Shown here: piece after piece, positions 1-64,000 of the stretch
How the letters are laid out: every line of letters begins with the position of its first letter
Position numbering within the stretch: position 1 is the first letter of the stretch
DNA from: Sphingomonas sp. PAMC26645
Lineage (GTDB): Bacteria > Pseudomonadota > Alphaproteobacteria > Sphingomonadales > Sphingomonadaceae
NCBI RefSeq assembly: GCF_004795835.1
Contig: NZ_CP039249.1
Location: 3,695,001-3,759,000 of the forward strand
Direction of reading: 5' to 3'
Length of the DNA: 64,000 nt
Translations under genes and position numbers: made by a program
The notes under the pieces: generated by a model
What the model was told of the DNA's origin: nothing
The model's database searches: none
The model's input: the letters and a program-made list of their open reading frames with translations, nothing else

Positions 1-532
1 GGCCGACCGGGCAGAAGGTGTCGTGCCCCTTGCCCTTGCTCCACTGCGACCCGCGCTGCTTCTGGTTGAAACGCTCCGACACGTCGTTGGCGAGGACATA
101 GCCGGCGACCTTGTCGAGCGCCTCGTCTTCCGAGACGTAGCGGCAGGTCTTGCCAATGATTACGCCGAGCTCGACCTCCCAGTCGCCATGCGTCGAACCG
201 CGCGGCAGGACGACGTCGTCGTTCGGACCGCTGAGGCTGGACAGCGGCTTCATGAACATCATCGGTTCGGTCGGGATCGGCAGGCCGGATTCGATCGCGT
301 GATCGCGGTAGTTGAGGCCGATCGCGACGATCTTGCCGATGCCCTTGATCGGCACGCCGTAGCGCGGTGTACCGTCGACGACCGGCAGCGACGCGGGATC
401 GGCCGTAAGCGCCTGCGCCAGCGTTGCGACGCTGAGATCGTCGATCACGCCCGACAGGTCGCGGATCGCACCATCGGTATCGACGATGCCGGGCTTTTCC
501 TGGCCGGCTTGGCCGTAGCGGCAGAGTTTCAT
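1..532 (-). CDS. Fumarylacetoacetate hydrolase family protein, probably 2,4-diketo-3-deoxy-L-rhamnonate hydrolase (C-terminus outside window)
   Basis: The reading frame runs from an ATG at 532 off the left edge, giving about 177 residues. It starts MKLCRYGQAGQEKPGI and carries the FAH-family core: IVAIGLNYRDHA, then EPMMFMKP, then GDWEVELGVIIGK, which supplies the acidic metal ligands of this family, and GYVLANDVSER. It lies 43 bases downstream of the rhamnonate dehydratase on the same strand. In sphingomonads the last step of the non-phosphorylative L-rhamnose pathway is a FAH-family hydrolase that splits 2,4-diketo-3-deoxy-L-rhamnonate to pyruvate and lactate, so the pairing supports that role. 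The family itself is clear; the exact substrate is inferred from context. Other FAH enzymes, such as acylpyruvases, remain possible. The ribosome binding site is weak. Confidence 0.85.
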   Translation of the reverse strand, partial: MKLCRYGQAGQEKPGIVDTDGAIRDLSGVIDDLSVATLAQALTADPASLPVVDGTPRYGVPIKGIGKIVAIGLNYRDHAIESGLPIPTEPMMFMKPLSSLSGPNDDVVLPRGSTHGDWEVELGVIIGKTCRYVSEDEALDKVAGYVLANDVSERFNQKQRGSQWSKGKGHDTFCPVG

Positions 533-575
533 GAGGGGACTTTCGGAAAAGAGAATGGCGAAAAGAGAGTCTGGA

Positions 576-1769
576 TCAATGCGTGTACGGGCGGTGCATC
601 GCGATCTCGGGGTTGAGCGTGACGCCGAACCCTGGCGCATCGAGCGCGCTCGCCTTCATCCGGCCGTTCTGCGGCACGGGCTCGCCGAGCAGCTGCGGAT
701 GGAACATCGGCACCACCTCGGTCGGTCCCGGATGCATCATCAGGAACTCGGCGAACGGCGAATTGTGGCGCGTGATGACGAAGTGGTAGCTGTAGACCGA
801 CGACCCGTGCGGCACGACCATCTTGCCATGCGCATCAGCCAGCGCGCTGATCTTGAGCAGTTCGGTGACGCCACCGCACCAGCCAACGTCCGGCTGGATG
901 ATGTCGCAACAGTCCATCTCGAGCAGCATCCGGAAGCCCCAGCGCGTCGCCTCATGCTCGCCGGTGGTGACCAGCATGCCCTTGGGGACGTTGCGCTTGA
1001 GCTCGGCATAGCCCCAGTAATCGTCGGGGCTGATCGCCTCCTCGATCCACTTCAGGCCATGCTCGTGCGCGGCGATCGCGAGCCGCGTGGCATAGTCGAC
1101 GTCGAGCGCCATCCAGCAGTCGAGCATCAGCCAGAAATCGGGACCGCATTTCTCGCGCATGTCGGCGATCATGGCGATGTTCTTCTTCATGCCCTCGGCG
1201 CCCTCGGCAGGGCCGTGGTGGAGCGGCATCTTGCCACCGATGAAGCCGAGCTCCTTCGCTACGTCGGGCCGTGCGCCGGTCGCGTAGAATTGCAGTTCGT
1301 CGCGCACCGCACCGCCGAGCAGGTGATAGACCGGCTCCTGCCGCAGCTTGCCAAGCAGATCCCACAGCGCGAGATCGACGCCGGAGATCGCATTCACGAC
1401 CAGCCCCTTGCGGCCGTAATATTGCGTCGAGAAATACATCTGGTCCCAGATCTTCTCGTACTCGGTCGGCGAGCGCCCTTCGAGGAACCGTGCGAGGTGC
1501 TTCTCGACGATGAACGCCGCGGGTTCACCACCGGTGGTGACCGCGAAACCGACCGTGCCGTCCTCCGCCTCGATCTCGACGACCAGCGTGCCGAGCACGT
1601 TGATCCCGAAGCTCTGACGCGACTGGCGGTATTCGGGATAGCGGCTCATCGGCGTCGCGATGTGGTCGTCGATCCAGTGCCCCGCGCCCTGGTCGTGATA
1701 ATCGGCACCACCACCACGGACGACGAACGCCCGGACGTGCTTGATCTTCGGCAAAGTCACAATCGCCAC
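576..1769 (-). CDS. rhmD: L-rhamnonate dehydratase (enolase superfamily)
   Basis: The product is a cytoplasmic enzyme of about 397 residues that would dehydrate L-rhamnonate to 2-keto-3-deoxy-L-rhamnonate. The N-terminal cap has the loop [18 protein letters not shown], which is typical of rhamnonate dehydratases. The barrel shows the enolase-superfamily residues in order: Asp in [10 protein letters not shown] (near 217), Glu in KWIEEAISP (near 243), Glu in TTGEH (near 271), Asp in IQPDVGW (near 294) and His in VPHGSS (near 321). I chose the GTG at 1769 because GAGGAG lies 8 bases before it; a TTG at 1775 in the same frame sits too close to that site. The next gene downstream, a FAH hydrolase, belongs to the same pathway. 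A TonB-dependent receptor is transcribed away from it. Confidence 0.93.
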
Positions 1770-1892
1770 GCTCAACGCTCCTCATCCCCCGCGCCCCACC
1801 GGAGGCGCGTCGCACACACCATCGAACGATGTCCGCGTCCTGCCCGCCTGGTCTGCTTCGACCCGGCAACGCAGCACATTCACGTCTCACCC

Positions 1893-1921
1893 GATGATTT
1901 GTATCATCTCATTTTGTGAGA
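1893..1921. promoter_or_regulatory. Two adjacent AT-rich dyads in the rhamnonate dehydratase / receptor divergent region
   Basis: The 356-base stretch between the two divergent genes (1770-2125) holds no gene. Near its middle are two short palindromes that share bases: GATGAT-TTGT-ATCATC at 1893-1908 and TCTCA-TTTTG-TGAGA at 1907-1921. They are more AT-rich than their surroundings. Operators of this size fit dimeric regulators such as GntR, LacI or IclR families, but no such regulator gene is in view. The operator role is an inference from symmetry and position only. Confidence 0.4.
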
Positions 1922-2125
1922 CGAATGATTACTTGATGAGAATGTCCGCGTCAAACGCAGACTTGGGCTGATACTGGAAATCCCTCGTGAATGTCTGCGG
2001 ACCGGGTCGCATCCAACCACCCCACGGAAAAGGCCTGACACGGCCATAAATAGATGATATGTGATCAGTCATCTTACAATGTGGTAAATCACCGGAGAGT
2101 GGTTCTGCGCAAAGGGGGGATACCA

Positions 2126-5104
2126 ATGAACGGTTTACGTCTCACGGCCTGCATTCGTAGCGGCACATCGATGCTCGCGCTGCTCTCTGCCGGGGTTGCG
2201 ACCACCGCCACGGCTCAGCAGGCAGCCCCGCCGACGACGACAACTGCGGAGACTCCCCCCGAACCTGCGACGCCCGCGGACGTAGTTCAGACCGACGACA
2301 TCATCGTCACGGGTTTCCGCGCGTCGCTCACCACCGCGATCAACCAGAAGCGCAACGAAACCGCTGCGATCGACAGCATCGTCGCGGAGGACATCGGCAA
2401 ATTCCCCGACTCGAACCTGGCCGAATCGATGCAGCGCATTCCCGGCGTCGCGCTTGCCCGCGGTGACGGTGGCGAAGGCCGCAACATCTCCGTTCGCGGG
2501 CTGGGCGCGGCGTTCACCCGCGTCCGCATCAACGGCATGGAAGGCACGTCGCAGACCGGATCGTCCGACATCTATGGCGGCGGCAACAACGGTCGTAGTT
2601 TCGATTTCAACGTTTTCCCGACCGAGATCTTTTCGTCGCTCGCGGTACGCAAGACGCCCTCGGCCGATGTCGAGGAAGGCTCGCTCGGCGCAACCGTCGA
2701 CCTGTCCGCACCCAAGCCACTGGCCGGCAAGCAGGACTTCACGCTCAGCGCGACCGTCCGCGGCGTCTACAGCGAACTCGCCAAGAAGGTGAACCCGCGC
2801 GCTTCGTTGCTGATCGCGAAGAAGTTCGACGACGGAAGGTTCGGCGTCCTTGGCTCGGTCGCCTATCAGGAACGCGACATCCGCGAAGTCGGCTATTCCG
2901 CCGTCGACATCCTGTCCGCCAATACCAACGGGCTGTTCTGTTCGCCAGTCGGCTTCGCGCCCGCCACGCCGGCGATCGGCAGCAAGGGTGCCGATGCCGC
3001 GAACTGCTATCCCGGCACGCCGCGTACCAGCACGGCGGCGGCGTTCAATACGGTGCTCGCCGCCCGCCGCCCCGACCTGCCCAACACCGCCGGCAGCGGC
3101 GCGTTCTTCCCGCGCATCCCACGTTATCTGAATTCGGAGCAGAAGCAGAAGCGGCTCGGCGGGACGCTCAGCTTCCAGTTCCAGCCCGACGCGGCGACCG
3201 ATATTTCGCTCGACCTGCTCTATTCGCGTTTCCACGTCGTGCGCCGGGACAATTACATCGAGGCAATTTCGTTCGCGCGCTCGGCCGCGAACAACGGCCA
3301 GCCGGTGATGTCGATCAAGGACGTCCAGCTGACACCGCAAGGCGGCCTGATCTACGGCCTGTTCGACGGCGTCGACGTTCGCTCCGAAGGGCTGGTCGAC
3401 GATTTCACGTCGACGTTCAAGCAAGCCAATCTCAACATCAGGCACGACTTCACCGACAGCTTCGGGATCACCGCGCTGTTCGGGCTCAACCAGGCCAAGG
3501 CGTTCGGCAAGCGGCGCTTCCAGTATTTCATGGATGCGATCGACACGCCCAATTTCTCGATCGACTACCGCGACGGCAAGGATACGCCGAAGCTCGGCTT
3601 CGGTTTCGACGTGTCCGATCCCACGCGCTTCAACTACGGACCTGCGCTTGCCGATGGCACCGTGCGCGGCGGCTACAGCTTCCAGGCGCGTCCCTCGACC
3701 AACACCAACAACGGACTGACCGCGGAAGCGAACCTGCATTGGAAGGTCGCCGACGTGCTGACGCTGAAGGCGGGCGGCCAATATCGCCGCAGCGATTTCA
3801 CACTGCGCAACGTCATTCCGTACACCGCCGACACGCTCACCAGGGCGCTGCCCGCCGGTACCACGCTCGCCGACATCACGCACCAGATCAGCGGCGTCGG
3901 CAATCTCTGGGGCAATGGCGCGCCGTCGAGCTGGGCGTCGCTCGATCCAGACAAGTTGATCAGCACGTTCAACCTGGATGCGGTGCGCTATTGCGGCACC
4001 GAATGCGGCGCGCAGTCCAGCCGGGTGCTCGAGGAAGTCTCGTCGGCCTATGCGATGGCGGCGTTCGATCTCGGCGACCGGCTCGGCGGCATCGGCGTTC
4101 GCGGCGATGCGGGCGTCCGCTTCGTCCACACCGACCAGCTGTCGTCGGGCTTCATCTCGGTCGCGCTCGCAGGCTCGCCGACAGGCGTGACCGGTCGGTT
4201 CGCCACCGCGAACAAGCGCTACAGCGACTGGCTGCCCTCCGGTAACCTCGTGATCGAACCGATCGAGGACCTGCTGTTCCGCTTCTCGGGCGCGAAGGTG
4301 CTCGCCCGACCGGAGCTCGGCGTGCTGACTCCCACCAGCGGCGTCAACGCGATCACGCGCAACGGCAGCGTCCAGAACCCGCAACTCGATCCGATCCGTG
4401 CCAACACCTTCGATGCGGCGATCGAATGGTATTTCCGCCCCGGCGCGCTGCTATCCGCCGCGTTCTTCTACAAGGATCTGAAATCGTACGTGCAGAGCGT
4501 CAACACGCTCATCCCGTTCAGCGATCTCGGCCTGCCGAACGAACTCCTCGCGGGCAGCAACACGTTGCCGAGCGAACAGTTCACGATCGCGCAGCCGCTC
4601 AACACGCCGGGTGGCCCGTTAAAGGGCGTCGAGGTCAACGCGCAGGTGCCCTTCACCTTCCTGCCAGGGTTCCTCAAGAACTTCGGTGCGCTGGCGAACT
4701 ACACGCACGTCACCTCGCGGATCGACTATATCCTCGCCAGCGTGAACGGCGTGCCGACCGTCACGACTACCGCCAACCTGATCGGCCTGTCGAAGAACAC
4801 CGCATCGGGCACGCTCTATTACGAGGACAGCAAGTTCAGCATCCGCGGCACCGCCAATTACCGCGACGGCTTTATCCGCGGCATCCCTGCCTCCCCCGGC
4901 AGCGATCTCCAGGGGAATGACAGCACGCTGTTCGTCGATGCGTCCGCGTCTTTTGCGGTCACGGACAACGTGAAGCTCATCCTCGAGGGGACCAACCTGA
5001 CCGACGAGCAGAACCGGCTTTATACCGACAGCGTCCGCCAGGACACGCTGTTCCAGACCCGGATCGGTCGCACGGTGACGTTCGGCGTCAACTTCAAGCT
5101 GTGA
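2126..5104 (+). CDS. TonB-dependent receptor (sphingomonad carbohydrate type)
   Basis: An outer-membrane receptor of about 992 residues. The start at 2126 is set by AAGGGGGGAT just upstream; the frame stays open further upstream but without a site. The signal peptide ends near TATAQQ. A TonB-box-like stretch DDIIVTGFRASL is followed by the plug domain with GKFPDSNLAESMQRIPGV and ISVRGLG. The beta-barrel fills the rest and ends RTVTFGVNFKL, with a C-terminal aromatic or hydrophobic pattern typical of outer-membrane insertion. It is divergent from the rhamnonate dehydratase gene, so a rhamnose-containing ligand is a reasonable guess. The ligand cannot be read from the sequence. Confidence 0.92.
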   Translation: MNGLRLTACIRSGTSMLALLSAGVATTATAQQAAPPTTTTAETPPEPATPADVVQTDDIIVTGFRASLTTAINQKRNETAAIDSIVAEDIGKFPDSNLAESMQRIPGVALARGDGGEGRNISVRGLGAAFTRVRINGMEGTSQTGSSDIYGGGNNGRSFDFNVFPTEIFSSLAVRKTPSADVEEGSLGATVDLSAPKPLAGKQDFTLSATVRGVYSELAKKVNPRASLLIAKKFDDGRFGVLGSVAYQERDIREVGYSAVDILSANTNGLFCSPVGFAPATPAIGSKGADAANCYPGTPRTSTAAAFNTVLAARRPDLPNTAGSGAFFPRIPRYLNSEQKQKRLGGTLSFQFQPDAATDISLDLLYSRFHVVRRDNYIEAISFARSAANNGQPVMSIKDVQLTPQGGLIYGLFDGVDVRSEGLVDDFTSTFKQANLNIRHDFTDSFGITALFGLNQAKAFGKRRFQYFMDAIDTPNFSIDYRDGKDTPKLGFGFDVSDPTRFNYGPALADGTVRGGYSFQARPSTNTNNGLTAEANLHWKVADVLTLKAGGQYRRSDFTLRNVIPYTADTLTRALPAGTTLADITHQISGVGNLWGNGAPSSWASLDPDKLISTFNLDAVRYCGTECGAQSSRVLEEVSSAYAMAAFDLGDRLGGIGVRGDAGVRFVHTDQLSSGFISVALAGSPTGVTGRFATANKRYSDWLPSGNLVIEPIEDLLFRFSGAKVLARPELGVLTPTSGVNAITRNGSVQNPQLDPIRANTFDAAIEWYFRPGALLSAAFFYKDLKSYVQSVNTLIPFSDLGLPNELLAGSNTLPSEQFTIAQPLNTPGGPLKGVEVNAQVPFTFLPGFLKNFGALANYTHVTSRIDYILASVNGVPTVTTTANLIGLSKNTASGTLYYEDSKFSIRGTANYRDGFIRGIPASPGSDLQGNDSTLFVDASASFAVTDNVKLILEGTNLTDEQNRLYTDSVRQDTLFQTRIGRTVTFGVNFKL

Positions 5105-5248
5105 CGATCGATTCAAACAGGCAAAAAACCCGTTCAACGACGGCCGCGTGGTCGGCCAGGCCGATAGGGACTTGGCTTCCGGTCGCGTCGCTCATAAAGC
5201 GGGCGTTGATTCGAAAGACCGTCACGATAGCCGAGAGCCCTAGATAGC

Positions 5249-5449
5249 ATGCAAATAATCGTTCGCGACAATAACGTCGACCAGGCCCTCCGCGCCTTGA
5301 AGAAGAAGCTGCAGCGCGAAGGCGTGTACCGCGAGATGAAGCTTCGTCGTCATTATGAGAAGCCGTCGGAGAAGCGTGCACGCGAGCATGCTGCCGCTGT
5401 CAGCCGTGCACGCAAGGCCGATCGCAAGCGCGCCGAGCGCGATAACTGA
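5249..5449 (+). CDS. rpsU: 30S ribosomal protein bS21
   Basis: A 66-residue basic protein that starts [20 protein letters not shown] and continues with [20 protein letters not shown], the form of bS21 found in alphaproteobacteria. It binds the small ribosomal subunit near the 3' end of 16S rRNA and helps initiation. The C-terminal third is rich in Arg, Lys and Ala, as is usual. It stands alone, with a strong hairpin 8 bases after the stop. Confidence 0.96.
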
Positions 5450-5457
5450 TCGTTCCC

Positions 5458-5498
5458 GGACCGGGCCTTGCACGATAATGGTCGTGCAAGCCCGGTCC
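5458..5498 (+). terminator. Strong hairpin after rpsU
   Basis: A 17-base-pair stem with one bulged C pairs GGACCGGG plus CTTGCACGA with TCGTGCAAG plus CCCGGTCC around the loop TAATGG. It starts 8 bases after the rpsU stop. There is no T-run after it, so it may act as a transcript-end stabiliser or a Rho-assisted stop rather than a classic intrinsic terminator. Confidence 0.7.
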
Positions 5499-5544
5499 GA
5501 CATCATGCGCCGTTCCGGAATGGCGCCTGCGGCACTGGCCGATT

Positions 5545-5564
5545 GATTCGCGACATCGCGAATC
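5545..5564. repeat. Perfect palindrome containing two GANTC sites
   Basis: GATTCGCGA-CA-TCGCGAATC forms a perfect 9-base-pair palindrome with a 2-base centre. Outer bases GATT (5541-5544) and AATC (5566-5569) extend it with a mismatch. Each arm includes one GANTC, the CcrM methylation site of alphaproteobacteria. It lies in the gene-poor stretch 5499-5711 after rpsU, where I see nothing else. Confidence 0.5.
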
Positions 5565-5711
5565 CAATCGATGCCGACATCCTGCTTACGTCACTGTGAG
5601 TTCAAAGCAGCATCATCGCTGCCGACGGTCACGGCTGCCTGACGACTTTGGCAGTTGAGCCCGTCCCGGCTCCGCCCTAGGCCTCACGCCGCCAACCATA
5701 CCTTGACGCGT

Positions 5712-5915
5712 CTATTCCGGGGCGACACCGTCCGCGTTGACCAGGTCGGCGCCGACGAGCGTACCACGCACGCGCACCCGCTTCTCGACCAGATCGACCG
5801 GTACGCGGTGCAGCTCGAGCTGGTAGCGACCGCCGATGTCCCGACGTAGATAGAATGCACCGCCCTCGCGAAGCAGCATCCCTGTCTCGTCGATTACTGT
5901 CCCGATTGTCGTCAT
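5712..5915 (-). CDS. Small conserved protein, DUF5818-like
   Basis: A 67-residue protein, MTTIGTVIDETGMLLREGGA and onward, with a small beta-rich pattern: FYLRRDIGGRYQLELHR, then EKRVRVRGTLVGADLVNADG. This resembles the short DUF5818-type proteins of sphingomonads, in which a bound or modified ligand is not known. No signal peptide or membrane segment is visible. It precedes a GIY-YIG-like gene on the same strand with a 149-base gap. The function is unknown. Confidence 0.7.
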   Translation of the reverse strand: MTTIGTVIDETGMLLREGGAFYLRRDIGGRYQLELHRVPVDLVEKRVRVRGTLVGADLVNADGVAPE

Positions 5916-6063
5916 GCGCGTGCCATTCCCGTTGATCGAGATAGCGCGTATCCCAAGAAGCGAGGCGTTTCCATGCAGTTACGCCGCATATTATTTCTCC
6001 GCCCCAACGACCAGGTCGATCACTGCATCGAACGATACTTTCCGCGTCGATGCTGGTCGCGCG

Positions 6064-6423
6064 CTAATGGCCGCCCTCGACCCACGGAACGCCCGCCTCG
6101 CGAAACGCATCGGCGAGCGCGGCTTCGAGTTCCAGCGACTCCCATTGCTGCATAGGGTTCAGATGCTCGACGAGCTCGGGCAGCAGATGCACCCCGAACC
6201 TCCTGACCGCACCGCTCGCCTTGTACCCCAGCTTGTGCTGATCGAACCGCCAGTCCGGATCGCGCGACGTCTGCCCGACATACAGCCCCCACCGCTCCGG
6301 AAACCGCGAGTCATGCAACAACACGATATAGACAGAGTGCCTCGCGTTGCGCGAACCGGCGGTCACCGCGCGAAAATTCTCACAGGCTTGGCGAGCCGCA
6401 GGCAACCAGCCGATCGATGTCAT
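6064..6423 (-). CDS. GIY-YIG-like domain protein
   Basis: A 119-residue protein. Residues about 31-60 read VYIVLL and then GLYVGQTSRDP, followed by RFDQHKLGYKAS. These match the layout of a GIY-YIG nuclease fold: two strands each with a Tyr, then Arg and His on the first helix. A later Glu in ESLELEAAL could be the metal-binding acid. The protein ends PWVEGGH. The family call rests on this motif order, so it is fair but not certain, and the real substrate is unknown. The chosen ATG has GAGG directly against it, so the true start may be slightly further in. Confidence 0.6.
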   Translation of the reverse strand: MTSIGWLPAARQACENFRAVTAGSRNARHSVYIVLLHDSRFPERWGLYVGQTSRDPDWRFDQHKLGYKASGAVRRFGVHLLPELVEHLNPMQQWESLELEAALADAFREAGVPWVEGGH

Positions 6424-6463
6424 CCTCGTCGATTCGCCGACAGGTCGATACGGTCCGAAACCT

Positions 6464-6652
6464 CTAGGCGTCTTTCGCCGTCTTCGTCTTGCCCGAGCGC
6501 GCAGGCAGGCGGTTCTCTTTCGCCAGTTCGGAGAGATGCTCCGCCGCCCTGATGTGCATGGCGCGGACCTCGTTGATCGGTGAGGCGACCGCCGCAGCGA
6601 TATGCCTGGCCAGTTGTTCCCGCGGATCGTTCAGGAACGGTGATTGCGCCAC
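6464..6652 (-). CDS. Small hypothetical protein
   Basis: A 62-residue protein with a GTG start; AGGAG lies 8 bases before it, which favours a real gene. It is predicted to be mostly helical (LARHIAAAVASPINEVRAMH) with a basic tail, ARSGKTKTAKDA. No motif links it to a known family. It lies between the GIY-YIG-like gene and the cyo operon on the same strand. Confidence 0.55.
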   Translation of the reverse strand: MAQSPFLNDPREQLARHIAAAVASPINEVRAMHIRAAEHLSELAKENRLPARSGKTKTAKDA

Positions 6653-6752
6653 GCTCTACTCTCCTACTGCGCCGCGCACGTCGCGCGTGTCGGCTGCCGT
6701 TCAAACGCTGCGGGCCCTCGTTCGGTTCACCCCGCTACGCAGTCGCCTGCCC

Positions 6753-7058
6753 TCACCCCATCATCCGCCCGCGAAGGTTGAACAGGATCACCAACGTTCC
6801 CGACACCATCAGCGCGATAATCAACGCGGAGAAGAGGATCAGCTGAAGGTCGTGCCGCGACGATCGCTTGAGGCTGATGTGGAGGAAACAACGGAACTGC
6901 ACCGCCATCTGCACGAGGCCCAGCGCCAGCACGCCGCCGAAGATCGCACGCGCACCGAACGACGGCCAGCGGACCATTGCGAAGGCCGCCACGGTCAGCG
7001 CGAGCGACAAGGCATAGCCGACCGCATAGGTGCGCAGCTCGCGGGTCCGGTCGCTCAT
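6753..7058 (-). CDS. cyoD: Cytochrome bo3 ubiquinol oxidase subunit IV
   Basis: A 101-residue membrane protein with three hydrophobic segments: about 10-30, 36-56 and 72-94. The stretch VQMAVQFRCFLHIS is typical of CyoD and related cytochrome oxidase subunit IV proteins. It is the last gene of the operon, and its ATG overlaps the cyoC stop as ATGA, so translation is probably coupled. CyoD helps assemble or stabilise the CuB site in subunit I; this role comes from studies of the family. Confidence 0.93.
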   Translation of the reverse strand: MSDRTRELRTYAVGYALSLALTVAAFAMVRWPSFGARAIFGGVLALGLVQMAVQFRCFLHISLKRSSRHDLQLILFSALIIALMVSGTLVILFNLRGRMMG

Positions 7059-7681
7059 CCGATGTTCCCTTGCAGATAGACGACCGAGAAGATCGCGATC
7101 CAGACGATGTCGAGCAGGTGCCAGAACAGCCCCAGCCGCAACAGGTTGATCCTCACCCGCGCGTCGAGGCCGTACGCGCAGACCTGGACGACCATCACGA
7201 CCAGCCAGAAGCACGCGACCGCGACGTGGAGTCCGTGCAGCCCGACCAGCGCGAAGAACGACGACAGGAAGCCGCTGCGCATCGGATAGGCGCCGTGCGC
7301 GAACATCGTCGCGAAGTCGTTCGCTTCGAGCGCGAGGAAGACGAGGCCTAGGCCCAGCGTCGCACCGAGCCAGCCGAACAGCACGCGGCGGGGTTCGTCG
7401 TACTTCATGGCGATCGTCGCGCGGCCAAACGTCGCGCTGCTCGTCAGCAACAACAGCGTCTCGACGAAGGCGGGCAGCAGCTTGAACTCGGACGCCGGGG
7501 TCGGCCCGCCAACGGTGCTGGCGATCATCGTGCCATAGGTGGCGAACAGCAGCGCGAAGATCACCGCGTCGCTCATCAGGAATATCCAGAAGCCGAAGAT
7601 CGCGTTCTCCGCCTGGTCCTGCGTCAGCGCGCCGGTGTCGCCGAGGTTGAGGCCAGCATGCGCCAGTTCGGGTTCGCTCAC
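7055..7681 (-). CDS. cyoC: Cytochrome bo3 ubiquinol oxidase subunit III
   Basis: A 208-residue protein with five membrane segments, the usual number for CyoC. Typical stretches are FGFWIFLMSDAVIFALLFAT near the first helix, SGFLSSFFALVGLHGLHV in the middle and LFWHLLDIVWIAIFSVVYL at the end. The start is GTG, and it overlaps the cyoB stop as GTGA. It has no redox cofactor and stabilises the core subunit. Confidence 0.95.
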   Translation of the reverse strand: MSEPELAHAGLNLGDTGALTQDQAENAIFGFWIFLMSDAVIFALLFATYGTMIASTVGGPTPASEFKLLPAFVETLLLLTSSATFGRATIAMKYDEPRRVLFGWLGATLGLGLVFLALEANDFATMFAHGAYPMRSGFLSSFFALVGLHGLHVAVACFWLVVMVVQVCAYGLDARVRINLLRLGLFWHLLDIVWIAIFSVVYLQGNIG

Positions 7682-9777
7682 GCCACGATCTCCGCAAGGC
7701 CGCGATTGACGACGGCGGTCTCCAACTGGCGGGGGATTGCGGGCGTCGTCCGGACGCGGGCGAGCCAGGCCTCATGCTCGCGCGCGACTTCGGCGGCGGG
7801 AATGGTCCGGTGCTGGTCGCGACCGAAGCTACGCAGCACGACCGCCGCGACGATCACCTGCAGCGCGACGATCGTCAGCCCCCAGATCTCCCAGATCAGG
7901 CCGAACGCGGCGACTGCGGCTGTGAGCCCGATCACGACGCTGGTCGCGCTACCCCGCGGCACGACGATGTCCTCGTAGGCTAGTGGCGACGCGTAAGGAT
8001 CAGGCTGGCCCTCGTCATGCTTGTGGTCGTAGAACGGGTTGCGCCCGTCGATCAGCGGCAGGACCGCAAAGTTGTATTCGGGCGGCGGTGCGCTGACCGA
8101 CCATTCGAGCCCGCGGCCATCCCACGGGTCGCCGGCTTCGACCTGCGTCCTGGCACGGTCGCGGATGCTCACCCACAGCTGGATGCCGAGCGACGTCAGT
8201 GCCGCCAACAGGACGAACGCGCCGACGCCGGCGACGTACAGCCAGGGCCGGAACGACGGTTCGAAGATCGCCTGCGTCCGCCGCGCCATCCCGCTCGCGC
8301 CGAGCACGTACAAGGGGAAAAAGGCGAGGTAGAAGCCGACCACCCAGCAAGTGAACGCGATCCGCCCCCAGCGCTCGTCGAGGCGGAAACCGAACGCCTT
8401 GGGGAACCAGTAATGATAGCCCGCCAGCATCCCGTACAGCAGCCCCGGGATCAGCATGTTGTGGAAATGCGCGACCAGGAACAGCGTGTTGTGGACGAGG
8501 TAATCGAGCGGCGGCATCGCCAGGATGATGCCGGTGAAGCCGCCCAGCACGAACGTCATCATGAACGCGAGCGCGTACAACATCGGCACGGTGAAGCGCA
8601 CCTCGCCGCGAAACATCGTCCAGATCCAGTCGTAGATCTTCACGCCGGTCGGCACGCCGATCGTCATCGTCGCGATCCCGAACGCCGCGTTGACGTTGGC
8701 CGACTGCCCCATCGTGAAGAAGTGATGGACCCACACGGTGAAGCTCAGCACCGCGATCGCCATCGTCGCGATCACCAGCGAGGTGTAGCCGTAGAGGTCC
8801 TTGGTCGAGAAGGTCGACACGACCTCCGAGTACACGCCGAACGCAGGCAGGATCAGGATGTAGACCTCGGGATGACCGAACAGCCAGAACATGTTGGCAT
8901 AATTCATCATGTTGCCGCCAAGGTCGTTGGTGAAGAAGTGGAACCCCAGATAGCGGTCGAGCGCGAGCAGCAGCGTGGCGACGGTCAGCGGCGGCATCGC
9001 GAAGATCATCAGGATCGACGTGCACAGGCTGGTCCATGCGAACATCTGCATCCGCATGAACCGCATCCCCGGCGCACGCAGCTTGTAGACGGTGCAGGCG
9101 ATGTTGATCCCCGCCATCGTCGAGCCGATCGACCCCAACGTCACCGCCCAGATCCAATAGTCGACACCGACGCCGGGGCTGAACGTGCGCTCGGTATAAG
9201 GCGGGTAGCCGCTCCATCCACCGGTCGAGAATTCGCCGACGACGAGGCTCGCCATCATCAGGCCGGCAGCGCCGATGGTGAGCCACAACGCGATCGAATT
9301 GGCCCAGGGAAACGCCATGTCGCGCGCGCCGATCTGGAGCGGCAGGACATAGTTGATCATGCCCGTCAGGAACGGCATCGCCATGAAGAAGATCATGATC
9401 GAGCCGTGCGTCGAGAATAGCTGGCCGAAATGGTCGGGCGTCAGGAAGCCGGGGTTCTCGATCGCGACCGCCTGCTGCATCCGCATCAGCACCGCCTCGA
9501 CCAGCGCCCGCGACAGCATCACGAACGCGACGACGATATACATGATGCCGATCTTCTTGTGATCGAGGCTGGTGAGCCACTCGGTCCACAGATACCGCCA
9601 CTTACCATAGCGCGTCAGCAGCGCCGCGACGACGACCGCGCCGACCACCACCAGCGCGCCCGCGAACGCGCCGATGATCTCGCTGATCGTCGGGTTCTCC
9701 CAAGCGCGCACGAACGGCAGGTCCTGCCAACCGAACCGGCCGAGCACCGCTGGCCAGAGGGGAACGGAAACGGTCAT
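7678..9777 (-). CDS. cyoB: Cytochrome bo3 ubiquinol oxidase subunit I
   Basis: The 699-residue catalytic subunit, which reduces oxygen to water and pumps protons. Metal ligands are all present: His124 (STHGS) and His439 for heme b, His437 for the high-spin heme, and His302 in GHPEVY plus His351 and His352 for CuB. Tyr306, which cross-links to His302 in this family, is there. Proton-channel residues Asp153, Glu304 and Lys380 match those of the E. coli enzyme with a constant offset. The ATG at 9777 overlaps the cyoA stop. The C-terminus has two extra helices as in other CyoB proteins. Confidence 0.97.
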   Translation of the reverse strand: MTVSVPLWPAVLGRFGWQDLPFVRAWENPTISEIIGAFAGALVVVGAVVVAALLTRYGKWRYLWTEWLTSLDHKKIGIMYIVVAFVMLSRALVEAVLMRMQQAVAIENPGFLTPDHFGQLFSTHGSIMIFFMAMPFLTGMINYVLPLQIGARDMAFPWANSIALWLTIGAAGLMMASLVVGEFSTGGWSGYPPYTERTFSPGVGVDYWIWAVTLGSIGSTMAGINIACTVYKLRAPGMRFMRMQMFAWTSLCTSILMIFAMPPLTVATLLLALDRYLGFHFFTNDLGGNMMNYANMFWLFGHPEVYILILPAFGVYSEVVSTFSTKDLYGYTSLVIATMAIAVLSFTVWVHHFFTMGQSANVNAAFGIATMTIGVPTGVKIYDWIWTMFRGEVRFTVPMLYALAFMMTFVLGGFTGIILAMPPLDYLVHNTLFLVAHFHNMLIPGLLYGMLAGYHYWFPKAFGFRLDERWGRIAFTCWVVGFYLAFFPLYVLGASGMARRTQAIFEPSFRPWLYVAGVGAFVLLAALTSLGIQLWVSIRDRARTQVEAGDPWDGRGLEWSVSAPPPEYNFAVLPLIDGRNPFYDHKHDEGQPDPYASPLAYEDIVVPRGSATSVVIGLTAAVAAFGLIWEIWGLTIVALQVIVAAVVLRSFGRDQHRTIPAAEVAREHEAWLARVRTTPAIPRQLETAVVNRGLAEIVA

Positions 9778-10652
9778 CGAACGGCTTTCTGGGGAGAATG
9801 GGTCATGCCGCCAGTCGCGGCGACGACGTGCTCGAACAGGTTCGGCGTGACATGCGCGAACTCGACGGGCCGGGTGATGATCGACCGCGCGGATAGCCGC
9901 CGCCACGTCTGCGCATCGAGCGTGCGACTACCGCGACGTGCAGCAGCCGCCCAGCGATCATAGTCGGCCGGCGACACCGCAACGACGTCGAACTTCTGCT
10001 GCTGGAAGCCGACGCCGTTATACTGCGTGTTCTCGCCGCGGAACCGTCCCGGCCGGTGCGCCTGGATGTTCAGCTCGGTCGTCATGCCGCCCATCGCATA
10101 GATCTGCCCGGCGAGTTGCGGGATCAGCATCGACTGCATCACCGTGCCGCTGGTCAGCTTGATATGTACCGGGCGCCCGGCGGGAATGGTCAGCCGATCG
10201 ACCGACGCGACGCCGAGGTCGGGATAGACGAACACCCATTTCCAATCGAGCGCGATCGCCTGCACCTCGACCGGCGCCGCGCCCGGCAACCGCCGATACG
10301 GATCGTCGATCTGCGTCCAGTGCCACAGCAGCACGGCCAGCCCGACGACGATCCCGGCGGGCGGGATCCAGATGAGCCCCTCGACCCACCACGAGAAATT
10401 CCACTTCGGCCGGTATGCGTCGCCGCGGTTGGAGAGCCGGTAATGCCACGCGAACAGCGGCGTCAGCAGCAGCACCGGTCCGGCGACGAACAGCAGCACG
10501 ATTGACACGGTGACGAACAGGTCGCGCTCGTGCCCTGCCACCGGCCCCTGCGGGTTGAAGAACCCGTGCGACAGCGCCGTACAGCCCCCTAGCCCCATCA
10601 GGATCGAGAGCGGCGCCAACCGCGATAGACTCCACTTCAATCGAACGAACAC
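9774..10652 (-). CDS. cyoA: Cytochrome bo3 ubiquinol oxidase subunit II (lipoprotein)
   Basis: A protein of about 292 residues with a lipoprotein signal ending LMGLGG-C, so Cys24 should be lipidated. Two membrane helices follow (LFVTVSIVLLFVAGPVLLL, and IWIPPAGIVVGLAVLLWHW), then a periplasmic cupredoxin domain. That domain (SGTVMQSMLIPQLAGQIYAMG) has no CuA Cys-Cys-His set, so this is a quinol oxidase, not a cytochrome c oxidase. I chose the GTG at 10652, which has AAGGGGG 4 bases before it; a GTG at 10670 is in frame but lacks a site. First gene of cyoABCD. Confidence 0.93.
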   Translation of the reverse strand: MFVRLKWSLSRLAPLSILMGLGGCTALSHGFFNPQGPVAGHERDLFVTVSIVLLFVAGPVLLLTPLFAWHYRLSNRGDAYRPKWNFSWWVEGLIWIPPAGIVVGLAVLLWHWTQIDDPYRRLPGAAPVEVQAIALDWKWVFVYPDLGVASVDRLTIPAGRPVHIKLTSGTVMQSMLIPQLAGQIYAMGGMTTELNIQAHRPGRFRGENTQYNGVGFQQQKFDVVAVSPADYDRWAAAARRGSRTLDAQTWRRLSARSIITRPVEFAHVTPNLFEHVVAATGGMTHSPQKAVR

Positions 10653-10917
10653 CTGGCCCCCTTGTCGCACCGCCCGCGCCCAGGAACGGTTTCGCGCCGG
10701 CTCCGTGAAGAAGCCGTCTTATGGCGTGATGCTCTAAGGTTACCATTGCCGCAACGCACGACTGCCGGTCCGGCTGCTCCTTAACAAAAACTTCATGCCC
10801 AAATCCGGTTTCCGTTGGATCATCCAAATGCTCCGCGTGACACCGTCGTCACTTGCTCGTGACAGTCGCTCCGATAGTCTTCCGCTCGGGATCGAGAGTC
10901 GGGATCGGGAGACGGGC

Positions 10918-12675
10918 ATGCGCAGACGGGTTCGGTTGGGTGTGCTCGCGCTGTTGGGCCTGACGGCGGCTGGCCCGGCGGTGGCCGCGTGCAAGGTCAG
11001 CAAGATCGCCGAACTGCCCGTGACGCTAATCGGTCGCCGCGCGATGGTCGATGCGAAGTTCGGCGCGCACGACACGCGGTTCATCGTCGATAGCGGCGCG
11101 TTCTACAGTACGGTGTCGCGCGCGTCGGCCGCGGAGTTCGGGCTGTCGAGCGAACCGGCTCCCCCCTGGTTCCGGCTGCGCGGCGTCAACGGCGACACGT
11201 CCGCAGCGGTCGCCAGCGCAAAGGATTTCTCGCTCGCCGGCCTGCCGATCCCGCGAGTGAGCTTCATCGTCGGCGGCAGCGATACGGGGACGGCCGGTCT
11301 GCTCGGCCAGAACATCCTCGGGCTCGCCGATGTCGAATACGACCTGCCGCATAGCGCAGTGCGGCTGATGCGGGTCGATGGCTGCGGCAATGTCGGGCTC
11401 GCCTATTGGGCCGCGGGAAAACCGTTTTCGACGATCCCGCTCGAACGCGGCGGCACCGGGCCGTTCAAGCCGCACACGATCGGCACCGTCCTGGTCAACG
11501 GCGTCAAGATGCGCGCGGTGTTCGATTCAGGCGCGCAGACCACCGTCATGACGCTCGCCGCGGCCAAGCGGGCAGGCATCACACCGACCAGTCCCGGCGT
11601 GACCGCGGTCGGATTGAACTCGGGCATCGGTTCGAAGCAGCTCGCGACCTGGCGCGCTGCGTTCGATACGATCGACCTCGGCGGCGAGACCGTGCCGCAC
11701 CCGAAATTCCAGATCGCCGACATCCGCATCGACGGCGACATGCTGATCGGGTTCGATTTCTTCCTGACGCACCGCATCTTCGTGTCGAACGCGAACCACG
11801 TGCTCTACATGACCTATGAAGGCGGCCCGGTCTTCGGGCTGACGCCGAGCGGTGCGCGTACCACCGCAGGCGAGAAGCTCGACCTGACCGACACCGCCGC
11901 CGTGCCGACCGATGCCGAGGGGTTCAGCCGACGCGCCGCGGTGTTCGTGTCGAAGCGCCGGATCGAGGAGGGGCTCGCCGATCTCGACAAGGCGGTGGCG
12001 ATGGCGCCGACCGAAGGCCGCTACGTGTATCAGCGCGCGCAGGCCCGGCTCGCGCACGGCCAGCTCCTGCTTGCCGCGGCCGATCTCGACAAGGCCGTGA
12101 CGCTCATGCCCGACAACACCGACGTCCGCCTGTTGCGCGCACGGCTCCGCTTGATGAGCCGCGATCCGGATGGCGCGGGCGAAGATGCCAAGGTCGCCGA
12201 TCGTGCGCTGCCGGCCGGGTCGGATCGCCGGCTCCAGCTTGCCGGCCTGTACGAAAATCTCGACCAGCCCGCGCTCGCGATCGTCAATTACGATGCGTGG
12301 CTGAAGATGCATCCCGAGGACGCCGCCCGCTCAACCGCGTACAACGGCCGATGCTGGGCGCGCGCACTGCTGAACCGCGAGCTCGATCGTGCGATGTCCG
12401 ACTGCAACACCGCCGTGAAGCTCCGCCCCGGCTATGCCGCCTACCTGGACAGCCGCGCGCTAGTGAACCTGCGCCTGGGCAAGCTCGACGCCGCGCTCGT
12501 CGACTATGACGCCGCGGTCAAAGCCAACCCGCGCAACGCCTGGTCGCTCTACACCCGCGCGATCGCCGAACGACGCGCGGGCAAGATCGAAGCGGCGGAC
12601 GCGGACCGCAAGGCCGCGCTCGCGATCAACCCGAACGTCGCCAAACGCGCGGCGCGGTACGGGCTCGACGGCTGA
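10918..12675 (+). CDS. Secreted protein with two retropepsin-like aspartic protease motifs and C-terminal TPR repeats
   Basis: A 585-residue protein. A signal peptide (residues 1-24) ends AVAA-C. Two similar domains each hold a catalytic-type motif: FIVDSGAFYSTVS with Asp58 and AVFDSGAQTTVMT with Asp203. The first is followed by LLGQNILG, as in retropepsin-like folds; the second by DMLIGFDFF. Residues about 345-585 are helical repeats of TPR type, such as GLADLDKAVAMAP and AALVDYDAAVKANP. The start at 10918 has GGGAG 7 bases before it. It is divergent from cyoA. A periplasmic protease or a binding protein derived from one is likely; the substrate is unknown. Confidence 0.85.
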   Translation: MRRRVRLGVLALLGLTAAGPAVAACKVSKIAELPVTLIGRRAMVDAKFGAHDTRFIVDSGAFYSTVSRASAAEFGLSSEPAPPWFRLRGVNGDTSAAVASAKDFSLAGLPIPRVSFIVGGSDTGTAGLLGQNILGLADVEYDLPHSAVRLMRVDGCGNVGLAYWAAGKPFSTIPLERGGTGPFKPHTIGTVLVNGVKMRAVFDSGAQTTVMTLAAAKRAGITPTSPGVTAVGLNSGIGSKQLATWRAAFDTIDLGGETVPHPKFQIADIRIDGDMLIGFDFFLTHRIFVSNANHVLYMTYEGGPVFGLTPSGARTTAGEKLDLTDTAAVPTDAEGFSRRAAVFVSKRRIEEGLADLDKAVAMAPTEGRYVYQRAQARLAHGQLLLAAADLDKAVTLMPDNTDVRLLRARLRLMSRDPDGAGEDAKVADRALPAGSDRRLQLAGLYENLDQPALAIVNYDAWLKMHPEDAARSTAYNGRCWARALLNRELDRAMSDCNTAVKLRPGYAAYLDSRALVNLRLGKLDAALVDYDAAVKANPRNAWSLYTRAIAERRAGKIEAADADRKAALAINPNVAKRAARYGLDG

Positions 12676-12717
12676 CCGGACGCCGACGTCTACCTGCCTG
12701 CGCCCGGCGCAGCACCC

Positions 12718-15045
12718 TTATCGCGGCTGGGATCCGAACGACGGCGGGCGGTCCGCCTTGGCGGTGCCGAACGACGACGGCTTCGGTCCCATCGTGAATT
12801 CCAGTTCGCCACCGCGCGCGATGTCGGCGTGCGCGATCCAGTTCCGTGTCCAGGGCTTGCCGTTCCAGCGGACCGACTGGACATAGGGGCTGGCCGGCGC
12901 ATTGCCCTTCGCGACGACGCGCAACGTGCGTCCCTTACCGAAATCGACCTGCGTCGCATCGAACAGCGGCGAGCCGAAGACATAGACTCCGCTGACCGGG
13001 TCGACCGGATAGAAGCCGAGCGCCGACAGGATGAACCACGCGCTCATCTGGCCGCAATCGTCGTTGCCGATGACGCCGTCGGGCTCGGCCTTGTACATCT
13101 CGGTCAGCAGGCGACGGACCATCGCCTGCGTCTTCCACGGCGCGCCCGCATAGGCGTAGAGATAGGCGGCGTGCTGGTCCGGCTCGTTGCCGTGCGCGTA
13201 CTGGCCGACCAGCCCGGTGATGTCGGGCGGCGCGTTCTTGGGCAGCGTCGACGGCGCGGTGAACAGCGCGTCGAGCTTCTTGACGAACCCCGCATCGCCC
13301 CCGAACAGCGCGATCAGGCCGTAAACGTCATGCTGGTTGAGGAACGTCGCCTGCCAGCCGTTCGCCTCGGTATAGTCGCGCTGTTTCTCGGGCTTGTGGC
13401 CGAGCTGGATCGGATCGTAATCGGCCCACCAGCTGCCATCGGCGAAGCGCGGCCGGGCGAAACCGATCTTGGGATCGATGACGTTGCGGTAGTTGAGGCT
13501 GCGCTTGCGCAGCGCGGCGGCGTCGGCCTTGGCGCCAGCCGCGTCGGCGAGCACCGCCATCGCCCAGTCGTCATAGGCATATTCCTGCGTGCGGCTGACC
13601 GACTCCCAGGTCTTGTCCGCTGGCACGAAACCGAGGTCGTAATAGAAGCCGCGGCCGAGCGTGCTGTCGACGTCCGGAAAGCTGCGATCGAACGCGCGGC
13701 TGCGGATCTGCGGCCACGCCGCGGCGTAGTCCGCCTTGATCCCCTTGGCGCAGGCTTCGGCAAGCACCGACACCGAATGCCAGCCGATCATGCACGCGGT
13801 CTCGACGCCCTGCAGCGGCCAGACCGGCGATCCGGTCGGGCTCTGCACCGTCTGGCGAACGAGATCGCGCGTGAACTGCGCCGCCTTGTCGGGCTGGACG
13901 AGGGTGAGCAGCGGATGCAGCGCGCGGTAGGTGTCCCACATCGAATAGGTGCTGAACGCGGGTTCGGCAGCGGTCGTCTGGTGCACCTTGCGGTCGAGCC
14001 CGACATAGCGGCCGTCGCGGTCGGTAAAGAGCGTCGGCGAGAGGAACGCGTGGTACAGCGCGCTGGCCATGATCGTGCGCTGTTCGGGCGTGCCGCCATC
14101 GACGCGGACGCGGTCGAGTTCGGCCTGCCACGTGCGCGCCGCCGAGCGGCGGACCGCGTCGAACTGCCACCCTGCCGCCTCGCCGTCGAGCGCCGCCTTT
14201 GCGCCGGCGACGTCGACCGCGGAGATGCCGGTCTTGATCAGGATCGGCGCGCCGCCCGCCTGGTCGAAGAACAACGCGACCTTCAGGCGGTTGCCGGTGA
14301 CGCCCTTGGCGCCCGCCGGTGCAGGCGTGTCGTCGTCACCGAAGAACTGGACGCGGTCGGGCTTGCGCGAGAGCTGCATCGCGAAATGGATGCGCCGGCC
14401 CTTCGCCCAGCGGTGGACGCGGCGGCTGCCCGTCAGCATCCCGTCGGCCGACAGCGCCAGCGAGGCCTCGTCGATCAACGTACCCTTGTCCCAGACGTCG
14501 AGGATCATGTGCGCGAAGTCGACCAGGATGTGTCCCGGCCCCTGCGGGAAGCTGTAGCGGTGGTGGCCGGTCCGCTCGGTCACCGTCAGTTCGGCGAGCA
14601 CCCCCGATTCGAGCCTCACGCGGTAATAGCCGGGCTCGGCGAGTTCGTCGGTGAAACGCTGGCGATACCCCTGTTCGGGTTTGCCGAGCGCACCGGGCTT
14701 CAGCTGCAACGGCCCGCGCGTTGGCACGACCAGCACGTCGAGCATGTCGCCGATCCCGGTGCCCGACAGATGCGTGTGGCTGAAGCCCATGATCGAGCCA
14801 TCGTCCTGGTGATAGCCCGAGCACGCATCCCAGCGGCTGTTGTCGGTGTCGGGGCCGAGCTGCACCATCCCGAACGGCAGCGACGGGCCGGGATAGGTAT
14901 GACCGTGCCCGCCGGTGCCGACGAACAAATCGGGCTTGCTCGCGACCGGCGCCTGCGCGGCCGCGGCGCTGGTGACGGGCAACGCGGCGGCGAGGCCCGC
15001 GAGACCGGTGCCGGCGAGCACCTGGCGGCGGTTGGCGATGGTCAT
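12718..15045 (-). CDS. GH92 family alpha-mannosidase (copy A)
   Basis: A 775-residue exported enzyme. The N-terminus MTIANRRQVLAGTGLAGLAA looks like a Tat signal. GH92 hallmarks follow: VGTGGHGHTYPGPSLPFGM, GFSHTHLSGTG, and the calcium-dependent catalytic half with HGNEP (Glu621) and GNDDCGQMSAW. One oddity is the stretch YTEANGWQATF where many members have TEGNAWQY. GH92 enzymes cut alpha-mannosides with inversion, mostly from the non-reducing end; the linkage cannot be read here. Last gene of the operon that starts with the receptor at 23148. GGGAGA precedes the ATG. Confidence 0.93.
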   Translation of the reverse strand: MTIANRRQVLAGTGLAGLAAALPVTSAAAAQAPVASKPDLFVGTGGHGHTYPGPSLPFGMVQLGPDTDNSRWDACSGYHQDDGSIMGFSHTHLSGTGIGDMLDVLVVPTRGPLQLKPGALGKPEQGYRQRFTDELAEPGYYRVRLESGVLAELTVTERTGHHRYSFPQGPGHILVDFAHMILDVWDKGTLIDEASLALSADGMLTGSRRVHRWAKGRRIHFAMQLSRKPDRVQFFGDDDTPAPAGAKGVTGNRLKVALFFDQAGGAPILIKTGISAVDVAGAKAALDGEAAGWQFDAVRRSAARTWQAELDRVRVDGGTPEQRTIMASALYHAFLSPTLFTDRDGRYVGLDRKVHQTTAAEPAFSTYSMWDTYRALHPLLTLVQPDKAAQFTRDLVRQTVQSPTGSPVWPLQGVETACMIGWHSVSVLAEACAKGIKADYAAAWPQIRSRAFDRSFPDVDSTLGRGFYYDLGFVPADKTWESVSRTQEYAYDDWAMAVLADAAGAKADAAALRKRSLNYRNVIDPKIGFARPRFADGSWWADYDPIQLGHKPEKQRDYTEANGWQATFLNQHDVYGLIALFGGDAGFVKKLDALFTAPSTLPKNAPPDITGLVGQYAHGNEPDQHAAYLYAYAGAPWKTQAMVRRLLTEMYKAEPDGVIGNDDCGQMSAWFILSALGFYPVDPVSGVYVFGSPLFDATQVDFGKGRTLRVVAKGNAPASPYVQSVRWNGKPWTRNWIAHADIARGGELEFTMGPKPSSFGTAKADRPPSFGSQPR

Positions 15046-15066
15046 GCGTATCTCCCGGAATTCATA

Positions 15067-16512
15067 TCAGTAGCGGGCGGCGAGCAAGGCGGGCTTGCGG
15101 CGCTCTAGGTCGAGGATCAGCTCGCCGAACAATCCATTGGCCCAGGCGAACCAGCTGCGCGTGAACTTGCCCGGATCGTCCTTGTTGAAGGATTCGTGCA
15201 TGAACCCGGTGCCGCCGTGTGTCGTCTTCAGCCAAGCGAGACACTGGCGGATCACGGCGTCGTCGTCGCTGTTCATCGCATGCGTGATAATCGACATCGG
15301 CCATATCATGTCGAGCCCGATATGCGGTCCGCCGATCCCGCGCGCGGCGGTACCGGTGAAGAAATACGGGTTGCGATCGCTCCACGCGAGCACGGCGGTG
15401 CGGCGGAACAGCGGGTCGCGGCGATCCGCCGCGCCGAGCAGCGGCAGGCCCGACAGGCTCGGCACGTTGGCGTCGTCCATGGAGATCGCGTTGCCGAAGC
15501 CATCGACCTCATACGCCCAGACCTCGCCGCCCTGCCCGTCCGGCATCCGGCCATGCGCGCGGAGTGCCGCCTCGACCTCGCTCGCCAGCGCTTCGCTGTC
15601 AGTCGCGCCCGCCATGTCGCCCCGCGCCTCGCGCTGGACCGTCGCCAGCATGCGCAGCGCCGACACCGCGAACAGGTTCGACGGGATCAGGAACGGATAG
15701 AGGCACGCATCGTCCGACGGGCGGAACATCGAATGGATCAGGCCGACCTTCCGCGTCGGGGCGCCATAGCCTTCGAACATCAGCGTCTCGGTCGGCGAAA
15801 CGTTCAAGCGCTGGAAATGATACGGCCCCTTGCCGTCCTTGCGCTGCTGTTCGCGGAAGGTCGCCACCGCGCGGCGCATCGCCTTTGCCCACAGATCGTC
15901 GAACGGCGTCTTGTCGCGCGTCGCGGTCCAATAGCCGTGCGCGAGCCGCATCGGATAGCAAAGCGAGTCGATCTCCCACTTCCGCTCGGCAACACCAGGC
16001 TTCATGTCGGTCTGGTCGGTTCGCGCGCCGAGGTTCGACCTGGCGGTCGGATCCTCCATGAACGCATTGGCATAAGGATCGATCAGGATGCACCGCGCCT
16101 GCCGCGCGATCAGCCCGGTGAAGACGCGGCGCAGGCCGGCATCCTTCGGCGCGAGGTGCACATAGGTCTGCATCTGCGCCGAACTGTCGCGTAGCCACAG
16201 CGCCTCGATATCGCCGGTGATGACGAACGCATCGGGCTTGCCGTCCACGGTGCCGACCTTGACCGTGGTGTCGAGCGTGTTCGGATAGCAATTCTCGAAC
16301 AGCCAAGCGAGTTCGGGGTCGGCGATTTTCGCCTTCACGCGCGCGATCTCGGCCTCGACCGCGGGGCTGACGAAGCGGCGCTGGCCGCGTGGCGGTCGCT
16401 TGCTCACGCGTGGCGCGGCGGCGGAGGCAGCCCGCGGCACGCTCGCGGTTACGGCCAGCGCGGCGGCGCCCGTCATCACGTCGCGTCGACGAAAGCGCAT
16501 CGCAGTCTTCAT
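15067..16512 (-). CDS. GH125 family exo-alpha-1,6-mannosidase
   Basis: A protein of about 481 residues, MKTAMRFRRRDVMTGAAALA, with a twin-arginine-type signal. It matches the metal-independent alpha-mannosidase family (formerly DUF1237): GDIEALWLRDSSAQMQTYV, KWEIDSLCYPMRLAHGYW, MFRPSDDACLYPFLIPSN and GTGFMHESFNKDDPGKFTRS. Family members remove alpha-1,6-linked mannose, as in the yeast mannan backbone. I chose the ATG at 16512, two bases after the GH92 stop; a TTG at 16518 in frame would overlap it. It sits between two GH92 genes, which fits stepwise debranching and backbone removal. Confidence 0.92.
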   Translation of the reverse strand: MKTAMRFRRRDVMTGAAALAVTASVPRAASAAAPRVSKRPPRGQRRFVSPAVEAEIARVKAKIADPELAWLFENCYPNTLDTTVKVGTVDGKPDAFVITGDIEALWLRDSSAQMQTYVHLAPKDAGLRRVFTGLIARQARCILIDPYANAFMEDPTARSNLGARTDQTDMKPGVAERKWEIDSLCYPMRLAHGYWTATRDKTPFDDLWAKAMRRAVATFREQQRKDGKGPYHFQRLNVSPTETLMFEGYGAPTRKVGLIHSMFRPSDDACLYPFLIPSNLFAVSALRMLATVQREARGDMAGATDSEALASEVEAALRAHGRMPDGQGGEVWAYEVDGFGNAISMDDANVPSLSGLPLLGAADRRDPLFRRTAVLAWSDRNPYFFTGTAARGIGGPHIGLDMIWPMSIITHAMNSDDDAVIRQCLAWLKTTHGGTGFMHESFNKDDPGKFTRSWFAWANGLFGELILDLERRKPALLAARY

Positions 16513-16514
16513 GG

Positions 16515-18902
16515 TCAACGTCCCGCCGCCGGTGCGCTCATCGAGAACGGCGCATCGGCCTTTGCCGCACCCCAGGCGGTGTTCGGCGTCGGCCCCATCA
16601 CGAACCGCAGCGTGCCGCCCTGCTGCAACGCCGCGCGCGTCAGCCAGGGCTTGTCGTGCGGGGTGCCGTTGAAGCTCGCCGACTGGATGTAGACATTGCC
16701 GGGGCCGTTGTTCGCCGCCTCAATCGTCAGCGTCTTGCCGCCCGGCATCGTCAGCTTCACGGTCTGGAACAGCGGGCTGCCGATCGCATATTGCCCGACC
16801 GCAGGCGTGACCGGGTAGAAGCCCAGCGCGGAGAATACGTACCATGCCGAGGTCTGGCCATTGTCCTCGTCACCGGGATAGCCGTCGGGCGCGGGCGAGT
16901 AGAGCTTCTTCATCACGTCGCGGACGTGATATTGCGTCTTCCACGGTGCCCCGGCCCAGTCGTAGAGATAGGTCATGTGCTGGATCGGCTGGTTGCCGTG
17001 CGCATATTGCCCCATGTCGACGATCTGCATCTCGCGGATCTCGTGGATGGTCTGCCCGTAATAGCTGTCGTCGAAGATCGGCGGCGTGGTGAAGATCGAG
17101 TCGAGCCGCTTCACGAACGCCTCGCGCCCGCCCATCAGGTCGGCCAGCCCCTGCACGTCCTGCATCACCGACCAGCTGTAATGCAGCGCATTCCCCTCGG
17201 TGAACGCGTCGCCCCATTTGTACGGGCTGAACGGCGTCGACCAGCTGCCATTCTTGTTGCGGCCCCGCATCCAGCCGCTCTGCGTGTCGTAGAGCTTGCG
17301 GTAATTCTGCGCGCGGGTGGCGTAGAGTTTCGCATCCTCGGTCTTACCCAGTGCCGCGGCGAGCCGCGAGATCGAGAAGTCCGCAGTGGCGTATTCAAGC
17401 GTGCGCGCGGCATTCTCGTTGATGCCGACGTCATACGGCACATAACCAAGCCGGTTATAATATTCGACGCCCTCGCGCCCGACCGCGCCGACGACCTTGC
17501 CCTTCTTGTCGACCGGGCGGCCCTGCGACGTCGTCGCGTTCTTGACCATCGCCTGGTACAGCGTCTCGACGTCGAACCCGCGCACGCCGTTCAGATACGC
17601 GTCGGCGATCAGGTTCGCCGAGTTCGATCCGATCATCACGTCGCGGTGGCCGGGACTGGCCCATTCGGGCAGCCAGCCGGACTCCTTGTAGGTGTTGACC
17701 AGCCCCTGCATGATCTCGCTGTCGCGCTCGGGATACATCAGCGCGAAGAACGGGAAGACCGCGCGCCACGTGTCCCAGAAACCGTTGTCGGTGTAGAGGA
17801 AGCCCGGGTGCACCTTGCCGTCATACGGGCTGTAGTGGACCGTCTGGCCCTTGGCATCGACCTCGTGGAACATCCGCGGGAACTGCAGCATGCGGTACAG
17901 CGCGGAATAGAAGATCCGGCGGTTGTCGAGATTGGGATCGGTGACCTGGACGCGGTCGAACTCGCGCTGCCAGATCGCCTTCGCCTTGGTCTTGGTCTGC
18001 TCGAACCCGTCGCCGCCGATCTCGCCGCGCAGGTTTCGCTCGGCCTGTTCGAGACTGATGAACGACGACGCGACCTTGACGCCGACCTGCTCGCCCTTGC
18101 GTGTCTTGAAGCTGACGACCGCGCCGACATGATCGCCCTCGCGCGTCGGCGTCGCGGTGACCTGGCCCTTGCCGTCCCAGGTCTGGCTGACGGCGAAGTC
18201 ATGGTCGAATTCGGCGACGAAGTAATTGTGGAAATTGTCGGGCACGCCGCCGTGGTTGTTGCGGACATAGCCGGTGATGCGGCGCTTGGCCTTGTCGATC
18301 GAGACCATCGAGCCGCCGGCATAGCCGTCGAGGATGATGTGCGCGTCGTTGCTCTGCGGGAAGGTGAAGCGGAACTGTGCGGCGCGGTTGGTCGGCGCGA
18401 CCTCCGCGGTCACGTCGTAATCGGCGAGATAGACCTTGTAGCTGTACGGCCGGCTGTCCTCCGCCTTGTGGCTGTACCAGGACGCGCGTTCGTCCTCCTT
18501 CACCTTCAGCGCACCGGTCGTCGCCATCAGCGAGAACGCGGCGTAGTCGTTCATCCACGGACTGGGCTGGTGCGTCTGCTTGATGCCGTTGATTGTGTTC
18601 GCGTCGTAGGTGTAGCCCCAGCCGCTGTTCGTCTTGCCGGTGACCGGCGTCCAGAAGTTCATCCCCCACGGCACCGCCACCGCGGGATAGGTATTGCCGT
18701 AGGACAAGGTGTAGTCGGAATCGGTCCCCATCAGCGGGTTGACCAGATCGACCGAAGGCTGGTCCTGCGGCTGCATCGCGCCGTTGGCCGACGCGGCGGC
18801 CGTCGCCTTGGTCTGGGCCAGAATCGGCGCGGGCGCGACGAGAGCGAGCGACGCGACCGCCGCTACCGTGCCGCGCAAATTGGCGATCGCCCTGTTTCTC
18901 AC
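16515..18902 (-). CDS. GH92 family glycosidase, divergent motif set (copy B)
   Basis: A 795-residue exported protein with a GTG start (GGGAG upstream) that overlaps the GH43 stop as GTGA. A signal peptide ends APILAQ. The family is clear: VDLVNPLMGTDSDYTLSYGN, GGMVS-type loops, LYDWAGAPWKTQYHVRDVM. Yet key positions differ from copies A and C: HGNQP (Gln638) in place of HGNEP, GDEDNGQTSAW in place of GNDD-GQMSAW, and DVMIGSNSAN where the others have MIGWHSV or MIGYHAV. It may cut a different mannoside linkage or a substrate that needs no acid help, such as a phosphodiester. That is inference. Confidence 0.9.
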   Translation of the reverse strand: MRNRAIANLRGTVAAVASLALVAPAPILAQTKATAAASANGAMQPQDQPSVDLVNPLMGTDSDYTLSYGNTYPAVAVPWGMNFWTPVTGKTNSGWGYTYDANTINGIKQTHQPSPWMNDYAAFSLMATTGALKVKEDERASWYSHKAEDSRPYSYKVYLADYDVTAEVAPTNRAAQFRFTFPQSNDAHIILDGYAGGSMVSIDKAKRRITGYVRNNHGGVPDNFHNYFVAEFDHDFAVSQTWDGKGQVTATPTREGDHVGAVVSFKTRKGEQVGVKVASSFISLEQAERNLRGEIGGDGFEQTKTKAKAIWQREFDRVQVTDPNLDNRRIFYSALYRMLQFPRMFHEVDAKGQTVHYSPYDGKVHPGFLYTDNGFWDTWRAVFPFFALMYPERDSEIMQGLVNTYKESGWLPEWASPGHRDVMIGSNSANLIADAYLNGVRGFDVETLYQAMVKNATTSQGRPVDKKGKVVGAVGREGVEYYNRLGYVPYDVGINENAARTLEYATADFSISRLAAALGKTEDAKLYATRAQNYRKLYDTQSGWMRGRNKNGSWSTPFSPYKWGDAFTEGNALHYSWSVMQDVQGLADLMGGREAFVKRLDSIFTTPPIFDDSYYGQTIHEIREMQIVDMGQYAHGNQPIQHMTYLYDWAGAPWKTQYHVRDVMKKLYSPAPDGYPGDEDNGQTSAWYVFSALGFYPVTPAVGQYAIGSPLFQTVKLTMPGGKTLTIEAANNGPGNVYIQSASFNGTPHDKPWLTRAALQQGGTLRFVMGPTPNTAWGAAKADAPFSMSAPAAGR

Positions 18903-20077
18903 ATCGCTCTCCCTGAATTTCGTGTCGGCTTCTGCACGCCGATCGGTCGCGGCTTCACGCCCGCTTCGGTCATCACCACCGGCTCGATCCGACCATCGGC
19001 GGCAAAAACCATCCTGTCGATCGCGATCTGGCGGTGTTCGCCGCGATCGGTGTCGAGCGGGCGACGGTGATACGCGATGTACCAGTCGTCGGTGCCGGGC
19101 ACGTTGACGACCGAGTGATGCCCCGCGCCGCGCGCGATGCGCAGATCCTCCGACAGGATCTTGCCGCGCGGCGTGAACGGCCCGGTCGGTCCCGGCCCGG
19201 TCGCATAGGCGACGCTATAGTCCGGGCCCGTCCAGCCGCCCTCCGACCACATCAGGTAATACACGCCTTTGCGCTCGATCATGAACGAGCCCTCGACATA
19301 GCCGGGCGGCGTCACTTCCTTGTAGGTCGAGCCATCGGCGAACGGCAAGATGCGCTTGAGGTCGGGGCTGAGCCGGACGACGTTGCAATGCTTCCAGCCG
19401 CCGTAGAACAGATAGACCTGGCCATCGTGATCGCGAAACGCGAACGGGTCGATCGGTTGCGCGCCGTTGTGGAACGCGCCGACCAGCGGCTTGCCGATCG
19501 CGTCCTTGAACGGACCACCGGGCCGGTCGCTGACCGCGAGGCCGATCCCGCCAAGCTCCGCATCGCTCTGGATGTCGTTCGCGCTGAAGAACATGTAATA
19601 GCGACCGTTCGCCTGGATCACCGACGGCGCCCAGATCGCGTACGCCGCCCACGCTGCGTTCCGCACGTCGAACACATGCTCGTGCTTGGTCCAATGCACC
19701 AGATCCGGCGACGAGAACGCATTGAAGAAAGTCTGCATCCCGTAGGACGGCCGCACCGTCTTGCGTTGCCGCGCGAGCTTTTGCGCGGCCGAGAAGCGGC
19801 TGGTGACGTCAGGCTTGCCGTAATGATCCGAATAGGTCGGATAGATCCAGTAGCGGCCGGCGAACACGCGAATCTCTGGGTCGGCATACCAGCCGGGAAC
19901 GATCGGGTTCGACGCACTCGCCAGCCCGCACATCATCAGCGCCGACGCGGTCAGCGCGATCCGAACCCCGCGCCGTCCGTGCGTTTCGCCAACGCCGTGC
20001 GACGCGGCGCTGCGAGAAAAGGGAGGGTAGCGCCGCGAAGGCGCCACCCGAGAGACAAGCCGATCAAACCAGGTCAT
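18899..20077 (-). CDS. GH43 family glycosidase
   Basis: A 392-residue protein with the five-bladed GH43 pattern. The catalytic triad is visible: Asp66 as base in GWYADPEIR, Asp210 in AQPIDPFAF and Glu262 as acid in YVEGSFMIERKGVYYLMWSE. The start ATG overlaps the receptor stop as TGATG, so coupling supports it, though the leader before the hydrophobic core (IALTASALMMCGLASAS) is unusually long, about 38 residues. GH43 enzymes mostly release arabinose, xylose or galactose. In this mannosidase operon it may remove side-chain sugars. Confidence 0.9.
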   Translation of the reverse strand: MTWFDRLVSRVAPSRRYPPFSRSAASHGVGETHGRRGVRIALTASALMMCGLASASNPIVPGWYADPEIRVFAGRYWIYPTYSDHYGKPDVTSRFSAAQKLARQRKTVRPSYGMQTFFNAFSSPDLVHWTKHEHVFDVRNAAWAAYAIWAPSVIQANGRYYMFFSANDIQSDAELGGIGLAVSDRPGGPFKDAIGKPLVGAFHNGAQPIDPFAFRDHDGQVYLFYGGWKHCNVVRLSPDLKRILPFADGSTYKEVTPPGYVEGSFMIERKGVYYLMWSEGGWTGPDYSVAYATGPGPTGPFTPRGKILSEDLRIARGAGHHSVVNVPGTDDWYIAYHRRPLDTDRGEHRQIAIDRMVFAADGRIEPVVMTEAGVKPRPIGVQKPTRNSGRAM

Positions 20078-23000
20078 CAGAAGTTGAACGACACGCCCAC
20101 ATAGGCCCGCCGCCCGAAGTAATTCCGGTAGGTGAAGCGGTCCTTCGTATCGTTGCCGAGATGACGGCTTTCCTCCGCCTTGGTAAGGTTGATCACCGAG
20201 GCGGTGAGGTTCAGCCGGTCGGTCAGCGCGTATGCCGCGTTGAGGTCGACCTGCGCATAGGGATCGGTGTATTCGTTCAGGCCCGACTGCAACCCGCCGA
20301 CGACTTCGCCGCGCCGGTTGTACGATGCGCGCAGCAACACCTTGCCATGTTCGTAGAAGACCGACGCGTTGACCTGCGTCTTGGCGCTGCCGACCAAGGC
20401 GGACGAGCCGACCTTCTGGCCGTCGAGCGTCACGTCCGCCACCGAGGTGTCGTTATAGGTGAAGTTGACCTGCGCGCCGAGACCGAACGACAGCGTGTGC
20501 TGCGCGTACAGTTCGACACCCTGCGACCGCGCGTTCGAACCGTTCGCGACGGTCGAGTAAGGCTGGATCAGCTGCTGCGTTCCGTTGACGTCGCGCGTGA
20601 CGTTGAGGACCAACGGCACCACGAAGTCCGACACGTCCTTGCGGAAGAAGGTCGCGCCGAGCACCGAACCGCGGTGGAAATACCATTCGATGCCTAGGTC
20701 GTATTGCCATGCCGAGAACGGGTTCAGGTCCGAATTGCCGCCGCTGCCCGACCAGCCGGCGAACTCGCCGAACTGGCCGCGATCGAACGCATACGCATCC
20801 GAGCGGAAGGTGAGCGAGCGCTGCGACCCGAGATCGGAGAAGGACGGCCTCGCAATGACCTTGGCGACGGCGCCGCGGACGAGGAGATCGGGCGTGACCT
20901 CGTACGACACGTTGAAGCTCGGCAGCCAGTCCGTGTAGGTCTTCGACTGATCGGCGCGCGTGTTGACGATCGTCTCGCGCACGCTGAGCGGCAGCACCTG
21001 GCAATTGCCGTCGGGGCCGAGCGGACGGTTGGGATCGGCCGCCCCGCCGGGTCCGTTGACGCAATAGTCGTTGAGATATTGCAGGCGATCGGAGGTATTG
21101 CCCGACTGCTTGGTGTTGGCCATGCGGAGGCCGACGTTACCGCGGAGACCACCGGTCCCGAAGTTCACCTGCGCGTAACCGGCGAAGACCCGCTCCCCCA
21201 GGGAATAGACGAAGTCGGGTTCGTACACGCGTACGGCTTTGCCATAGGTCGAGTTCAGGTAGTTGAGATACTGCTCGAAATTGATGCCCGGCACGACGTT
21301 GGCGTTGAAGCCGCCGTTGATGTTGCCGATCTGGTTTGCGTAGAAGAATTCGGGGCGGGCGACGGCGCCCGCGGCGGTATCCTGGTAGCGGAGCGGCGTC
21401 GCCGGATCGGCATACCAGTCGTTGCGACCGGTCTCGCGGCCGATCTTCAGGTCCCGCCACTTGCCGCCGATCTGCACCGACTTCAGGAAGCCGTCGAACC
21501 GCCTTGTCAGGTCGAGCTGTGCATAACGCTGACCGAGGTCACTGTTGACGAAGCTCGATCCGGTCGAGCCCACGTCGATCTGCGCGATCCCGTTGCGGAT
21601 GTTGTTCTGCAGCTCGGGCGAGAACTCGAAATTGGCGATGCCGTCCGAGATATCCCAGTTGCTGACCAGATTGCCGTTCTGCTCCCGGCCCGGCGTCGTC
21701 AGGCGCGGCTTGGCGGCGACGCTGAAGCGCACCGACGGGCCACCGCTCGACTTGGTCTTGCCCAGTTTCAGCACGGCGTCGAAACGGTCCTGGCTGTATT
21801 TGACCTCGGTCTCGAACGTGTTCGAAACCTGCTTCTCGCGGCTGTACGTGCCAGCGATCTGCGGCGTCTCCATCGTGCACGGGGTCGGGCGCGCGAGGCA
21901 GCCCGTTCCCGCCGCCGGCACCGCGAAATTGGCCGACTGGAAGATCGTCCCGCTCTTGTCGAACGTCGCGCCGGTAAAGAAGTTGTCGTAGCCCCACTCG
22001 GGGATCTTCAGCACGTTCGAGGTATAGTTGCTGCTATAGCCAAACCGGAAATAGTTCGCGGTGACCGTGACCGCCTCGAACGGCTTGAACTGCGCGGTCG
22101 CCTGGATCCCGTACCGCTCGCGTTCCTGGTCGAAGACTTCGGCGTTGACCGACTGCGGCGCCCAATAGCCCGAATAATGCGTGCCATCGCGCGCAGTCGT
22201 GCCCTGCCCCGGCCAGTAGGAGATCGCGTCGTTGTTCGCGAAGGTCTTGCCATCGACATCGGTCGCGGGCTTCAGGACGTTGCCCTGCGCGTCGCGGTCG
22301 CTCCACCACAGCCAGCTTTCGGACGAGCTGCGCAGCTCGCGGTTGGTGCGCTTCTGCCAGACGCCGCCGACCAGCAGACCGAACGTCTCCTCCTTGTTCT
22401 TCCACGACACCTGCCCGCCAAGCTGCGGTTCGTACTTCTCGGTCGTGTCCGAATACGTACCCTCGGCGGAGACGAAACCCGACCACGCCGGCACGTCGAA
22501 CGGCCGCCGGGTGTTGAGGATGATCGTGCCGCCGACACCGCCTTCTTCAAGCCGCGCTTCGGGCGACTTATAGACCTCGGTGCTGGCGATGAAGGTCGAC
22601 GGCAGCAGGACGTAGTTGAACGATCGCTGCGGCTCGCCACTGTCGGCGCCGGCGAGAAAATTGCCGTTGAGCAAGGTGAGCGTCAGGCCCGACTGAAGGC
22701 CGCGGATACTGACCCGGCTACCTTCGCCGCCGTCGCGGGTGATGACCACGCCCGGCACGCGCTGCAACGCATCGGCGACGTTCTTGTCGGGGAACTTGCC
22801 GACGTCTTCGGCGGTGATGACGTCGACGAACGCGTTCGCCTCGCGCTTCTGAGTGAGGCTCTTCTCGATCGAGCGCCGATACCCGGTAACGACGATGTCG
22901 CCAGTGTCCTGCGCCGACCCATCCGGCCGTGTCGTGCCGGCGGTTTGCCCGGACTCCGCCGTAGCGGTCGAAGCGGGCTGCGCCTGGTCGGTTGGGGTCG

Positions 23001-23148
23001 CGTTCTGGGGAGGCGTAGCGGAAGGCGCGGCCTGTTGAGCCTGGGCAGCACCGGCCAACGCCGCAGTAAGACTGACCGTGGCCAACAGGAACGACAACGG
23101 ACGATGGCGACGCGCCACGATCGAGCACGATTCTATGCTTGCGGTCAT
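20077..23148 (-). CDS. TonB-dependent receptor of the mannoside locus
   Basis: An outer-membrane receptor of about 1023 residues. The ATG at 23148 has AGGAAAG a few bases before it. A signal peptide ends AGAAQAQQ; a Pro/Ala/Thr/Gln-rich linker precedes the TonB-box-like GDIVVTGYRRSIEK. The plug has GKFPDKNVADALQRVPGV and VSIRGLQ. The barrel ends AYVGVSFNF, with the C-terminal Phe typical of outer-membrane proteins. It opens the operon that continues with GH43, GH92, GH125 and GH92, so a mannose-containing oligosaccharide is the likely ligand. Confidence 0.94.
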   Translation of the reverse strand: MTASIESCSIVARRHRPLSFLLATVSLTAALAGAAQAQQAAPSATPPQNATPTDQAQPASTATAESGQTAGTTRPDGSAQDTGDIVVTGYRRSIEKSLTQKREANAFVDVITAEDVGKFPDKNVADALQRVPGVVITRDGGEGSRVSIRGLQSGLTLTLLNGNFLAGADSGEPQRSFNYVLLPSTFIASTEVYKSPEARLEEGGVGGTIILNTRRPFDVPAWSGFVSAEGTYSDTTEKYEPQLGGQVSWKNKEETFGLLVGGVWQKRTNRELRSSSESWLWWSDRDAQGNVLKPATDVDGKTFANNDAISYWPGQGTTARDGTHYSGYWAPQSVNAEVFDQERERYGIQATAQFKPFEAVTVTANYFRFGYSSNYTSNVLKIPEWGYDNFFTGATFDKSGTIFQSANFAVPAAGTGCLARPTPCTMETPQIAGTYSREKQVSNTFETEVKYSQDRFDAVLKLGKTKSSGGPSVRFSVAAKPRLTTPGREQNGNLVSNWDISDGIANFEFSPELQNNIRNGIAQIDVGSTGSSFVNSDLGQRYAQLDLTRRFDGFLKSVQIGGKWRDLKIGRETGRNDWYADPATPLRYQDTAAGAVARPEFFYANQIGNINGGFNANVVPGINFEQYLNYLNSTYGKAVRVYEPDFVYSLGERVFAGYAQVNFGTGGLRGNVGLRMANTKQSGNTSDRLQYLNDYCVNGPGGAADPNRPLGPDGNCQVLPLSVRETIVNTRADQSKTYTDWLPSFNVSYEVTPDLLVRGAVAKVIARPSFSDLGSQRSLTFRSDAYAFDRGQFGEFAGWSGSGGNSDLNPFSAWQYDLGIEWYFHRGSVLGATFFRKDVSDFVVPLVLNVTRDVNGTQQLIQPYSTVANGSNARSQGVELYAQHTLSFGLGAQVNFTYNDTSVADVTLDGQKVGSSALVGSAKTQVNASVFYEHGKVLLRASYNRRGEVVGGLQSGLNEYTDPYAQVDLNAAYALTDRLNLTASVINLTKAEESRHLGNDTKDRFTYRNYFGRRAYVGVSFNF

Positions 23149-23278
23149 CAGACTTTCCTCTTCCTCGTGAGGATGCCTGCGCTCCCTCACTTACCCCTGC
23201 GAATAGCGCGCCTGCCCCCCGTTTTCGGTTGGGCTGTCCGGTTGAATCGGATCCTGTCGGCGTGCAGTCTCGACCCGT

Positions 23279-23313
23279 CTATTTGCCAATTGTAAAAGCA
23301 AATTGTCAAATAG
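23279..23313. promoter_or_regulatory. Long AT-rich dyad upstream of the mannoside operon
   Basis: CTATTTGCCAATT (23279-23291) and AATTGTCAAATAG (23301-23313) form 13-base arms with one mismatch around a 9-base spacer, about 131 bases before the receptor start. It is the only strong AT-rich symmetry in the gene-free stretch 23149-23517. ROK-family repressors such as NagC and Mlc bind AT-rich dyads, and a ROK gene ends about 200 bases away, so it is a natural operator candidate. I see no other feature in this stretch. Confidence 0.55.
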
Positions 23314-23517
23314 ATTGTTGTGTAAGTTTTGGACCGTTGCGGACGCAACTCAGCGAATACCCTTCGATGCGCCGATAGTCTGGGGGAAGACACCGCGAGG
23401 ATTCACGCCTGGCCTCGCGTATTCGTACACGAACGACGGCAACAGCCCGCTCTCCGCAACCCCAAGCGCACGGAGTCCTCACATGCGAAGATAGCGGTAC
23501 CGAACCGATTACCGACG

Positions 23518-24717
23518 TCAGTCGGCTGCCGCGCCGGAATCCTTCCAGAGCGCAGCGGCCTTGGGCAGCAGGAAATGACTGAACGGCAGGATCGCCGCAC
23601 CAACGGCAGGCGCATCCTCCGACAGCGCGGCACGGCGGACCGGCGCGATCGCAGGCGCATCGGTAGCGTCCCGCATCAACGCGTTGACCCGCTCCGCCAC
23701 CCGTTCCACCAACCGGCTCGGGAGGCGCCCGCCGATCAGGATCACCGCCGGATCGATCAGGCAGTTGATCGCGTCGAGGGGCGTGCAGAGCGTGTGTGCC
23801 GCCCTCTCCACCCATTCCTCCAGGCAGCGCTCGATGTCTGGCGCCCAGTCGGCCTGATGCAGCACCTGCCCGATCTCGAACCCCGCATTCGCCAGATGCT
23901 CGGCAAGTCCGGATAGCGATACCAGTTTCTGCACGGTCTCGCGTCCCCGCTTGCCGCCGCCGGCCGCCATGAACCCCAGCTCGCCGCTGCGACCGTGCGT
24001 GCCGCGAACATACGCGCCATCCGCAACGAAGCCACCGCCCAGCCCCGACGACACGAGGATGTAGAAGAAACTGCTGTAATTCTGTCCGAAGCCCAACTGC
24101 ATCTCGCCCATCGCGGCGGCGGCGGCATCGTTCTCGACGAACACGGGCAGCGACAGCGGCTTGTCGAACAGCGTCGCCATGTCGATTCCGTCCCACGCCG
24201 CATAGGCGGCCGGACGGCCCGGCATCGCGACCAGCGCGAGGTCATCGGGTCGTGCCACGCCGATGCCGACTAGCTTGGCGGGATCGACCTTCGCGCTTTT
24301 GAGCATAGCGCGTACCGAGCGCCGGAACAGATCGCGGACGTCGTCGGGCAGCGCAAAGCTGATCTCGATCGACTTGCGCGCGAGGATCTGCGCCAGGAAA
24401 TCGACCAGCACGATCGTGATCTGGTCGCGGTCGATATTGACGCCGATCGAATAGCACGCATCGGCCCGGACGACGAGTTTAGTCGGCGGCTGACCACGTC
24501 CACCGCGACGCTGCCCCGCCTCCTCGATCATGCCTTCCTGCAACAGCCGCCGCGTGATGTTGGCGATCGCCGGCCCGGTCAGCCCGGTGATCCGCGCAAG
24601 GTCGATCCGCGTCAGCGATCCGCCGAGGCGAATGGCATGCAGCGTCACGCGCTGGTTGTGGTCGGCGGCGCGCTCGAGGTTGGTCCCCGACAGACGCGGC
24701 GGCGTTTGAAGAGTCAT
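23518..24717 (-). CDS. ROK family transcriptional regulator lacking the zinc-binding cysteines
   Basis: A 399-residue protein. Residues about 15-70 form a winged helix (TRIDLARITGLTGPAIANITRRLLQE). The sugar-kinase-like part has SIGVNIDRDQITIVLVD, VFVENDAAAAAMGE (194-204), SSGLGGGFVADGAYVRGTHG and SGELGF (244-249). In typical ROK proteins the next stretch holds a His and three Cys that bind zinc (GH...CxCGxxGC). Here Phe249 stands where His is usual, and residues 250-275 contain no Cys at all. It lies between the mannoside operon and the divergent GH92 gene and probably controls one or both; the inducer may be mannose or a derivative. Confidence 0.88.
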   Translation of the reverse strand: MTLQTPPRLSGTNLERAADHNQRVTLHAIRLGGSLTRIDLARITGLTGPAIANITRRLLQEGMIEEAGQRRGGRGQPPTKLVVRADACYSIGVNIDRDQITIVLVDFLAQILARKSIEISFALPDDVRDLFRRSVRAMLKSAKVDPAKLVGIGVARPDDLALVAMPGRPAAYAAWDGIDMATLFDKPLSLPVFVENDAAAAAMGEMQLGFGQNYSSFFYILVSSGLGGGFVADGAYVRGTHGRSGELGFMAAGGGKRGRETVQKLVSLSGLAEHLANAGFEIGQVLHQADWAPDIERCLEEWVERAAHTLCTPLDAINCLIDPAVILIGGRLPSRLVERVAERVNALMRDATDAPAIAPVRRAALSEDAPAVGAAILPFSHFLLPKAAALWKDSGAAAD

Positions 24718-25077
24718 GCGGACCGATCATTCAGGTTGGAGAACAGAAAACGAAGCCGCTCTGCAATGCAATGCAGCAATTTCAGCGTTGGCGACGAAGT
24801 GATCCCGCGATTGCGAAGGCTTGGCAAGCGCACACTATTGGCGTTCAGTGAACGCGCGGCATATCGGCCCGGCCTGAAGACCATCTTCTGCATCCCCCGC
24901 TTCCAAACTGTTCGTTTGAATTATCCAATTTGATGTTCTAATCCACTTCTGCGGTTGCGCAAGAGCTGGCGATGAAGCCAGTTTGGCAACCGAACGAATA
25001 GAGGGGATGTGCGCGACATGTTTCACCTGGCACCCGGCAAGCTCCCCCGCCTATTTCCCTCTGAACGGGTGACCTCG
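24718..25077. promoter_or_regulatory. Divergent intergenic region between the ROK gene and GH92 copy C
   Basis: A 360-base gene-free stretch. The distal part has CAAAC-TGTTC-GTTTG, a 5-base-arm dyad at 24904-24918, followed at 24925-24933 by CCAATTTGA, whose complement contains the heptamer CAAATTG that also occurs in the dyad before the mannoside receptor. This may be a related operator half-site. Two possible starts for the GH92 gene (25018 and 25078) lie near the right edge. No gene is visible. Confidence 0.35.
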
Positions 25078-27423
25078 ATGTCCATCTTCACACGATCGTG
25101 CCTCGCGGGTGCACTGTTCACCACGATCCTCGCCGGCACCGCCTTCGCACAGGATGCTGCCAAACCGAGCGATGCGGTGGATCCGTTCATCGGCACGGGC
25201 GGCGAAGGCCACACCTTCCCGGGCGCGGTCGCACCGTTCGGCATGGTCCAGCTTTCGCCGGATACCGACACCTCGTGCGTGATCCGCACCTGCTATGGCC
25301 ATGCCGCCGGCTATCGCTACGACGATCCGACGATCGAGGGGTTCAGCCACACGCATTTCTCGGGCGCGGGGCATTCCGATCTCGGCGACATCCTCGTCAT
25401 GCCGGTATCGGGCGAGACCGTGCCGATGGACCCCGGCACGCCCACCGCACCCGGCTATCGCTCGCGCTTTTCGCATGCCAGCGAAGTCGCCAAGCCGGGC
25501 TATTACGCGGTCACCCTCGACGGGCCTGGCGTACGCGCGGAAATGACTGCGGGCACTCGGATCGGCGTGCATCGCTACAGCTTCCCCAAGGGCAAGGCCG
25601 CGCACCTCGTCGTCGATCTCCGGTCGTCGCTGTATAATTATCCCGGCAAGATCCTGTGGTCGGGACTGCATTTGCGGGACGACGGCGTGCTCACTGGCTT
25701 CCGCGAGACGCGCGGCTGGGCACCCGGCCGCAAGCTCTACTTCGCGATGCGGTTCTCCGCGCCGCTGGTCGGCCACGCGCTGGTCAACCGCGAGAAGGAT
25801 ATCCCGTACAAGGGGTTCCAGGGCCCAGGCCGCGGCAGCGATGCGCTCGCGGAAAAGCTTGGCCAGGCGCTGGAAGCACGGCTCGACTTCGGCCCGCTCG
25901 ACGCTCCGCTGGAGGTGAAGGTCGGGATCTCCGGCGTCGATGAAGCCGGGGCGCTCGCCAATCTCGACAGCGAACCCGGTAACTTCGACGCCGTCCGCGC
26001 CAAGACTACAAGCGACTGGGATACCGCGCTCGGCGCCGTCAAGTTCGAGGCGCCCGCACCGATGCGCCGCATCTTCGCGACCGCGCTATATCACAGCCTG
26101 CTCGCCCCGAGCGTGTGGAGCGACAGCGACGGGCGCTACCGCGGCCCTGACGACCAAGTGCATCAGGCCGATGGCTTTACGGTTCGATCGACCTTTTCCC
26201 TCTGGGACACGTTCCGCGCCGAACATCCGCTGCTGACGCTGATCCAGCCCGAGAAAACCAACAGCGACATCGTTCGCTCGCTGATCGCCGGCCAGCAGCA
26301 CAGCCCCGATGGCATCCTTCCGGTCTGGCAATTCGCCGGGCGCGAGACGTGGACGATGATCGGCTATCACGCCGTCCCCGTCATCGCCGACGCGTATATG
26401 AAAGGCATCGGCGGCTTCGACGCGGACGCGGCGTTGCAGGCGATGGTCGCGAGCGCCGACCACGCGTCCTACGGTGGCCTCGGCGAGTATATCCAGCGCG
26501 GTTACGTCCCGATCGACAAGGAGCCGGAGGCCGCGTCGAAGACCGTCGAATATGCCTATGACGACTGGACGATCGCGCGGATGGCGCGGCGGATGGGCAA
26601 GACCGACATCGCCGAGCGGTTCGAGAAGCGCGCGGGCAACTGGCGCAACAGTTTCGACGCGAAGTCCGGCTGGCTGCGCGCAAGGCTCGCGAACGGCAGT
26701 TTCCGCACCCCCTTCGATCCGACCGCGATTAACTACGGCTCCGATTATACGGAGGGCAATGCGTGGCAATATAGCTGGTTCGTGCCGCAGGATCAGGCGG
26801 GCTTGTTCCGGCTGCTCGGCGGCGATGCGAAGACCGTGAAGAAGCTCGACGCGATGTTCGACTTCGACAATTCGAAAGTCGATTACAGCCATGCGGAGGA
26901 TATTGCCGGGCTGATCGGCCAGTATATCCACGGTAACGAACCGAGCCACCACGTCGCCTATCTCTACAATTACGCCGGCGCACCGTGGCGGACGCAGGAG
27001 CGGCTCGGCCAGATCGTGCGGAGCCAATATGGCGCCAAACCCGAGGGGCTGAGCGGCAACGACGATCTCGGCCAGATGTCCGCATGGCTCGTCTTCACCG
27101 CACTCGGTTTCTACCCGGTCGCGCCGGGATCGAACGAATATGTCATCGGCCGCCCGTTCCTGTCGCAGGCGACGCTCACGCTGTCCGGCGGCAAGCAGTT
27201 CGCGATCCGGACGGACAATCTGTCGGACGCCAACCCCTATATCCGCTCGGTCACGCTCAACGGAACGCCCCTCACCCGCAGCTATCTGCGCGACGACGAG
27301 ATCCGCCAGGGCGGCGAGCTTCGCTTCGTGATGGCCGCGAAACCGAACAAGCTCTGGGGCAAGGGGGCGAAGTCGCGGCCGTTCTCGTCCTCGACCACGG
27401 CTTCGATCCCAACGCGCAACTAA
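25078..27423 (+). CDS. GH92 family alpha-mannosidase (copy C)
   Basis: A 781-residue exported enzyme. The signal peptide MSIFTRSCLAGALFTTILAG ends at TAFAQ. It has all common GH92 stretches: VDPFIGTGGEGHTFPGAVAP, GFSHTHFSGAGHSDLGD, YTEGNAWQYSWFVPQ, YIHGNEPSHHVAYLYNYA with Glu621, and GNDDLGQMSAW. It is therefore the most canonical of the three copies and the likeliest alpha-1,2- or alpha-1,3-mannosidase. I chose 25078 because it gives a clean signal peptide; an ATG at 25018 has GAGGGG 10 bases before it and would add 20 residues. It is transcribed away from the ROK gene. Confidence 0.93.
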   Translation: MSIFTRSCLAGALFTTILAGTAFAQDAAKPSDAVDPFIGTGGEGHTFPGAVAPFGMVQLSPDTDTSCVIRTCYGHAAGYRYDDPTIEGFSHTHFSGAGHSDLGDILVMPVSGETVPMDPGTPTAPGYRSRFSHASEVAKPGYYAVTLDGPGVRAEMTAGTRIGVHRYSFPKGKAAHLVVDLRSSLYNYPGKILWSGLHLRDDGVLTGFRETRGWAPGRKLYFAMRFSAPLVGHALVNREKDIPYKGFQGPGRGSDALAEKLGQALEARLDFGPLDAPLEVKVGISGVDEAGALANLDSEPGNFDAVRAKTTSDWDTALGAVKFEAPAPMRRIFATALYHSLLAPSVWSDSDGRYRGPDDQVHQADGFTVRSTFSLWDTFRAEHPLLTLIQPEKTNSDIVRSLIAGQQHSPDGILPVWQFAGRETWTMIGYHAVPVIADAYMKGIGGFDADAALQAMVASADHASYGGLGEYIQRGYVPIDKEPEAASKTVEYAYDDWTIARMARRMGKTDIAERFEKRAGNWRNSFDAKSGWLRARLANGSFRTPFDPTAINYGSDYTEGNAWQYSWFVPQDQAGLFRLLGGDAKTVKKLDAMFDFDNSKVDYSHAEDIAGLIGQYIHGNEPSHHVAYLYNYAGAPWRTQERLGQIVRSQYGAKPEGLSGNDDLGQMSAWLVFTALGFYPVAPGSNEYVIGRPFLSQATLTLSGGKQFAIRTDNLSDANPYIRSVTLNGTPLTRSYLRDDEIRQGGELRFVMAAKPNKLWGKGAKSRPFSSSTTASIPTRN

Positions 27424-27496
27424 AGACCGTCAGACCGATTGCCCCCGCGCCCCGGTTGCGCCTAGCTTCGCCCCAACGCTTCCGGAGCACGTCCCC

Positions 27497-29422
27497 ATGA
27501 CTGTCAAATTCGTCCTGCTCGCCTCGATCGCCCTCGCAACTACTGCAATCGCGCAGGACAAGACCGCGCCCGTCGGCGGCGACATCCCCGCCAAGTTCGT
27601 GCCGCCGACCGCCGCGCAGGACTACGTGAAGCGCGAGGTGATGATCCCGATGCGCGACGGGACCAAGCTCTACACCGTCATCGTCTATCCCAAGGGCGTC
27701 ACCAACGCGCCGATCGTCCTCACCCGCACGCCCTACAACGCGAAGGGTCGCGCGAACCGCTCCGACAGCGCGAGCATCCTCGCCACGCTGCCGCTCGCCG
27801 ACGAGATGTTCGTCAAGGCAGGCTATATCCGCGTCTACCAGGACATCCGCGGCAAATACGGGTCGGAGGGTGAGTATGTCGTGACACGTCCCGTTATCGG
27901 CCCGCTCAACCCGACCAAGGTCGATCACGTCACCGACGCGTACGACACGATCGACTGGCTGGTGAACAAGGCGAACTTGCCGGAGAGCAACGGTCGCGTC
28001 GGCATGATCGGCTCGTCCTACGAGGGATTCACGGTCGCGATGGCGCTGCTCGCCCCGCACCCCGCGCTGAAGGTCGCGGCGCCCGAGAGCCCGATGATCG
28101 ACGGCTGGATGGGTGACGACTGGTTCCATTACGGCGCGTTTCGCCTCGCCAACATCGCGTGGCTCGGCAGCCAGACCGGCTACAAGGGCGCGGGCAAGGC
28201 GCCACCCACCGGCGGCTACGACGATTACGAGAATTTCCGCGAGGTCGGCTCGGCCGGCGACTGGGCGAAGAAGTCCGGCTACGACCAGTTGCCCTATTGG
28301 CAGCGGATGGTGTCGCACCCCGCCTATGACGGCTTCTGGCAGGGCCAGGCGCTCGACAAGCTGCTCGCCGCCAACCCGTCGAACGTGCCGACGATCTGGG
28401 AACAGGGCCTGTGGGACCAGGAGGACATGTACGGCGCGATCACGGCGTGGGAAGCGCTCAAGGCCAAGGGCAAGCTCGGCAACAACCACCTCGTGATGGG
28501 TCCGTGGCGCCACAGCCAGATCAACCGCGAAGGCCGCAGCCTCGGGCCGTTCCAGTGGAATGGCGACACCGCCCAGCAATTCCGCGAGGACATGCTGCTC
28601 CCCTATTTCAATCAGTATCTGAAGGATGGCCCGGCCGTCACGCTGCCCGCCGCCGCGATCTACAACACCGGCGAGAACCACTGGGACAAGTTCGCGACAT
28701 GGCCGCTCGCGTGCGAGACGGGCTGCACGTCGCCGCTTAAGCCGATCTACCTGCAGGAAGGCGGCGCGCTCGGCTTCGGCAAGGCGGCGACCGGCGGTGA
28801 CAGCTATGTCTCCGATCCGTCGAAGCCCGTGCCGCACCTGCCGCGCCCGGTGAACTTCGGCGACGGCCGCTGGGGCGACTGGCTCGTCAGCGACCAGCGC
28901 GGCGTCGATGGCCGTCCCGACGTGATGACCTACACCACCGAAGCGCTGACCACGCCGGTGCGCGTGTCGGGTGCGCCGATCGCCGACATCTTCGCCAAGA
29001 CGACCGGCACCGACGGCGATTTCGTCGTCAAGGTGATCGACGTCTATCCGGCGGAGAACGCCACCGATCCGAAGATGGGCGGCTACGAACTGCCGATCAG
29101 CCTCGACATCTTCCGCGGCCGCTATCGCCAGAGCTTCGCCAAGCCGACCGCGATCCCGGCGGGCAAGGTGCAGGAATACAAGTTCCGCCTGCCGACCGTG
29201 AACCACGTGTTCCAGCCGGGTCACAAGATCATGATCCAGGTCCAGTCGAGCCTGTTCCCGCTCTACGATCGCAACCCGCAAACCTTCGTCCCCAACATCT
29301 TCCTCGCGAAAAAAGCGGACTATAAGCCGGCAACGGTGACGATCGTCCGCGGCGGCGCATCGGCGAGCGCGGTCTGGTTGCCGGTCGTCCCGCTCGATCA
29401 GTCCGCGGCAACGGCCAAGTAA
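27497..29422 (+). CDS. Alpha-amino acid ester hydrolase-like serine hydrolase (CocE/NonD, S15 superfamily)
   Basis: A 641-residue exported protein; the signal peptide ends TTAIAQ. The catalytic parts are Ser174 in IGSSYEGF, Asp307 in WEQGLWDQEDM and His339 in GPWRHS. The acidic cluster that marks alpha-amino acid ester hydrolases, which bind the substrate amino group, is present: Asp208 (MGDDWF), Glu309 and Asp310. A jelly-roll domain fills the C-terminal third. Such enzymes act on esters and amides of alpha-amino acids, including beta-lactam side chains; the natural role is unclear. The start has GGAG 10 bases upstream. It follows GH92 copy C by 73 bases on the same strand. Confidence 0.9.
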   Translation: MTVKFVLLASIALATTAIAQDKTAPVGGDIPAKFVPPTAAQDYVKREVMIPMRDGTKLYTVIVYPKGVTNAPIVLTRTPYNAKGRANRSDSASILATLPLADEMFVKAGYIRVYQDIRGKYGSEGEYVVTRPVIGPLNPTKVDHVTDAYDTIDWLVNKANLPESNGRVGMIGSSYEGFTVAMALLAPHPALKVAAPESPMIDGWMGDDWFHYGAFRLANIAWLGSQTGYKGAGKAPPTGGYDDYENFREVGSAGDWAKKSGYDQLPYWQRMVSHPAYDGFWQGQALDKLLAANPSNVPTIWEQGLWDQEDMYGAITAWEALKAKGKLGNNHLVMGPWRHSQINREGRSLGPFQWNGDTAQQFREDMLLPYFNQYLKDGPAVTLPAAAIYNTGENHWDKFATWPLACETGCTSPLKPIYLQEGGALGFGKAATGGDSYVSDPSKPVPHLPRPVNFGDGRWGDWLVSDQRGVDGRPDVMTYTTEALTTPVRVSGAPIADIFAKTTGTDGDFVVKVIDVYPAENATDPKMGGYELPISLDIFRGRYRQSFAKPTAIPAGKVQEYKFRLPTVNHVFQPGHKIMIQVQSSLFPLYDRNPQTFVPNIFLAKKADYKPATVTIVRGGASASAVWLPVVPLDQSAATAK

Positions 29423-29608
29423 TCGATCGAACCAAGCCGACATAAAGACGGGATCGTCGCCCGGCCAACTCGGCCGCGGCGGCGTCCCCGCAGCATCATT
29501 ACCCCCTGACGCCAGACTGATCATACTACCGCATCGCCTAGTCGTTTCCGATCACGCGCGGGCGCTTGCAATTTCGTACTGAAGGCGCAGGTTACCAAGG
29601 GCAATGCG

Positions 29609-29782
29609 ATGACGAAGGTTCAAGACGACAGCCAATTTCCCGCCGACGACAACGACGATTCGACCTATTTTCAGCGGCGAGCCGAGTGGCATGAGGGCCG
29701 CGCCGAGGTTGCCGAGGATTCGAGCACACGGTCGCTGCATTTGCGGTTCGCGCGGCTTTATGCGGCGCGCGCGACGTCCTGA
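29609..29782 (+). CDS. Small conserved protein (57 residues)
   Basis: A short gene from ATG 29609 to TGA 29782, with AAGGGC 5-6 bases upstream. The protein has an acidic N-terminus (DDSQFPADDNDDS) followed by YFQRRAEWHEGRAEVAEDSS and a helical, basic end SLHLRFARLYAARATS. This layout, a YF-x-RRA-E motif and a helix with H-x-x-x-A-x-x-Y, is common in small alphaproteobacterial proteins of unknown function that often lie in operons with stress genes. It is the first gene of a run of small stress-related genes. Confidence 0.65.
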   Translation: MTKVQDDSQFPADDNDDSTYFQRRAEWHEGRAEVAEDSSTRSLHLRFARLYAARATS

Positions 29783-29904
29783 TATGGTACATTACAGCTA
29801 GTAGTCCTACACAAAACTACCAGAAACCAAGAGGTTACCGGTAGGTTTATGCGTCCAGTCCCGTCGCGATATCCCGCGTGCGGCAAGATACTGGAGCTGC
29901 TCAC

Positions 29905-30231
29905 ATGAAGCGCATGACGTCCGCCACCGGGGCTCTGGCCCTGCTGGCGTCCATTGCCGGTTGCGCCGCGCCCGCGACGCGCATCTCGACCGGGCTCCAG
30001 CGTTACGGGCTCGATCAATCGCGCTCCGATTGCGTCGGCGATCGGCTCCAGGCGAACCTCTCGCTCGGCCAGTTGCAGCGTCTGGGCAAGGCCGCCGCGG
30101 CGTACCGTCAGGGCGACACCACGCCCGGTGTGCTCACCCCGTCCGATCTCATCCGTGTCGCCTCCGAACTCGATCCGAAGATCGCGCTCGAAGTCGGCAA
30201 GGCCGCCGCGGGTTGTGGCGTGCTGCCGTAA
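29905..30231 (+). CDS. Small lipoprotein
   Basis: A 108-residue protein starting MKRMTSATGALALLASIAGC, a lipoprotein signal whose Cys20 should be lipidated. The mature part has two further Cys, in RSDCVGDRLQ and AAGCGVLP, which may pair. It contains helical segments (LSLGQLQRLGKAAAAYR and TPSDLIRVASELDPKIALEV). GGAG lies 9 bases before the ATG. It precedes a CsbD gene by 41 bases on the same strand. No family with known function is recognised. Confidence 0.75.
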   Translation: MKRMTSATGALALLASIAGCAAPATRISTGLQRYGLDQSRSDCVGDRLQANLSLGQLQRLGKAAAAYRQGDTTPGVLTPSDLIRVASELDPKIALEVGKAAAGCGVLP

Positions 30232-30272
30232 CGCGGGGCCTTTCCACCGAATTCCAAACATAAGGATCTCAC

Positions 30273-30638
30273 ATGAACAAGGACGAATTCCAGGGCGGTG
30301 CCCGCTATGTCGGCGGCAAGGTCGAGAAGGCCGTTGGCGACACCGTGAACAGCCGCGACTGGCAGGTCGACGGCGTCGTCGATCAGGTCGCCGGCGGCGC
30401 ACAGAATCTCTACGGTCGCGCCAAGTCGGCGATCGAGGATGCCGTCGACGGTGCCCCCGAACTCGCCGACAAGATCGGCAGCGAAGCGCGCGAAGCCGGC
30501 GATCGTGCCGCCGACGCCGCTCGTCGCGCTGCCTCGACCGCACAGGCATCGGCCAAGGACGCGCCCGTCCTTTGGGCGCTCGGCGCCGCTGCGGTCGGCT
30601 ACTGCCTCGCATGGCTCGTTCACGGGCAGCGCGACTGA
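30273..30638 (+). CDS. CsbD-like stress protein with C-terminal membrane anchor
   Basis: A 121-residue protein. Residues 1-55 match the CsbD pattern, MNKDEFQGGARYVGGKVEKA then DWQVDGVVDQVAGGAQN, where CsbD proteins bind no known ligand but are induced in general stress. A long Ala-rich helix follows, and residues 97-115 (VLWALGAAAVGYCLAWLVH) form one membrane helix. AAGGA precedes the ATG with good spacing. The LuxR-type regulator starts four bases after its stop, so the two are probably co-transcribed. Confidence 0.85.
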   Translation: MNKDEFQGGARYVGGKVEKAVGDTVNSRDWQVDGVVDQVAGGAQNLYGRAKSAIEDAVDGAPELADKIGSEAREAGDRAADAARRAASTAQASAKDAPVLWALGAAAVGYCLAWLVHGQRD

Positions 30639-30642
30639 TCGC

Positions 30643-32175
30643 ATGACCGTGGCGCCGCCTCTCAAGTCGCTTCGTGACTCCCCCGATCTGCGCCACCTGC
30701 GCCAGATCATCGCGGGGCTGGACGAAGGCGTCATCCTCGTCGATCCCGATCAGGACATCCTGTGGGCCAATACGGCCGCACTCGGGATGCACGGGGTCGA
30801 CTCGGTCGAGGATCTCGGTGCCACGGTCGACGATTATCGCCAGCGTTTCCAGCTGCGCTACCGCAACAATCACAAGCTCAACGACGCCGATTACCCGATC
30901 GAGCGCGTCGTCTCGGGCGAGGCGTTCTCGGAGGTCGTGGTCGAGGTTGCGATCGCCGGCGAGGACGAGCCCCGCTGGGTGCATCAGGTGCGCAGCCTCG
31001 TTCTGACCAACGACGACGACGAGCCCGAATGCCTCGTCATGATCATCCAGGACGTGTCTGCGCAATTCGAAGCCGAGGATCGCTTCGAACAGTCGTTCAA
31101 CGCGAACCCCGCGCCGGCGGTCATCTGTCGCCTGTGCGATCTTCGCTTCGTGAAGGTCAACCAGGGTTTCATCGACATGACCGGGCACGACCGCGACGCC
31201 GTCCTGTCGCGCACGGTCTACGATATTGACGTCCTCGAACGCGGCGAAAAGCGCGATCTCGGCAAGGAGCGCCTCGCCGAGGGTCGCACCATCCCGCAAA
31301 TGGAAGCGGAGCTCAGCCTGCCCGACGGCGAGACGAAGCTCGTGATCGTCGCCGGCCAGCCGATCGACATGGGCGAGCAGCCGTGCATGCTGTTCACCTT
31401 TGCCGACCTCGAACCACGCCGGAAAGCCGAGACGCAGCTGCGTCATAGCGAGGAGCGCTTCATGCGGACCTTCTCGCTCGCCCCCGTCGCGCTCGCGATC
31501 GGCGCGCGCGACGGCCACCGGCTGTGCGACGTCAACGAGGCCTTCACCAGCCTCACCGGTTATTCGTCGGCGGAGATCATCGGTCGCCCGCTCGGCGACG
31601 TCGACCTGTGGGAAACGCCCGCGCTGCGCCACGCGATCGAGGCCGATATCGACGCTGGCCTCCCGATCCGCGACCGCGAAGTTCGCATCCGCGGCAAGGA
31701 CGGCGACATCATCGACTGCATCGTCTCGACCGAGCCGATCCAGCTCGACGACGAAGCGTGCGTGCTGTGGGCGATGCGCGACATCAGCACCCGCAAAGCG
31801 TCCGAGCGCGAACTCGTCAACGCGATCGAGGCGGTGATGAAGGACACGAGCTGGCTCAGCCGGTCGATCATGGAGAAGCTTGCGCGGATCCGCACGCCGA
31901 ACGCCGAGCCGGTCGGCGTCGGGCTCGACGAACTGACGCAGCGCGAGCGCGAGGTGCTGGCGCTGATCTGTCGCGGGCTCGACGACAAGTCGATCGCGCG
32001 CACGCTCGACGTCTCCAGCAACACCGTGCGCAACCATGTCGCGCGGATCTATTCGAAGATCGGCGTCAACCGTCGCAACGCTGCCGCCGCCTGGGCGCGC
32101 GCGCGCGGGTTCGATGGCGATTCCATCCCGCACGCGCTCCACCTCAAGGCGCCCTCGAAGGAGATCGCCGCATGA
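30643..32175 (+). CDS. PAS-PAS-PAS-LuxR transcriptional regulator
   Basis: A 510-residue cytoplasmic protein. Three PAS-like domains follow one another: about 15-135 (GLDEGVILVDPDQDILWANTA), 145-260 (SFNANPAPAVICR) and 270-385 (FMRTFSLAPVALAIGARDGH, then FTSLTGYSSAEIIGRPL). The C-terminus from about 428 is a LuxR-type HTH: LTQREREVLALICRGLDDKS, then SSNTVRNHVARIYSKIGVN. No receiver or kinase is present, so it likely senses a small molecule, redox state or light directly. It lies between two CsbD-like genes and overlaps the second as ATGA; control of this stress group is a fair guess. Confidence 0.88.
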   Translation: MTVAPPLKSLRDSPDLRHLRQIIAGLDEGVILVDPDQDILWANTAALGMHGVDSVEDLGATVDDYRQRFQLRYRNNHKLNDADYPIERVVSGEAFSEVVVEVAIAGEDEPRWVHQVRSLVLTNDDDEPECLVMIIQDVSAQFEAEDRFEQSFNANPAPAVICRLCDLRFVKVNQGFIDMTGHDRDAVLSRTVYDIDVLERGEKRDLGKERLAEGRTIPQMEAELSLPDGETKLVIVAGQPIDMGEQPCMLFTFADLEPRRKAETQLRHSEERFMRTFSLAPVALAIGARDGHRLCDVNEAFTSLTGYSSAEIIGRPLGDVDLWETPALRHAIEADIDAGLPIRDREVRIRGKDGDIIDCIVSTEPIQLDDEACVLWAMRDISTRKASERELVNAIEAVMKDTSWLSRSIMEKLARIRTPNAEPVGVGLDELTQREREVLALICRGLDDKSIARTLDVSSNTVRNHVARIYSKIGVNRRNAAAAWARARGFDGDSIPHALHLKAPSKEIAA

Positions 32176-32423
32176 CGCGCGACAAGGACAAGCCGGACCA
32201 GGACGACGCCCGCACCCGCCAGGCGAAGGGCTCTATCCAGGAGGCGATCGGCAAGATCATCGGCAATGCCGCGATCGAGCAGCGCGGCTCGCAGGAAAGC
32301 GAAGCTGGCGCGCGCCAAGCCAAGGTCGACGAAGCCTCGAAGGCTGGCAAAGGCTCGAAGGCCGGAACCGCGAAGGCCGACAAACAGATCGACACACCCA
32401 TCGATAGGCACGGCAAGGACTGA
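32172..32423 (+). CDS. CsbD-like small protein
   Basis: An 83-residue hydrophilic protein whose ATG overlaps the stop of the LuxR-type gene as ATGA. The middle part, QAKGSIQEAIGKIIGNAAIE, follows the CsbD pattern with a GS in the usual first turn. The C-terminal half is a low-complexity run of Lys, Ala, Ser and Gly (SKAGKGSKAGTAKADKQ). It has no membrane segment, unlike the CsbD protein at 30273. It is likely a stress-induced protein; no biochemical role is known. Confidence 0.75.
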   Translation: MTRDKDKPDQDDARTRQAKGSIQEAIGKIIGNAAIEQRGSQESEAGARQAKVDEASKAGKGSKAGTAKADKQIDTPIDRHGKD

Positions 32424-32461
32424 CGCCGTTCCTCGAATTTCGTGAATAACAGGAGTGAATT

Positions 32462-33355
32462 ATGGCTAACCATGTAAATCCCGGCGTCCTGCCGACGGAC
32501 GACTTCCGTCGCGTGAAGACCCCGACCCGCATCTCGTGGGGCGCAATCTTCGCCGGCGTCGTCATTGCGATCGCGATCCAGCTGGTGCTGGGCATCCTCG
32601 GCACCGGCATCGGTCTCAGCCTGGTCGATCCAGTCGAGGGCACGACTCCCGGCGCGACCGGCTTCGGCATCGGCGCAGGGATCTACTGGATCATCACGAC
32701 GGTCATCGCGCTGGGCGCAGGCGGTTATGCCGCAGCACGCGGCGCTGGCGTACATGACCGCTTCGACGGCCTGATCCACGGCCTGGTCGTCTGGGGCGTC
32801 ACCCTGATCCTCACCATGTACCTGCTCACCTCGGCTGTCGGCGGCATCATCGGCGGCGCATTCCGCACCGTCGGTTCGGTCGCATCGGCAGCAGGCACCG
32901 GCATCGGCGCAGCAGCCCCGAAGGTTGCCGACGTCGCCAATGTCGACGTCACCGACGTTCGCGCCGAAGCTGCTCAGTATCTGTCGGACGCACCGTCGGA
33001 TCCCGCGCAGATGACGCCGGAGCAGGCGCAGAAGGAAATCGCCAAGGAGCTGCCGGCACTCGCAAAGGGTGGCCAGGACGGCGCGCAGGCTGAAAGCCGC
33101 ATCGTCGACATCGTCGCGGCCCAGCGCAAGATCAGCCGTCCGGAGGATCAGGCCCAGGTGACGCGCGCCAAGGCACAGTTCGTCCAGACCAAGAACAAGA
33201 CGATCGAGACCGCCAAGTCGGCAACGGACACCGCCGCCGGCGCAGCCGCAGGTACGTCGTTCATGATCGTGATCGCGCTGCTCATCGGCGCTGCCGCAGC
33301 AGGCTTCGGTGCCACCACCGCCGCCCGCCGCCGCGTCTACACCGACGCCGTCTGA
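32462..33355 (+). CDS. Membrane protein with N-terminal helices and long central soluble region (PhnA-like annotation group)
   Basis: A 297-residue protein. Hydrophobic helices lie at about 25-48, 70-92, 101-122 and 265-288. Residues about 145-260 are soluble, rich in Ala, Gln and Lys, and likely a coiled helix (MTPEQAQKEIAKELPALAKG). Sphingomonads carry similar proteins, often called PhnA-like without evidence of phosphonate metabolism. AGGAG lies 7 bases before the ATG. It closes the run of stress genes, and a strong hairpin follows. Confidence 0.75.
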   Translation: MANHVNPGVLPTDDFRRVKTPTRISWGAIFAGVVIAIAIQLVLGILGTGIGLSLVDPVEGTTPGATGFGIGAGIYWIITTVIALGAGGYAAARGAGVHDRFDGLIHGLVVWGVTLILTMYLLTSAVGGIIGGAFRTVGSVASAAGTGIGAAAPKVADVANVDVTDVRAEAAQYLSDAPSDPAQMTPEQAQKEIAKELPALAKGGQDGAQAESRIVDIVAAQRKISRPEDQAQVTRAKAQFVQTKNKTIETAKSATDTAAGAAAGTSFMIVIALLIGAAAAGFGATTAARRRVYTDAV

Positions 33356-33415
33356 TACGGCCGATCGGTTCGTATAACGGGCGCCGTCCGCGTAACGGGA
33401 CGGCATCCCATTCGG

Positions 33416-33445
33416 CGAACGGCCGCGCAATCGCGCGGCCGTTCG
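33416..33445 (+). terminator. Hairpin after the membrane protein gene
   Basis: A 13-base-pair stem, CGAACGGCCGCGC paired with GCGCGGCCGTTCG around the loop AATC, about 60 bases after the stop at 33355. A short TTCGTC follows rather than a T-run, so the terminator strength is uncertain. Confidence 0.65.
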
Positions 33446-33526
33446 TTCGTCAAACAGGTTACATCGTCGCTGCCGACCGGGTAAGGACCTGCGGCGAGGA
33501 CCTGATAAAAATCCAAGGGTACCGAG

Positions 33527-33670
33527 ATGACCACGTCGCAACAGGATCGCCGTTCGCTTCGCATTGCCATCGTCCGTGCGTTGCAACTTGCCGACGCCCA
33601 GGACGACCATCTGGTGGCGGCCTTGCTGGCGCAGGCGCTCGACGCAGCCGAGAACGAGCTGTCCGAATAA
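33527..33670 (+). CDS. Small protein (47 residues)
   Basis: A short gene from ATG 33527 to TAA 33670 with AAGGG 9 bases before the start. The product is one or two helices, SLRIAIVRALQLADAQDDHL followed by VAALLAQALDAAENELSE. It has no membrane segment and no known motif. Codon use resembles that of its neighbours. It precedes the phospholipase D gene, with an AT-rich stretch between them. Confidence 0.6.
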   Translation: MTTSQQDRRSLRIAIVRALQLADAQDDHLVAALLAQALDAAENELSE

Positions 33671-33703
33671 AGTACCTATGGTGCATGCGCGCTACGAACA
33701 TTT

Positions 33704-33709
33704 TATAAT
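33704..33709 (+). promoter_or_regulatory. Possible -10 element (TATAAT) before the phospholipase D gene
   Basis: A perfect TATAAT sits in the AT-rich stretch ACATTTTATAATGAATG, 86 bases before the phospholipase D start. The bases about 17 upstream (GTGCAT) are a poor -35 match, so support comes only from the -10 and its local AT richness. Confidence 0.3.
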
Positions 33710-33794
33710 GAATGCTGCCCGCATATCGTCCATCGAGTGGCAAAACGCGCCTCCGTGGGTTGGCTGATCGCGCCAAGCCTGCGATGGCAGCATC

Positions 33795-35378
33795 ATGAAT
33801 TCTCACGGAACACTGCTCGAGCCCGGTCGCAACTGCTGGCGGATCGAACCCGCCAAGCAGGCCACCGTCATCGTCGACGCCGACGATTATTTCAAAGCCG
33901 CCCGCGCGGTGATGATGAAGGCCAGGAAGCAGATCCTGCTCGTCGGCTGGGATTTCGACGCGCGCATCCGCTTCGGTGGCGGTGACAGCGGCGGCGACGA
34001 CGACGATGGCGGTCCCGAGCGCGTCGGTGAATTCGTCACCTGGCTCGCGCGCCGCACGCCGGGGCTCAACATCCATATCCTCCGCTGGGATACCGGCGCG
34101 ATCAAGACGCTGTTCCACGGCCAGACGCTGTTGCGCATCGCCAAGTGGATCCGCGACCCACAGGTCCATCTGCGTCTCGACGGCCATCATCCCCCCGCCG
34201 GATCGCATCACCAGAAAGTGGTCGTGATCGACGACGACGTCGCGTTCTGCGGCGGGATCGACATGACCGTCGACCGCTGGGATACGCGTGCGCACGCCGA
34301 CGACGAACCGCGCCGGATCGAGCCCGACGGCTCGCCCTACGGTCCGTGGCACGACGCGACCACGATCCTGCAAGGCCCCGTCGCGCGCGCACTCGGCGAC
34401 ATGTGCCGTGGCCGCTGGGAAGTGTCCGGCGGTGGCGCGCTGGAGCCGGTGACCGACGGCGCCGACTGCTGGCCCGATCATGTGAAGGCCGACTTCACCG
34501 ACGTCGAAGTCGGCATCGCGCTCACGATCCCAGAAATGGCCGAACAGGAGCCCCGCCACGACATCGAGGCGCTGTACGTCGACCTGATCGCGCGGACGAA
34601 GCGGTTCTTCTACGCCGAGAGCCAGTATTTCGCGTCGCGCAAGGTGGCCGAGGCGATCGGCAAGCGGTTGCGCGAACCCGATGGTCCCGAATTCGTCATC
34701 GTCCACCCGACCACGGCGGAGGGCTGGCTCGAACCGATCGCGATGGATTCGGCACGCGCCAGGCTGGTCGAGGCGCTGCACGAACAGGATCCGCACAAAA
34801 GGCTACGTCTTTACCATCCGTTCACCGCGGGTGGGCAGCCGATCTACGTCCACGCCAAGGTGACGGTGGTCGACGACGAGGTGCTCCGCGTCGGCTCGTC
34901 CAACTTCAACAACCGTTCGCTGCGGCTCGACAGCGAATGCGACGTCGTCATCGATGCCGCGCGCGACCGCAACGCCGGTGAGCGCGACACGATCGCGAGC
35001 ATCCGCAACGGCCTGCTCGCCGAACATCTCGACACCGACGTCGCGACGATCGAGACGTCGATCGCGGAAACGGGCTCGCTGATCGAAACGATCGAACGGT
35101 TGCGCGGCGATGGCCGCTCGCTCCGCCCGTACGAGGTCCCCGAACTCGACTCCGTCCGCGAGTGGCTGGCCGACAACAAGATCCTCGATCCCGAGGGTCC
35201 GGGCGAGATGTTTGAGGGACTGTCCGGCCGCAAGCCGCTGCTCAAGAACCTGCGTCCGCACCTCCATCGCGCCGACGGCAGCATCTCGCCGGTCATGGCG
35301 GCGGTCGCGGTCGGCGGCACCGCAGCCGGCCTCGCGCTGGTCGGGACGATGCTATGGGGTCTTCGCACCAAAAAATGA
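33795..35378 (+). CDS. Phospholipase D / cardiolipin synthase family protein with C-terminal membrane anchor (paralogue 1)
   Basis: A 527-residue protein with two HxKxxxxD motifs: His139-Lys141 (SHHQKVVVIDDD) and His353-Lys355 (VHAKVTVVDDE), each followed by a GS or GG loop (FCGGID; RVGSSNFNNRS). The two halves form one active site in this family. Residues about 500-523 (AAVAVGGTAAGLALVGTMLW) make one C-terminal membrane helix, so the enzyme is held at the membrane. It could be a phospholipase D or a cardiolipin synthase; the N-terminal extra part (DPH-type insert rich in Asp and Gly at 62-75) is unlike standard Cls. A close paralogue lies at 57833. Confidence 0.9.
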   Translation: MNSHGTLLEPGRNCWRIEPAKQATVIVDADDYFKAARAVMMKARKQILLVGWDFDARIRFGGGDSGGDDDDGGPERVGEFVTWLARRTPGLNIHILRWDTGAIKTLFHGQTLLRIAKWIRDPQVHLRLDGHHPPAGSHHQKVVVIDDDVAFCGGIDMTVDRWDTRAHADDEPRRIEPDGSPYGPWHDATTILQGPVARALGDMCRGRWEVSGGGALEPVTDGADCWPDHVKADFTDVEVGIALTIPEMAEQEPRHDIEALYVDLIARTKRFFYAESQYFASRKVAEAIGKRLREPDGPEFVIVHPTTAEGWLEPIAMDSARARLVEALHEQDPHKRLRLYHPFTAGGQPIYVHAKVTVVDDEVLRVGSSNFNNRSLRLDSECDVVIDAARDRNAGERDTIASIRNGLLAEHLDTDVATIETSIAETGSLIETIERLRGDGRSLRPYEVPELDSVREWLADNKILDPEGPGEMFEGLSGRKPLLKNLRPHLHRADGSISPVMAAVAVGGTAAGLALVGTMLWGLRTKK

Positions 35379-35410
35379 TGCTGGAATCTTCCCCCCCCGA
35401 GGGGGAGGAC

Positions 35411-36013
35411 TCACGCTCGAAGCTCATCCTCGAACGCGCGCACGATCCGCCGGTCGGGGATCAGCCACAGCGCAACCACCGCCACGTACAACGCGATCGC
35501 GAACCAGCGACTGACGAACGCGAGCGGTACGCCAGCGAAATAGAGCGCGATGCTGCCCCACCCCTTCCAGTCCGAACCGATCGCGCGCGCGACTGCCGAC
35601 TCCTTGCCGTTGCAGGCGATGATCGCGCGTTCGGTCAGCGAATAGCCGATCGCCGCGAGCCCCAGGACGATGCCGTAAGCTGCCGTCGCCCCCGCCGCGA
35701 ACGCGCTCTCGTCCAGCCAGCGGATCACGAACGGCACCAGGCTCAGCCAGAACAGCAGGAACAGGTTCGCCCACATCACGCGCCCGTCGACGCGCTCGAC
35801 CGCGGAAAACATGTGGTGGTGATTGTTCCAGAACAGCCCGACGTTCACGAAGCTCAACACATACGCCAGCAGCACCGGCGCGCTGCCGATCAACGCGTGC
35901 AGGTCGCCCGTTTCCGGCACCTTCAGTTCCAGCACCATGATCGTGATGATGATCGCGACCACGCCGTCGGTGAAGGCCTCGACTCTTCCGGGGCCCAATC
36001 GCTGACCGCTCAT
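35411..36013 (-). CDS. TMEM175-like potassium channel family protein (DUF1211)
   Basis: A 200-residue membrane protein. The first helix holds the family signature RVEAFTDGVVAIIITIMVLE, with Phe-x-Asp-Gly, which in bacterial TMEM175 proteins lines the potassium pathway. Five further hydrophobic segments follow, giving six in all, as in single-repeat bacterial members that act as tetramers. The loop GLFWNNHHHMFSAVERV is also typical. GGGAGG lies very near the ATG. The gene is convergent with the phospholipase D gene. Confidence 0.88.
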   Translation of the reverse strand: MSGQRLGPGRVEAFTDGVVAIIITIMVLELKVPETGDLHALIGSAPVLLAYVLSFVNVGLFWNNHHHMFSAVERVDGRVMWANLFLLFWLSLVPFVIRWLDESAFAAGATAAYGIVLGLAAIGYSLTERAIIACNGKESAVARAIGSDWKGWGSIALYFAGVPLAFVSRWFAIALYVAVVALWLIPDRRIVRAFEDELRA

Positions 36014-36074
36014 GCCTCCCAACCTGCGGACTTCACCCTCGAACGATGCACGAGCCCGCGTCCGATCCCGAGCA

Positions 36075-37421
36075 TCACATGTCGCCCTGTGGTTGCGAAC
36101 GCTGCTGCCGCCAGAGCATCCATGCCACGCCGGCCAGCAACGCCGTCGCGGCCAACAGCACCCCCCACAGGATGATCGAGCGCGTCGGTGCGCCTGCATC
36201 GGCGAGAGCAGCCAGCTTTAGCGCTGCGTTCGGCACTCCGATGATACGCGCCTCCCCTGACGGGCCCTGTCCGTCCCTGATTTCGGCGGGCGACAGGAGC
36301 ACGTCCTTCGCCGCAACACGCCCGGCCGCCAGCGTGAATGGCGCGGTGCCGCTGGCGAGGAAGATCACGCCGCGGTCCGCAAAGCCGATCCGCAAACGCG
36401 GCGCGACGGTGAACCCCGCGCTGCGGGCATCTGCCTCGATCCGGATCGCATGCGGCGCGTCGCCGGACAGCGTGATGTCGCGCCCGCCATCGCTGCGCGC
36501 GACGCCTTGCCCGAGCACAGCCCAGGGCTGCTCGCGGTCGTCCCGCCCCAATATCCGAACCGGTACGACGCCATCACCCTCGACCGGTATCACCCGCAAG
36601 CTCGCCATCGGTGTCGCGAACGGCACGGCGAAATCGACAACGCGCGCATTCCCGGACGCCGGCGGAGGCGCCTGAGCCTCGACCGTTTCCGACGCCGCCG
36701 CACCGTCGGGCCGCACGTCAAGCACGGCAGCACGGATCGCGACCGGCGCCAGCAACCGCGACCCCGCGCTCCACGTGATCCGCAGATACTCCCGCGCCAC
36801 GGTGGCACCATCCAACGCGACGATCGACGACCGCAGCGCGTCGCCCGCGCGCCGATACACCGTCGCCTCGCCCAGCCGTCGCCACTCGCGCAGGTCGCCA
36901 CTGGCCTCGATCGTCAACGTGACCGGCTGACCCACCGGCAAGTCCGCAGCAACTGCAACCCGCGCGACCGCGCCCGACACCCGCCGCGCATCGAGCAGAA
37001 CGCCCAGCAGCACGGGCGCGCCGCCAGCCGCAACCGGCTCGCCGCGTACTTCGGCAACCTGCGCCGCACCGCGCCCGTCGAGCATCAACGACACGCCCGA
37101 CACCTTCAGCGCATCGGGCGCCCCCAGGATCGGCATCGGATCGAGCGACACATGGCCGACCACCGCGGACGCACCCGCGCGCGCGATCGGCATCGCCCGA
37201 CCCTTCGCATCGAACACGCGCACGTCATGCCCGTCGCGAGTCTGCAATCCTGCCAGCACCGCGGCCGGCAACGCCAGCCGCTGGACTTTCGCACCCGCCT
37301 CCACCGACAGCGGCAGGCGAAGCGCGTAGCCTTCCGGCTCGCCATCCGATCCCGCCGGCGCCGCGGCAACCAACAATCCGACGCCGACCAGCGCGCCCAA
37401 CCGCCACCGGACCACGCTCAT
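36075..37421 (-). CDS. DUF3999 family exported membrane protein
   Basis: A 448-residue protein with a signal peptide (ALVGVGLLVAAAPAGS), a long beta-rich periplasmic part and one C-terminal helix at about 415-437 (SIILWGVLLAATALLAGVAW). Two repeated beta domains are likely, each with stretches like WRRLGEATVYRR. The ATG overlaps the DUF2339 stop as ATGA. The pair DUF2339-DUF3999 recurs together in many Gram-negative genomes, and its function is not known. The periplasmic part could bind a sugar or other ligand for the membrane partner. Confidence 0.82.
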   Translation of the reverse strand: MSVVRWRLGALVGVGLLVAAAPAGSDGEPEGYALRLPLSVEAGAKVQRLALPAAVLAGLQTRDGHDVRVFDAKGRAMPIARAGASAVVGHVSLDPMPILGAPDALKVSGVSLMLDGRGAAQVAEVRGEPVAAGGAPVLLGVLLDARRVSGAVARVAVAADLPVGQPVTLTIEASGDLREWRRLGEATVYRRAGDALRSSIVALDGATVAREYLRITWSAGSRLLAPVAIRAAVLDVRPDGAAASETVEAQAPPPASGNARVVDFAVPFATPMASLRVIPVEGDGVVPVRILGRDDREQPWAVLGQGVARSDGGRDITLSGDAPHAIRIEADARSAGFTVAPRLRIGFADRGVIFLASGTAPFTLAAGRVAAKDVLLSPAEIRDGQGPSGEARIIGVPNAALKLAALADAGAPTRSIILWGVLLAATALLAGVAWMLWRQQRSQPQGDM

Positions 37422-40342
37422 GCCACCGCCCCGCGTTTCGTATCGTCCGACGCTACCTTGGGTGGCAGCGGCGCCAGATACCCGACCAGCAGCATCAGCA
37501 TCCCGACCGCGATGAAGGCGATGATCCGCGCGCCGCCACCGGTCGCGTACAGGTCGACCACCAGCAGCTTGACGACGGTCGCCCCCAACAGGCTCGCCCC
37601 CGCCAGCCACAGGCTGCGCGTCGCTCGCCGATGCGCGACGACCATCAGCGTCAGCGCGATCACCGTCCACAGGATCGCGATCCCGGTCTCCACCAGCGCA
37701 TTGCCGAGCAGCGTATCCGCCTCCCATGCGACACCCGCCAGATGATGCGCCGTCCGCAACCATGCGCCGTTCGCCGCAACGAAACCAAGCGCGGCGATTG
37801 GCAGCCAGATGCGCTTGCTCGCCAACAGCGCGGCGCCCACCGGCACCACATCTGCGGCCAGCACCGCCCGCCGCCACAGCAACAGCACGCCCGCCGCCAG
37901 CGCGACCATCACGTCGACCGGGTTGAGCACCGGCACGAACGGCAACGGCGCGGTATCGCCCGACGAAAACAGCGCGATCGCGACTGCGCTACTGAAGATA
38001 CCCAGCGCGATCGGCACCGCCGCCGTCCACGCATAGTCCACCGCATGCCGGTCGAGCGGCCACCGCGTTCCCGCCCGGTCGCCGCGCAACGCCGGCCCCG
38101 CCCACAGCGTAAGACCGGCAAGCACCGCCACCGCACCGGCCAGGAACGTCACCTCGTTCCACGCCGTCGCCCACAGTGCCGCGCGGTCGATCCCGAACCA
38201 CAGCATGTCGGCCAGCAGGACCACCGCCAGCCAAACGCCCGCGACATGGCTTGCCGACGCCACCGCCCGCGTGCCCGGTGTCTTGACGTCGTCACGGTCG
38301 CTGCGGAACAGCATCCAGCCATGCGCCGCGAGTGCGACGATCCACAGGAAACAGCCGGGCGACGACAGCACGGTGCCGCCCCGATCGGCCTGCCCGACGA
38401 AGCCGATCCACAACGCGCCCACACTCACGCGTGCCGGCCACGCCGCGACCGGCCAGTCGCGCCGCCGCGCGATCGTCTGGAACGCTGCCGCGCTGACCAG
38501 ATACGCCAGCATCGCCAACAGGATCTGCACGTTCGTCGAGAACACCGGCACCGGCGACAGCGATTGCTCGACCGCCGGATAAAGCCGCGTCGCCTCCATC
38601 AGCCAGCCGATCCACCACGCCGCAAACCCGGTGAGGAACGCCGGCGTCGCGATCACCGCCTCGCCCCGCGCATAAGCCCGCGCAAGCCGCGTCTCCCCAG
38701 GCGCGATCGTCTCCCGCGCGAACCATGCCGTCGCGAACCAGCCAAGCGCCACCAGGATCGCACCGACGAACGCCGGATTGGCGAACGGCAGCGCCGCGAT
38801 GTTGTCGTTCAGCGTGCCGAGATACAGTAAGGTCGCGACGACCTGCAGCGCCAGCCCGAACAGCCGCGGCATCCAGCGTGCCTGCCGGATCCCGACCCAG
38901 AACGCGCCCGCGCCTTCCAGCGCCCACGCCGCCGAGGTCCAGCGCGCGCCCAGTGCAAGCGGGATCGCCATCGTGACGAAGCCGATGCCGATCGCCAGCA
39001 TCGCCTCATTCATCACGCGCAGCCCCTCTCGCTGGCGGCGCCGTGCCGCCAGCGAGACACCCAGATACAATGCCGCAAAGCCCAGTGCCGCGAACGCGCT
39101 GCCGAACGGCCGATCGCCGATCAGCGCGACCTCGAGCCCGAACCCCGCCAGCGCCGGCCCGAACAACAGAGTCGTATCGACCGCATTGCCGAACTTGCCC
39201 GGCGTCGCCCGCGTGTAAAGCACGGCGGTCACGACGTAGATCAGCACCGAGACGATCAGGAATATCTGCGCGATCAGGAAATGCTCGGGCCGATATGCGG
39301 TCGCGCCCCACAGGCTCGCAATCCCGAACGTCGCGAAGAACCCGACCAGGTTCAGCACGCGCCATGTCCGCGCCCGCGCGATGAACAGGATCGCAAGGTT
39401 CAGGATCGTGCCGTACCCGAACAGGCCCAGCACGTTGCCGCCCTCCCCGCCCAGCAGCAACGGCACCGCGAACCCGCCTGCGAACGCCGTCACCGCCAGC
39501 GCCTGCGAACGCTGCAACAGCGCCAGCGCACAGCCGAGCGCGCAGACCGCGATCATCAGCATGAACGCCGCGGACAGCGGTACAAGGTCGTAGAAGCGCG
39601 CCGCCCCGAACAGCGTCAGATAGATGATCGCGACGCCGCCGCCCTGCAACGCCAGCGCGAAATCCGGACGCTTGGTTCGCGTCCGAAAGCCGATGCCGAG
39701 CAGCGCGATGCCGAACAGGCCGACCACCGCGAGACGGAACTCGATCGGGAACAGCCCCGCCGCCGCCGCATAGCTGGCAAGGAACGACAACCCGACGAAC
39801 AGGATGACGAGCCCGAGCCGAACGATCGTGTTGCCGCCGAACAGCCAGCCGCGCGCGGCCGCAACGCCGCTCGCCAACCAGCCCGGCTCACGCGGTTCGG
39901 CGGGCGCAGTCACAGACGCAGCCGCACGATCACCCGAAGGCGGTGAGCGCCAGCGCTTGTCCGCTGCCGCTAGGCCGTCCGTCGCGGTATCGAAATCGGT
40001 CGGTGCTTCACGTTGCGATACGACCTCCGGCGCAACCGTCGCGATCGGCGGCTCGGCGACCAACGGCTCGATCGATCGCGGCGCGGTGCGAACTTCGAGC
40101 GCATCGGCGACACCATCCGTGCCATGATGCGGCGCGTCCATCAGTTCGTTGACGTGCGCCCGCAACAAGGCGACCTCCGCGCTCAGAACCGCCGTCTCGC
40201 GAACGATCTCGATCCGCATCGCCCGCCGCAACGCCCAGCCGATGCACAAGCCAACCGCCCCGCCCAAGAATAAAGCGGTTTCTGAAAAGCTTCCGAGCAC
40301 CCAGCCGAGCAAAGCGCCGACTATCGCCATCCAGATTAGCAT
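37418..40342 (-). CDS. DUF2339 family polytopic membrane protein
   Basis: A 974-residue protein with more than 20 hydrophobic helices. The N-terminus (IWMAIVGALLGWVLGSF) is a membrane segment; a soluble stretch of about 100 residues rich in charged residues and Pro follows, then ARGWLFGGNTIVRLGLVILF starts the main membrane body. LQGGGVAIIYLTLFGAARFY is a family signature. The function of DUF2339 is unknown; its many helices and the periplasmic partner encoded next to it suggest transport or envelope glycan modification. It is divergent from the glycan cluster. Confidence 0.88.
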   Translation of the reverse strand: MLIWMAIVGALLGWVLGSFSETALFLGGAVGLCIGWALRRAMRIEIVRETAVLSAEVALLRAHVNELMDAPHHGTDGVADALEVRTAPRSIEPLVAEPPIATVAPEVVSQREAPTDFDTATDGLAAADKRWRSPPSGDRAAASVTAPAEPREPGWLASGVAAARGWLFGGNTIVRLGLVILFVGLSFLASYAAAAGLFPIEFRLAVVGLFGIALLGIGFRTRTKRPDFALALQGGGVAIIYLTLFGAARFYDLVPLSAAFMLMIAVCALGCALALLQRSQALAVTAFAGGFAVPLLLGGEGGNVLGLFGYGTILNLAILFIARARTWRVLNLVGFFATFGIASLWGATAYRPEHFLIAQIFLIVSVLIYVVTAVLYTRATPGKFGNAVDTTLLFGPALAGFGLEVALIGDRPFGSAFAALGFAALYLGVSLAARRRQREGLRVMNEAMLAIGIGFVTMAIPLALGARWTSAAWALEGAGAFWVGIRQARWMPRLFGLALQVVATLLYLGTLNDNIAALPFANPAFVGAILVALGWFATAWFARETIAPGETRLARAYARGEAVIATPAFLTGFAAWWIGWLMEATRLYPAVEQSLSPVPVFSTNVQILLAMLAYLVSAAAFQTIARRRDWPVAAWPARVSVGALWIGFVGQADRGGTVLSSPGCFLWIVALAAHGWMLFRSDRDDVKTPGTRAVASASHVAGVWLAVVLLADMLWFGIDRAALWATAWNEVTFLAGAVAVLAGLTLWAGPALRGDRAGTRWPLDRHAVDYAWTAAVPIALGIFSSAVAIALFSSGDTAPLPFVPVLNPVDVMVALAAGVLLLWRRAVLAADVVPVGAALLASKRIWLPIAALGFVAANGAWLRTAHHLAGVAWEADTLLGNALVETGIAILWTVIALTLMVVAHRRATRSLWLAGASLLGATVVKLLVVDLYATGGGARIIAFIAVGMLMLLVGYLAPLPPKVASDDTKRGAVA

Positions 40343-40542
40343 CGTCCGCGCTGCCCCCGCCTAGTCATCGCCCCGCTACTCATGGACGTCTTTGCACTAA
40401 CATGGCGCAAGCCCCGCCGCCGGTCGAGCGTGATTGCGAATACGCGCGACGACTAAATTTAAGCTGCATGATCCCGTTTCTCGATTTCGCCCGTTAAGTG
40501 CCTGCCCTGCAACGAAAGGGTGCAAGACCAGGGGAGATACCG

Positions 40543-40572
40543 ATGCAGGGGATGCGTGCATGGTGGCGTTGA
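40543..40572 (+). CDS. Possible 9-codon leader peptide overlapping the first glycosyltransferase start
   Basis: ATG at 40543 follows a near-ideal AGGGGAG by 6 bases and encodes MQGMRAWWR before TGA at 40572. The glycosyltransferase ATG at 40560 lies inside this short frame, in another phase. If translated, ribosomes finishing the leader would pass or restart at the gene start. The tandem Trp is suggestive of attenuation-style control but no stem-loop pair is obvious. Equally, the AGGGGAG could be a chance match. Confidence 0.3.
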   Translation: MQGMRAWWR

Positions 40573-41750
40573 GCGAACGACGATCGGTCGTCGTCATCAG
40601 CGACTGGGTCGACGGCTGGCCTCCCGCGGATCCCTCCGCCGCAACGCCTCCTCGCGATGGATCGGCATGGCGCGCGCTCGATTCCGCGAGCCGACCCTGG
40701 ACGGGTGCCGCCGACCACCGCGAGCCCGTCGCCGGCGGGTATCTCGAACGCCTTCCGCTCGCACTCGTCGCGGCCGGAATCGTCGAGCAGGCCGAGATCT
40801 GGCATCACTGGCGCGGCGAAGGCGACCCGCCATTCCGCCGCGACAGCCCGGTGCTCGCGCGCCGCGCCTTCCGCCTCGACCACGACCACGCACCGTTCGC
40901 CTCCACCGAGATGATCGACTTCGTGCGGGCATTCGGCGCACCGGACATCCTGGTCGTGCTGGGTCTCGGCGTCGCGCCCGAACTCCTCGCGCTCTGTGCG
41001 AACAGCATCATCCTCTACAATTCGATCGACGCGCCCTCGTTGCGCGTGCCGCCCGAAGTCAGCGAACATTTCGATCTCGTCATCACCGGCGCGCAGTGGC
41101 AGTCGGACGAGGTCGAGGCGCGCCACCCCGGCATGCGCACCGCGATCCTGCCGGTCGGTCCCGAATTCGCCGCGATCGACCAGTTCCGCCCGCTCGGCAC
41201 GCCCAAGGACTTCGACCTGATCTACGTCGCCGCCGCGCAACCGTATAAGCGCCACGACATCCTGTTCGACGCGCTCGCGCGACTCCCGCGCAACATCCGC
41301 GCGCTCTGCGTATTCGGATACGGCGAGGATGCCGACGCACTCCGCCAACGCGCGCGCGATCAGAACCTCTCGATCGAGTTTGTCGGGCCACCGGGCGTAC
41401 CGATCGACGAGGTCAACCGCCTGATGAACCGCGCGAAGTTCGGCGTCGTCTGCGGCATCGACGACGGCGCGCCGGCGATCCTCACCGAATACATGCTCGC
41501 CGGCCTGCCGGTGCTCGCCAACGCGGGATTACGCTGCGGATTGCAGTTCATCCTGCCCGAGACCGGCATGACTGCTTCGACGACCGGGTTTGCCGATGCG
41601 ATCCTTACAATGCGCGAAACCTACGCCGAATTTCGGCCCCGCGACGCCGTATTGGAGCGTTGGACTTGGCAGCATAGCGTTGTGCGTTTGGGTGCGATTA
41701 TCCAGCAAATACATGATGCAAAGCAATTACATTTGCATAGTCAGGTCTGA
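40560..41750 (+). CDS. Glycosyltransferase family 4-like protein
   Basis: A 396-residue protein. The C-terminal half has GT4-type features: LIYVAAAQPYKRHDILFDAL, then FGYGEDADALRQRA and a donor-binding loop GIDDGAPAILTEYMLAGLPV, in which the Glu is the usual E-x7-E-type acid. The N-terminal half is less typical and includes SIILYNSIDAPSLRVPPEV, as in transferases that bind a long-chain acceptor. The ATG has AGGGG 8 bases upstream. It is the first gene of the glycan cluster; the next gene starts 3 bases after its stop. Donor and acceptor are unknown. Confidence 0.82.
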   Translation: MVALSERRSVVVISDWVDGWPPADPSAATPPRDGSAWRALDSASRPWTGAADHREPVAGGYLERLPLALVAAGIVEQAEIWHHWRGEGDPPFRRDSPVLARRAFRLDHDHAPFASTEMIDFVRAFGAPDILVVLGLGVAPELLALCANSIILYNSIDAPSLRVPPEVSEHFDLVITGAQWQSDEVEARHPGMRTAILPVGPEFAAIDQFRPLGTPKDFDLIYVAAAQPYKRHDILFDALARLPRNIRALCVFGYGEDADALRQRARDQNLSIEFVGPPGVPIDEVNRLMNRAKFGVVCGIDDGAPAILTEYMLAGLPVLANAGLRCGLQFILPETGMTASTTGFADAILTMRETYAEFRPRDAVLERWTWQHSVVRLGAIIQQIHDAKQLHLHSQV

Positions 41751-41753
41751 GGC

Positions 41754-44125
<2,372 letters not shown>

Positions 44126-44129
<4 letters not shown>

Positions 44130-46198
44130 CGCGCATCTGCCTGCTGACCGACAGCCTCGCCCCGTCCGGCGTCGGCGCGCACATGATGACGCTCGCCGAA
44201 GGACTGGGCGGAGACGAGATCGTCGTCGCCGCGCGTCCCGGCACCGGTCTGCTCGAACACGCCGCCGCCAAGGGCTATGCGGTTAAAGCGCTCGACGACG
44301 ATGCGGGCCTCGCGCGCTGGCTAGACCGCGCCGCGCCCGACATCGTCCACGTCCACGCCGGCATAGGCTGGGAAGGCCACGCCGCCGTCCGAGCCGCGCA
44401 CAAGGCTGGCGTACCCGTGATCCGAACCGAGCACCTTCCCTACCTCCTGACCGACCCCGCCCAGCGCGACGAGCACCGCGACACCTCGGCCGCGCTCGCA
44501 CGCCTGATCTGCGTCTCGGACGCAGTCGGCGACAGCCACCGCGCAGTAGGTATCGATCCGGCCCTCGTCGCAACGATCCACAATGGAGTCGGCGCCCACA
44601 AACCCTCGCGATCACGCGACGCCCTCCGCAGTGAATGGGGCGTCGGCGATGCCCCCGTCCTGCTAATGGTCGCGCGCTTTGCGGAGCAAAAGGGCCACGC
44701 GCTCCTGCTCGACGCGCTGCCCGCGATCCGCGCCGCGCATCCGGACGTGATCGTACTACTCGCCGGCGAAGGCCCCCTCCTGACGCAGACGGCACGCGCC
44801 GTTGCCGCCAAGGGACTGGCCGGCACAGTCCGCATGCTCGGCACCCGCAGCGACGTCGCCGACCTGATGACGCTCGCCGACCTGCTCGTCATGCCCTCCG
44901 CGTTCGAAGGCCTGCCGCTGGTCGCGCTCGAAGCGATGGCCGCCGGGCTCCCCGTCGTCGCCACCGTCGCCCCCGGCAATGCCGAAGCAATCGAGGACGG
45001 CGTCACCGGTCGCCTGACCGCCGCTGACCCGGCTAGTTTCGTCGATGCGATCGTCACGCTGCTCGCTGACCGCGACAGCCTGAAAACGATGGCCAGCGCC
45101 GCGATCGAGCGCCAGCAGGACCTATTCTCGGCCGATCGCATGATCGCCGACACGCGCGCGGTCTACGCCGCCGTGCACGACCAGACAGACACCAAACATA
45201 AGGGAGACGGCGTGGAGCGGACGCGGATCGGGTTCATCGGCGCAGGCGGCATCGCCAACCGCCATTTCGGCGTGCTGGAGCAATTCGACGACGTCGCGAT
45301 CGTCGCGGTCGCCGACGTCGAAATGGCCCGCGCGACCGAGGCGGCTGCCCGCTTCGGCGCGCGCGCATTTGACGATGCCGCGGCGATGCTGGCCGCGGTC
45401 GACCTCGACGCGCTCTACATCTGCGTGCCCCCCTTCGCGCACGGCGAACCCGAACGCCTCGCGATCGAGCACAAGCTGCCGTTCTTCGTCGAAAAGCCCG
45501 TCGCGCTAGACCTCGGCACCGCGGAGGACGTCGCCGCCGCAGTCGACCGGCTCGGCCTCGTCACCGCGGTAGGCTATCACTGGCGCTACCTCGACACCGT
45601 CGACGAGGTGAAGGCGCTGCTCTCCGCCACCCCCGCCCGCCTCCTCTCCGGTTATTGGCTCGATTCCACGCCGCCACCGCGCTGGTGGTGGAAGAAGGAC
45701 GCATCCGGCGGGCAGATGCTCGAACAGACGACGCACTTGGTCGATCTCGCGCGCTACCTCGTCGGCGACGTCGTCCGCGTCTACGGCCAGTCGGGCCATA
45801 TCGACCGCGCCGCTTTCCCCGGCCTCGACGTCGCCACCGCCAGCACCGCGATGCTCACCTTCGCCAGCGGCGCGATCGCCAATTTCGCGTCGACCTGCCT
45901 GCTCAACTGGAACCACCGCGTCGGCCTGCACCTGTTCGGCGAAGGCCTCGCGATCGAACTCACCGACCGCGACGTGATGATCGACATCGGCCGCGGTCGC
46001 CCGGTCCGCGGCACCGGCAGCGATCCGGTCGTGCTCGAGGATCGCGACTTCATCGACGCGGTTCGCGGGGGCGAGAACCGCATCCGCTGCCCCTACCCTG
46101 CCGCGCTCGAAACGCTTCGCTTGGCGCTGGCGATCGAACGCTCCGCCGTCGAAGGTCGCGCGATCGACGTCCGCGAGCGCGAGGTGGCGCATGTCTGA
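44126..46198 (+). CDS. Fusion of GT4-type glycosyltransferase and Gfo/Idh/MocA oxidoreductase
   Basis: A 690-residue protein whose ATG overlaps the previous stop. Residues 1-350 are a GT4-type transferase: LAPSGVGAHMMTLAEGLG, DIVHVHAGIGWEG, LLMVARFAEQKGHALLLDA, and the donor loop PSAFEGLPLVALEAMAAGLP. Residues about 364-690 are a Gfo/Idh/MocA protein: Rossmann motif RIGFIGAGGIANRHFG, the EKP motif in FFVEKPVALD, and GGQMLEQTTHLVDLARYLVG with the active-site His. At the junction a strong ribosome site precedes an in-frame GTG at 45212, so the second domain might also be made alone. A nucleotide-sugar or sugar substrate is likely. Confidence 0.88.
45200..45214 (+). promoter_or_regulatory. Internal ribosome-binding site and GTG start inside the GT-oxidoreductase fusion
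   Basis: AAGGGAG at 45200-45206 lies 5 bases before GTG at 45212, which is in frame with the long gene and begins the oxidoreductase domain as (M)ERTRIGFIGAGG. The position at the exact domain boundary and the clean spacing suggest that the second domain is also made by itself. Confidence 0.55.
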
Positions 46199-47291
46199 GT
46201 GGCGCCACGTCCGCTCGCTCGGCGTCGAACGCCCCGGGCAGGCCTATTTCTTCGGCTACGACGAGGCGCCCCCCTGCGACGGTCAGGTCCGCCTCGACCT
46301 GCTCTACACCGGGTTTTCCGCCGGCACCGAACTCACCTTCGTCAAGAACAGCAACCCGTATCTCCACTCCCGCTGGGACGCAGGCCGCGGCGTGTTCGTC
46401 CCCGGCGAACCGAGCGCGCACTATCCGGTGCCGTTCCTCGGCTACATGGAATGCGCGCGCGTCAGCGACAGCCGGGTCGACGATTTCACCAACGGCGATG
46501 TCGTCGGCACGGTGTTCGGCCACAAGACCGGCCACACCGCGGACCCGTTCAACGATTTGCTGACCAAGCTCCCGCCCGAGCTCGATCCGATCCTCGGCAT
46601 CTATATCGGCCAGATGGGTCCGATCGCCGCCAACGGCATTCTTCACGCAGACGTGGAACTGCTCGGACCCAACGTGGTCAACCTAGGCGACGGCATCCGC
46701 GGCCGCCCCGCTATGGTGATCGGCGCAGGCATCGTCGGCATGCTCACCGCCCTGTTCGCGCAAGCCGCCGGCGCGAGCGAAGTCGTGATCGCCGACCCGT
46801 CCCCCTTCCGCCGCCTGCGCGCCGAATGCCTCGGCATAACCGCGATGACCGAGGACCAGGCCTGGGCGTACGCCAAGGCACGCTGGCTCCACGGCGGCGA
46901 CGATCGCGGCGCGGACGTCGTGTTCCAGACCCGCGCCGACGCCGCCAGCCTCCACGCCGCGATGCGCGCGCTGAGGCCGCAGGGCACGGTGATCGACCTC
47001 GCCTTCTACCAGGGTGGCGCCGACCGGCTCCGGCTCGGCGAGGAATTCCACCACAACGGCCTCAACCTCCGCTGCGCGCAGATCAACCGCGTCCCCCGCG
47101 GGCTCGACTTCCAATGGGACCGCCGCCGCCTCGCCAACGAGACGGTCAAGCTGCTGCTCGCCCGCGGCCCCGAGATCCGCGCGCAGCTCATCACGCACGT
47201 CGTGCCCTATGACGACGCCCCCGCGTTTATCGCACGGCTGATCGGCGAGCGGCCCGAATTCCTCCAGATCGTCTTCAAGGTCGGCGATTGA
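46191..47291 (+). CDS. Medium-chain dehydrogenase/reductase, zinc-alcohol-dehydrogenase-like without the usual catalytic Cys
   Basis: A 366-residue protein that overlaps the previous gene by 8 bases; GAGG lies 6 bases before the ATG. The N-terminal part reads LYTGFSAGTELTFVKN where zinc alcohol dehydrogenases have a Cys before GTD, so the catalytic zinc site is absent. The Rossmann fold is clear, AMVIGAGIVGMLTALFAQAA then VVIADPSPFRRLRAECLG. SAGTE-type dehydrogenases are known next to or fused with Gfo-type oxidoreductases (bi-domain oxidoreductases) in glycan clusters. Here the Gfo part is the end of the gene before it, so the two probably act in one step. Confidence 0.8.
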   Translation: MSEWRHVRSLGVERPGQAYFFGYDEAPPCDGQVRLDLLYTGFSAGTELTFVKNSNPYLHSRWDAGRGVFVPGEPSAHYPVPFLGYMECARVSDSRVDDFTNGDVVGTVFGHKTGHTADPFNDLLTKLPPELDPILGIYIGQMGPIAANGILHADVELLGPNVVNLGDGIRGRPAMVIGAGIVGMLTALFAQAAGASEVVIADPSPFRRLRAECLGITAMTEDQAWAYAKARWLHGGDDRGADVVFQTRADAASLHAAMRALRPQGTVIDLAFYQGGADRLRLGEEFHHNGLNLRCAQINRVPRGLDFQWDRRRLANETVKLLLARGPEIRAQLITHVVPYDDAPAFIARLIGERPEFLQIVFKVGD

Positions 47292-49546
47292 GTACCGCAC
47301 TCACTGCCGACGCCCGCCCGATCCGCATCCTGTTCGTCTTCGCCTGGCTCGTCGTCGGCGGCGAGGAGACGGAGGTGCGGCTGCTCGCGCAGGCGCTCGA
47401 CCCGACCCGCTACCGGATCGAGGTCGTCGCCTGCTTCCGAAAAGACGGCATGCCCGAGCAGACGCATGCGCAACTGGAAGCGATCGGCGTCCCCGTCGAC
47501 CGCACGCCCTACGCGCTCGGCTTCGACGAGACCGTCGCCTACCTCGCGAGCAAGCTGCCCGCGTACGACGTCGTCGTCTCGTGCCAGAACGTCGCGGACA
47601 TCTATCCCGCGCTCGAACGCATGCACCTCCGCCCGCCGTTGATCGAACATGGCGGCCTCGTCTCCGAAGCGCTCGCCGGCCCCAAGCATTTCACCGCGCG
47701 CTATGTCGGCGTCTGCGCCTCGATCCGCGACGCCGCCGCCAGCCGCATGCCCGGCCGCGAACACCACGCGATCGAAATTCCGTCGATGGTCGACACGCGC
47801 GCTTTCGGCCCTGCCCGGCGAGCGCCGGTCCGTGCGACGCTAGGGATCGCCGAAGACGTACCGCTGATCGGCTGGCTAGGCCGGCTCGACCCGAAGAAAC
47901 GAGTCGAGGACTTCATCGAAGCCGCCGCGCTCATCCACGCCCGCCACCCCCGCGCCCGCTTCGTGGTAATCGGCGGCCCCGACGCCTTCATCCCCGAATA
48001 CGCCGCCGCGCTCCGCAACCGCGCGCACGCCCTCGGCCTCGACACCGCCCTGACCTTCCTTGGTGATCGCGACGACGTGCCCGACCTGCTCGCCGCACTC
48101 GACATGTTCGTCTGGCTCTCCCGCGGCGAAGGCATGCCGCACGTCATCGCCGAAGCCGGCGCCGCACGCCTCCCCGTCATAGCGACGCGCGACAACGGCT
48201 CCGAACAACAGATTGTCGACGGGGTCAGCGGCCTGTTCGTGCCCCACGAAGACCCGCCCTCAGTTGCCGCCGCGATCACCAAACTGCTCGAAGACTCGGC
48301 ACTTCGATCCCGCCTCGGCACCGCCCTCCGCGCCAAGGTCGACAGCGAGTACGCCGTCGCCGCCGTCGTCCCCCGCTGGGAAGCCCTGTTCGCGGAAGTC
48401 CTTTCCGACCGGCCACCTCTCCCCCGGCCGACAGGCCTCTTCCGCAGCGTCCTGCAAGGCGGCTTCGAATCCTCCACGCACCGCCGCGCGCACGACCGCA
48501 AGCGCGTCGATGTCATCGCCGCCAGCCATCACGACACCCTCGCCGCGCACGATTACAGCGAACTCGCCAAGCTCGGCATCCTCACCGTCCGCGACGGACT
48601 GCGCTGGCATTTGATCGAACACGAGCCCGGCCGCTACGACTGGTCCAGCCTCGACCGCCAGCTGGAAGCCGCCAAGGCGATCGGTACCGAAGTCATTTGG
48701 GACCTGCTCCATTACGGCTGGCCCGACGACATCGACATCTGGACGCCTGCCTTCGTCACCCGCTTCGCCGCCTTCGCCGCCGCCGCCGCGCGCCACATCG
48801 GCCCGGCCGCTCCCGGTGAGACGCGCTTCTACGCCCCCGTCAACGAAATCTCATTCTTCGCCTGGGGCGGCGGCGACGCAGCCTATCTCAACCCGTTCGC
48901 GCAACGCCGCGGCTACGAACTGAAGGTGCAGCTCGCCCGCGCCTCGATCGCCGCGATGGAAGCGATCCTCGCAATCGACCCCGCCGCGCGGTTCGTCCAC
49001 GCCGACCCGGTCATCAACGTCATCACCGACCCCGCCCGCCCCAACGACGCCCCCGCCGCCGAAGGCCACCGCCTCGCGCAATTCCAGGCCTGGGACATGA
49101 TCGCGGGCAAAGCATGGCCCCAGATCGGCGGCCGCGCGCCATTGCTCGATATCGTCGGCGTAAATTTCTACCACAACAACCAGTGGATCCACGGTGGCCC
49201 ACCGTTGGCGTACGATCATCCTCTCAGCCGCCCGCTCCACGCAATCCTCGCCGACGCTTACACGCGCTACGGCCGCCCGATCTTGATCGCCGAAACCGGC
49301 ATCGAAGGCAGCGCCCGCCCCGCCTGGCTCCGCATGATCCTGCGCGAGGTGAAGATCGCCCAGTCGCTCGGCGTTCCGGTCGAGGGCGTGTGCCTCTACC
49401 CGATCCTAGACCACCCCGGCTGGGACGACGATCGCTACTGCCCCAACGGCCTGCTCGCCTGCTCGCCGGTCCTCGCCGACCGCGTGCCTAACGCCGCGCT
49501 CGCCGACGTCATCCGGCAGGCGCAGGGGCGCGATATCCTGCGTTAA
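47288..49546 (+). CDS. Fusion of GT4-type glycosyltransferase and clan-A glycoside hydrolase-like domain
   Basis: A 752-residue protein with a TTG start that overlaps the previous stop as TTGA. Residues about 10-375 are a GT4-type transferase: FVFAWLVVGGEETEVRLLAQ, IGWLGRLDPKKRVEDFIEAA and the donor loop SRGEGMPHVIAEAGAARLPV. Residues about 395-745 form a TIM-barrel glycosidase-like domain similar to GH1 or other clan-A enzymes. The likely acid is Glu520 in YAPVNEISFF and the nucleophile Glu669 in LIAETGIEGS, in the usual order. The domain could hydrolyse, transfer or only bind a glycan. Last gene of the cluster; 100 bases without a gene follow. Confidence 0.85.
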   Translation: MSTALTADARPIRILFVFAWLVVGGEETEVRLLAQALDPTRYRIEVVACFRKDGMPEQTHAQLEAIGVPVDRTPYALGFDETVAYLASKLPAYDVVVSCQNVADIYPALERMHLRPPLIEHGGLVSEALAGPKHFTARYVGVCASIRDAAASRMPGREHHAIEIPSMVDTRAFGPARRAPVRATLGIAEDVPLIGWLGRLDPKKRVEDFIEAAALIHARHPRARFVVIGGPDAFIPEYAAALRNRAHALGLDTALTFLGDRDDVPDLLAALDMFVWLSRGEGMPHVIAEAGAARLPVIATRDNGSEQQIVDGVSGLFVPHEDPPSVAAAITKLLEDSALRSRLGTALRAKVDSEYAVAAVVPRWEALFAEVLSDRPPLPRPTGLFRSVLQGGFESSTHRRAHDRKRVDVIAASHHDTLAAHDYSELAKLGILTVRDGLRWHLIEHEPGRYDWSSLDRQLEAAKAIGTEVIWDLLHYGWPDDIDIWTPAFVTRFAAFAAAAARHIGPAAPGETRFYAPVNEISFFAWGGGDAAYLNPFAQRRGYELKVQLARASIAAMEAILAIDPAARFVHADPVINVITDPARPNDAPAAEGHRLAQFQAWDMIAGKAWPQIGGRAPLLDIVGVNFYHNNQWIHGGPPLAYDHPLSRPLHAILADAYTRYGRPILIAETGIEGSARPAWLRMILREVKIAQSLGVPVEGVCLYPILDHPGWDDDRYCPNGLLACSPVLADRVPNAALADVIRQAQGRDILR

Positions 49547-49646
49547 CTTGGGCCCGGATACTAATCGAAGTCGATACGATCGAGGGGACATTTCCGCCGC
49601 CACGTCGCGTTGACGGTTGCCACAAAGGCATGCGGAGAGAGATCAC

Positions 49647-50027
49647 ATGGCCATTAAATTTGCAGGAACGATGAACGCGATCAATCGCGGGCTCGACGCG
49701 ACCAAGCCCACCAAGGGCGCCGACATGGTCGAGGATTGGGAAGCCGCACTGGCCGATACCGAAGTCTCCGGCGCCAAGGGCATCCTTCGCGACCTCGGTT
49801 CGCTGCGCAAGCAGTTGGAGAAGGACACGCCCGACGCCGACCGCGTCCACGCGCTGCTTCACCGTCTCGGCACCGCGACCACCAAGATCGCCGACAAGGC
49901 CGACAAGTCGCAGGACAAGCTAAAGGCACTCGGCGAAGCGCTGACCGAAGCCGGTGAAGACGCACCGGACGAGGAAGAGGACGCCGCCGCCGCCGCGGCG
50001 CCCAAGCGCGCACGCAAGAAGGCCTGA
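49647..50027 (+). CDS. Small Ala/Lys-rich helical protein
   Basis: A 126-residue protein; GGAGAGA lies 5 bases before the ATG. It starts MAIKFAGTMNAINRGLDATK and is mostly helix (GILRDLGSLRKQLEKD, then VHALLHRLGTATTKIADKAD). The C-terminus is an acidic run (DAPDEEEDAAAAAA) and then the basic tail PKRARKKA. The basic tail hints at nucleic acid or membrane binding, but no family is recognised. It is convergent with the DUF892 gene and shares a terminator with it. Confidence 0.7.
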   Translation: MAIKFAGTMNAINRGLDATKPTKGADMVEDWEAALADTEVSGAKGILRDLGSLRKQLEKDTPDADRVHALLHRLGTATTKIADKADKSQDKLKALGEALTEAGEDAPDEEEDAAAAAAPKRARKKA

Positions 50028-50032
50028 ACGAA

Positions 50033-50068
50033 AAACGGGCCGGCGATCGTCAGATCGCCGGCCCGTTT
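50033..50068. terminator. Bidirectional intrinsic terminator between convergent genes
   Basis: A perfect 16-base-pair stem, AAACGGGCCGGCGATC with GATCGCCGGCCCGTTT around the loop GTCA, lies between the stops at 50027 and 50091. The ends give a T-run when read from either strand (A-tract on the left, TTTCC on the right), so it can stop transcription from both genes. Confidence 0.9.
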
Positions 50069-50090
50069 CCTTAGTTACGTCGCGAAAACC

Positions 50091-50606
50091 TCAGGCGGTC
50101 ACCGCCTCGGCTTTCGGATTGACCTTCGACGTCGCCATCGCGGTCAGCTTGTCGTCGGTCGCATATTCCTCGTCGAGCGTTTCCTTCAGGATCGCCGCGA
50201 TCTCGCTGCGACCAAGCTGGTTCGCCCATGCGATCAGCGTGCCGTAGCGCGTGATCTCGTAATGCTCGACCGCTTGCGCCGACGCGATCAGCGCCGCATC
50301 GAGCACCGCCTTGTCGGCGATCTCGCCTGCGACTTCGTTCGCTTCCTTGATGATCCCGTCGATCGCCGGGCAGGTCACCGCCTTGGCCTTCTCGCCGAGC
50401 AGCTCGAAGATCCGCTCGAGCCGCACGATCTGTCCCTCGGTCTCGCGCAGATGCGTCTCGAACCCGGCCTTCAGACCCGGCGCGGTCGCCTTGTCGGTCA
50501 TCTTCGGCAGTGCCTTGGGGATCTGGTGCTCGGCATAATACACGTCCTGCAACTGGTGCAGGAACAGGTCTTCGAACGTCGCGATGTCCTTGGAAAACAG
50601 GCCCAT
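50091..50606 (-). CDS. DUF892 (YciE-like) ferritin-fold protein
   Basis: A 171-residue all-helical protein. It starts MGLFSKDIATFEDLFLHQLQ and continues DVYYAEHQIPKALPKM; acidic and His residues typical of the DUF892 ferritin-like fold recur at RETEGQIVRLERIFE and VEHYEITRYGTLIAW. YciE-type proteins bind a di-iron centre in some members and are induced in stress. I chose the ATG at 50606, which has GAGGA 7 bases before it; two other in-frame ATGs lie just upstream. A possible EcfG-type promoter lies about 56 bases before the start. Confidence 0.9.
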   Translation of the reverse strand: MGLFSKDIATFEDLFLHQLQDVYYAEHQIPKALPKMTDKATAPGLKAGFETHLRETEGQIVRLERIFELLGEKAKAVTCPAIDGIIKEANEVAGEIADKAVLDAALIASAQAVEHYEITRYGTLIAWANQLGRSEIAAILKETLDEEYATDDKLTAMATSKVNPKAEAVTA

Positions 50607-50661
50607 GATCATATCCTCGCATAGCTGGTGCACGCGAAGCGAAATGCTCCGGTGGTGGGGA

Positions 50662-50687
50662 AACGCCCTTACCGCGGGGGAAGTTTC
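50662..50687 (-). promoter_or_regulatory. Possible EcfG-type general stress promoter before the DUF892 gene
   Basis: Read on the minus strand, GAAAC at 50687-50683 is followed after 17 bases by CGTT at 50665-50662. The alphaproteobacterial general stress sigma factor EcfG prefers GGAAC, 16-17 bases, CGTT, so this is one mismatch in the first box with correct spacing. The start codon follows about 55 bases downstream. DUF892 proteins are often stress-induced in this class. Confidence 0.4.
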
Positions 50688-50715
50688 GTCTCCCGACCAC
50701 CGGAGCCTCGGGGGA

Positions 50716-51318
50716 TCAGCCCTTCAGCTTGGCCGCCGTCTCGGCGATCCGCTTGCCCTGGTAGCGCGCGCCATCAAGCTCTTCCTTGCTCGGCATCCGG
50801 CTGCCGTCGCCATCCGAGATCGTCGTCGCGCCATAGGGCGAGCCGCCCTTGACCGTGTCGACGCCCATCTGCGCCTGGAAGCCATAGTCGAGCCCGACGA
50901 TCGTCATGCCGTGATGGATCAGGTTGGTGATGATCGAGAACAACGTCGTTTCCTGGCCGCCATGCTGGCTCGCGGTCGAGGTGAACGCACCGCCGACCTT
51001 GCCGATCAGCGCGCCCGAGAACCACTGACCGCCGGTCGTGTCCCAGAACTGCGCCATCTGCGCGGGCATCCGGCCGAAGCGGGTCGGCGCACCGACGATG
51101 ATCGCGTCATACTGCTCAAGCGCGGCGGGGCCTTCGATCTCGGCATGCGCGGTGTCGGTCTTGAAGTGCGCGGCCTCGATCACGGCCTGCGGAGCGGTTT
51201 CGGCGACGCGACGGATGTCCACCTCGGCCCCACCGGCGCGCGCGCCCTCGGCGACGGCATCCGCCATCTGCTCGATATGGCCGTAGGACGAGTAATAGAG
51301 CACGAGAACCTTGGTCAT
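50716..51318 (-). CDS. wrbA: NAD(P)H:quinone oxidoreductase, type IV
   Basis: A 200-residue flavodoxin-like enzyme. The FMN phosphate loop is [14 protein letters not shown] at the N-terminus; the other FMN contacts are in [19 protein letters not shown] and [18 protein letters not shown]. It reduces quinones in two-electron steps with NAD(P)H and acts as a tetramer in known members. The ATG at 51318 is clear, with AAGGAAA about 7 bases before it. A palindromic repeat separates it from the pirin gene upstream on the same strand. Confidence 0.95.
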
Positions 51319-51336
51319 ATGTGTTTCCTTCGAGTT

Positions 51337-51431
51337 CCCCTCCCGCCTGCGGGAGGGGTTAGGGGAGGGCAGTTCCGGGCGGGGTCGAGGAAGGAAGCCC
51401 CTCCCCCGACCCCTCCCGCAAGCGGGAGGGG
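51337..51431. repeat. CG-rich palindromic repeat between wrbA and the pirin gene
   Basis: Two short perfect hairpins, CCCCTCCCGC-CT-GCGGGAGGGG at 51337-51358 and CCCCTCCCGC-AA-GCGGGAGGGG at 51410-51431, are joined by arms that also pair with each other imperfectly (GGGAGGGGTTAGGGGAGGGC with the complement of 51398-51417). The whole is a large imperfect palindrome. It is a REP-like repeat of the kind common in sphingomonad intergenic DNA. Confidence 0.7.
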
Positions 51432-51435
51432 AGTT

Positions 51436-52155
51436 TTACTCCGAGTCTACCAGAACGATCTCGGCGTCTTCTTGAGCCGTGATCGTCACCGTCTGGCCGC
51501 CCAGCAGCGCCGCTCCGTCGCGCGCACCAAAGGCGTCGTCGCCGATCGTGATCGCACCCGTCGCCGGCACCAGATACACATGGCGCCCCTCGCCGACCGC
51601 ATAGTCGACGCTGTCGCCAGCCTTGAGCGTCGCCGCCAGCACGCGAGCATTCGCCCGGATCGGCAACGCATCGCCGTCGCCCTCGAACCCGCTGGCGAGC
51701 GTCACGAACTGCCCCGAGCGCTCGCCCTTCGGAAACGGCTTGGCACCCCAACTCGGCGCGCCACCTTTGCGCGACGGCTCGATCCAGATCTGGAAGATCG
51801 TCGTCGTCTCGGGCTCCAGATTATACTCGGCATGCCGCACGCCGGTCCCCGCGCTCATCACCTGCACGTCGCCAGCCTCGGTACGGCCCTTGTTGCCAAG
51901 CGAGTCCTGATGCGTGATCGCGCCGCTGCGGACATAAGTAATGATCTCCATGTCCTGATGCGGATGCGGCGGGAACCCTGAGTTCGCGGCGATCTGGTCG
52001 TCGTTCCACACACGGATCGCGCCCCAGCCCATGCGGGCCGGATCGTAATAACTCGCGAACGAGAAATGATGCCGCGCGTTCAGCCAGCCATGATCGGCAT
52101 GGCCGAGAGTGTCGAAGGGGCGGCGTTCAACTTTGGAAAGGGTCGTGGTCGTCAT
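51436..52155 (-). CDS. Pirin family protein
   Basis: A 239-residue bicupin. The metal-binding set sits in the first cupin: FPPHPHQDMEIITYV with His-x-His, and a later His in GTGVRHAEYN with a Glu following (EYNLE). The second cupin (QTVTITAQEDAEIVLV) lacks such ligands, as is usual. Some bacterial pirins have quercetinase activity; others bind partner enzymes. GGAGA lies 7 bases before the ATG at 52155. A LysR-type gene is transcribed away from it, a frequent neighbour. Confidence 0.92.
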   Translation of the reverse strand: MTTTTLSKVERRPFDTLGHADHGWLNARHHFSFASYYDPARMGWGAIRVWNDDQIAANSGFPPHPHQDMEIITYVRSGAITHQDSLGNKGRTEAGDVQVMSAGTGVRHAEYNLEPETTTIFQIWIEPSRKGGAPSWGAKPFPKGERSGQFVTLASGFEGDGDALPIRANARVLAATLKAGDSVDYAVGEGRHVYLVPATGAITIGDDAFGARDGAALLGGQTVTITAQEDAEIVLVDSE

Positions 52156-52278
52156 GATAGGTCTCCACTGGTTGAACCCAAGATAGGCGCTGCGATTACG
52201 CCGTAAATAGAAACGCTGGAAACCGATCGTTTCGGTTGGTAATGTGGCTTCAAAGTAGAGCACCCATAGAGTGCACCA

Positions 52279-52376
52279 CCCCGGCGGAGGCCGGGGCCCA
52301 GTTGGGGAACGTCGGTAACGAAGTGCGGCCCGTCGTTATGACCACCTCTCCAACTGGGCCCCGGCCTCCGCCGGGG
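52279..52376. repeat. Long perfect inverted repeat in the pirin / LysR divergent region
   Basis: A 27-base arm at 52279-52305, starting CCCCGGCGGAGGCCGGGG, is matched perfectly by its complement at 52350-52376, with a 44-base loop. The arm itself contains the inner palindrome GGCCCCGGCC-like core. This sort of sequence is widespread in sphingomonad genomes between genes. It would form a very stable stem in RNA or a cruciform in DNA. Confidence 0.8.
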
Positions 52377-52413
52377 AAGTAAATCTAGTACGGCTCTAAT
52401 ATCGGAGACCCCC

Positions 52414-53319
52414 ATGCGCCTGCCCGATCTCGAAGCCTGGGCGATCTTCGCCAGCGTCGTCGAGCACCGCTCGTTCAGCGCCGCCGCCGACGCGGTCGGG
52501 CTCAGCAAGGCGACCGTCTCCAAGGCGATCACCCGCCTCGAAGCGCATCTCGGCCAGTCGCTCTTCCACCGCACCTCGCGCCGCCTCGCGCTCACCGAAG
52601 CCGGCAAGCCGCTCGCCGAGCACGCCGCGCGCATCCTCGCTGAAGCCCGCGCCGCCGAGGAGTCCGCACACGACGCCGCCAGCGCGCATACCGGCCGCGT
52701 CCGCCTCGCCGCCCCGATGAGCTTCGGCGTCACCAACGTCGCCCCCATCCTCGCGGAGTTCCTCGTTGCGCACCCGGGAATCGAAGTCGATTTCCACTTG
52801 TCCGATGCGCGCGTCGACATCGTCGCGGAAGGGTTCGACGTCGCGCTGCGGATCGCCGAGCTTCCCGACAGCTCGCTCCGCGCCCGCCGCCTGTGCAGCA
52901 TCCAGGCGCACACCGTCGCCGCACCCAGCTACCTTGCGAAGCACGGCACTCCGACGCATCCGGCACAGCTCGGCGAACACCAACTTGTCGGTTATTCGAA
53001 CGTCGTCGGCCCGTGGCGCTTCCACGGCCCCGGCGGCGCCGACGTCTCGGTCCGCCTGCAAGGCCAGCTCACCGCCAACAGCGGCGAAGCGATCGTCCCC
53101 GCGCTGATCGCCGGGCTCGGCATCGCCCGCCTGCCCGACTTCATCGTCGACCGGCATATCGCGTCTGGCGCACTCGTCACGATACTCGAAGACTGGGCGC
53201 CCGCGAAGATCGGTCTCCACCTCCTCACCCCGCCAAGTCCCCTCCGCCCGGCCCGCGTCGAGGCACTGATAGACTTCCTCGCGGCACGCCTCCGCGACCC
53301 CAATGCAGGGCAAGCGTAA
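52414..53319 (+). CDS. LysR family transcriptional regulator
   Basis: A 301-residue regulator. The winged helix at residues 1-60 reads LEAWAIFASVVEHRSFSAAA, then LSKATVSKAITRLEAHLGQS and LFHRTSRRLALTEAG. The effector domain (about 90-295) has RVRLAAPMSFGV and a second lobe. GGAGA lies before the ATG. It is divergent from the pirin gene and probably controls it and itself; this pair is common in proteobacteria. The ligand is unknown. Confidence 0.93.
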   Translation: MRLPDLEAWAIFASVVEHRSFSAAADAVGLSKATVSKAITRLEAHLGQSLFHRTSRRLALTEAGKPLAEHAARILAEARAAEESAHDAASAHTGRVRLAAPMSFGVTNVAPILAEFLVAHPGIEVDFHLSDARVDIVAEGFDVALRIAELPDSSLRARRLCSIQAHTVAAPSYLAKHGTPTHPAQLGEHQLVGYSNVVGPWRFHGPGGADVSVRLQGQLTANSGEAIVPALIAGLGIARLPDFIVDRHIASGALVTILEDWAPAKIGLHLLTPPSPLRPARVEALIDFLAARLRDPNAGQA

Positions 53320-53575
53320 AGCGGCGACCTTGCGCAAAACCGGGCCGGATGCCATGTAAGAGTCTGGATAGACGCTCGAGTTTGCACCCCAGCGCGATCC
53401 CAACGACACCCGATACCGGGATGAGGACTTTGAGCAGCGGCCGCGCTCAGTCGGTAGTATGTGTATCGATTTTACGTAATTTCCGCGTGGCTGACCCGAT
53501 AATCCGGTCATGGATTCTCGTCGTCTTCGGCCTGTGTCGGGACGGCGGACCATGCCGAAACGAAAAGGCATGACC

Positions 53576-55288
53576 ATGCGGCCAGACGCTAACGACACGA
53601 TCTCTCCAGAAACCAAGACCGGCGTGACCCGCCGCAACCTGCTCGGCTCGGCGATCGTCGCCGGCGGTGCCGCCGCGTTGCCGATCGCGCACGCCGATGC
53701 CGCGACCACTGAGCGCACCGTCGACGTCCTGCTGATCGGTGGCGGCATCATGAGCGCGACGCTCGCCGTGCTGCTGCGCGAGCTCGAGCCGACCTGGACG
53801 ATCGAGATGGTCGAACGCCTCGACAAGGTCGCCGACGAGAGCTCGAACGGCTGGAACAACGCCGGCACCGGCCATTCCGCGCTGTGCGAACTCAACTACA
53901 CGCCGGTCAACAAGGCCGACGGCAAGGTCGAGATCGCCAAGGCCGTCGAGATCAACGAGCAGTTCCAGGTCACGCGTCAGTTCCTCAGCCACCAGGTCGA
54001 TACCGGCATCCTCGCCAACCCGCGCTCGTTCATCAATTCGACGCCGCACATGAATCTGGTGTGGGGCGATGCCAACGTCGCCTTCCTGCAAAAGCGCCAC
54101 GCCGCGCTCCAGGCGAGCCCGCTCTTCTCGGGCATGGAATTCACCACCGACCCTAAGCAGATCTCGCAGTGGGTGCCGGTGATGATGGAGGGCCGCGCGC
54201 CCGGCACGAAGCTCGCCGCGACGCGCTCGCCGCTCGGCACCGATTGCGACTGGGGCGAGGTCACGCGCCAGTATATCGCCTCGCTCGCCAAGCAGGACAA
54301 TTTCACGCTGACCACGGGCCACGAGGTCCGCTCGCTCGAACGCGAGACGATCGGCGGCAAGAAGGCGCGCTGGCGCGTCACCGCGCGCGACATGAAGACC
54401 GACCAGAAGCAGGTCATCAAGGCGCGCTTCGTGTTCGCAGGCGCCGGCGGTGGCGCGCTGCCGATCCTCCAGAAGTCCGGCATTCCCGAGGCCGACGACT
54501 ATGCCGGCTTCCCGGTCGGCGGCTCGTTCCTCGTCGCGGACAAGCCCGAGGTCACGCACCGCCATCTTGCCAAGGTCTACGGCAAGGCGGCGGTCGGCTC
54601 GCCCCCGATGTCCGTGCCGCATCTCGACACCCGCTTCCTCGACGGCAAGCAGGCGCTGTTGTTCGGCCCGTTCGCGACCTTCTCGACCAAGTTCCTCAAG
54701 GAAGGCTCGTATTTCGATCTTCCGGCGTCGGTCACGCTCGACAATTTCCGGCCGATGCTCGCGGTCGGCTGGGACGATTTCGACCTCGTCGAATATCTCG
54801 CGGGCCAGCTCATCATGTCGGACAGCGACCGGATGGACGCCCTGCGCGAGTATTTCCCGGGTGCGAAGGACGCCGACTGGCGCCTGTGGCAGGCTGGCCA
54901 GCGCGTCCAGATCATCAAGCGCGATCCGGAAAAGGGCGGCGTGCTGCGGCTCGGCACCGAGATCGTCGCGTCGAAGGACGGCTCGATCGCCGCGCTGCTC
55001 GGCGCCTCGCCGGGTGCCTCGACCGCGCCGTCGATCATGCTCAACCTGTTGAAGAAGGTGTTCCCGAACCACCTCGCCACCGCCGGCTGGCAGGCGAAGA
55101 TCCGCGAGATCGTGCCGACCTACGGCGTGATGCTCAACGAGACCCCGGACGTCCTCGCCGAGCATTGGGCATCAACCGCGGACACGCTGCAACTCGCGAT
55201 CCCCTCGCCCACGGTCGGCGTCGCAGCCAGCCCACGTCCCGCGGCGATGCGCGTAAAGCCAGACCGCAGCCCCGACCTCGCGCTTTAA
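53576..55288 (+). CDS. mqo: Malate:quinone oxidoreductase with an apparent Tat signal
   Basis: A protein of about 570 residues that would oxidise malate to oxaloacetate and pass electrons to quinone. The FAD motif is [20 protein letters not shown]; other Mqo stretches are [33 protein letters not shown] and [13 protein letters not shown] [11 protein letters not shown]. Unusually, the N-terminus reads [20 protein letters not shown] and then PIAHADA, a twin-arginine signal. Typical Mqo faces the cytoplasm and has no signal. AAAAGG 7 bases before 53576 decides the start; ATGs at 53570, 53552 and 53510 are in frame. It stands alone. Confidence 0.93.
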
Positions 55289-55311
55289 TTTATACCGACG
55301 TCCATTCTACA

Positions 55312-55436
55312 ATCCTCCCCCGCCAGAGGGAGGTGTCGCCGAAGGTGACGGAGGGGGAGGACACGGAACGGCGGTCGTCGCCTGCCGCCCCCTCCGTCTG
55401 GCAAACGCCAGCCACCTCCCCCTGGCGGGGGAGGAT
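55312..55436. repeat. Palindromic dispersed repeat, copy 1
   Basis: Outer arms of 24 bases, ATCCTCCCCCGCCAGAGGGA plus GGTG at 55312-55335 and the complement at 55413-55436, match with one mismatch. The inner halves pair less well. A second copy in opposite orientation lies at 57696-57819. It lies in the gene-free stretch 55289-55653, which otherwise holds only the AI-2E transporter's own upstream region. Confidence 0.8.
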
Positions 55437-55653
55437 CAGCGAGTGTCGTTTCAGGAACGCACCTCAAGTCCTTGGAACGACTGTCCTACGCCGCGACGAT
55501 CTGCCACGGTCGCAAGATGATCGCCCCGCCACCTTCGCAAAACCACCACCGATCCAGCCACGGAACGGCTCCAAAAGCCGGAAGTGCACAGTCCGCGCAA
55601 ACCGCGCCAGCGTGTGCACTTTGTGAACTTCCAGCTTTTCGGCGGGCCGCAGC

Positions 55654-56745
55654 GTGAACCGCCTGGCCCCCGATGCAGACGATTCGCGCTTCATCCGCCG
55701 CGTCATCCTGACCATCGTAATCGTCGCGGTCGTCGCCGCTCTCTACAAGGCGGGCGACCTGCTCATCCTCGCCTTCGGATCGATGCTCGGCGCGATCGTC
55801 ATCCACGCGATCGCCGATCTCTACCACGACCATCTCCGCGTCCCGCGCAAGGCCGCGCTCGGCCTCGGCATCGCCACCGTGCTCGGCGTCATCGCGTTCC
55901 TGGTCTGGCTGTTCGGCGTGCAGTTCCGCAGCCAGGTCAACGTCCTAATCGCTCAGACGCCGGCGCTGCTCAACCAACTCGCTGCGTATCTTTCGCAAAG
56001 CGCGGTCGGCGCGAAGCTCGTCGACGCCGTGCAGCAGGCCTATGCCGGGTCGAAGGTCGCGCAGGATGTCGGCGGACTCGTGACCGGCGCTGGCGAGCTC
56101 GTGCTCAACTGCCTGTTGCTGCTGGTCGGCGCGCTGTTCTTCGCCGCCGATCCCAAGGTGTACGAGCGCGGCTTCCTGCTGCTGATCCCGCGATCGAAGC
56201 GGGCCGCGGTCGAGGATGCGCTGTTCGACGTCGGCTCGACGCTCCGGCTGTGGCTCGGCTCGTCGCTGATCCTGATGACGACGATGGGAATCCTGGTCGG
56301 CATCGGGCTCTGGCTATCGGGCGTCCCCAGCGCTGCCGCGCTCGGCCTGCTCGCCGGATTGTCCGAGTTCATCCCCTATATAGGCCCCACCGCGGCGATG
56401 ATCCCGGCGCTCGGACTCGCCGCCACGCAGGGCACCTCGTCGATCGTCGGCACGCTCGTCACCTATGCGGTCGTGCGGCTCGTCCAGACCAATTTCATCA
56501 CGCCGTACGTGCAGAACCGCGTGATCTCGATCCCGCCCGCGATTACGGTTTTCGCAATCATCGGCATCGGTACGATCTTCGGCCTGTTCGGCTTGTTCTT
56601 TTCAGCAGCGCTGCTGGTGATGATCTTCACGCTCGTCCGCAGCCTGTATCTGCGCGAGATTCTCGGGGAGGATATCCCGAAGACGGTCCACCGGACGTTG
56701 CTCGGCCCCGACCTGACGCCGAGCCCTCCGAGCGAAGATTTGTAA
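55654..56745 (+). CDS. AI-2E family transporter (PerM-like)
   Basis: A 363-residue membrane protein with about eight helices. It starts with GTG at 55654; GGCGGG about 7 bases upstream is a modest site. The first helices are VILTIVIVAVVAALYKAGDL and LILAFGSMLGAIVIHAIAD. The family signature is GLLAGLSEFIPYIGPTAAMI, followed by the last helices with FITPYVQNRVISIPPAITVF. Members export autoinducer-2 in E. coli (TqsA) or act as Na+/H+ antiporters in others; the substrate here is open. It lies upstream of ctrA on the same strand with 152 bases between them. Confidence 0.88.
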   Translation: MNRLAPDADDSRFIRRVILTIVIVAVVAALYKAGDLLILAFGSMLGAIVIHAIADLYHDHLRVPRKAALGLGIATVLGVIAFLVWLFGVQFRSQVNVLIAQTPALLNQLAAYLSQSAVGAKLVDAVQQAYAGSKVAQDVGGLVTGAGELVLNCLLLLVGALFFAADPKVYERGFLLLIPRSKRAAVEDALFDVGSTLRLWLGSSLILMTTMGILVGIGLWLSGVPSAAALGLLAGLSEFIPYIGPTAAMIPALGLAATQGTSSIVGTLVTYAVVRLVQTNFITPYVQNRVISIPPAITVFAIIGIGTIFGLFGLFFSAALLVMIFTLVRSLYLREILGEDIPKTVHRTLLGPDLTPSPPSEDL

Positions 56746-56775
56746 AGAATTCAACTGCTCGGCAGTGATCCGACC

Positions 56776-56808
56776 GATTCGCCGCGTCAACCTTAGTTCG
56801 AAATTAAC
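56776..56808 (+). promoter_or_regulatory. CtrA-box and GANTC site upstream of ctrA
   Basis: TTAG at 56793-56796, 7 bases, and TTAAC at 56804-56808 match the CtrA box TTAA-N7-TTAAC with one mismatch. A GATTC (GANTC, the CcrM methylation site) lies at 56776-56780. A second half-site GGTTAATG lies at about 56831. The ctrA ATG is 90 bases after the box. In Caulobacter, ctrA is self-regulated and its promoter depends on GANTC methylation, so this pattern fits conserved control. Confidence 0.6.
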
Positions 56809-56897
56809 CTTTTGCCTTCAGATGTTGTGTGGTTAATGAATGAAAGTCGAGCGGCTGGCATGGGGTGTCGGACGGTCTTGCGAAGAGGGGACGACGC

Positions 56898-57599
56898 ATG
56901 CGAGTGCTGCTGATCGAGGACGAGCCGACGACGGCGAAGGCTATCGAGCTGATGCTGACGACCGAAGGGTTCAACGTCTACATCACCGATCTCGGGGAAG
57001 AAGGCCTCGATCTAGGCAAGCTGTATGATTACGACATCATACTGCTCGATCTGAACTTGCCCGACATGCACGGTTACGACGTGCTCAAGCGCCTGCGTGT
57101 CGCCCGTGTTGCGACGCCGGTATTGATCCTGTCGGGCGTCAACGAGATGGGCTCCAAGGTCCGCAGCTTCGGCTTCGGCGCCGACGACTATGTCACCAAG
57201 CCGTTCCACCGCGAGGAACTGATCGCGCGCATCCACGCCGTCGTCCGTCGCTCGAAGGGGCACAGCCAGTCGGTCATCCGCACCGGCAAGCTGGCGGTCA
57301 ATCTCGACGCGAAGACCGTCGAAGTGAACGGCAGCCGCGTGCACCTGACCGGCAAGGAATATGCGATGCTGGAGCTGCTTTCGCTCCGCAAGGGCACGAC
57401 CTTGACCAAGGAAATGTTCCTCAACCACCTTTACGGTGGGATGGACGAGCCCGAGCTGAAGATCATCGACGTGTTCATCTGCAAGCTCCGCAAGAAGCTC
57501 AGCCTCGCGTGTGACGGCGAGAATTACATCGAGACCGTCTGGGGTCGCGGCTACGTGCTGCGCGAACCCGACGAAGTGCTCGAATCCCAGGTCGCGTAA
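56898..57599 (+). CDS. ctrA: Cell cycle response regulator CtrA
   Basis: A 233-residue OmpR-type regulator that controls cell cycle, division and flagellar genes in alphaproteobacteria. Receiver domain: acidic pocket IEDEP, phospho-acceptor Asp51 ([14 protein letters not shown]) and Lys101 (YVTKPF). The DNA-binding domain has [37 protein letters not shown] and [13 protein letters not shown], almost the classic CtrA sequence. GAGGGG lies 10 bases before the ATG at 56898; an in-frame ATG at 56865 has no better site. A strong terminator follows. Confidence 0.97.
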
Positions 57600-57621
57600 C
57601 TCCCCAGTTTTCGGGAGCACG

Positions 57622-57653
57622 AAGGCCGCGGCATCGGGGGGTGCCGCGGCCTT
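57622..57653 (+). terminator. Intrinsic terminator after ctrA
   Basis: A 12-base-pair stem, AAGGCCGCGGCA with TGCCGCGGCCTT, encloses an 8-base loop and is followed by TCCTATTTATT, a T-rich stretch. It starts 23 bases after the ctrA stop. Confidence 0.88.
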
Positions 57654-57695
57654 TCCTATTTATTCCTAGTTATGGGGTGCCAAGCTGCCCATCTC

Positions 57696-57819
57696 ATCCT
57701 CCCCCGCCAGGGGGAGGTGGCTGGCCCTTGCCAGACGGAGGGGGAGGAAAGCGAAACGTCGGTTGCGCATCCTCCCCCTCCGTCGCCTACGGCGCCACCT
57801 CCACCTTGCGGGGGATGAT
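57696..57819. repeat. Palindromic dispersed repeat, copy 2
   Basis: The first 24 bases, starting ATCCTCCCCCGCCAGGGGGA, are identical to the complement of the right arm of copy 1. The match continues through GGCTGGC and TTGCCAGACGGAGGGGG with two differences. The other end, ending GCGGGGGATGAT, resembles the left arm of copy 1. The two copies therefore lie in opposite orientation on either side of the AI-2E transporter and ctrA. Confidence 0.8.
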
Positions 57820-57832
57820 ACTGAAATCCGCC

Positions 57833-59272
57833 CTAAGTCTTACGCCGCCACCGCCGGAAAAGCCCCCGCTTGCTGAGCGACTCGAACATCTCCTCCGGCC
57901 CTTCCGGATCGAGCACTTCGTTGTCGGCCAACCAAGCCTCGACCGCAGTCAGGTCGGGCACCTCGTAACAGCGCAACGTCTTGCTCACGCCGACCCGCTC
58001 CTGCCGCAACCGCTCAATGGTAGCGATCAACGACCCCGTCTCTGCGATCATCGCACTGACCACCTCCACTGCGACGCCGAGATGCTCCGCCATCAACCCG
58101 TCCCGGATCGCCGCAATTCCCTCCGCAGTCGCCGCGTCGACGGCCCGGATCGCCAGGTCACACTCGGTATCGAGCCGCAGCGACCGATTATTGACGTTCG
58201 AAGATCCCAACCGAAACACGTCGTCGTCCGCGATCAGGATCTTGGCGTGGCAATAGATCGGTGCACCGTCCTTCGTGTACGGATGATACATACGCAGCCG
58301 CCGGTGCCTGTCGCGCCGATGTAGCGCCTCCATCACCCGCGCCCGCGCGGTATCCATCGCCAGCGGCTCCAGCCACCCCTGCGCCACGGTCGGGTTGATG
58401 ATCACGATCTCTGGCCCATCCGCCTCGTCGAGCCGCCTCGCCACCGCCTCCGCCACTTTCCGCGACGCGAAATACTGGCTTTCGATATACAGATGCTTCT
58501 TCGTGCGAGCGATCTGCCCGAGGAACAGCGCCTCGCTCTCGTACACCGGCTCTTGGTCCGACATCTCCGGCTCGGTCCGCGCTATGCCTACGTCGACGTC
58601 ACGGAAATCCACCGCCAGCCCCTCGGGCCAGAATGTCCCGCCCGGCACGCCCGCCGCCATCGGCTTGCCGCCCGCCAGTCGCCAGCGCCGGCGGAACAGC
58701 TCCCCCAGCGCATGCGCGACAGGGCCCTGCACCGCGCTGATCGCGTCGTGCCATGGCTTGTACGGCTTGCCCGATGGCTGGACGCGGTGCGGATCGCCGT
58801 CGCGGTGTTCGCGCGTGTCCCAGCGGTCGCCGGTCATGTCGATCCCGCCGCAGAACGCCAGCGCATCGTCGATGATGACGATCTTCTGGTGATGCGACGC
58901 CGCGGTCGGATGATGCCCGTCGAGCTTGGTATGGATGCGCTTGTGCCGCATCCACTTGATCATGGTGAACAGCGTCGACCCGCGGAACAGCGACTTTATC
59001 GCCCCGGTGTCCCAGCGCAGCACGAAGATCTCGAGTTCGGGTTCGCGCTCAACCAGCCAGTGCATGAACGCGCCCAGCGTCTTGGGTTCGCCCGGCCGAT
59101 CGACGCCCGGCTCGAGTGAAATGCGCGCATCGAAGTCCCAGCCGATCAGCAGGATGCGGCGTTTGGCCCCCAGCATCGCGACGCGCGCCGTCCGGAAATA
59201 GTCCGCCGCATCGACGATCACCGCCATCCGCTCGGCACGTTCGATCCGCCAGCACTCCGTCCCAACCTGCAT
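57833..59272 (-). CDS. Phospholipase D / cardiolipin synthase family protein (paralogue 2)
   Basis: A 479-residue protein closely similar to the one at 33795 along its whole length. It shares the start GTECWRIERAERMAVIVDAA, ILLIGWDFDARI, both HxKxxxxD motifs (SHHQKIVIIDDALAFCGGID; CHAKILIADDDVFRLGSSNV) and the end DPEGPEEMFESLSKRG. It lacks the Asp/Gly insert near the N-terminus and the C-terminal membrane helix of paralogue 1, ending in basic RRWRRKT instead. The enzyme activity is probably the same, while location may differ. It is divergent from dinB. Confidence 0.9.
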   Translation of the reverse strand: MQVGTECWRIERAERMAVIVDAADYFRTARVAMLGAKRRILLIGWDFDARISLEPGVDRPGEPKTLGAFMHWLVEREPELEIFVLRWDTGAIKSLFRGSTLFTMIKWMRHKRIHTKLDGHHPTAASHHQKIVIIDDALAFCGGIDMTGDRWDTREHRDGDPHRVQPSGKPYKPWHDAISAVQGPVAHALGELFRRRWRLAGGKPMAAGVPGGTFWPEGLAVDFRDVDVGIARTEPEMSDQEPVYESEALFLGQIARTKKHLYIESQYFASRKVAEAVARRLDEADGPEIVIINPTVAQGWLEPLAMDTARARVMEALHRRDRHRRLRMYHPYTKDGAPIYCHAKILIADDDVFRLGSSNVNNRSLRLDTECDLAIRAVDAATAEGIAAIRDGLMAEHLGVAVEVVSAMIAETGSLIATIERLRQERVGVSKTLRCYEVPDLTAVEAWLADNEVLDPEGPEEMFESLSKRGLFRRWRRKT

Positions 59273-59367
59273 CGCTATCCCTTAGTCCGTTGCGCAAAGA
59301 TATGCGCGGCGCGCCGATTTGGTTGCGTGAACGCCCTGTATAGCTGTGCGCCGCCGCCCTATCTGGG

Positions 59368-60459
59368 ATGACGATGGCCGCTCCTCCTACCCAGCCGCCG
59401 GCGCAGCGCAAGGTGATCCATGTCGACATGGACGCCTTCTACGCGTCGGTCGAACAGCGCGACGATCCCTCGCTGAAGGGGCGTCCGGTGGCAGTCGGCG
59501 GATCGCGTGCGCGGGGCGTGGTGGCGGCCGCGAGCTACGAGGCGCGCGCGTTCGGCGTTCGCAGCGCGATGCCGTCGGTCACCGCGATCCGAAAATGTCC
59601 CGACCTCGTATTCGTGCCCCCTCGGTTCGACGTGTACCGCGAAGTCTCGGACCGGATCCGCGCGATATTCGCCGACTATACCGACCTGATCGAACCGCTG
59701 TCGCTCGACGAGGCGTATCTCGACGTGACCGAGGACATCCGCGGGCTCGGCACCGCGGCCGCGATCGCGGAGGAAATCCGTGCTCGGATCAAGGCTGATA
59801 CCGGGCTCACCGCGTCCGCCGGTGTGAGCTACAACAAGTTCATCGCCAAGCTCGCCTCGGACCAGAACAAGCCCGACGGCATCTGCATCATCACCCCGAA
59901 GCGCGGCGCGGCGTTCGTCCAGTCGCTGCCCGTCAAGCGCTTCCACGGTGTCGGGCCGGTGACCGCGCAGAAGATGGAACGGCTCGGCATCCTCACCGGC
60001 GCAGACCTATACGGTATGACGCTCGCGTTCCTCCAGGCGCATTTCGGCAGCTATGCGGACTATCTCTACGGTGCGGCGCGCGGCATCGATCACCGACCCG
60101 TGCGCGTCAACCGCGCCGCGAAGTCGGTCGGGGCGGAGCGGACGTTCGAGACGAACCTGACGACCGCGGAGGATCTGCGCGCGGCGCTGCATCGGGTGGC
60201 GGATGCGGCCTGGGTGCGGATCGAACGGCACGGCACCCGCGGTCGCACGGTCACGCTCAAGCTGCGCCACGCCGACTTCCGCACGATCACGCGCGCACGA
60301 TCGTCGCAGGCACCGGTCACGGACAAGGCCGCATTCCTCTCGGCAGGCCTCGACCTGCTGATCGCGCAATTGCCCGTACCAGGCGGCGTGCGCCTGCTAG
60401 GGCTCACGTTGTCGGGCATCATGGGCGAAGACGACGAAGTGCAGCCAAGCCTGTTGTAG
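59368..60459 (+). CDS. dinB: DNA polymerase IV
   Basis: A 363-residue Y-family translesion polymerase. The catalytic acids are Asp20 and Asp22 in HVDMDAFYASVEQ and Asp114-Glu115 in SLDEAYLDVT. Phe24 in DAFY is the likely steric gate against ribonucleotides. The helix-hairpin-helix region FHGVGPVTAQKMERLGI and the little finger domain (SVGAERTFETNL) follow. The usual C-terminal clamp-binding motif is not obvious beyond the end region DDEVQPSLL. An ATG two codons on is an alternative start. It is convergent with the kinase gene by one base. Confidence 0.96.
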   Translation: MTMAAPPTQPPAQRKVIHVDMDAFYASVEQRDDPSLKGRPVAVGGSRARGVVAAASYEARAFGVRSAMPSVTAIRKCPDLVFVPPRFDVYREVSDRIRAIFADYTDLIEPLSLDEAYLDVTEDIRGLGTAAAIAEEIRARIKADTGLTASAGVSYNKFIAKLASDQNKPDGICIITPKRGAAFVQSLPVKRFHGVGPVTAQKMERLGILTGADLYGMTLAFLQAHFGSYADYLYGAARGIDHRPVRVNRAAKSVGAERTFETNLTTAEDLRAALHRVADAAWVRIERHGTRGRTVTLKLRHADFRTITRARSSQAPVTDKAAFLSAGLDLLIAQLPVPGGVRLLGLTLSGIMGEDDEVQPSLL

Positions 60460-60460
60460 G

Positions 60461-62311
60461 TCAAACCAGTTCGACGACCCCTGCATCGGGCGCCAGCAGC
60501 GTCAGGATCGCAACCGCGCCCTGCCCCGTTCCTTCGCTCTCCAGACGCAGCGAACCCTGCATCGCGTTCACCGAATTGGCACACCAGTGCAGCCCCAGCC
60601 CCCCCGACTTGTGGGCGCGCGTGGAGAAGCCGCGGTGGAACAGCGTCGCAGCGACTTCGGGCGTGATCCCCTCGCCATCGTCGCGTATCTCGATCGCCAC
60701 GCGGCCGTCGATTTGCTCGATGGCGGTAACGATCGATCCGCTGCCGGTCCCCCGCGCGACGATCGACTCCGCTGCATTGGCGAACAGATTGCCGATCACC
60801 TGGCTCAGGATCAGCCGGTTCGCCATCACGAGATTGGGGCCCGCCGGAAACCCGAACGCGATCGAAGCGCCCTCCAGATAGCGGACGATCGTCGCGTTGC
60901 GCGCGATGATCGCGGTGACGTCGCATATCTCCAGCGCCGGACGTTCGTGCGCGCCCTGCTGCTGCTGGCCAATGATCTCCAGAACATGCCCCATCGCCTC
61001 CCGGCCGATGCTGAGTTCGTGACGGGTGGATTCGCGGTTGGCGGCGTCCGCGTCGATCGCCGCGGTGACGAACGCGGCCAGCTTCTCGCGGCGTTCGCCG
61101 GAAACATCGCCTCGCGCGAGTTCCTCGATCGCCCGGTCGAGCGTGGCGCGATCGATCGGCGGCACCTGCGCGATCTCGCGGCTAAGGATCGTGCTGATCG
61201 GGTTGAGCGCGTTGCGGACGTTGTGCATCACCGCCACCGCACTTTCGCTCCGTCCGAGATCGAACGACTGCACGCCGATCTGTTCGCGTAGATCCTTCAA
61301 TTGCTGCAACATCGCGTTGAAGTTGCGTCCGAGCGAACCGATCTCGTCGCGCCGCTCATCCTCTTCGAGCAGGGTGAGAGATCCCGACGCGCGAACCCGC
61401 CGCATATGATTTTCGATGCGCAGCAATGGACGCAGGACGAGTTGCGCAATGAGACGACGCAGTACGATGAGCACGAACAGCAGAAGCACGATCGATCCTG
61501 CGATCGCAAACACCAGCACGCGCCTGCCGAGCCGCGTTGCATCACTTGGTACGGCAAACCGGGTCGTTGCCACGGCGCGCCCATCGGCGCCGATCAGTGG
61601 CACGGCAATTGCCGCTCTCGACCCTCGATAGGTCGCCACCCCCGAACTGCTGGAACCGACGTCTAACGTCGCATCGACACCCAAAGTTTCGGAAATCTGC
61701 TTGGCGGTTACTACGCGCGCGACCGCGATATAGCCCTGCCCGGTATCCGCGCCGCTCGCCGCCGCCATTCGCGCGACGCCTACCGCTGCAACACTATTCC
61801 CCAGCCGCGTATAGAACCGCGCCGAACGACGCCGGCCAAGCACGTGCGCGAAGTCCGTACGATCGAGCAAATCAGCCCATTGTTGCGACGAGGTCGAACC
61901 CGGCGGTCCGTTCCAGCGCGCGCGAGCAATACGGCCGTTTGCTGCGATCTCGGCAACGCCATCGGCAGGGAGTGATCGGGTCGCAGGCGTAACGCGACTA
62001 CCAGGCGCAAGCCTTGCCTCGGATAACCCCGCTGCATCGCGGCGGTCTCGTGCTTCCGCCTGGACCCCGGCAGCGTATTTCGACAGCACCGCACGCGTCC
62101 GTTCGACTTGCCCCGCGACCGCCGCGTCTTCCAACTTGGTAAAGCTCGGCGTGATGATCGACGCCAGCAACACCGTGATCGCGACCGTCCCGCACAGCGC
62201 GACGCCCGTCATGATCAACACGAGTTTCGCACCGAGCGACGCAGGTCGCCGCATCTTGCCGAATTGCCGCCCCAGCGTCGCCGGAACGCGCCCCATCCCG
62301 ACCGTCGGCAT
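60461..62311 (-). CDS. Sensor histidine kinase
   Basis: A 616-residue membrane kinase. Membrane helices at about 29-52 and 265-285 enclose a periplasmic part of about 200 residues that resembles a CHASE4-type sensor. A HAMP domain follows (286-340). His363 in AVMHNVRNALNPIS is the likely phospho-site, and the ATPase has N-box IGNLFANAAESIV, then IEIRDDGEGI and GGLGLHWCAN. Its ATG overlaps the stop of the preceding REC-GGDEF-EAL gene as TGATG, so the two form one unit. The ligand is unknown. Confidence 0.9.
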   Translation of the reverse strand: MPTVGMGRVPATLGRQFGKMRRPASLGAKLVLIMTGVALCGTVAITVLLASIITPSFTKLEDAAVAGQVERTRAVLSKYAAGVQAEARDRRDAAGLSEARLAPGSRVTPATRSLPADGVAEIAANGRIARARWNGPPGSTSSQQWADLLDRTDFAHVLGRRRSARFYTRLGNSVAAVGVARMAAASGADTGQGYIAVARVVTAKQISETLGVDATLDVGSSSSGVATYRGSRAAIAVPLIGADGRAVATTRFAVPSDATRLGRRVLVFAIAGSIVLLLFVLIVLRRLIAQLVLRPLLRIENHMRRVRASGSLTLLEEDERRDEIGSLGRNFNAMLQQLKDLREQIGVQSFDLGRSESAVAVMHNVRNALNPISTILSREIAQVPPIDRATLDRAIEELARGDVSGERREKLAAFVTAAIDADAANRESTRHELSIGREAMGHVLEIIGQQQQGAHERPALEICDVTAIIARNATIVRYLEGASIAFGFPAGPNLVMANRLILSQVIGNLFANAAESIVARGTGSGSIVTAIEQIDGRVAIEIRDDGEGITPEVAATLFHRGFSTRAHKSGGLGLHWCANSVNAMQGSLRLESEGTGQGAVAILTLLAPDAGVVELV

Positions 62312-64000
62312 CAGTTCAACATTCCGTTGCCCAATTGCCGCGGTGCCGTCGGTCCGTCGCCAGCAATATCGTCTTCACCGCCGAGATAGCGCGCGTTTGC
62401 CATGTCCAGCGCAACGTCCGCGGCAACCGGGCGCGAGTAGAAATATCCCTGGAAATGGCTCGCCCCAGCCAGCTTGAGCGCCTGGACCTGCGCGTCGGTC
62501 TCGACGCCTTCCGCAATCACGCCCAGCCCCAGCGCGCGACCGAGATGGATGATCGAATGCACGATCGCCGCGCTTTCGCGCTCCCGGCCCATCCCATCGA
62601 TGAACGAGCGGTCGATCTTCAGGCAATCCAGCGCGAACTTGCGGATGTTGTATAGGCTCGAATACCCCGTCCCGAAATCGTCGAGCGCGATCCGAAATCC
62701 CATCTGGCGTAGCTTGTAGAGAGTCTCCGCCGCCCGTTCGGCATCGTCGAAGATCGCGGTCTCGGTGATCTCGATCTGCAATCGCGCAGGCTCGATCCCG
62801 GCGCGCTCGACGCTCTCCATGATGTGCCCGACGAAATTGTGACGGCGAAACTGGCGCGGCGAGAAATTGACCGAGACATATTGACCGGGCCATTGCTTCA
62901 GGACGTTGAGCGCTTCGCCCAGTACCCAGTCGCCAAGCTCGTGGATCAGGTTCGATTCCTCGGCGATCGGGATGAACGTGCTCGGGCTCATCGCGCCATA
63001 TTCGTCGGTGTTCCAGCGGATGAGCGCCTCGAAACCGATCACCTCGACCGCGTCGCGCGACACGATCGGTTGATAGACCAGGCTCAATTCGCCCTTCGCG
63101 ATCGCCTGGCTCAGCCCACCCTCGACCCGCCGGCGAAACCGGATGCCTTCGTCCATGCTCTCGTCGAACAGGCGGACGATCCCTCGCCCACCACGCTTGG
63201 CGTCGTTGAGCGCGAGATCGGACCGTCGCATGACATCCACCGGATCGCGGCCCTGCCCACCCTCGCTGACAACCACGCCCGCCGACGCCCCGCCCTGCAC
63301 CGAATTGCCGAACACCTGCAGGCTGACCGAGCACGCCGCGACGACACGCTCGCACGCCATGACGCCCGCCGCCTCGCCGGACGTCTCGAACAGGATGCCG
63401 AACTCATCCCCGCCAAGCCGGGCGACCAATGCTCCCTCCGGCGCCGATCGCTGCAGGATCGTGCAGATCTCACGGATCAGCGCGTCGCCCGCCAGGTGGC
63501 CGAGCGTGTCGTTGACCAGCTTGAACCGATCCAGATCGACCATCACCGTCGCGAACAGCCCTGCCGCGCGGGTTCGCTCGGCAAGCGCGCGCAGAAATGC
63601 GAGCCGATTCGGCGCATCGGTCAGCGAATCATGTGTCGCCATATGCACCGCGCGACTCTCGTTCGCGGCTAGTTCGGCGCTCTGCTCTTCGAGTTGAACA
63701 ACCTGCGCGGCCAGCGTGACGCGGGCCGCCTTCAACTCGCGATCGATTTCCCAGCGCTTCGCAAGCGCCGTCGCGGTCTGCGTGACCTCGGCGACCTCGA
63801 ACGGCTTGGCGATGTAGAAGATCTTGTCGGCGGGTCCTGCGACCTTGCTGATCTCGATCGGCGAGAAATCGGAAAAGCCGGTAACGATGACGAGGTTGAT
63901 CTCAGGGTCGAGCGCCCGGATGCGCTGCGCCGTCTCGCGCCCGTCGATACCGGGTGGCATGCGGATATCGATGAACGCGACCGCGAAAGGTTCGCCGTCC
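62311..64000 (-). CDS. Response regulator with GGDEF and EAL domains (N-terminus outside window)
   Basis: The gene runs off the right edge; about 562 residues are visible. It starts inside a receiver domain, where FIDIRMPPGIDG holds the phospho-acceptor Asp and FYIAKPF the Lys. After a linker helix come a GGDEF domain with the intact RLGGDEFGI and an EAL domain with the intact GFEALIRW and DDFGTGYSSL. Both enzyme signatures look complete, so it may make and also break cyclic di-GMP. Coupled to the kinase gene at 60461, it probably is that kinase's partner. Confidence 0.93.
   Translation of the reverse strand, partial: DGEPFAVAFIDIRMPPGIDGRETAQRIRALDPEINLVIVTGFSDFSPIEISKVAGPADKIFYIAKPFEVAEVTQTATALAKRWEIDRELKAARVTLAAQVVQLEEQSAELAANESRAVHMATHDSLTDAPNRLAFLRALAERTRAAGLFATVMVDLDRFKLVNDTLGHLAGDALIREICTILQRSAPEGALVARLGGDEFGILFETSGEAAGVMACERVVAACSVSLQVFGNSVQGGASAGVVVSEGGQGRDPVDVMRRSDLALNDAKRGGRGIVRLFDESMDEGIRFRRRVEGGLSQAIAKGELSLVYQPIVSRDAVEVIGFEALIRWNTDEYGAMSPSTFIPIAEESNLIHELGDWVLGEALNVLKQWPGQYVSVNFSPRQFRRHNFVGHIMESVERAGIEPARLQIEITETAIFDDAERAAETLYKLRQMGFRIALDDFGTGYSSLYNIRKFALDCLKIDRSFIDGMGRERESAAIVHSIIHLGRALGLGVIAEGVETDAQVQALKLAGASHFQGYFYSRPVAADVALDMANARYLGGEDDIAGDGPTAPRQLGNGMLN

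Follow-up and report, generated by a model that had tools for sequence, protein, structure and literature searches.

What might a bacterium build with five tightly packed genes, three of which each join a glycosyltransferase (GT) to a second domain? Such a cassette lies at 40560-49546 of the window, by which we mean the whole 64,000-nucleotide stretch analysed, from contig NZ_CP039249.1 (positions 3,695,001 to 3,759,000) of Sphingomonas sp. PAMC26645, whose genome is one contig of 4.28 Mb. We give a probability of about one half to our main reading, in which the cassette is a self-contained, patchily distributed unit that makes a short galactofuranose (Galf)-containing glycoconjugate in the cytoplasm, most likely a lipid-linked one. 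The five plus-strand open reading frames (ORFs) are spaced by a 3-base gap and then by overlaps of 4, 8 and 4 bases, just as a preliminary description of this DNA had reported (genes overlapping or 3 bases apart), and their domains were called with Pfam/NCBIfam profiles:

g1, 40560..41750, plus strand: GT4 glycosyltransferase (PF00534 44.7 bits, PF13692 42.3 bits, both above cut-off)
g2, whole ORF, 41754-44129, plus strand: GT4 and Glf
g2, N-terminal half, 41754..42974, plus strand: GT4-like (TuaH-like) glycosyltransferase, the GT of the core module (PF13692 36.2 bits, cut-off 27)
g2, C-terminal half, 42999..44129, plus strand: UDP-galactopyranose mutase (UGM, Glf; PF03275, TIGR00031; PDB 3hdq)
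g3, whole ORF, 44126-46198, plus strand: GT4 and GFO_IDH_MocA
g3, N-terminal half, 44126..45190, plus strand: GT4 glycosyltransferase (PF00534 124 bits)
g3, C-terminal half, 45215..46198, plus strand: Gfo/Idh/MocA oxidoreductase (PF01408 83 bits, PF22725 56 bits; PDB relatives exist)
g4, 46191..47291, plus strand: MDR (alcohol-dehydrogenase-like) protein (PF00107, ADH_zinc_N, 41.8 bits, cut-off 31.8)
g5, whole ORF, 47288-49546, plus strand: GT4 and C-terminal GH1-like half
g5, N-terminal half, 47288..48412, plus strand: GT4 glycosyltransferase (PF00534 112 bits)
g5, C-terminal half, 48437..49546, plus strand: GH1-like domain (E520 after strand 4, E669 after strand 7)

All four GT parts (g1, g2, g3 and g5) exceed the cut-offs of Pfam GT4 models, and the start of g1 at 40560 is supported because the alignments of relatives begin at residue 1-10 in many loci. 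The N-terminal half of g2 scores 93 bits against the TuaH model, far below its cut-off of 550, and gave no match at E ≤ 0.001 in a sequence search of the PDB; the Foldseek matches of the g5 GT are HepE, MshA, PimB' and BshA. Judged by family cut-offs, the C-terminal half of g2 is a UDP-galactopyranose mutase, with 267 bits for PF03275 (cut-off 26.3) and 391 bits for TIGR00031 (cut-off 303.75). Its best PDB match is full-length (3hdq, E 9e-170), to what we take to be a UGM of the Deinococcus radiodurans type, from which the cassette enzyme differs in being fused behind a GT4-like domain, and its alignments with solved enzymes retain the segments YGPHIFHT, KQWG, TRITE and YRY, presumably those that hold the catalytic Arg, Trp and His. 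The Gfo part of g3 lies well above the PF01408 cut-off of 24 bits and has the EKP motif, to which we ascribe a catalytic role. For g4, PF00107 was the sole family match in the profile search and the zinc-ADH catalytic-domain model was not matched, while the stretches where we would expect the zinc ligands of MDR proteins read SAGTE and GYME, without variation among 20 relatives; by both its domain match and these stretches, g4 does not appear to be a zinc-dependent alcohol dehydrogenase.

The three bifunctional GT fusions (g2, g3 and g5) of the preliminary description proved genuine, both by their family matches and by one-frame joins in relatives. In a search across genomes, the best 80 of 444 loci included 79 with the GT-GH join of g5 in one frame, out of 80 with both halves; the corresponding counts were 57 of 59 for the GT-Glf join of g2 and 71 of 77 for the GT-Gfo join of g3, which excludes frame errors at the junctions. 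The domains do occur separately in some relatives, at six loci where GT and Gfo are not in one frame and in 16 cassettes without a Glf domain, but the association itself stands: at the six, GT and Gfo remain neighbours with their order unchanged, and each of the 16 genomes has a Glf elsewhere. The preliminary description had missed that g4 belongs to the fusion set as well, Gfo and MDR parts also forming one frame at 45 of 78 loci (the predicted structure of the GT-Gfo-MDR fusion is poor, pLDDT 69); it had also missed the widespread core, the exporter beside it and the stress motif or stress genes of many Hyphomicrobiales copies, all described below. The cassette is conserved in many plant- and soil-associated bacteria, at scattered loci that are often on plasmids. 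All its families are common in polysaccharide loci, and one might see in it the remnant of such an ordinary locus with accidental fusions; this is highly improbable, being contradicted by a gene content and order that are the same at 71 of the best 80 loci (contig ends truncate six more), with 38-99% identity per part retained across orders.

Within the cassette lies a smaller core of one GT, a UGM and a GH1-like domain, which was found in variable fusions in Alpha-, Beta- and Gammaproteobacteria and in Bacteroidota; in Pantoea a eukaryote-type UGM takes the place of Glf, in a GH-GT-UGM fusion. We propose that this core, present in distant bacteria, is older than the five-gene cassette. Among 398 Pseudomonadota genomes, Glf was present in 13 of 14 with the GH domain versus 37 of 384 without it, and lay within about 6 kb of GH in 10 of the 14; the other four sampled GH copies are not near Glf, and one genome (G501) has no Glf at all. 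In a 151-genome family sample, Glf accompanied the g5 fusion in 11 of 11 genomes versus 24 of 140 lacking the fusion (p = 5e-7 after removal of two genomes that had been chosen for having it; the Fisher tests treat genomes as independent and ignore kinship). This co-occurrence strengthens the Galf link drawn in the preliminary description. All 16 genomes whose cassettes have no Glf domain carry one stand-alone Glf, whereas 9 of 10 with Glf-fused cassettes have no other. Given their identity of ~43% and their large-protein neighbours, these stand-alone enzymes may serve another pathway. In the window's genome, the g2 protein matches only itself. A search of open-licence papers found no description of the cassette or of the core module. 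The bifunctional galactan synthases of Kingella kingae likewise make a Galf glycan with multi-domain enzymes, but their product is an LPS galactan polymer, and no GH1-like, Gfo or MDR part is seen in the available portion of that source (PMC12269835). In one 1.1 Mb genome, GH-GT lies near genes that resemble carotenoid genes by eye, which would suggest glycosylation of carotenoids there, a reading that we do not adopt.

The C-terminal half of g5 had been called clan-A glycosidase-like, which was right: it has no Pfam match at E ≤ 0.001 and is GH1-like by both profile search (against the PDB) and Foldseek structure search. It is GH1-like and not a member of family GH1: the Pfam GH1 model is not matched at E ≤ 1, and GH42 alone appears, at E 0.0036 and under the cut-off; among 26 relatives, nine GH parts match Pfam GH1 at E ≤ 1 (best 1.5e-14). 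In the structure model E520 follows strand 514-518 and E669 follows strand 665-668, and the two align with the NEP and ENG motifs of GH1 in the PDB profile search, that is, with the catalytic positions of clan GH-A. The domain thus shares its fold and the positions of both catalytic Glu with the GH1 beta-glucosidases of that clan, whereas the window copy differs from them in lacking a Pfam GH1 match and in being cytoplasmic, GT-fused and tied to UGM. It is unlikely that the GH1-like part is now non-enzymatic and only recognises the acceptor or positions the GT: its place outside Pfam GH1, its fusion to GTs and a Gln as acid/base in two relatives would fit such a role, but the nucleophile Glu is kept in 26 of 26 relatives and the acid/base Glu in 24, and neither Gln copy has a GT or UGM nearby. 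GH1 transglycosidases such as plant SFR2 are GH1 enzymes that build the sugar chains of lipids; SFR2 is eukaryotic and membrane-bound, and its likeness to the cassette domain is an analogy only.

How the product would leave the cytoplasm bears on what it is. No flippase, polymerase or priming transferase was found in the 20 window ORFs scanned besides the cassette (cut-offs 1e-10 and 1e-8; six gave no family), as the preliminary description had said and at odds with a Wzx/Wzy-dependent locus, nor among the 25 families listed of 125 from 127 flank ORFs of 25 relatives. An ABCB-type exporter does often accompany the core, adjoining its GH gene at nine loci and, by annotation, in A. lipoferum and Chimaeribacter, but the full five-gene cassette has none, and the window's genome offers no closer relative of this exporter than one of 37% identity. 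A second line of evidence concerns regulation, the EcfG general stress regulon having the motif GGAAC-N-GTT (PMC6599016, available portion). Searched as GGAAC-N15-20-GTT after stress neighbours had already been seen, it occurred upstream of the first gene in 16 of 61 non-redundant upstream regions (72 in the redundant first set), all from Hyphomicrobiales, against a chance expectation of 0.95, and was found upstream of neither the window cassette, which differs in this, nor other sphingomonads' copies. Stress genes rather than LPS genes lie beside cassette loci, and many Hyphomicrobiales copies have stress genes or the motif nearby, although the stress-gene families were picked after being sighted near certain loci, and of the five core-module matches three (L160, L161, L164) are loci that had supplied the queries. 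Judging by sequence, the general stress response may switch on the cassette in many Hyphomicrobiales. We considered whether the cassette corresponds to glycosyltransferases that depend on EcfG in S. melonis Fr1; no mutase is among the names given in the available part of the source (PMC6599016), and we claim no identity.

These observations also weigh on two other products. The cassette might decorate the core or O-unit of LPS, with the product leaving by the ordinary LPS route and no separate glycolipid being made, which we regard as possible but doubtful. Such Gram-negatives have an LPS route, and its use would explain a full cassette without its own exporter; MsbA, too, is a match of the core exporter family, but a weaker one than the eukaryotic ABCB proteins. 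The scattered, often plasmid-borne position of the loci beside stress rather than LPS genes speaks against it, as does Deinococcus, which carries parts of the module and is not known to have LPS. Less likely still is a soluble cytoplasmic oligosaccharide, a protectant in place of an envelope glycan: soluble compounds, for example trehalose or mycothiol precursors, are also made by GT4-fold enzymes, and the GT4-fold Foldseek matches, the absence of an export signal from the cassette and the stress link in Hyphomicrobiales would all suit it, but the exporter at the GH gene of core loci does not.

For a lipid-linked Galf glycan, we suggest that Glf would convert UDP-Galp to UDP-Galf, which the fused GT of g2 would transfer, presumably to a membrane lipid as acceptor, while the GTs of g1, g3 and g5 would add the remaining residues. 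One of these may be made or altered by the Gfo and MDR parts, which often share a chain with a GT and would oxidise and reduce a sugar, and the GH1-like part could trim the glycan as it grows or remodel it by transglycosylation. The core's ABCB exporter would move the product across the inner membrane, and in many Hyphomicrobiales the general stress response would switch the cassette on. Of the short Galf-containing glycan first proposed, for example a glycolipid head group, the Galf link is strong and the head group simply the most likely product. A further point runs against this reading: GT4 enzymes retain the anomeric centre, so the linkage should be alpha-Galf, which a beta-glycosidase of GH1 type would not cut. 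More tentatively, and with considerable doubt, GT, UGM, GH1-like domain and ABCB exporter may together form an undescribed cross-phylum pathway in which a GH1-like transglycosidase is required for an exported Galf glycolipid, the alphaproteobacterial cassette being an elaborated form that in many species yields an envelope lipid induced by general stress in bacteria of leaves, air and soil. More broadly, the cassette predicts that galactofuranose occurs in many sphingomonads and rhizobia and in relatives of these, ties a GH1-like enzyme to building a glycan and not to breaking one, shows two distant UGM types serving one and the same module, and, for part of the group, connects stress with a surface glycan.

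As to descent, a search of 91 genus genomes for the left flanking gene (E ≤ 1e-100) gave nine with a match and no near empty site, because the three close genomes besides the window's already carry the cassette. Two quick trees were built, the first from 71 of 81 rows (10 near-copies dropped) and the second from 32 chosen rows including Roseomonas; state counts rest on 66 and 67 rows, with truncated loci dropped. Transfer between orders into the window's lineage, which the first tree seemed to force, was not upheld by the second tree and the AU test, in which a single sphingomonad clade was not rejected (p = 0.063 with Qipengyuania, 0.109 without). In the second tree, Roseomonas and a Hyphomicrobiales bin from lichen form one group (98% SH-aLRT).

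The window covers bases 3,695,001–3,759,000 of its source genome, a single contig of 4.28 Mb, and the closest named relative by the last cassette gene (g5) is Sphingomonas faeni (97%). The five plus-strand genes (g1–g5, 40560–49546) lie where the preliminary description placed them, with a 3-base gap followed by overlaps of 4, 8 and 4 bases. A family scan identified g1 as a GT4 glycosyltransferase (GT), g2 as GT4 plus UDP-galactopyranose mutase (Glf, or UGM), g3 as GT4 plus Gfo/Idh/MocA oxidoreductase, g4 as an MDR protein and the N-terminal half of g5 as GT4; the C-terminal half of g5 (hereafter GH) had no match in a Pfam scan at E ≤ 0.001. That description had proposed looking for conserved order and fusions across genomes, and the order indeed held. 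An alignment search of genome_contigs with g5 returned 444 relatives, and among the best 80 loci, which were kept, the complete five-gene order including Glf was found at 55, and at 16 this order lacking only the Glf domain. Contig ends cut six of the remaining nine (L035, L042, L046, L055, L076, L096), g1 was not seen in two (L054, L069) and lay downstream in one (L071). Within these best 80, a single frame joined GT to Glf in 57 of 59 loci, GT to Gfo in 71 of 77 (the frames differ in L066, L071, L072, L073, L080 and L099) and GT to GH in 79 of 80, and the g2 and g5 exceptions (L032, L052) resemble frame breaks. Flanking families other than the cassette itself each occurred in at most 20 of 81 compared loci. 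The cassette is real and conserved. A second GH-like copy, 28–29% identical to the first, directly follows g5 in L039, L044, L049 and L073.

The predicted model of the g5 C-terminal half (mean pLDDT 82) matches GH1 beta-glucosidases, and a profile of 26 relatives matched a GH1 structure at E 4e-25, with E520 aligned to the acid/base and E669 to the nucleophile; by sequence and predicted fold, this half is GH1-like. The nucleophile is invariant in 26 diverse copies, 24 of which have Glu as the acid/base. The other two (L135 and L136, seen more widely as L145 and L144) carry Gln, with neither GT nor UGM nearby. Gln likewise replaces the acid/base Glu in plant myrosinases. The converse fails: in L119, L141 and L143 the Glu is kept although no whole UGM adjoins, and the L119 genome has Glf in a cassette. 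The GH half may trim or transfer sugar, as both reactions fit the sequence equally. Relatives of the Gfo half in the PDB include DgpA and inositol dehydrogenases; the MDR protein, in which the motifs usual for a zinc site are missing, has invariant SAGTE and GYME. Since Gfo and MDR form a single frame, and so one chain, in 45 of 78 loci (best 80 of 444), they probably work one after the other on a single sugar.

The link to galactofuranose (Galf) was assessed in 151 genomes of one family, sampled around an Agrobacterium, of which 35 had Glf and 11 the g5 fusion (split across two contigs in one genome). Glf occurred in 11 of 11 genomes with the fusion versus 24 of 140 others (Fisher p 2.6e-8; p 5e-7 without two genomes taken from cassette loci). 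Each genome with one of the 16 Glf-less cassettes has exactly one stand-alone Glf, and of ten fused-form genomes, nine have no further Glf and one has two more; the Glf-less state requires seven changes on the tree. The assignment of the cassette to Galf is strong. Against this link, the stand-alone Glf may also serve another pathway, since it is ~43% identical to the window's Glf and mostly adjoins large proteins. By eye, most of these 16 stand-alone loci (L102–L117) have as neighbours a protein of very large size and repetitive sequence and one of 680 residues that may be a TPR-type transferase.

In Azospirillum, Skermanella, Chryseobacterium and Comamonas, relatives of the GH half have as neighbours, checked by sequence, Glf and a GT related to that of g2; in Comamonas GH is fused to this GT. 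Annotation and position place the same neighbourhood in Mesorhizobium, Phyllobacterium and A. lipoferum; the Phyllobacterium Glf gene is long enough for a fused GT, and its GH is without annotation. Among 398 evenly drawn Pseudomonadota genomes, GH was present in 14 and Glf (counted over a cut-off) in 50, and Glf occurred in 13 of the 14 GH genomes versus 37 of the 384 without GH (Fisher p 5.5e-12), within ~6 kb of GH in ten. The four without a nearby Glf are two with GH and Glf on different contigs (G698, G441), one with no Glf (G501) and one with a weak, distant match (G617). G698 also carries a GH-GT-UGM fusion whose final part is 79% identical to that of Pantoea. At E ≤ 0.01 the end part of the 1242-residue Pantoea fusion has 17 matching chains, with 4dsg the best (E 4e-48), and shares none of the bacterial matches of the window's Glf. 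The 17 chains are UGM of the eukaryotic type, and so is the UGM part of two enterobacterial fusions:

L125, 7031–10756, enterobacterial GH-GT-UGM fusion of ~1240 residues
L146, 7838–11554, enterobacterial GH-GT-UGM fusion of ~1240 residues

As judged from these matches, two distant UGM types are used by the core module (GT, UGM and GH1-like), and this is our best evidence that UDP-Galf is its donor. In Chimaeribacter, a 3,792-base gene adjacent to an ABC transporter is annotated like the Pantoea fusion, its parts past GH by annotation alone. On three Deinococcus plasmids (L122, L158, L159) one gene holds the GH half and an acyl-CoA-dehydrogenase-like part, with PIG-L and methyltransferase genes following nearby; GT and glf come after it in D. 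gobiensis, and glf is absent from the stretches read in the other two. A set similar to that of these plasmids comes after GT-Glf and GH in L118. In L143, from a 1.1 Mb genome, genes that by eye resemble carotenoid genes stand within a few kb of a GH-GT fusion.

An ABC exporter stands at the GH gene in nine sequence-read loci (L120, L121, L123, L124, L147, L149, L153–L155), in two ORFs in L149. By sequence it is ABCB-type, with MsbA chains also matching at lower rank, and for this reason a lipid-linked product is our preferred reading. It extends to the window by inference; the exporter relatives in its genome reach only 37% identity, or at most 40% for partial matches. By eye, a galE-like gene lies upstream in L153 and L154.

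The distribution of the cassette is patchy, with g5 in 9 of 90 other genomes of the sampled genus and, among 59 genomes from the rest of the order, no full-length g5. The cassette also resides on Sinorhizobium, Rhizobium, Agrobacterium and Aureimonas plasmids, and Roseomonas has a protein at 73% identity. Patchiness and plasmid carriage suggest that it spread by transfer. The g5 tree was considered as proof of transfer into the window's lineage and dropped, as AU tests did not reject a single sphingomonad clade (p 0.063 with Qipengyuania and 0.109 without). In two of the nine genus copies (G018, G083) g5 is in two pieces, and in L032 and L052 g5 or g2 is likewise divided between two pieces or frames; some copies are thus decaying or misassembled.

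Upstream of g1, within 300 bases, GGAAC-N15-18-GTT was present in 16 of 61 non-redundant loci, against a mean of 0.95 loci (maximum 6) in 500 dinucleotide shuffles and 3 loci on the reverse strand, and the observed spacing peaked at 17. The EcfG motif of S. melonis is given as GGAAC-N17-20-GTT (PMC6599016), and the upstream element is, by its sequence, of this type. All 16 motif-bearing loci are from Hyphomicrobiales, and no such motif was found upstream in the window or the other sphingomonads examined. It was also present in the core operons L123, L124, L147 and L148, counted without a control. After removal of 12 near-copies, genes for DUF892, catalase or general stress proteins occurred at 22 of 68 cassette loci versus 0 of 18 control loci (p 0.002). 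The controls, of which 16 surround the stand-alone Glf in genomes with a Glf-less cassette, were somewhat shorter, and the count serves only as supporting evidence, because the choice of families followed their first being seen. The case for a link to stress is good in Hyphomicrobiales. In the window, where a DUF892 gene ends ~0.5 kb downstream of the cassette, such a link is unsupported apart from the neighbouring genes.

Elsewhere in the window, 12718–27423 encodes three GH92, one GH125, one GH43 and one TonB receptor, and is likely an alpha-mannan or N-glycan utilisation locus.
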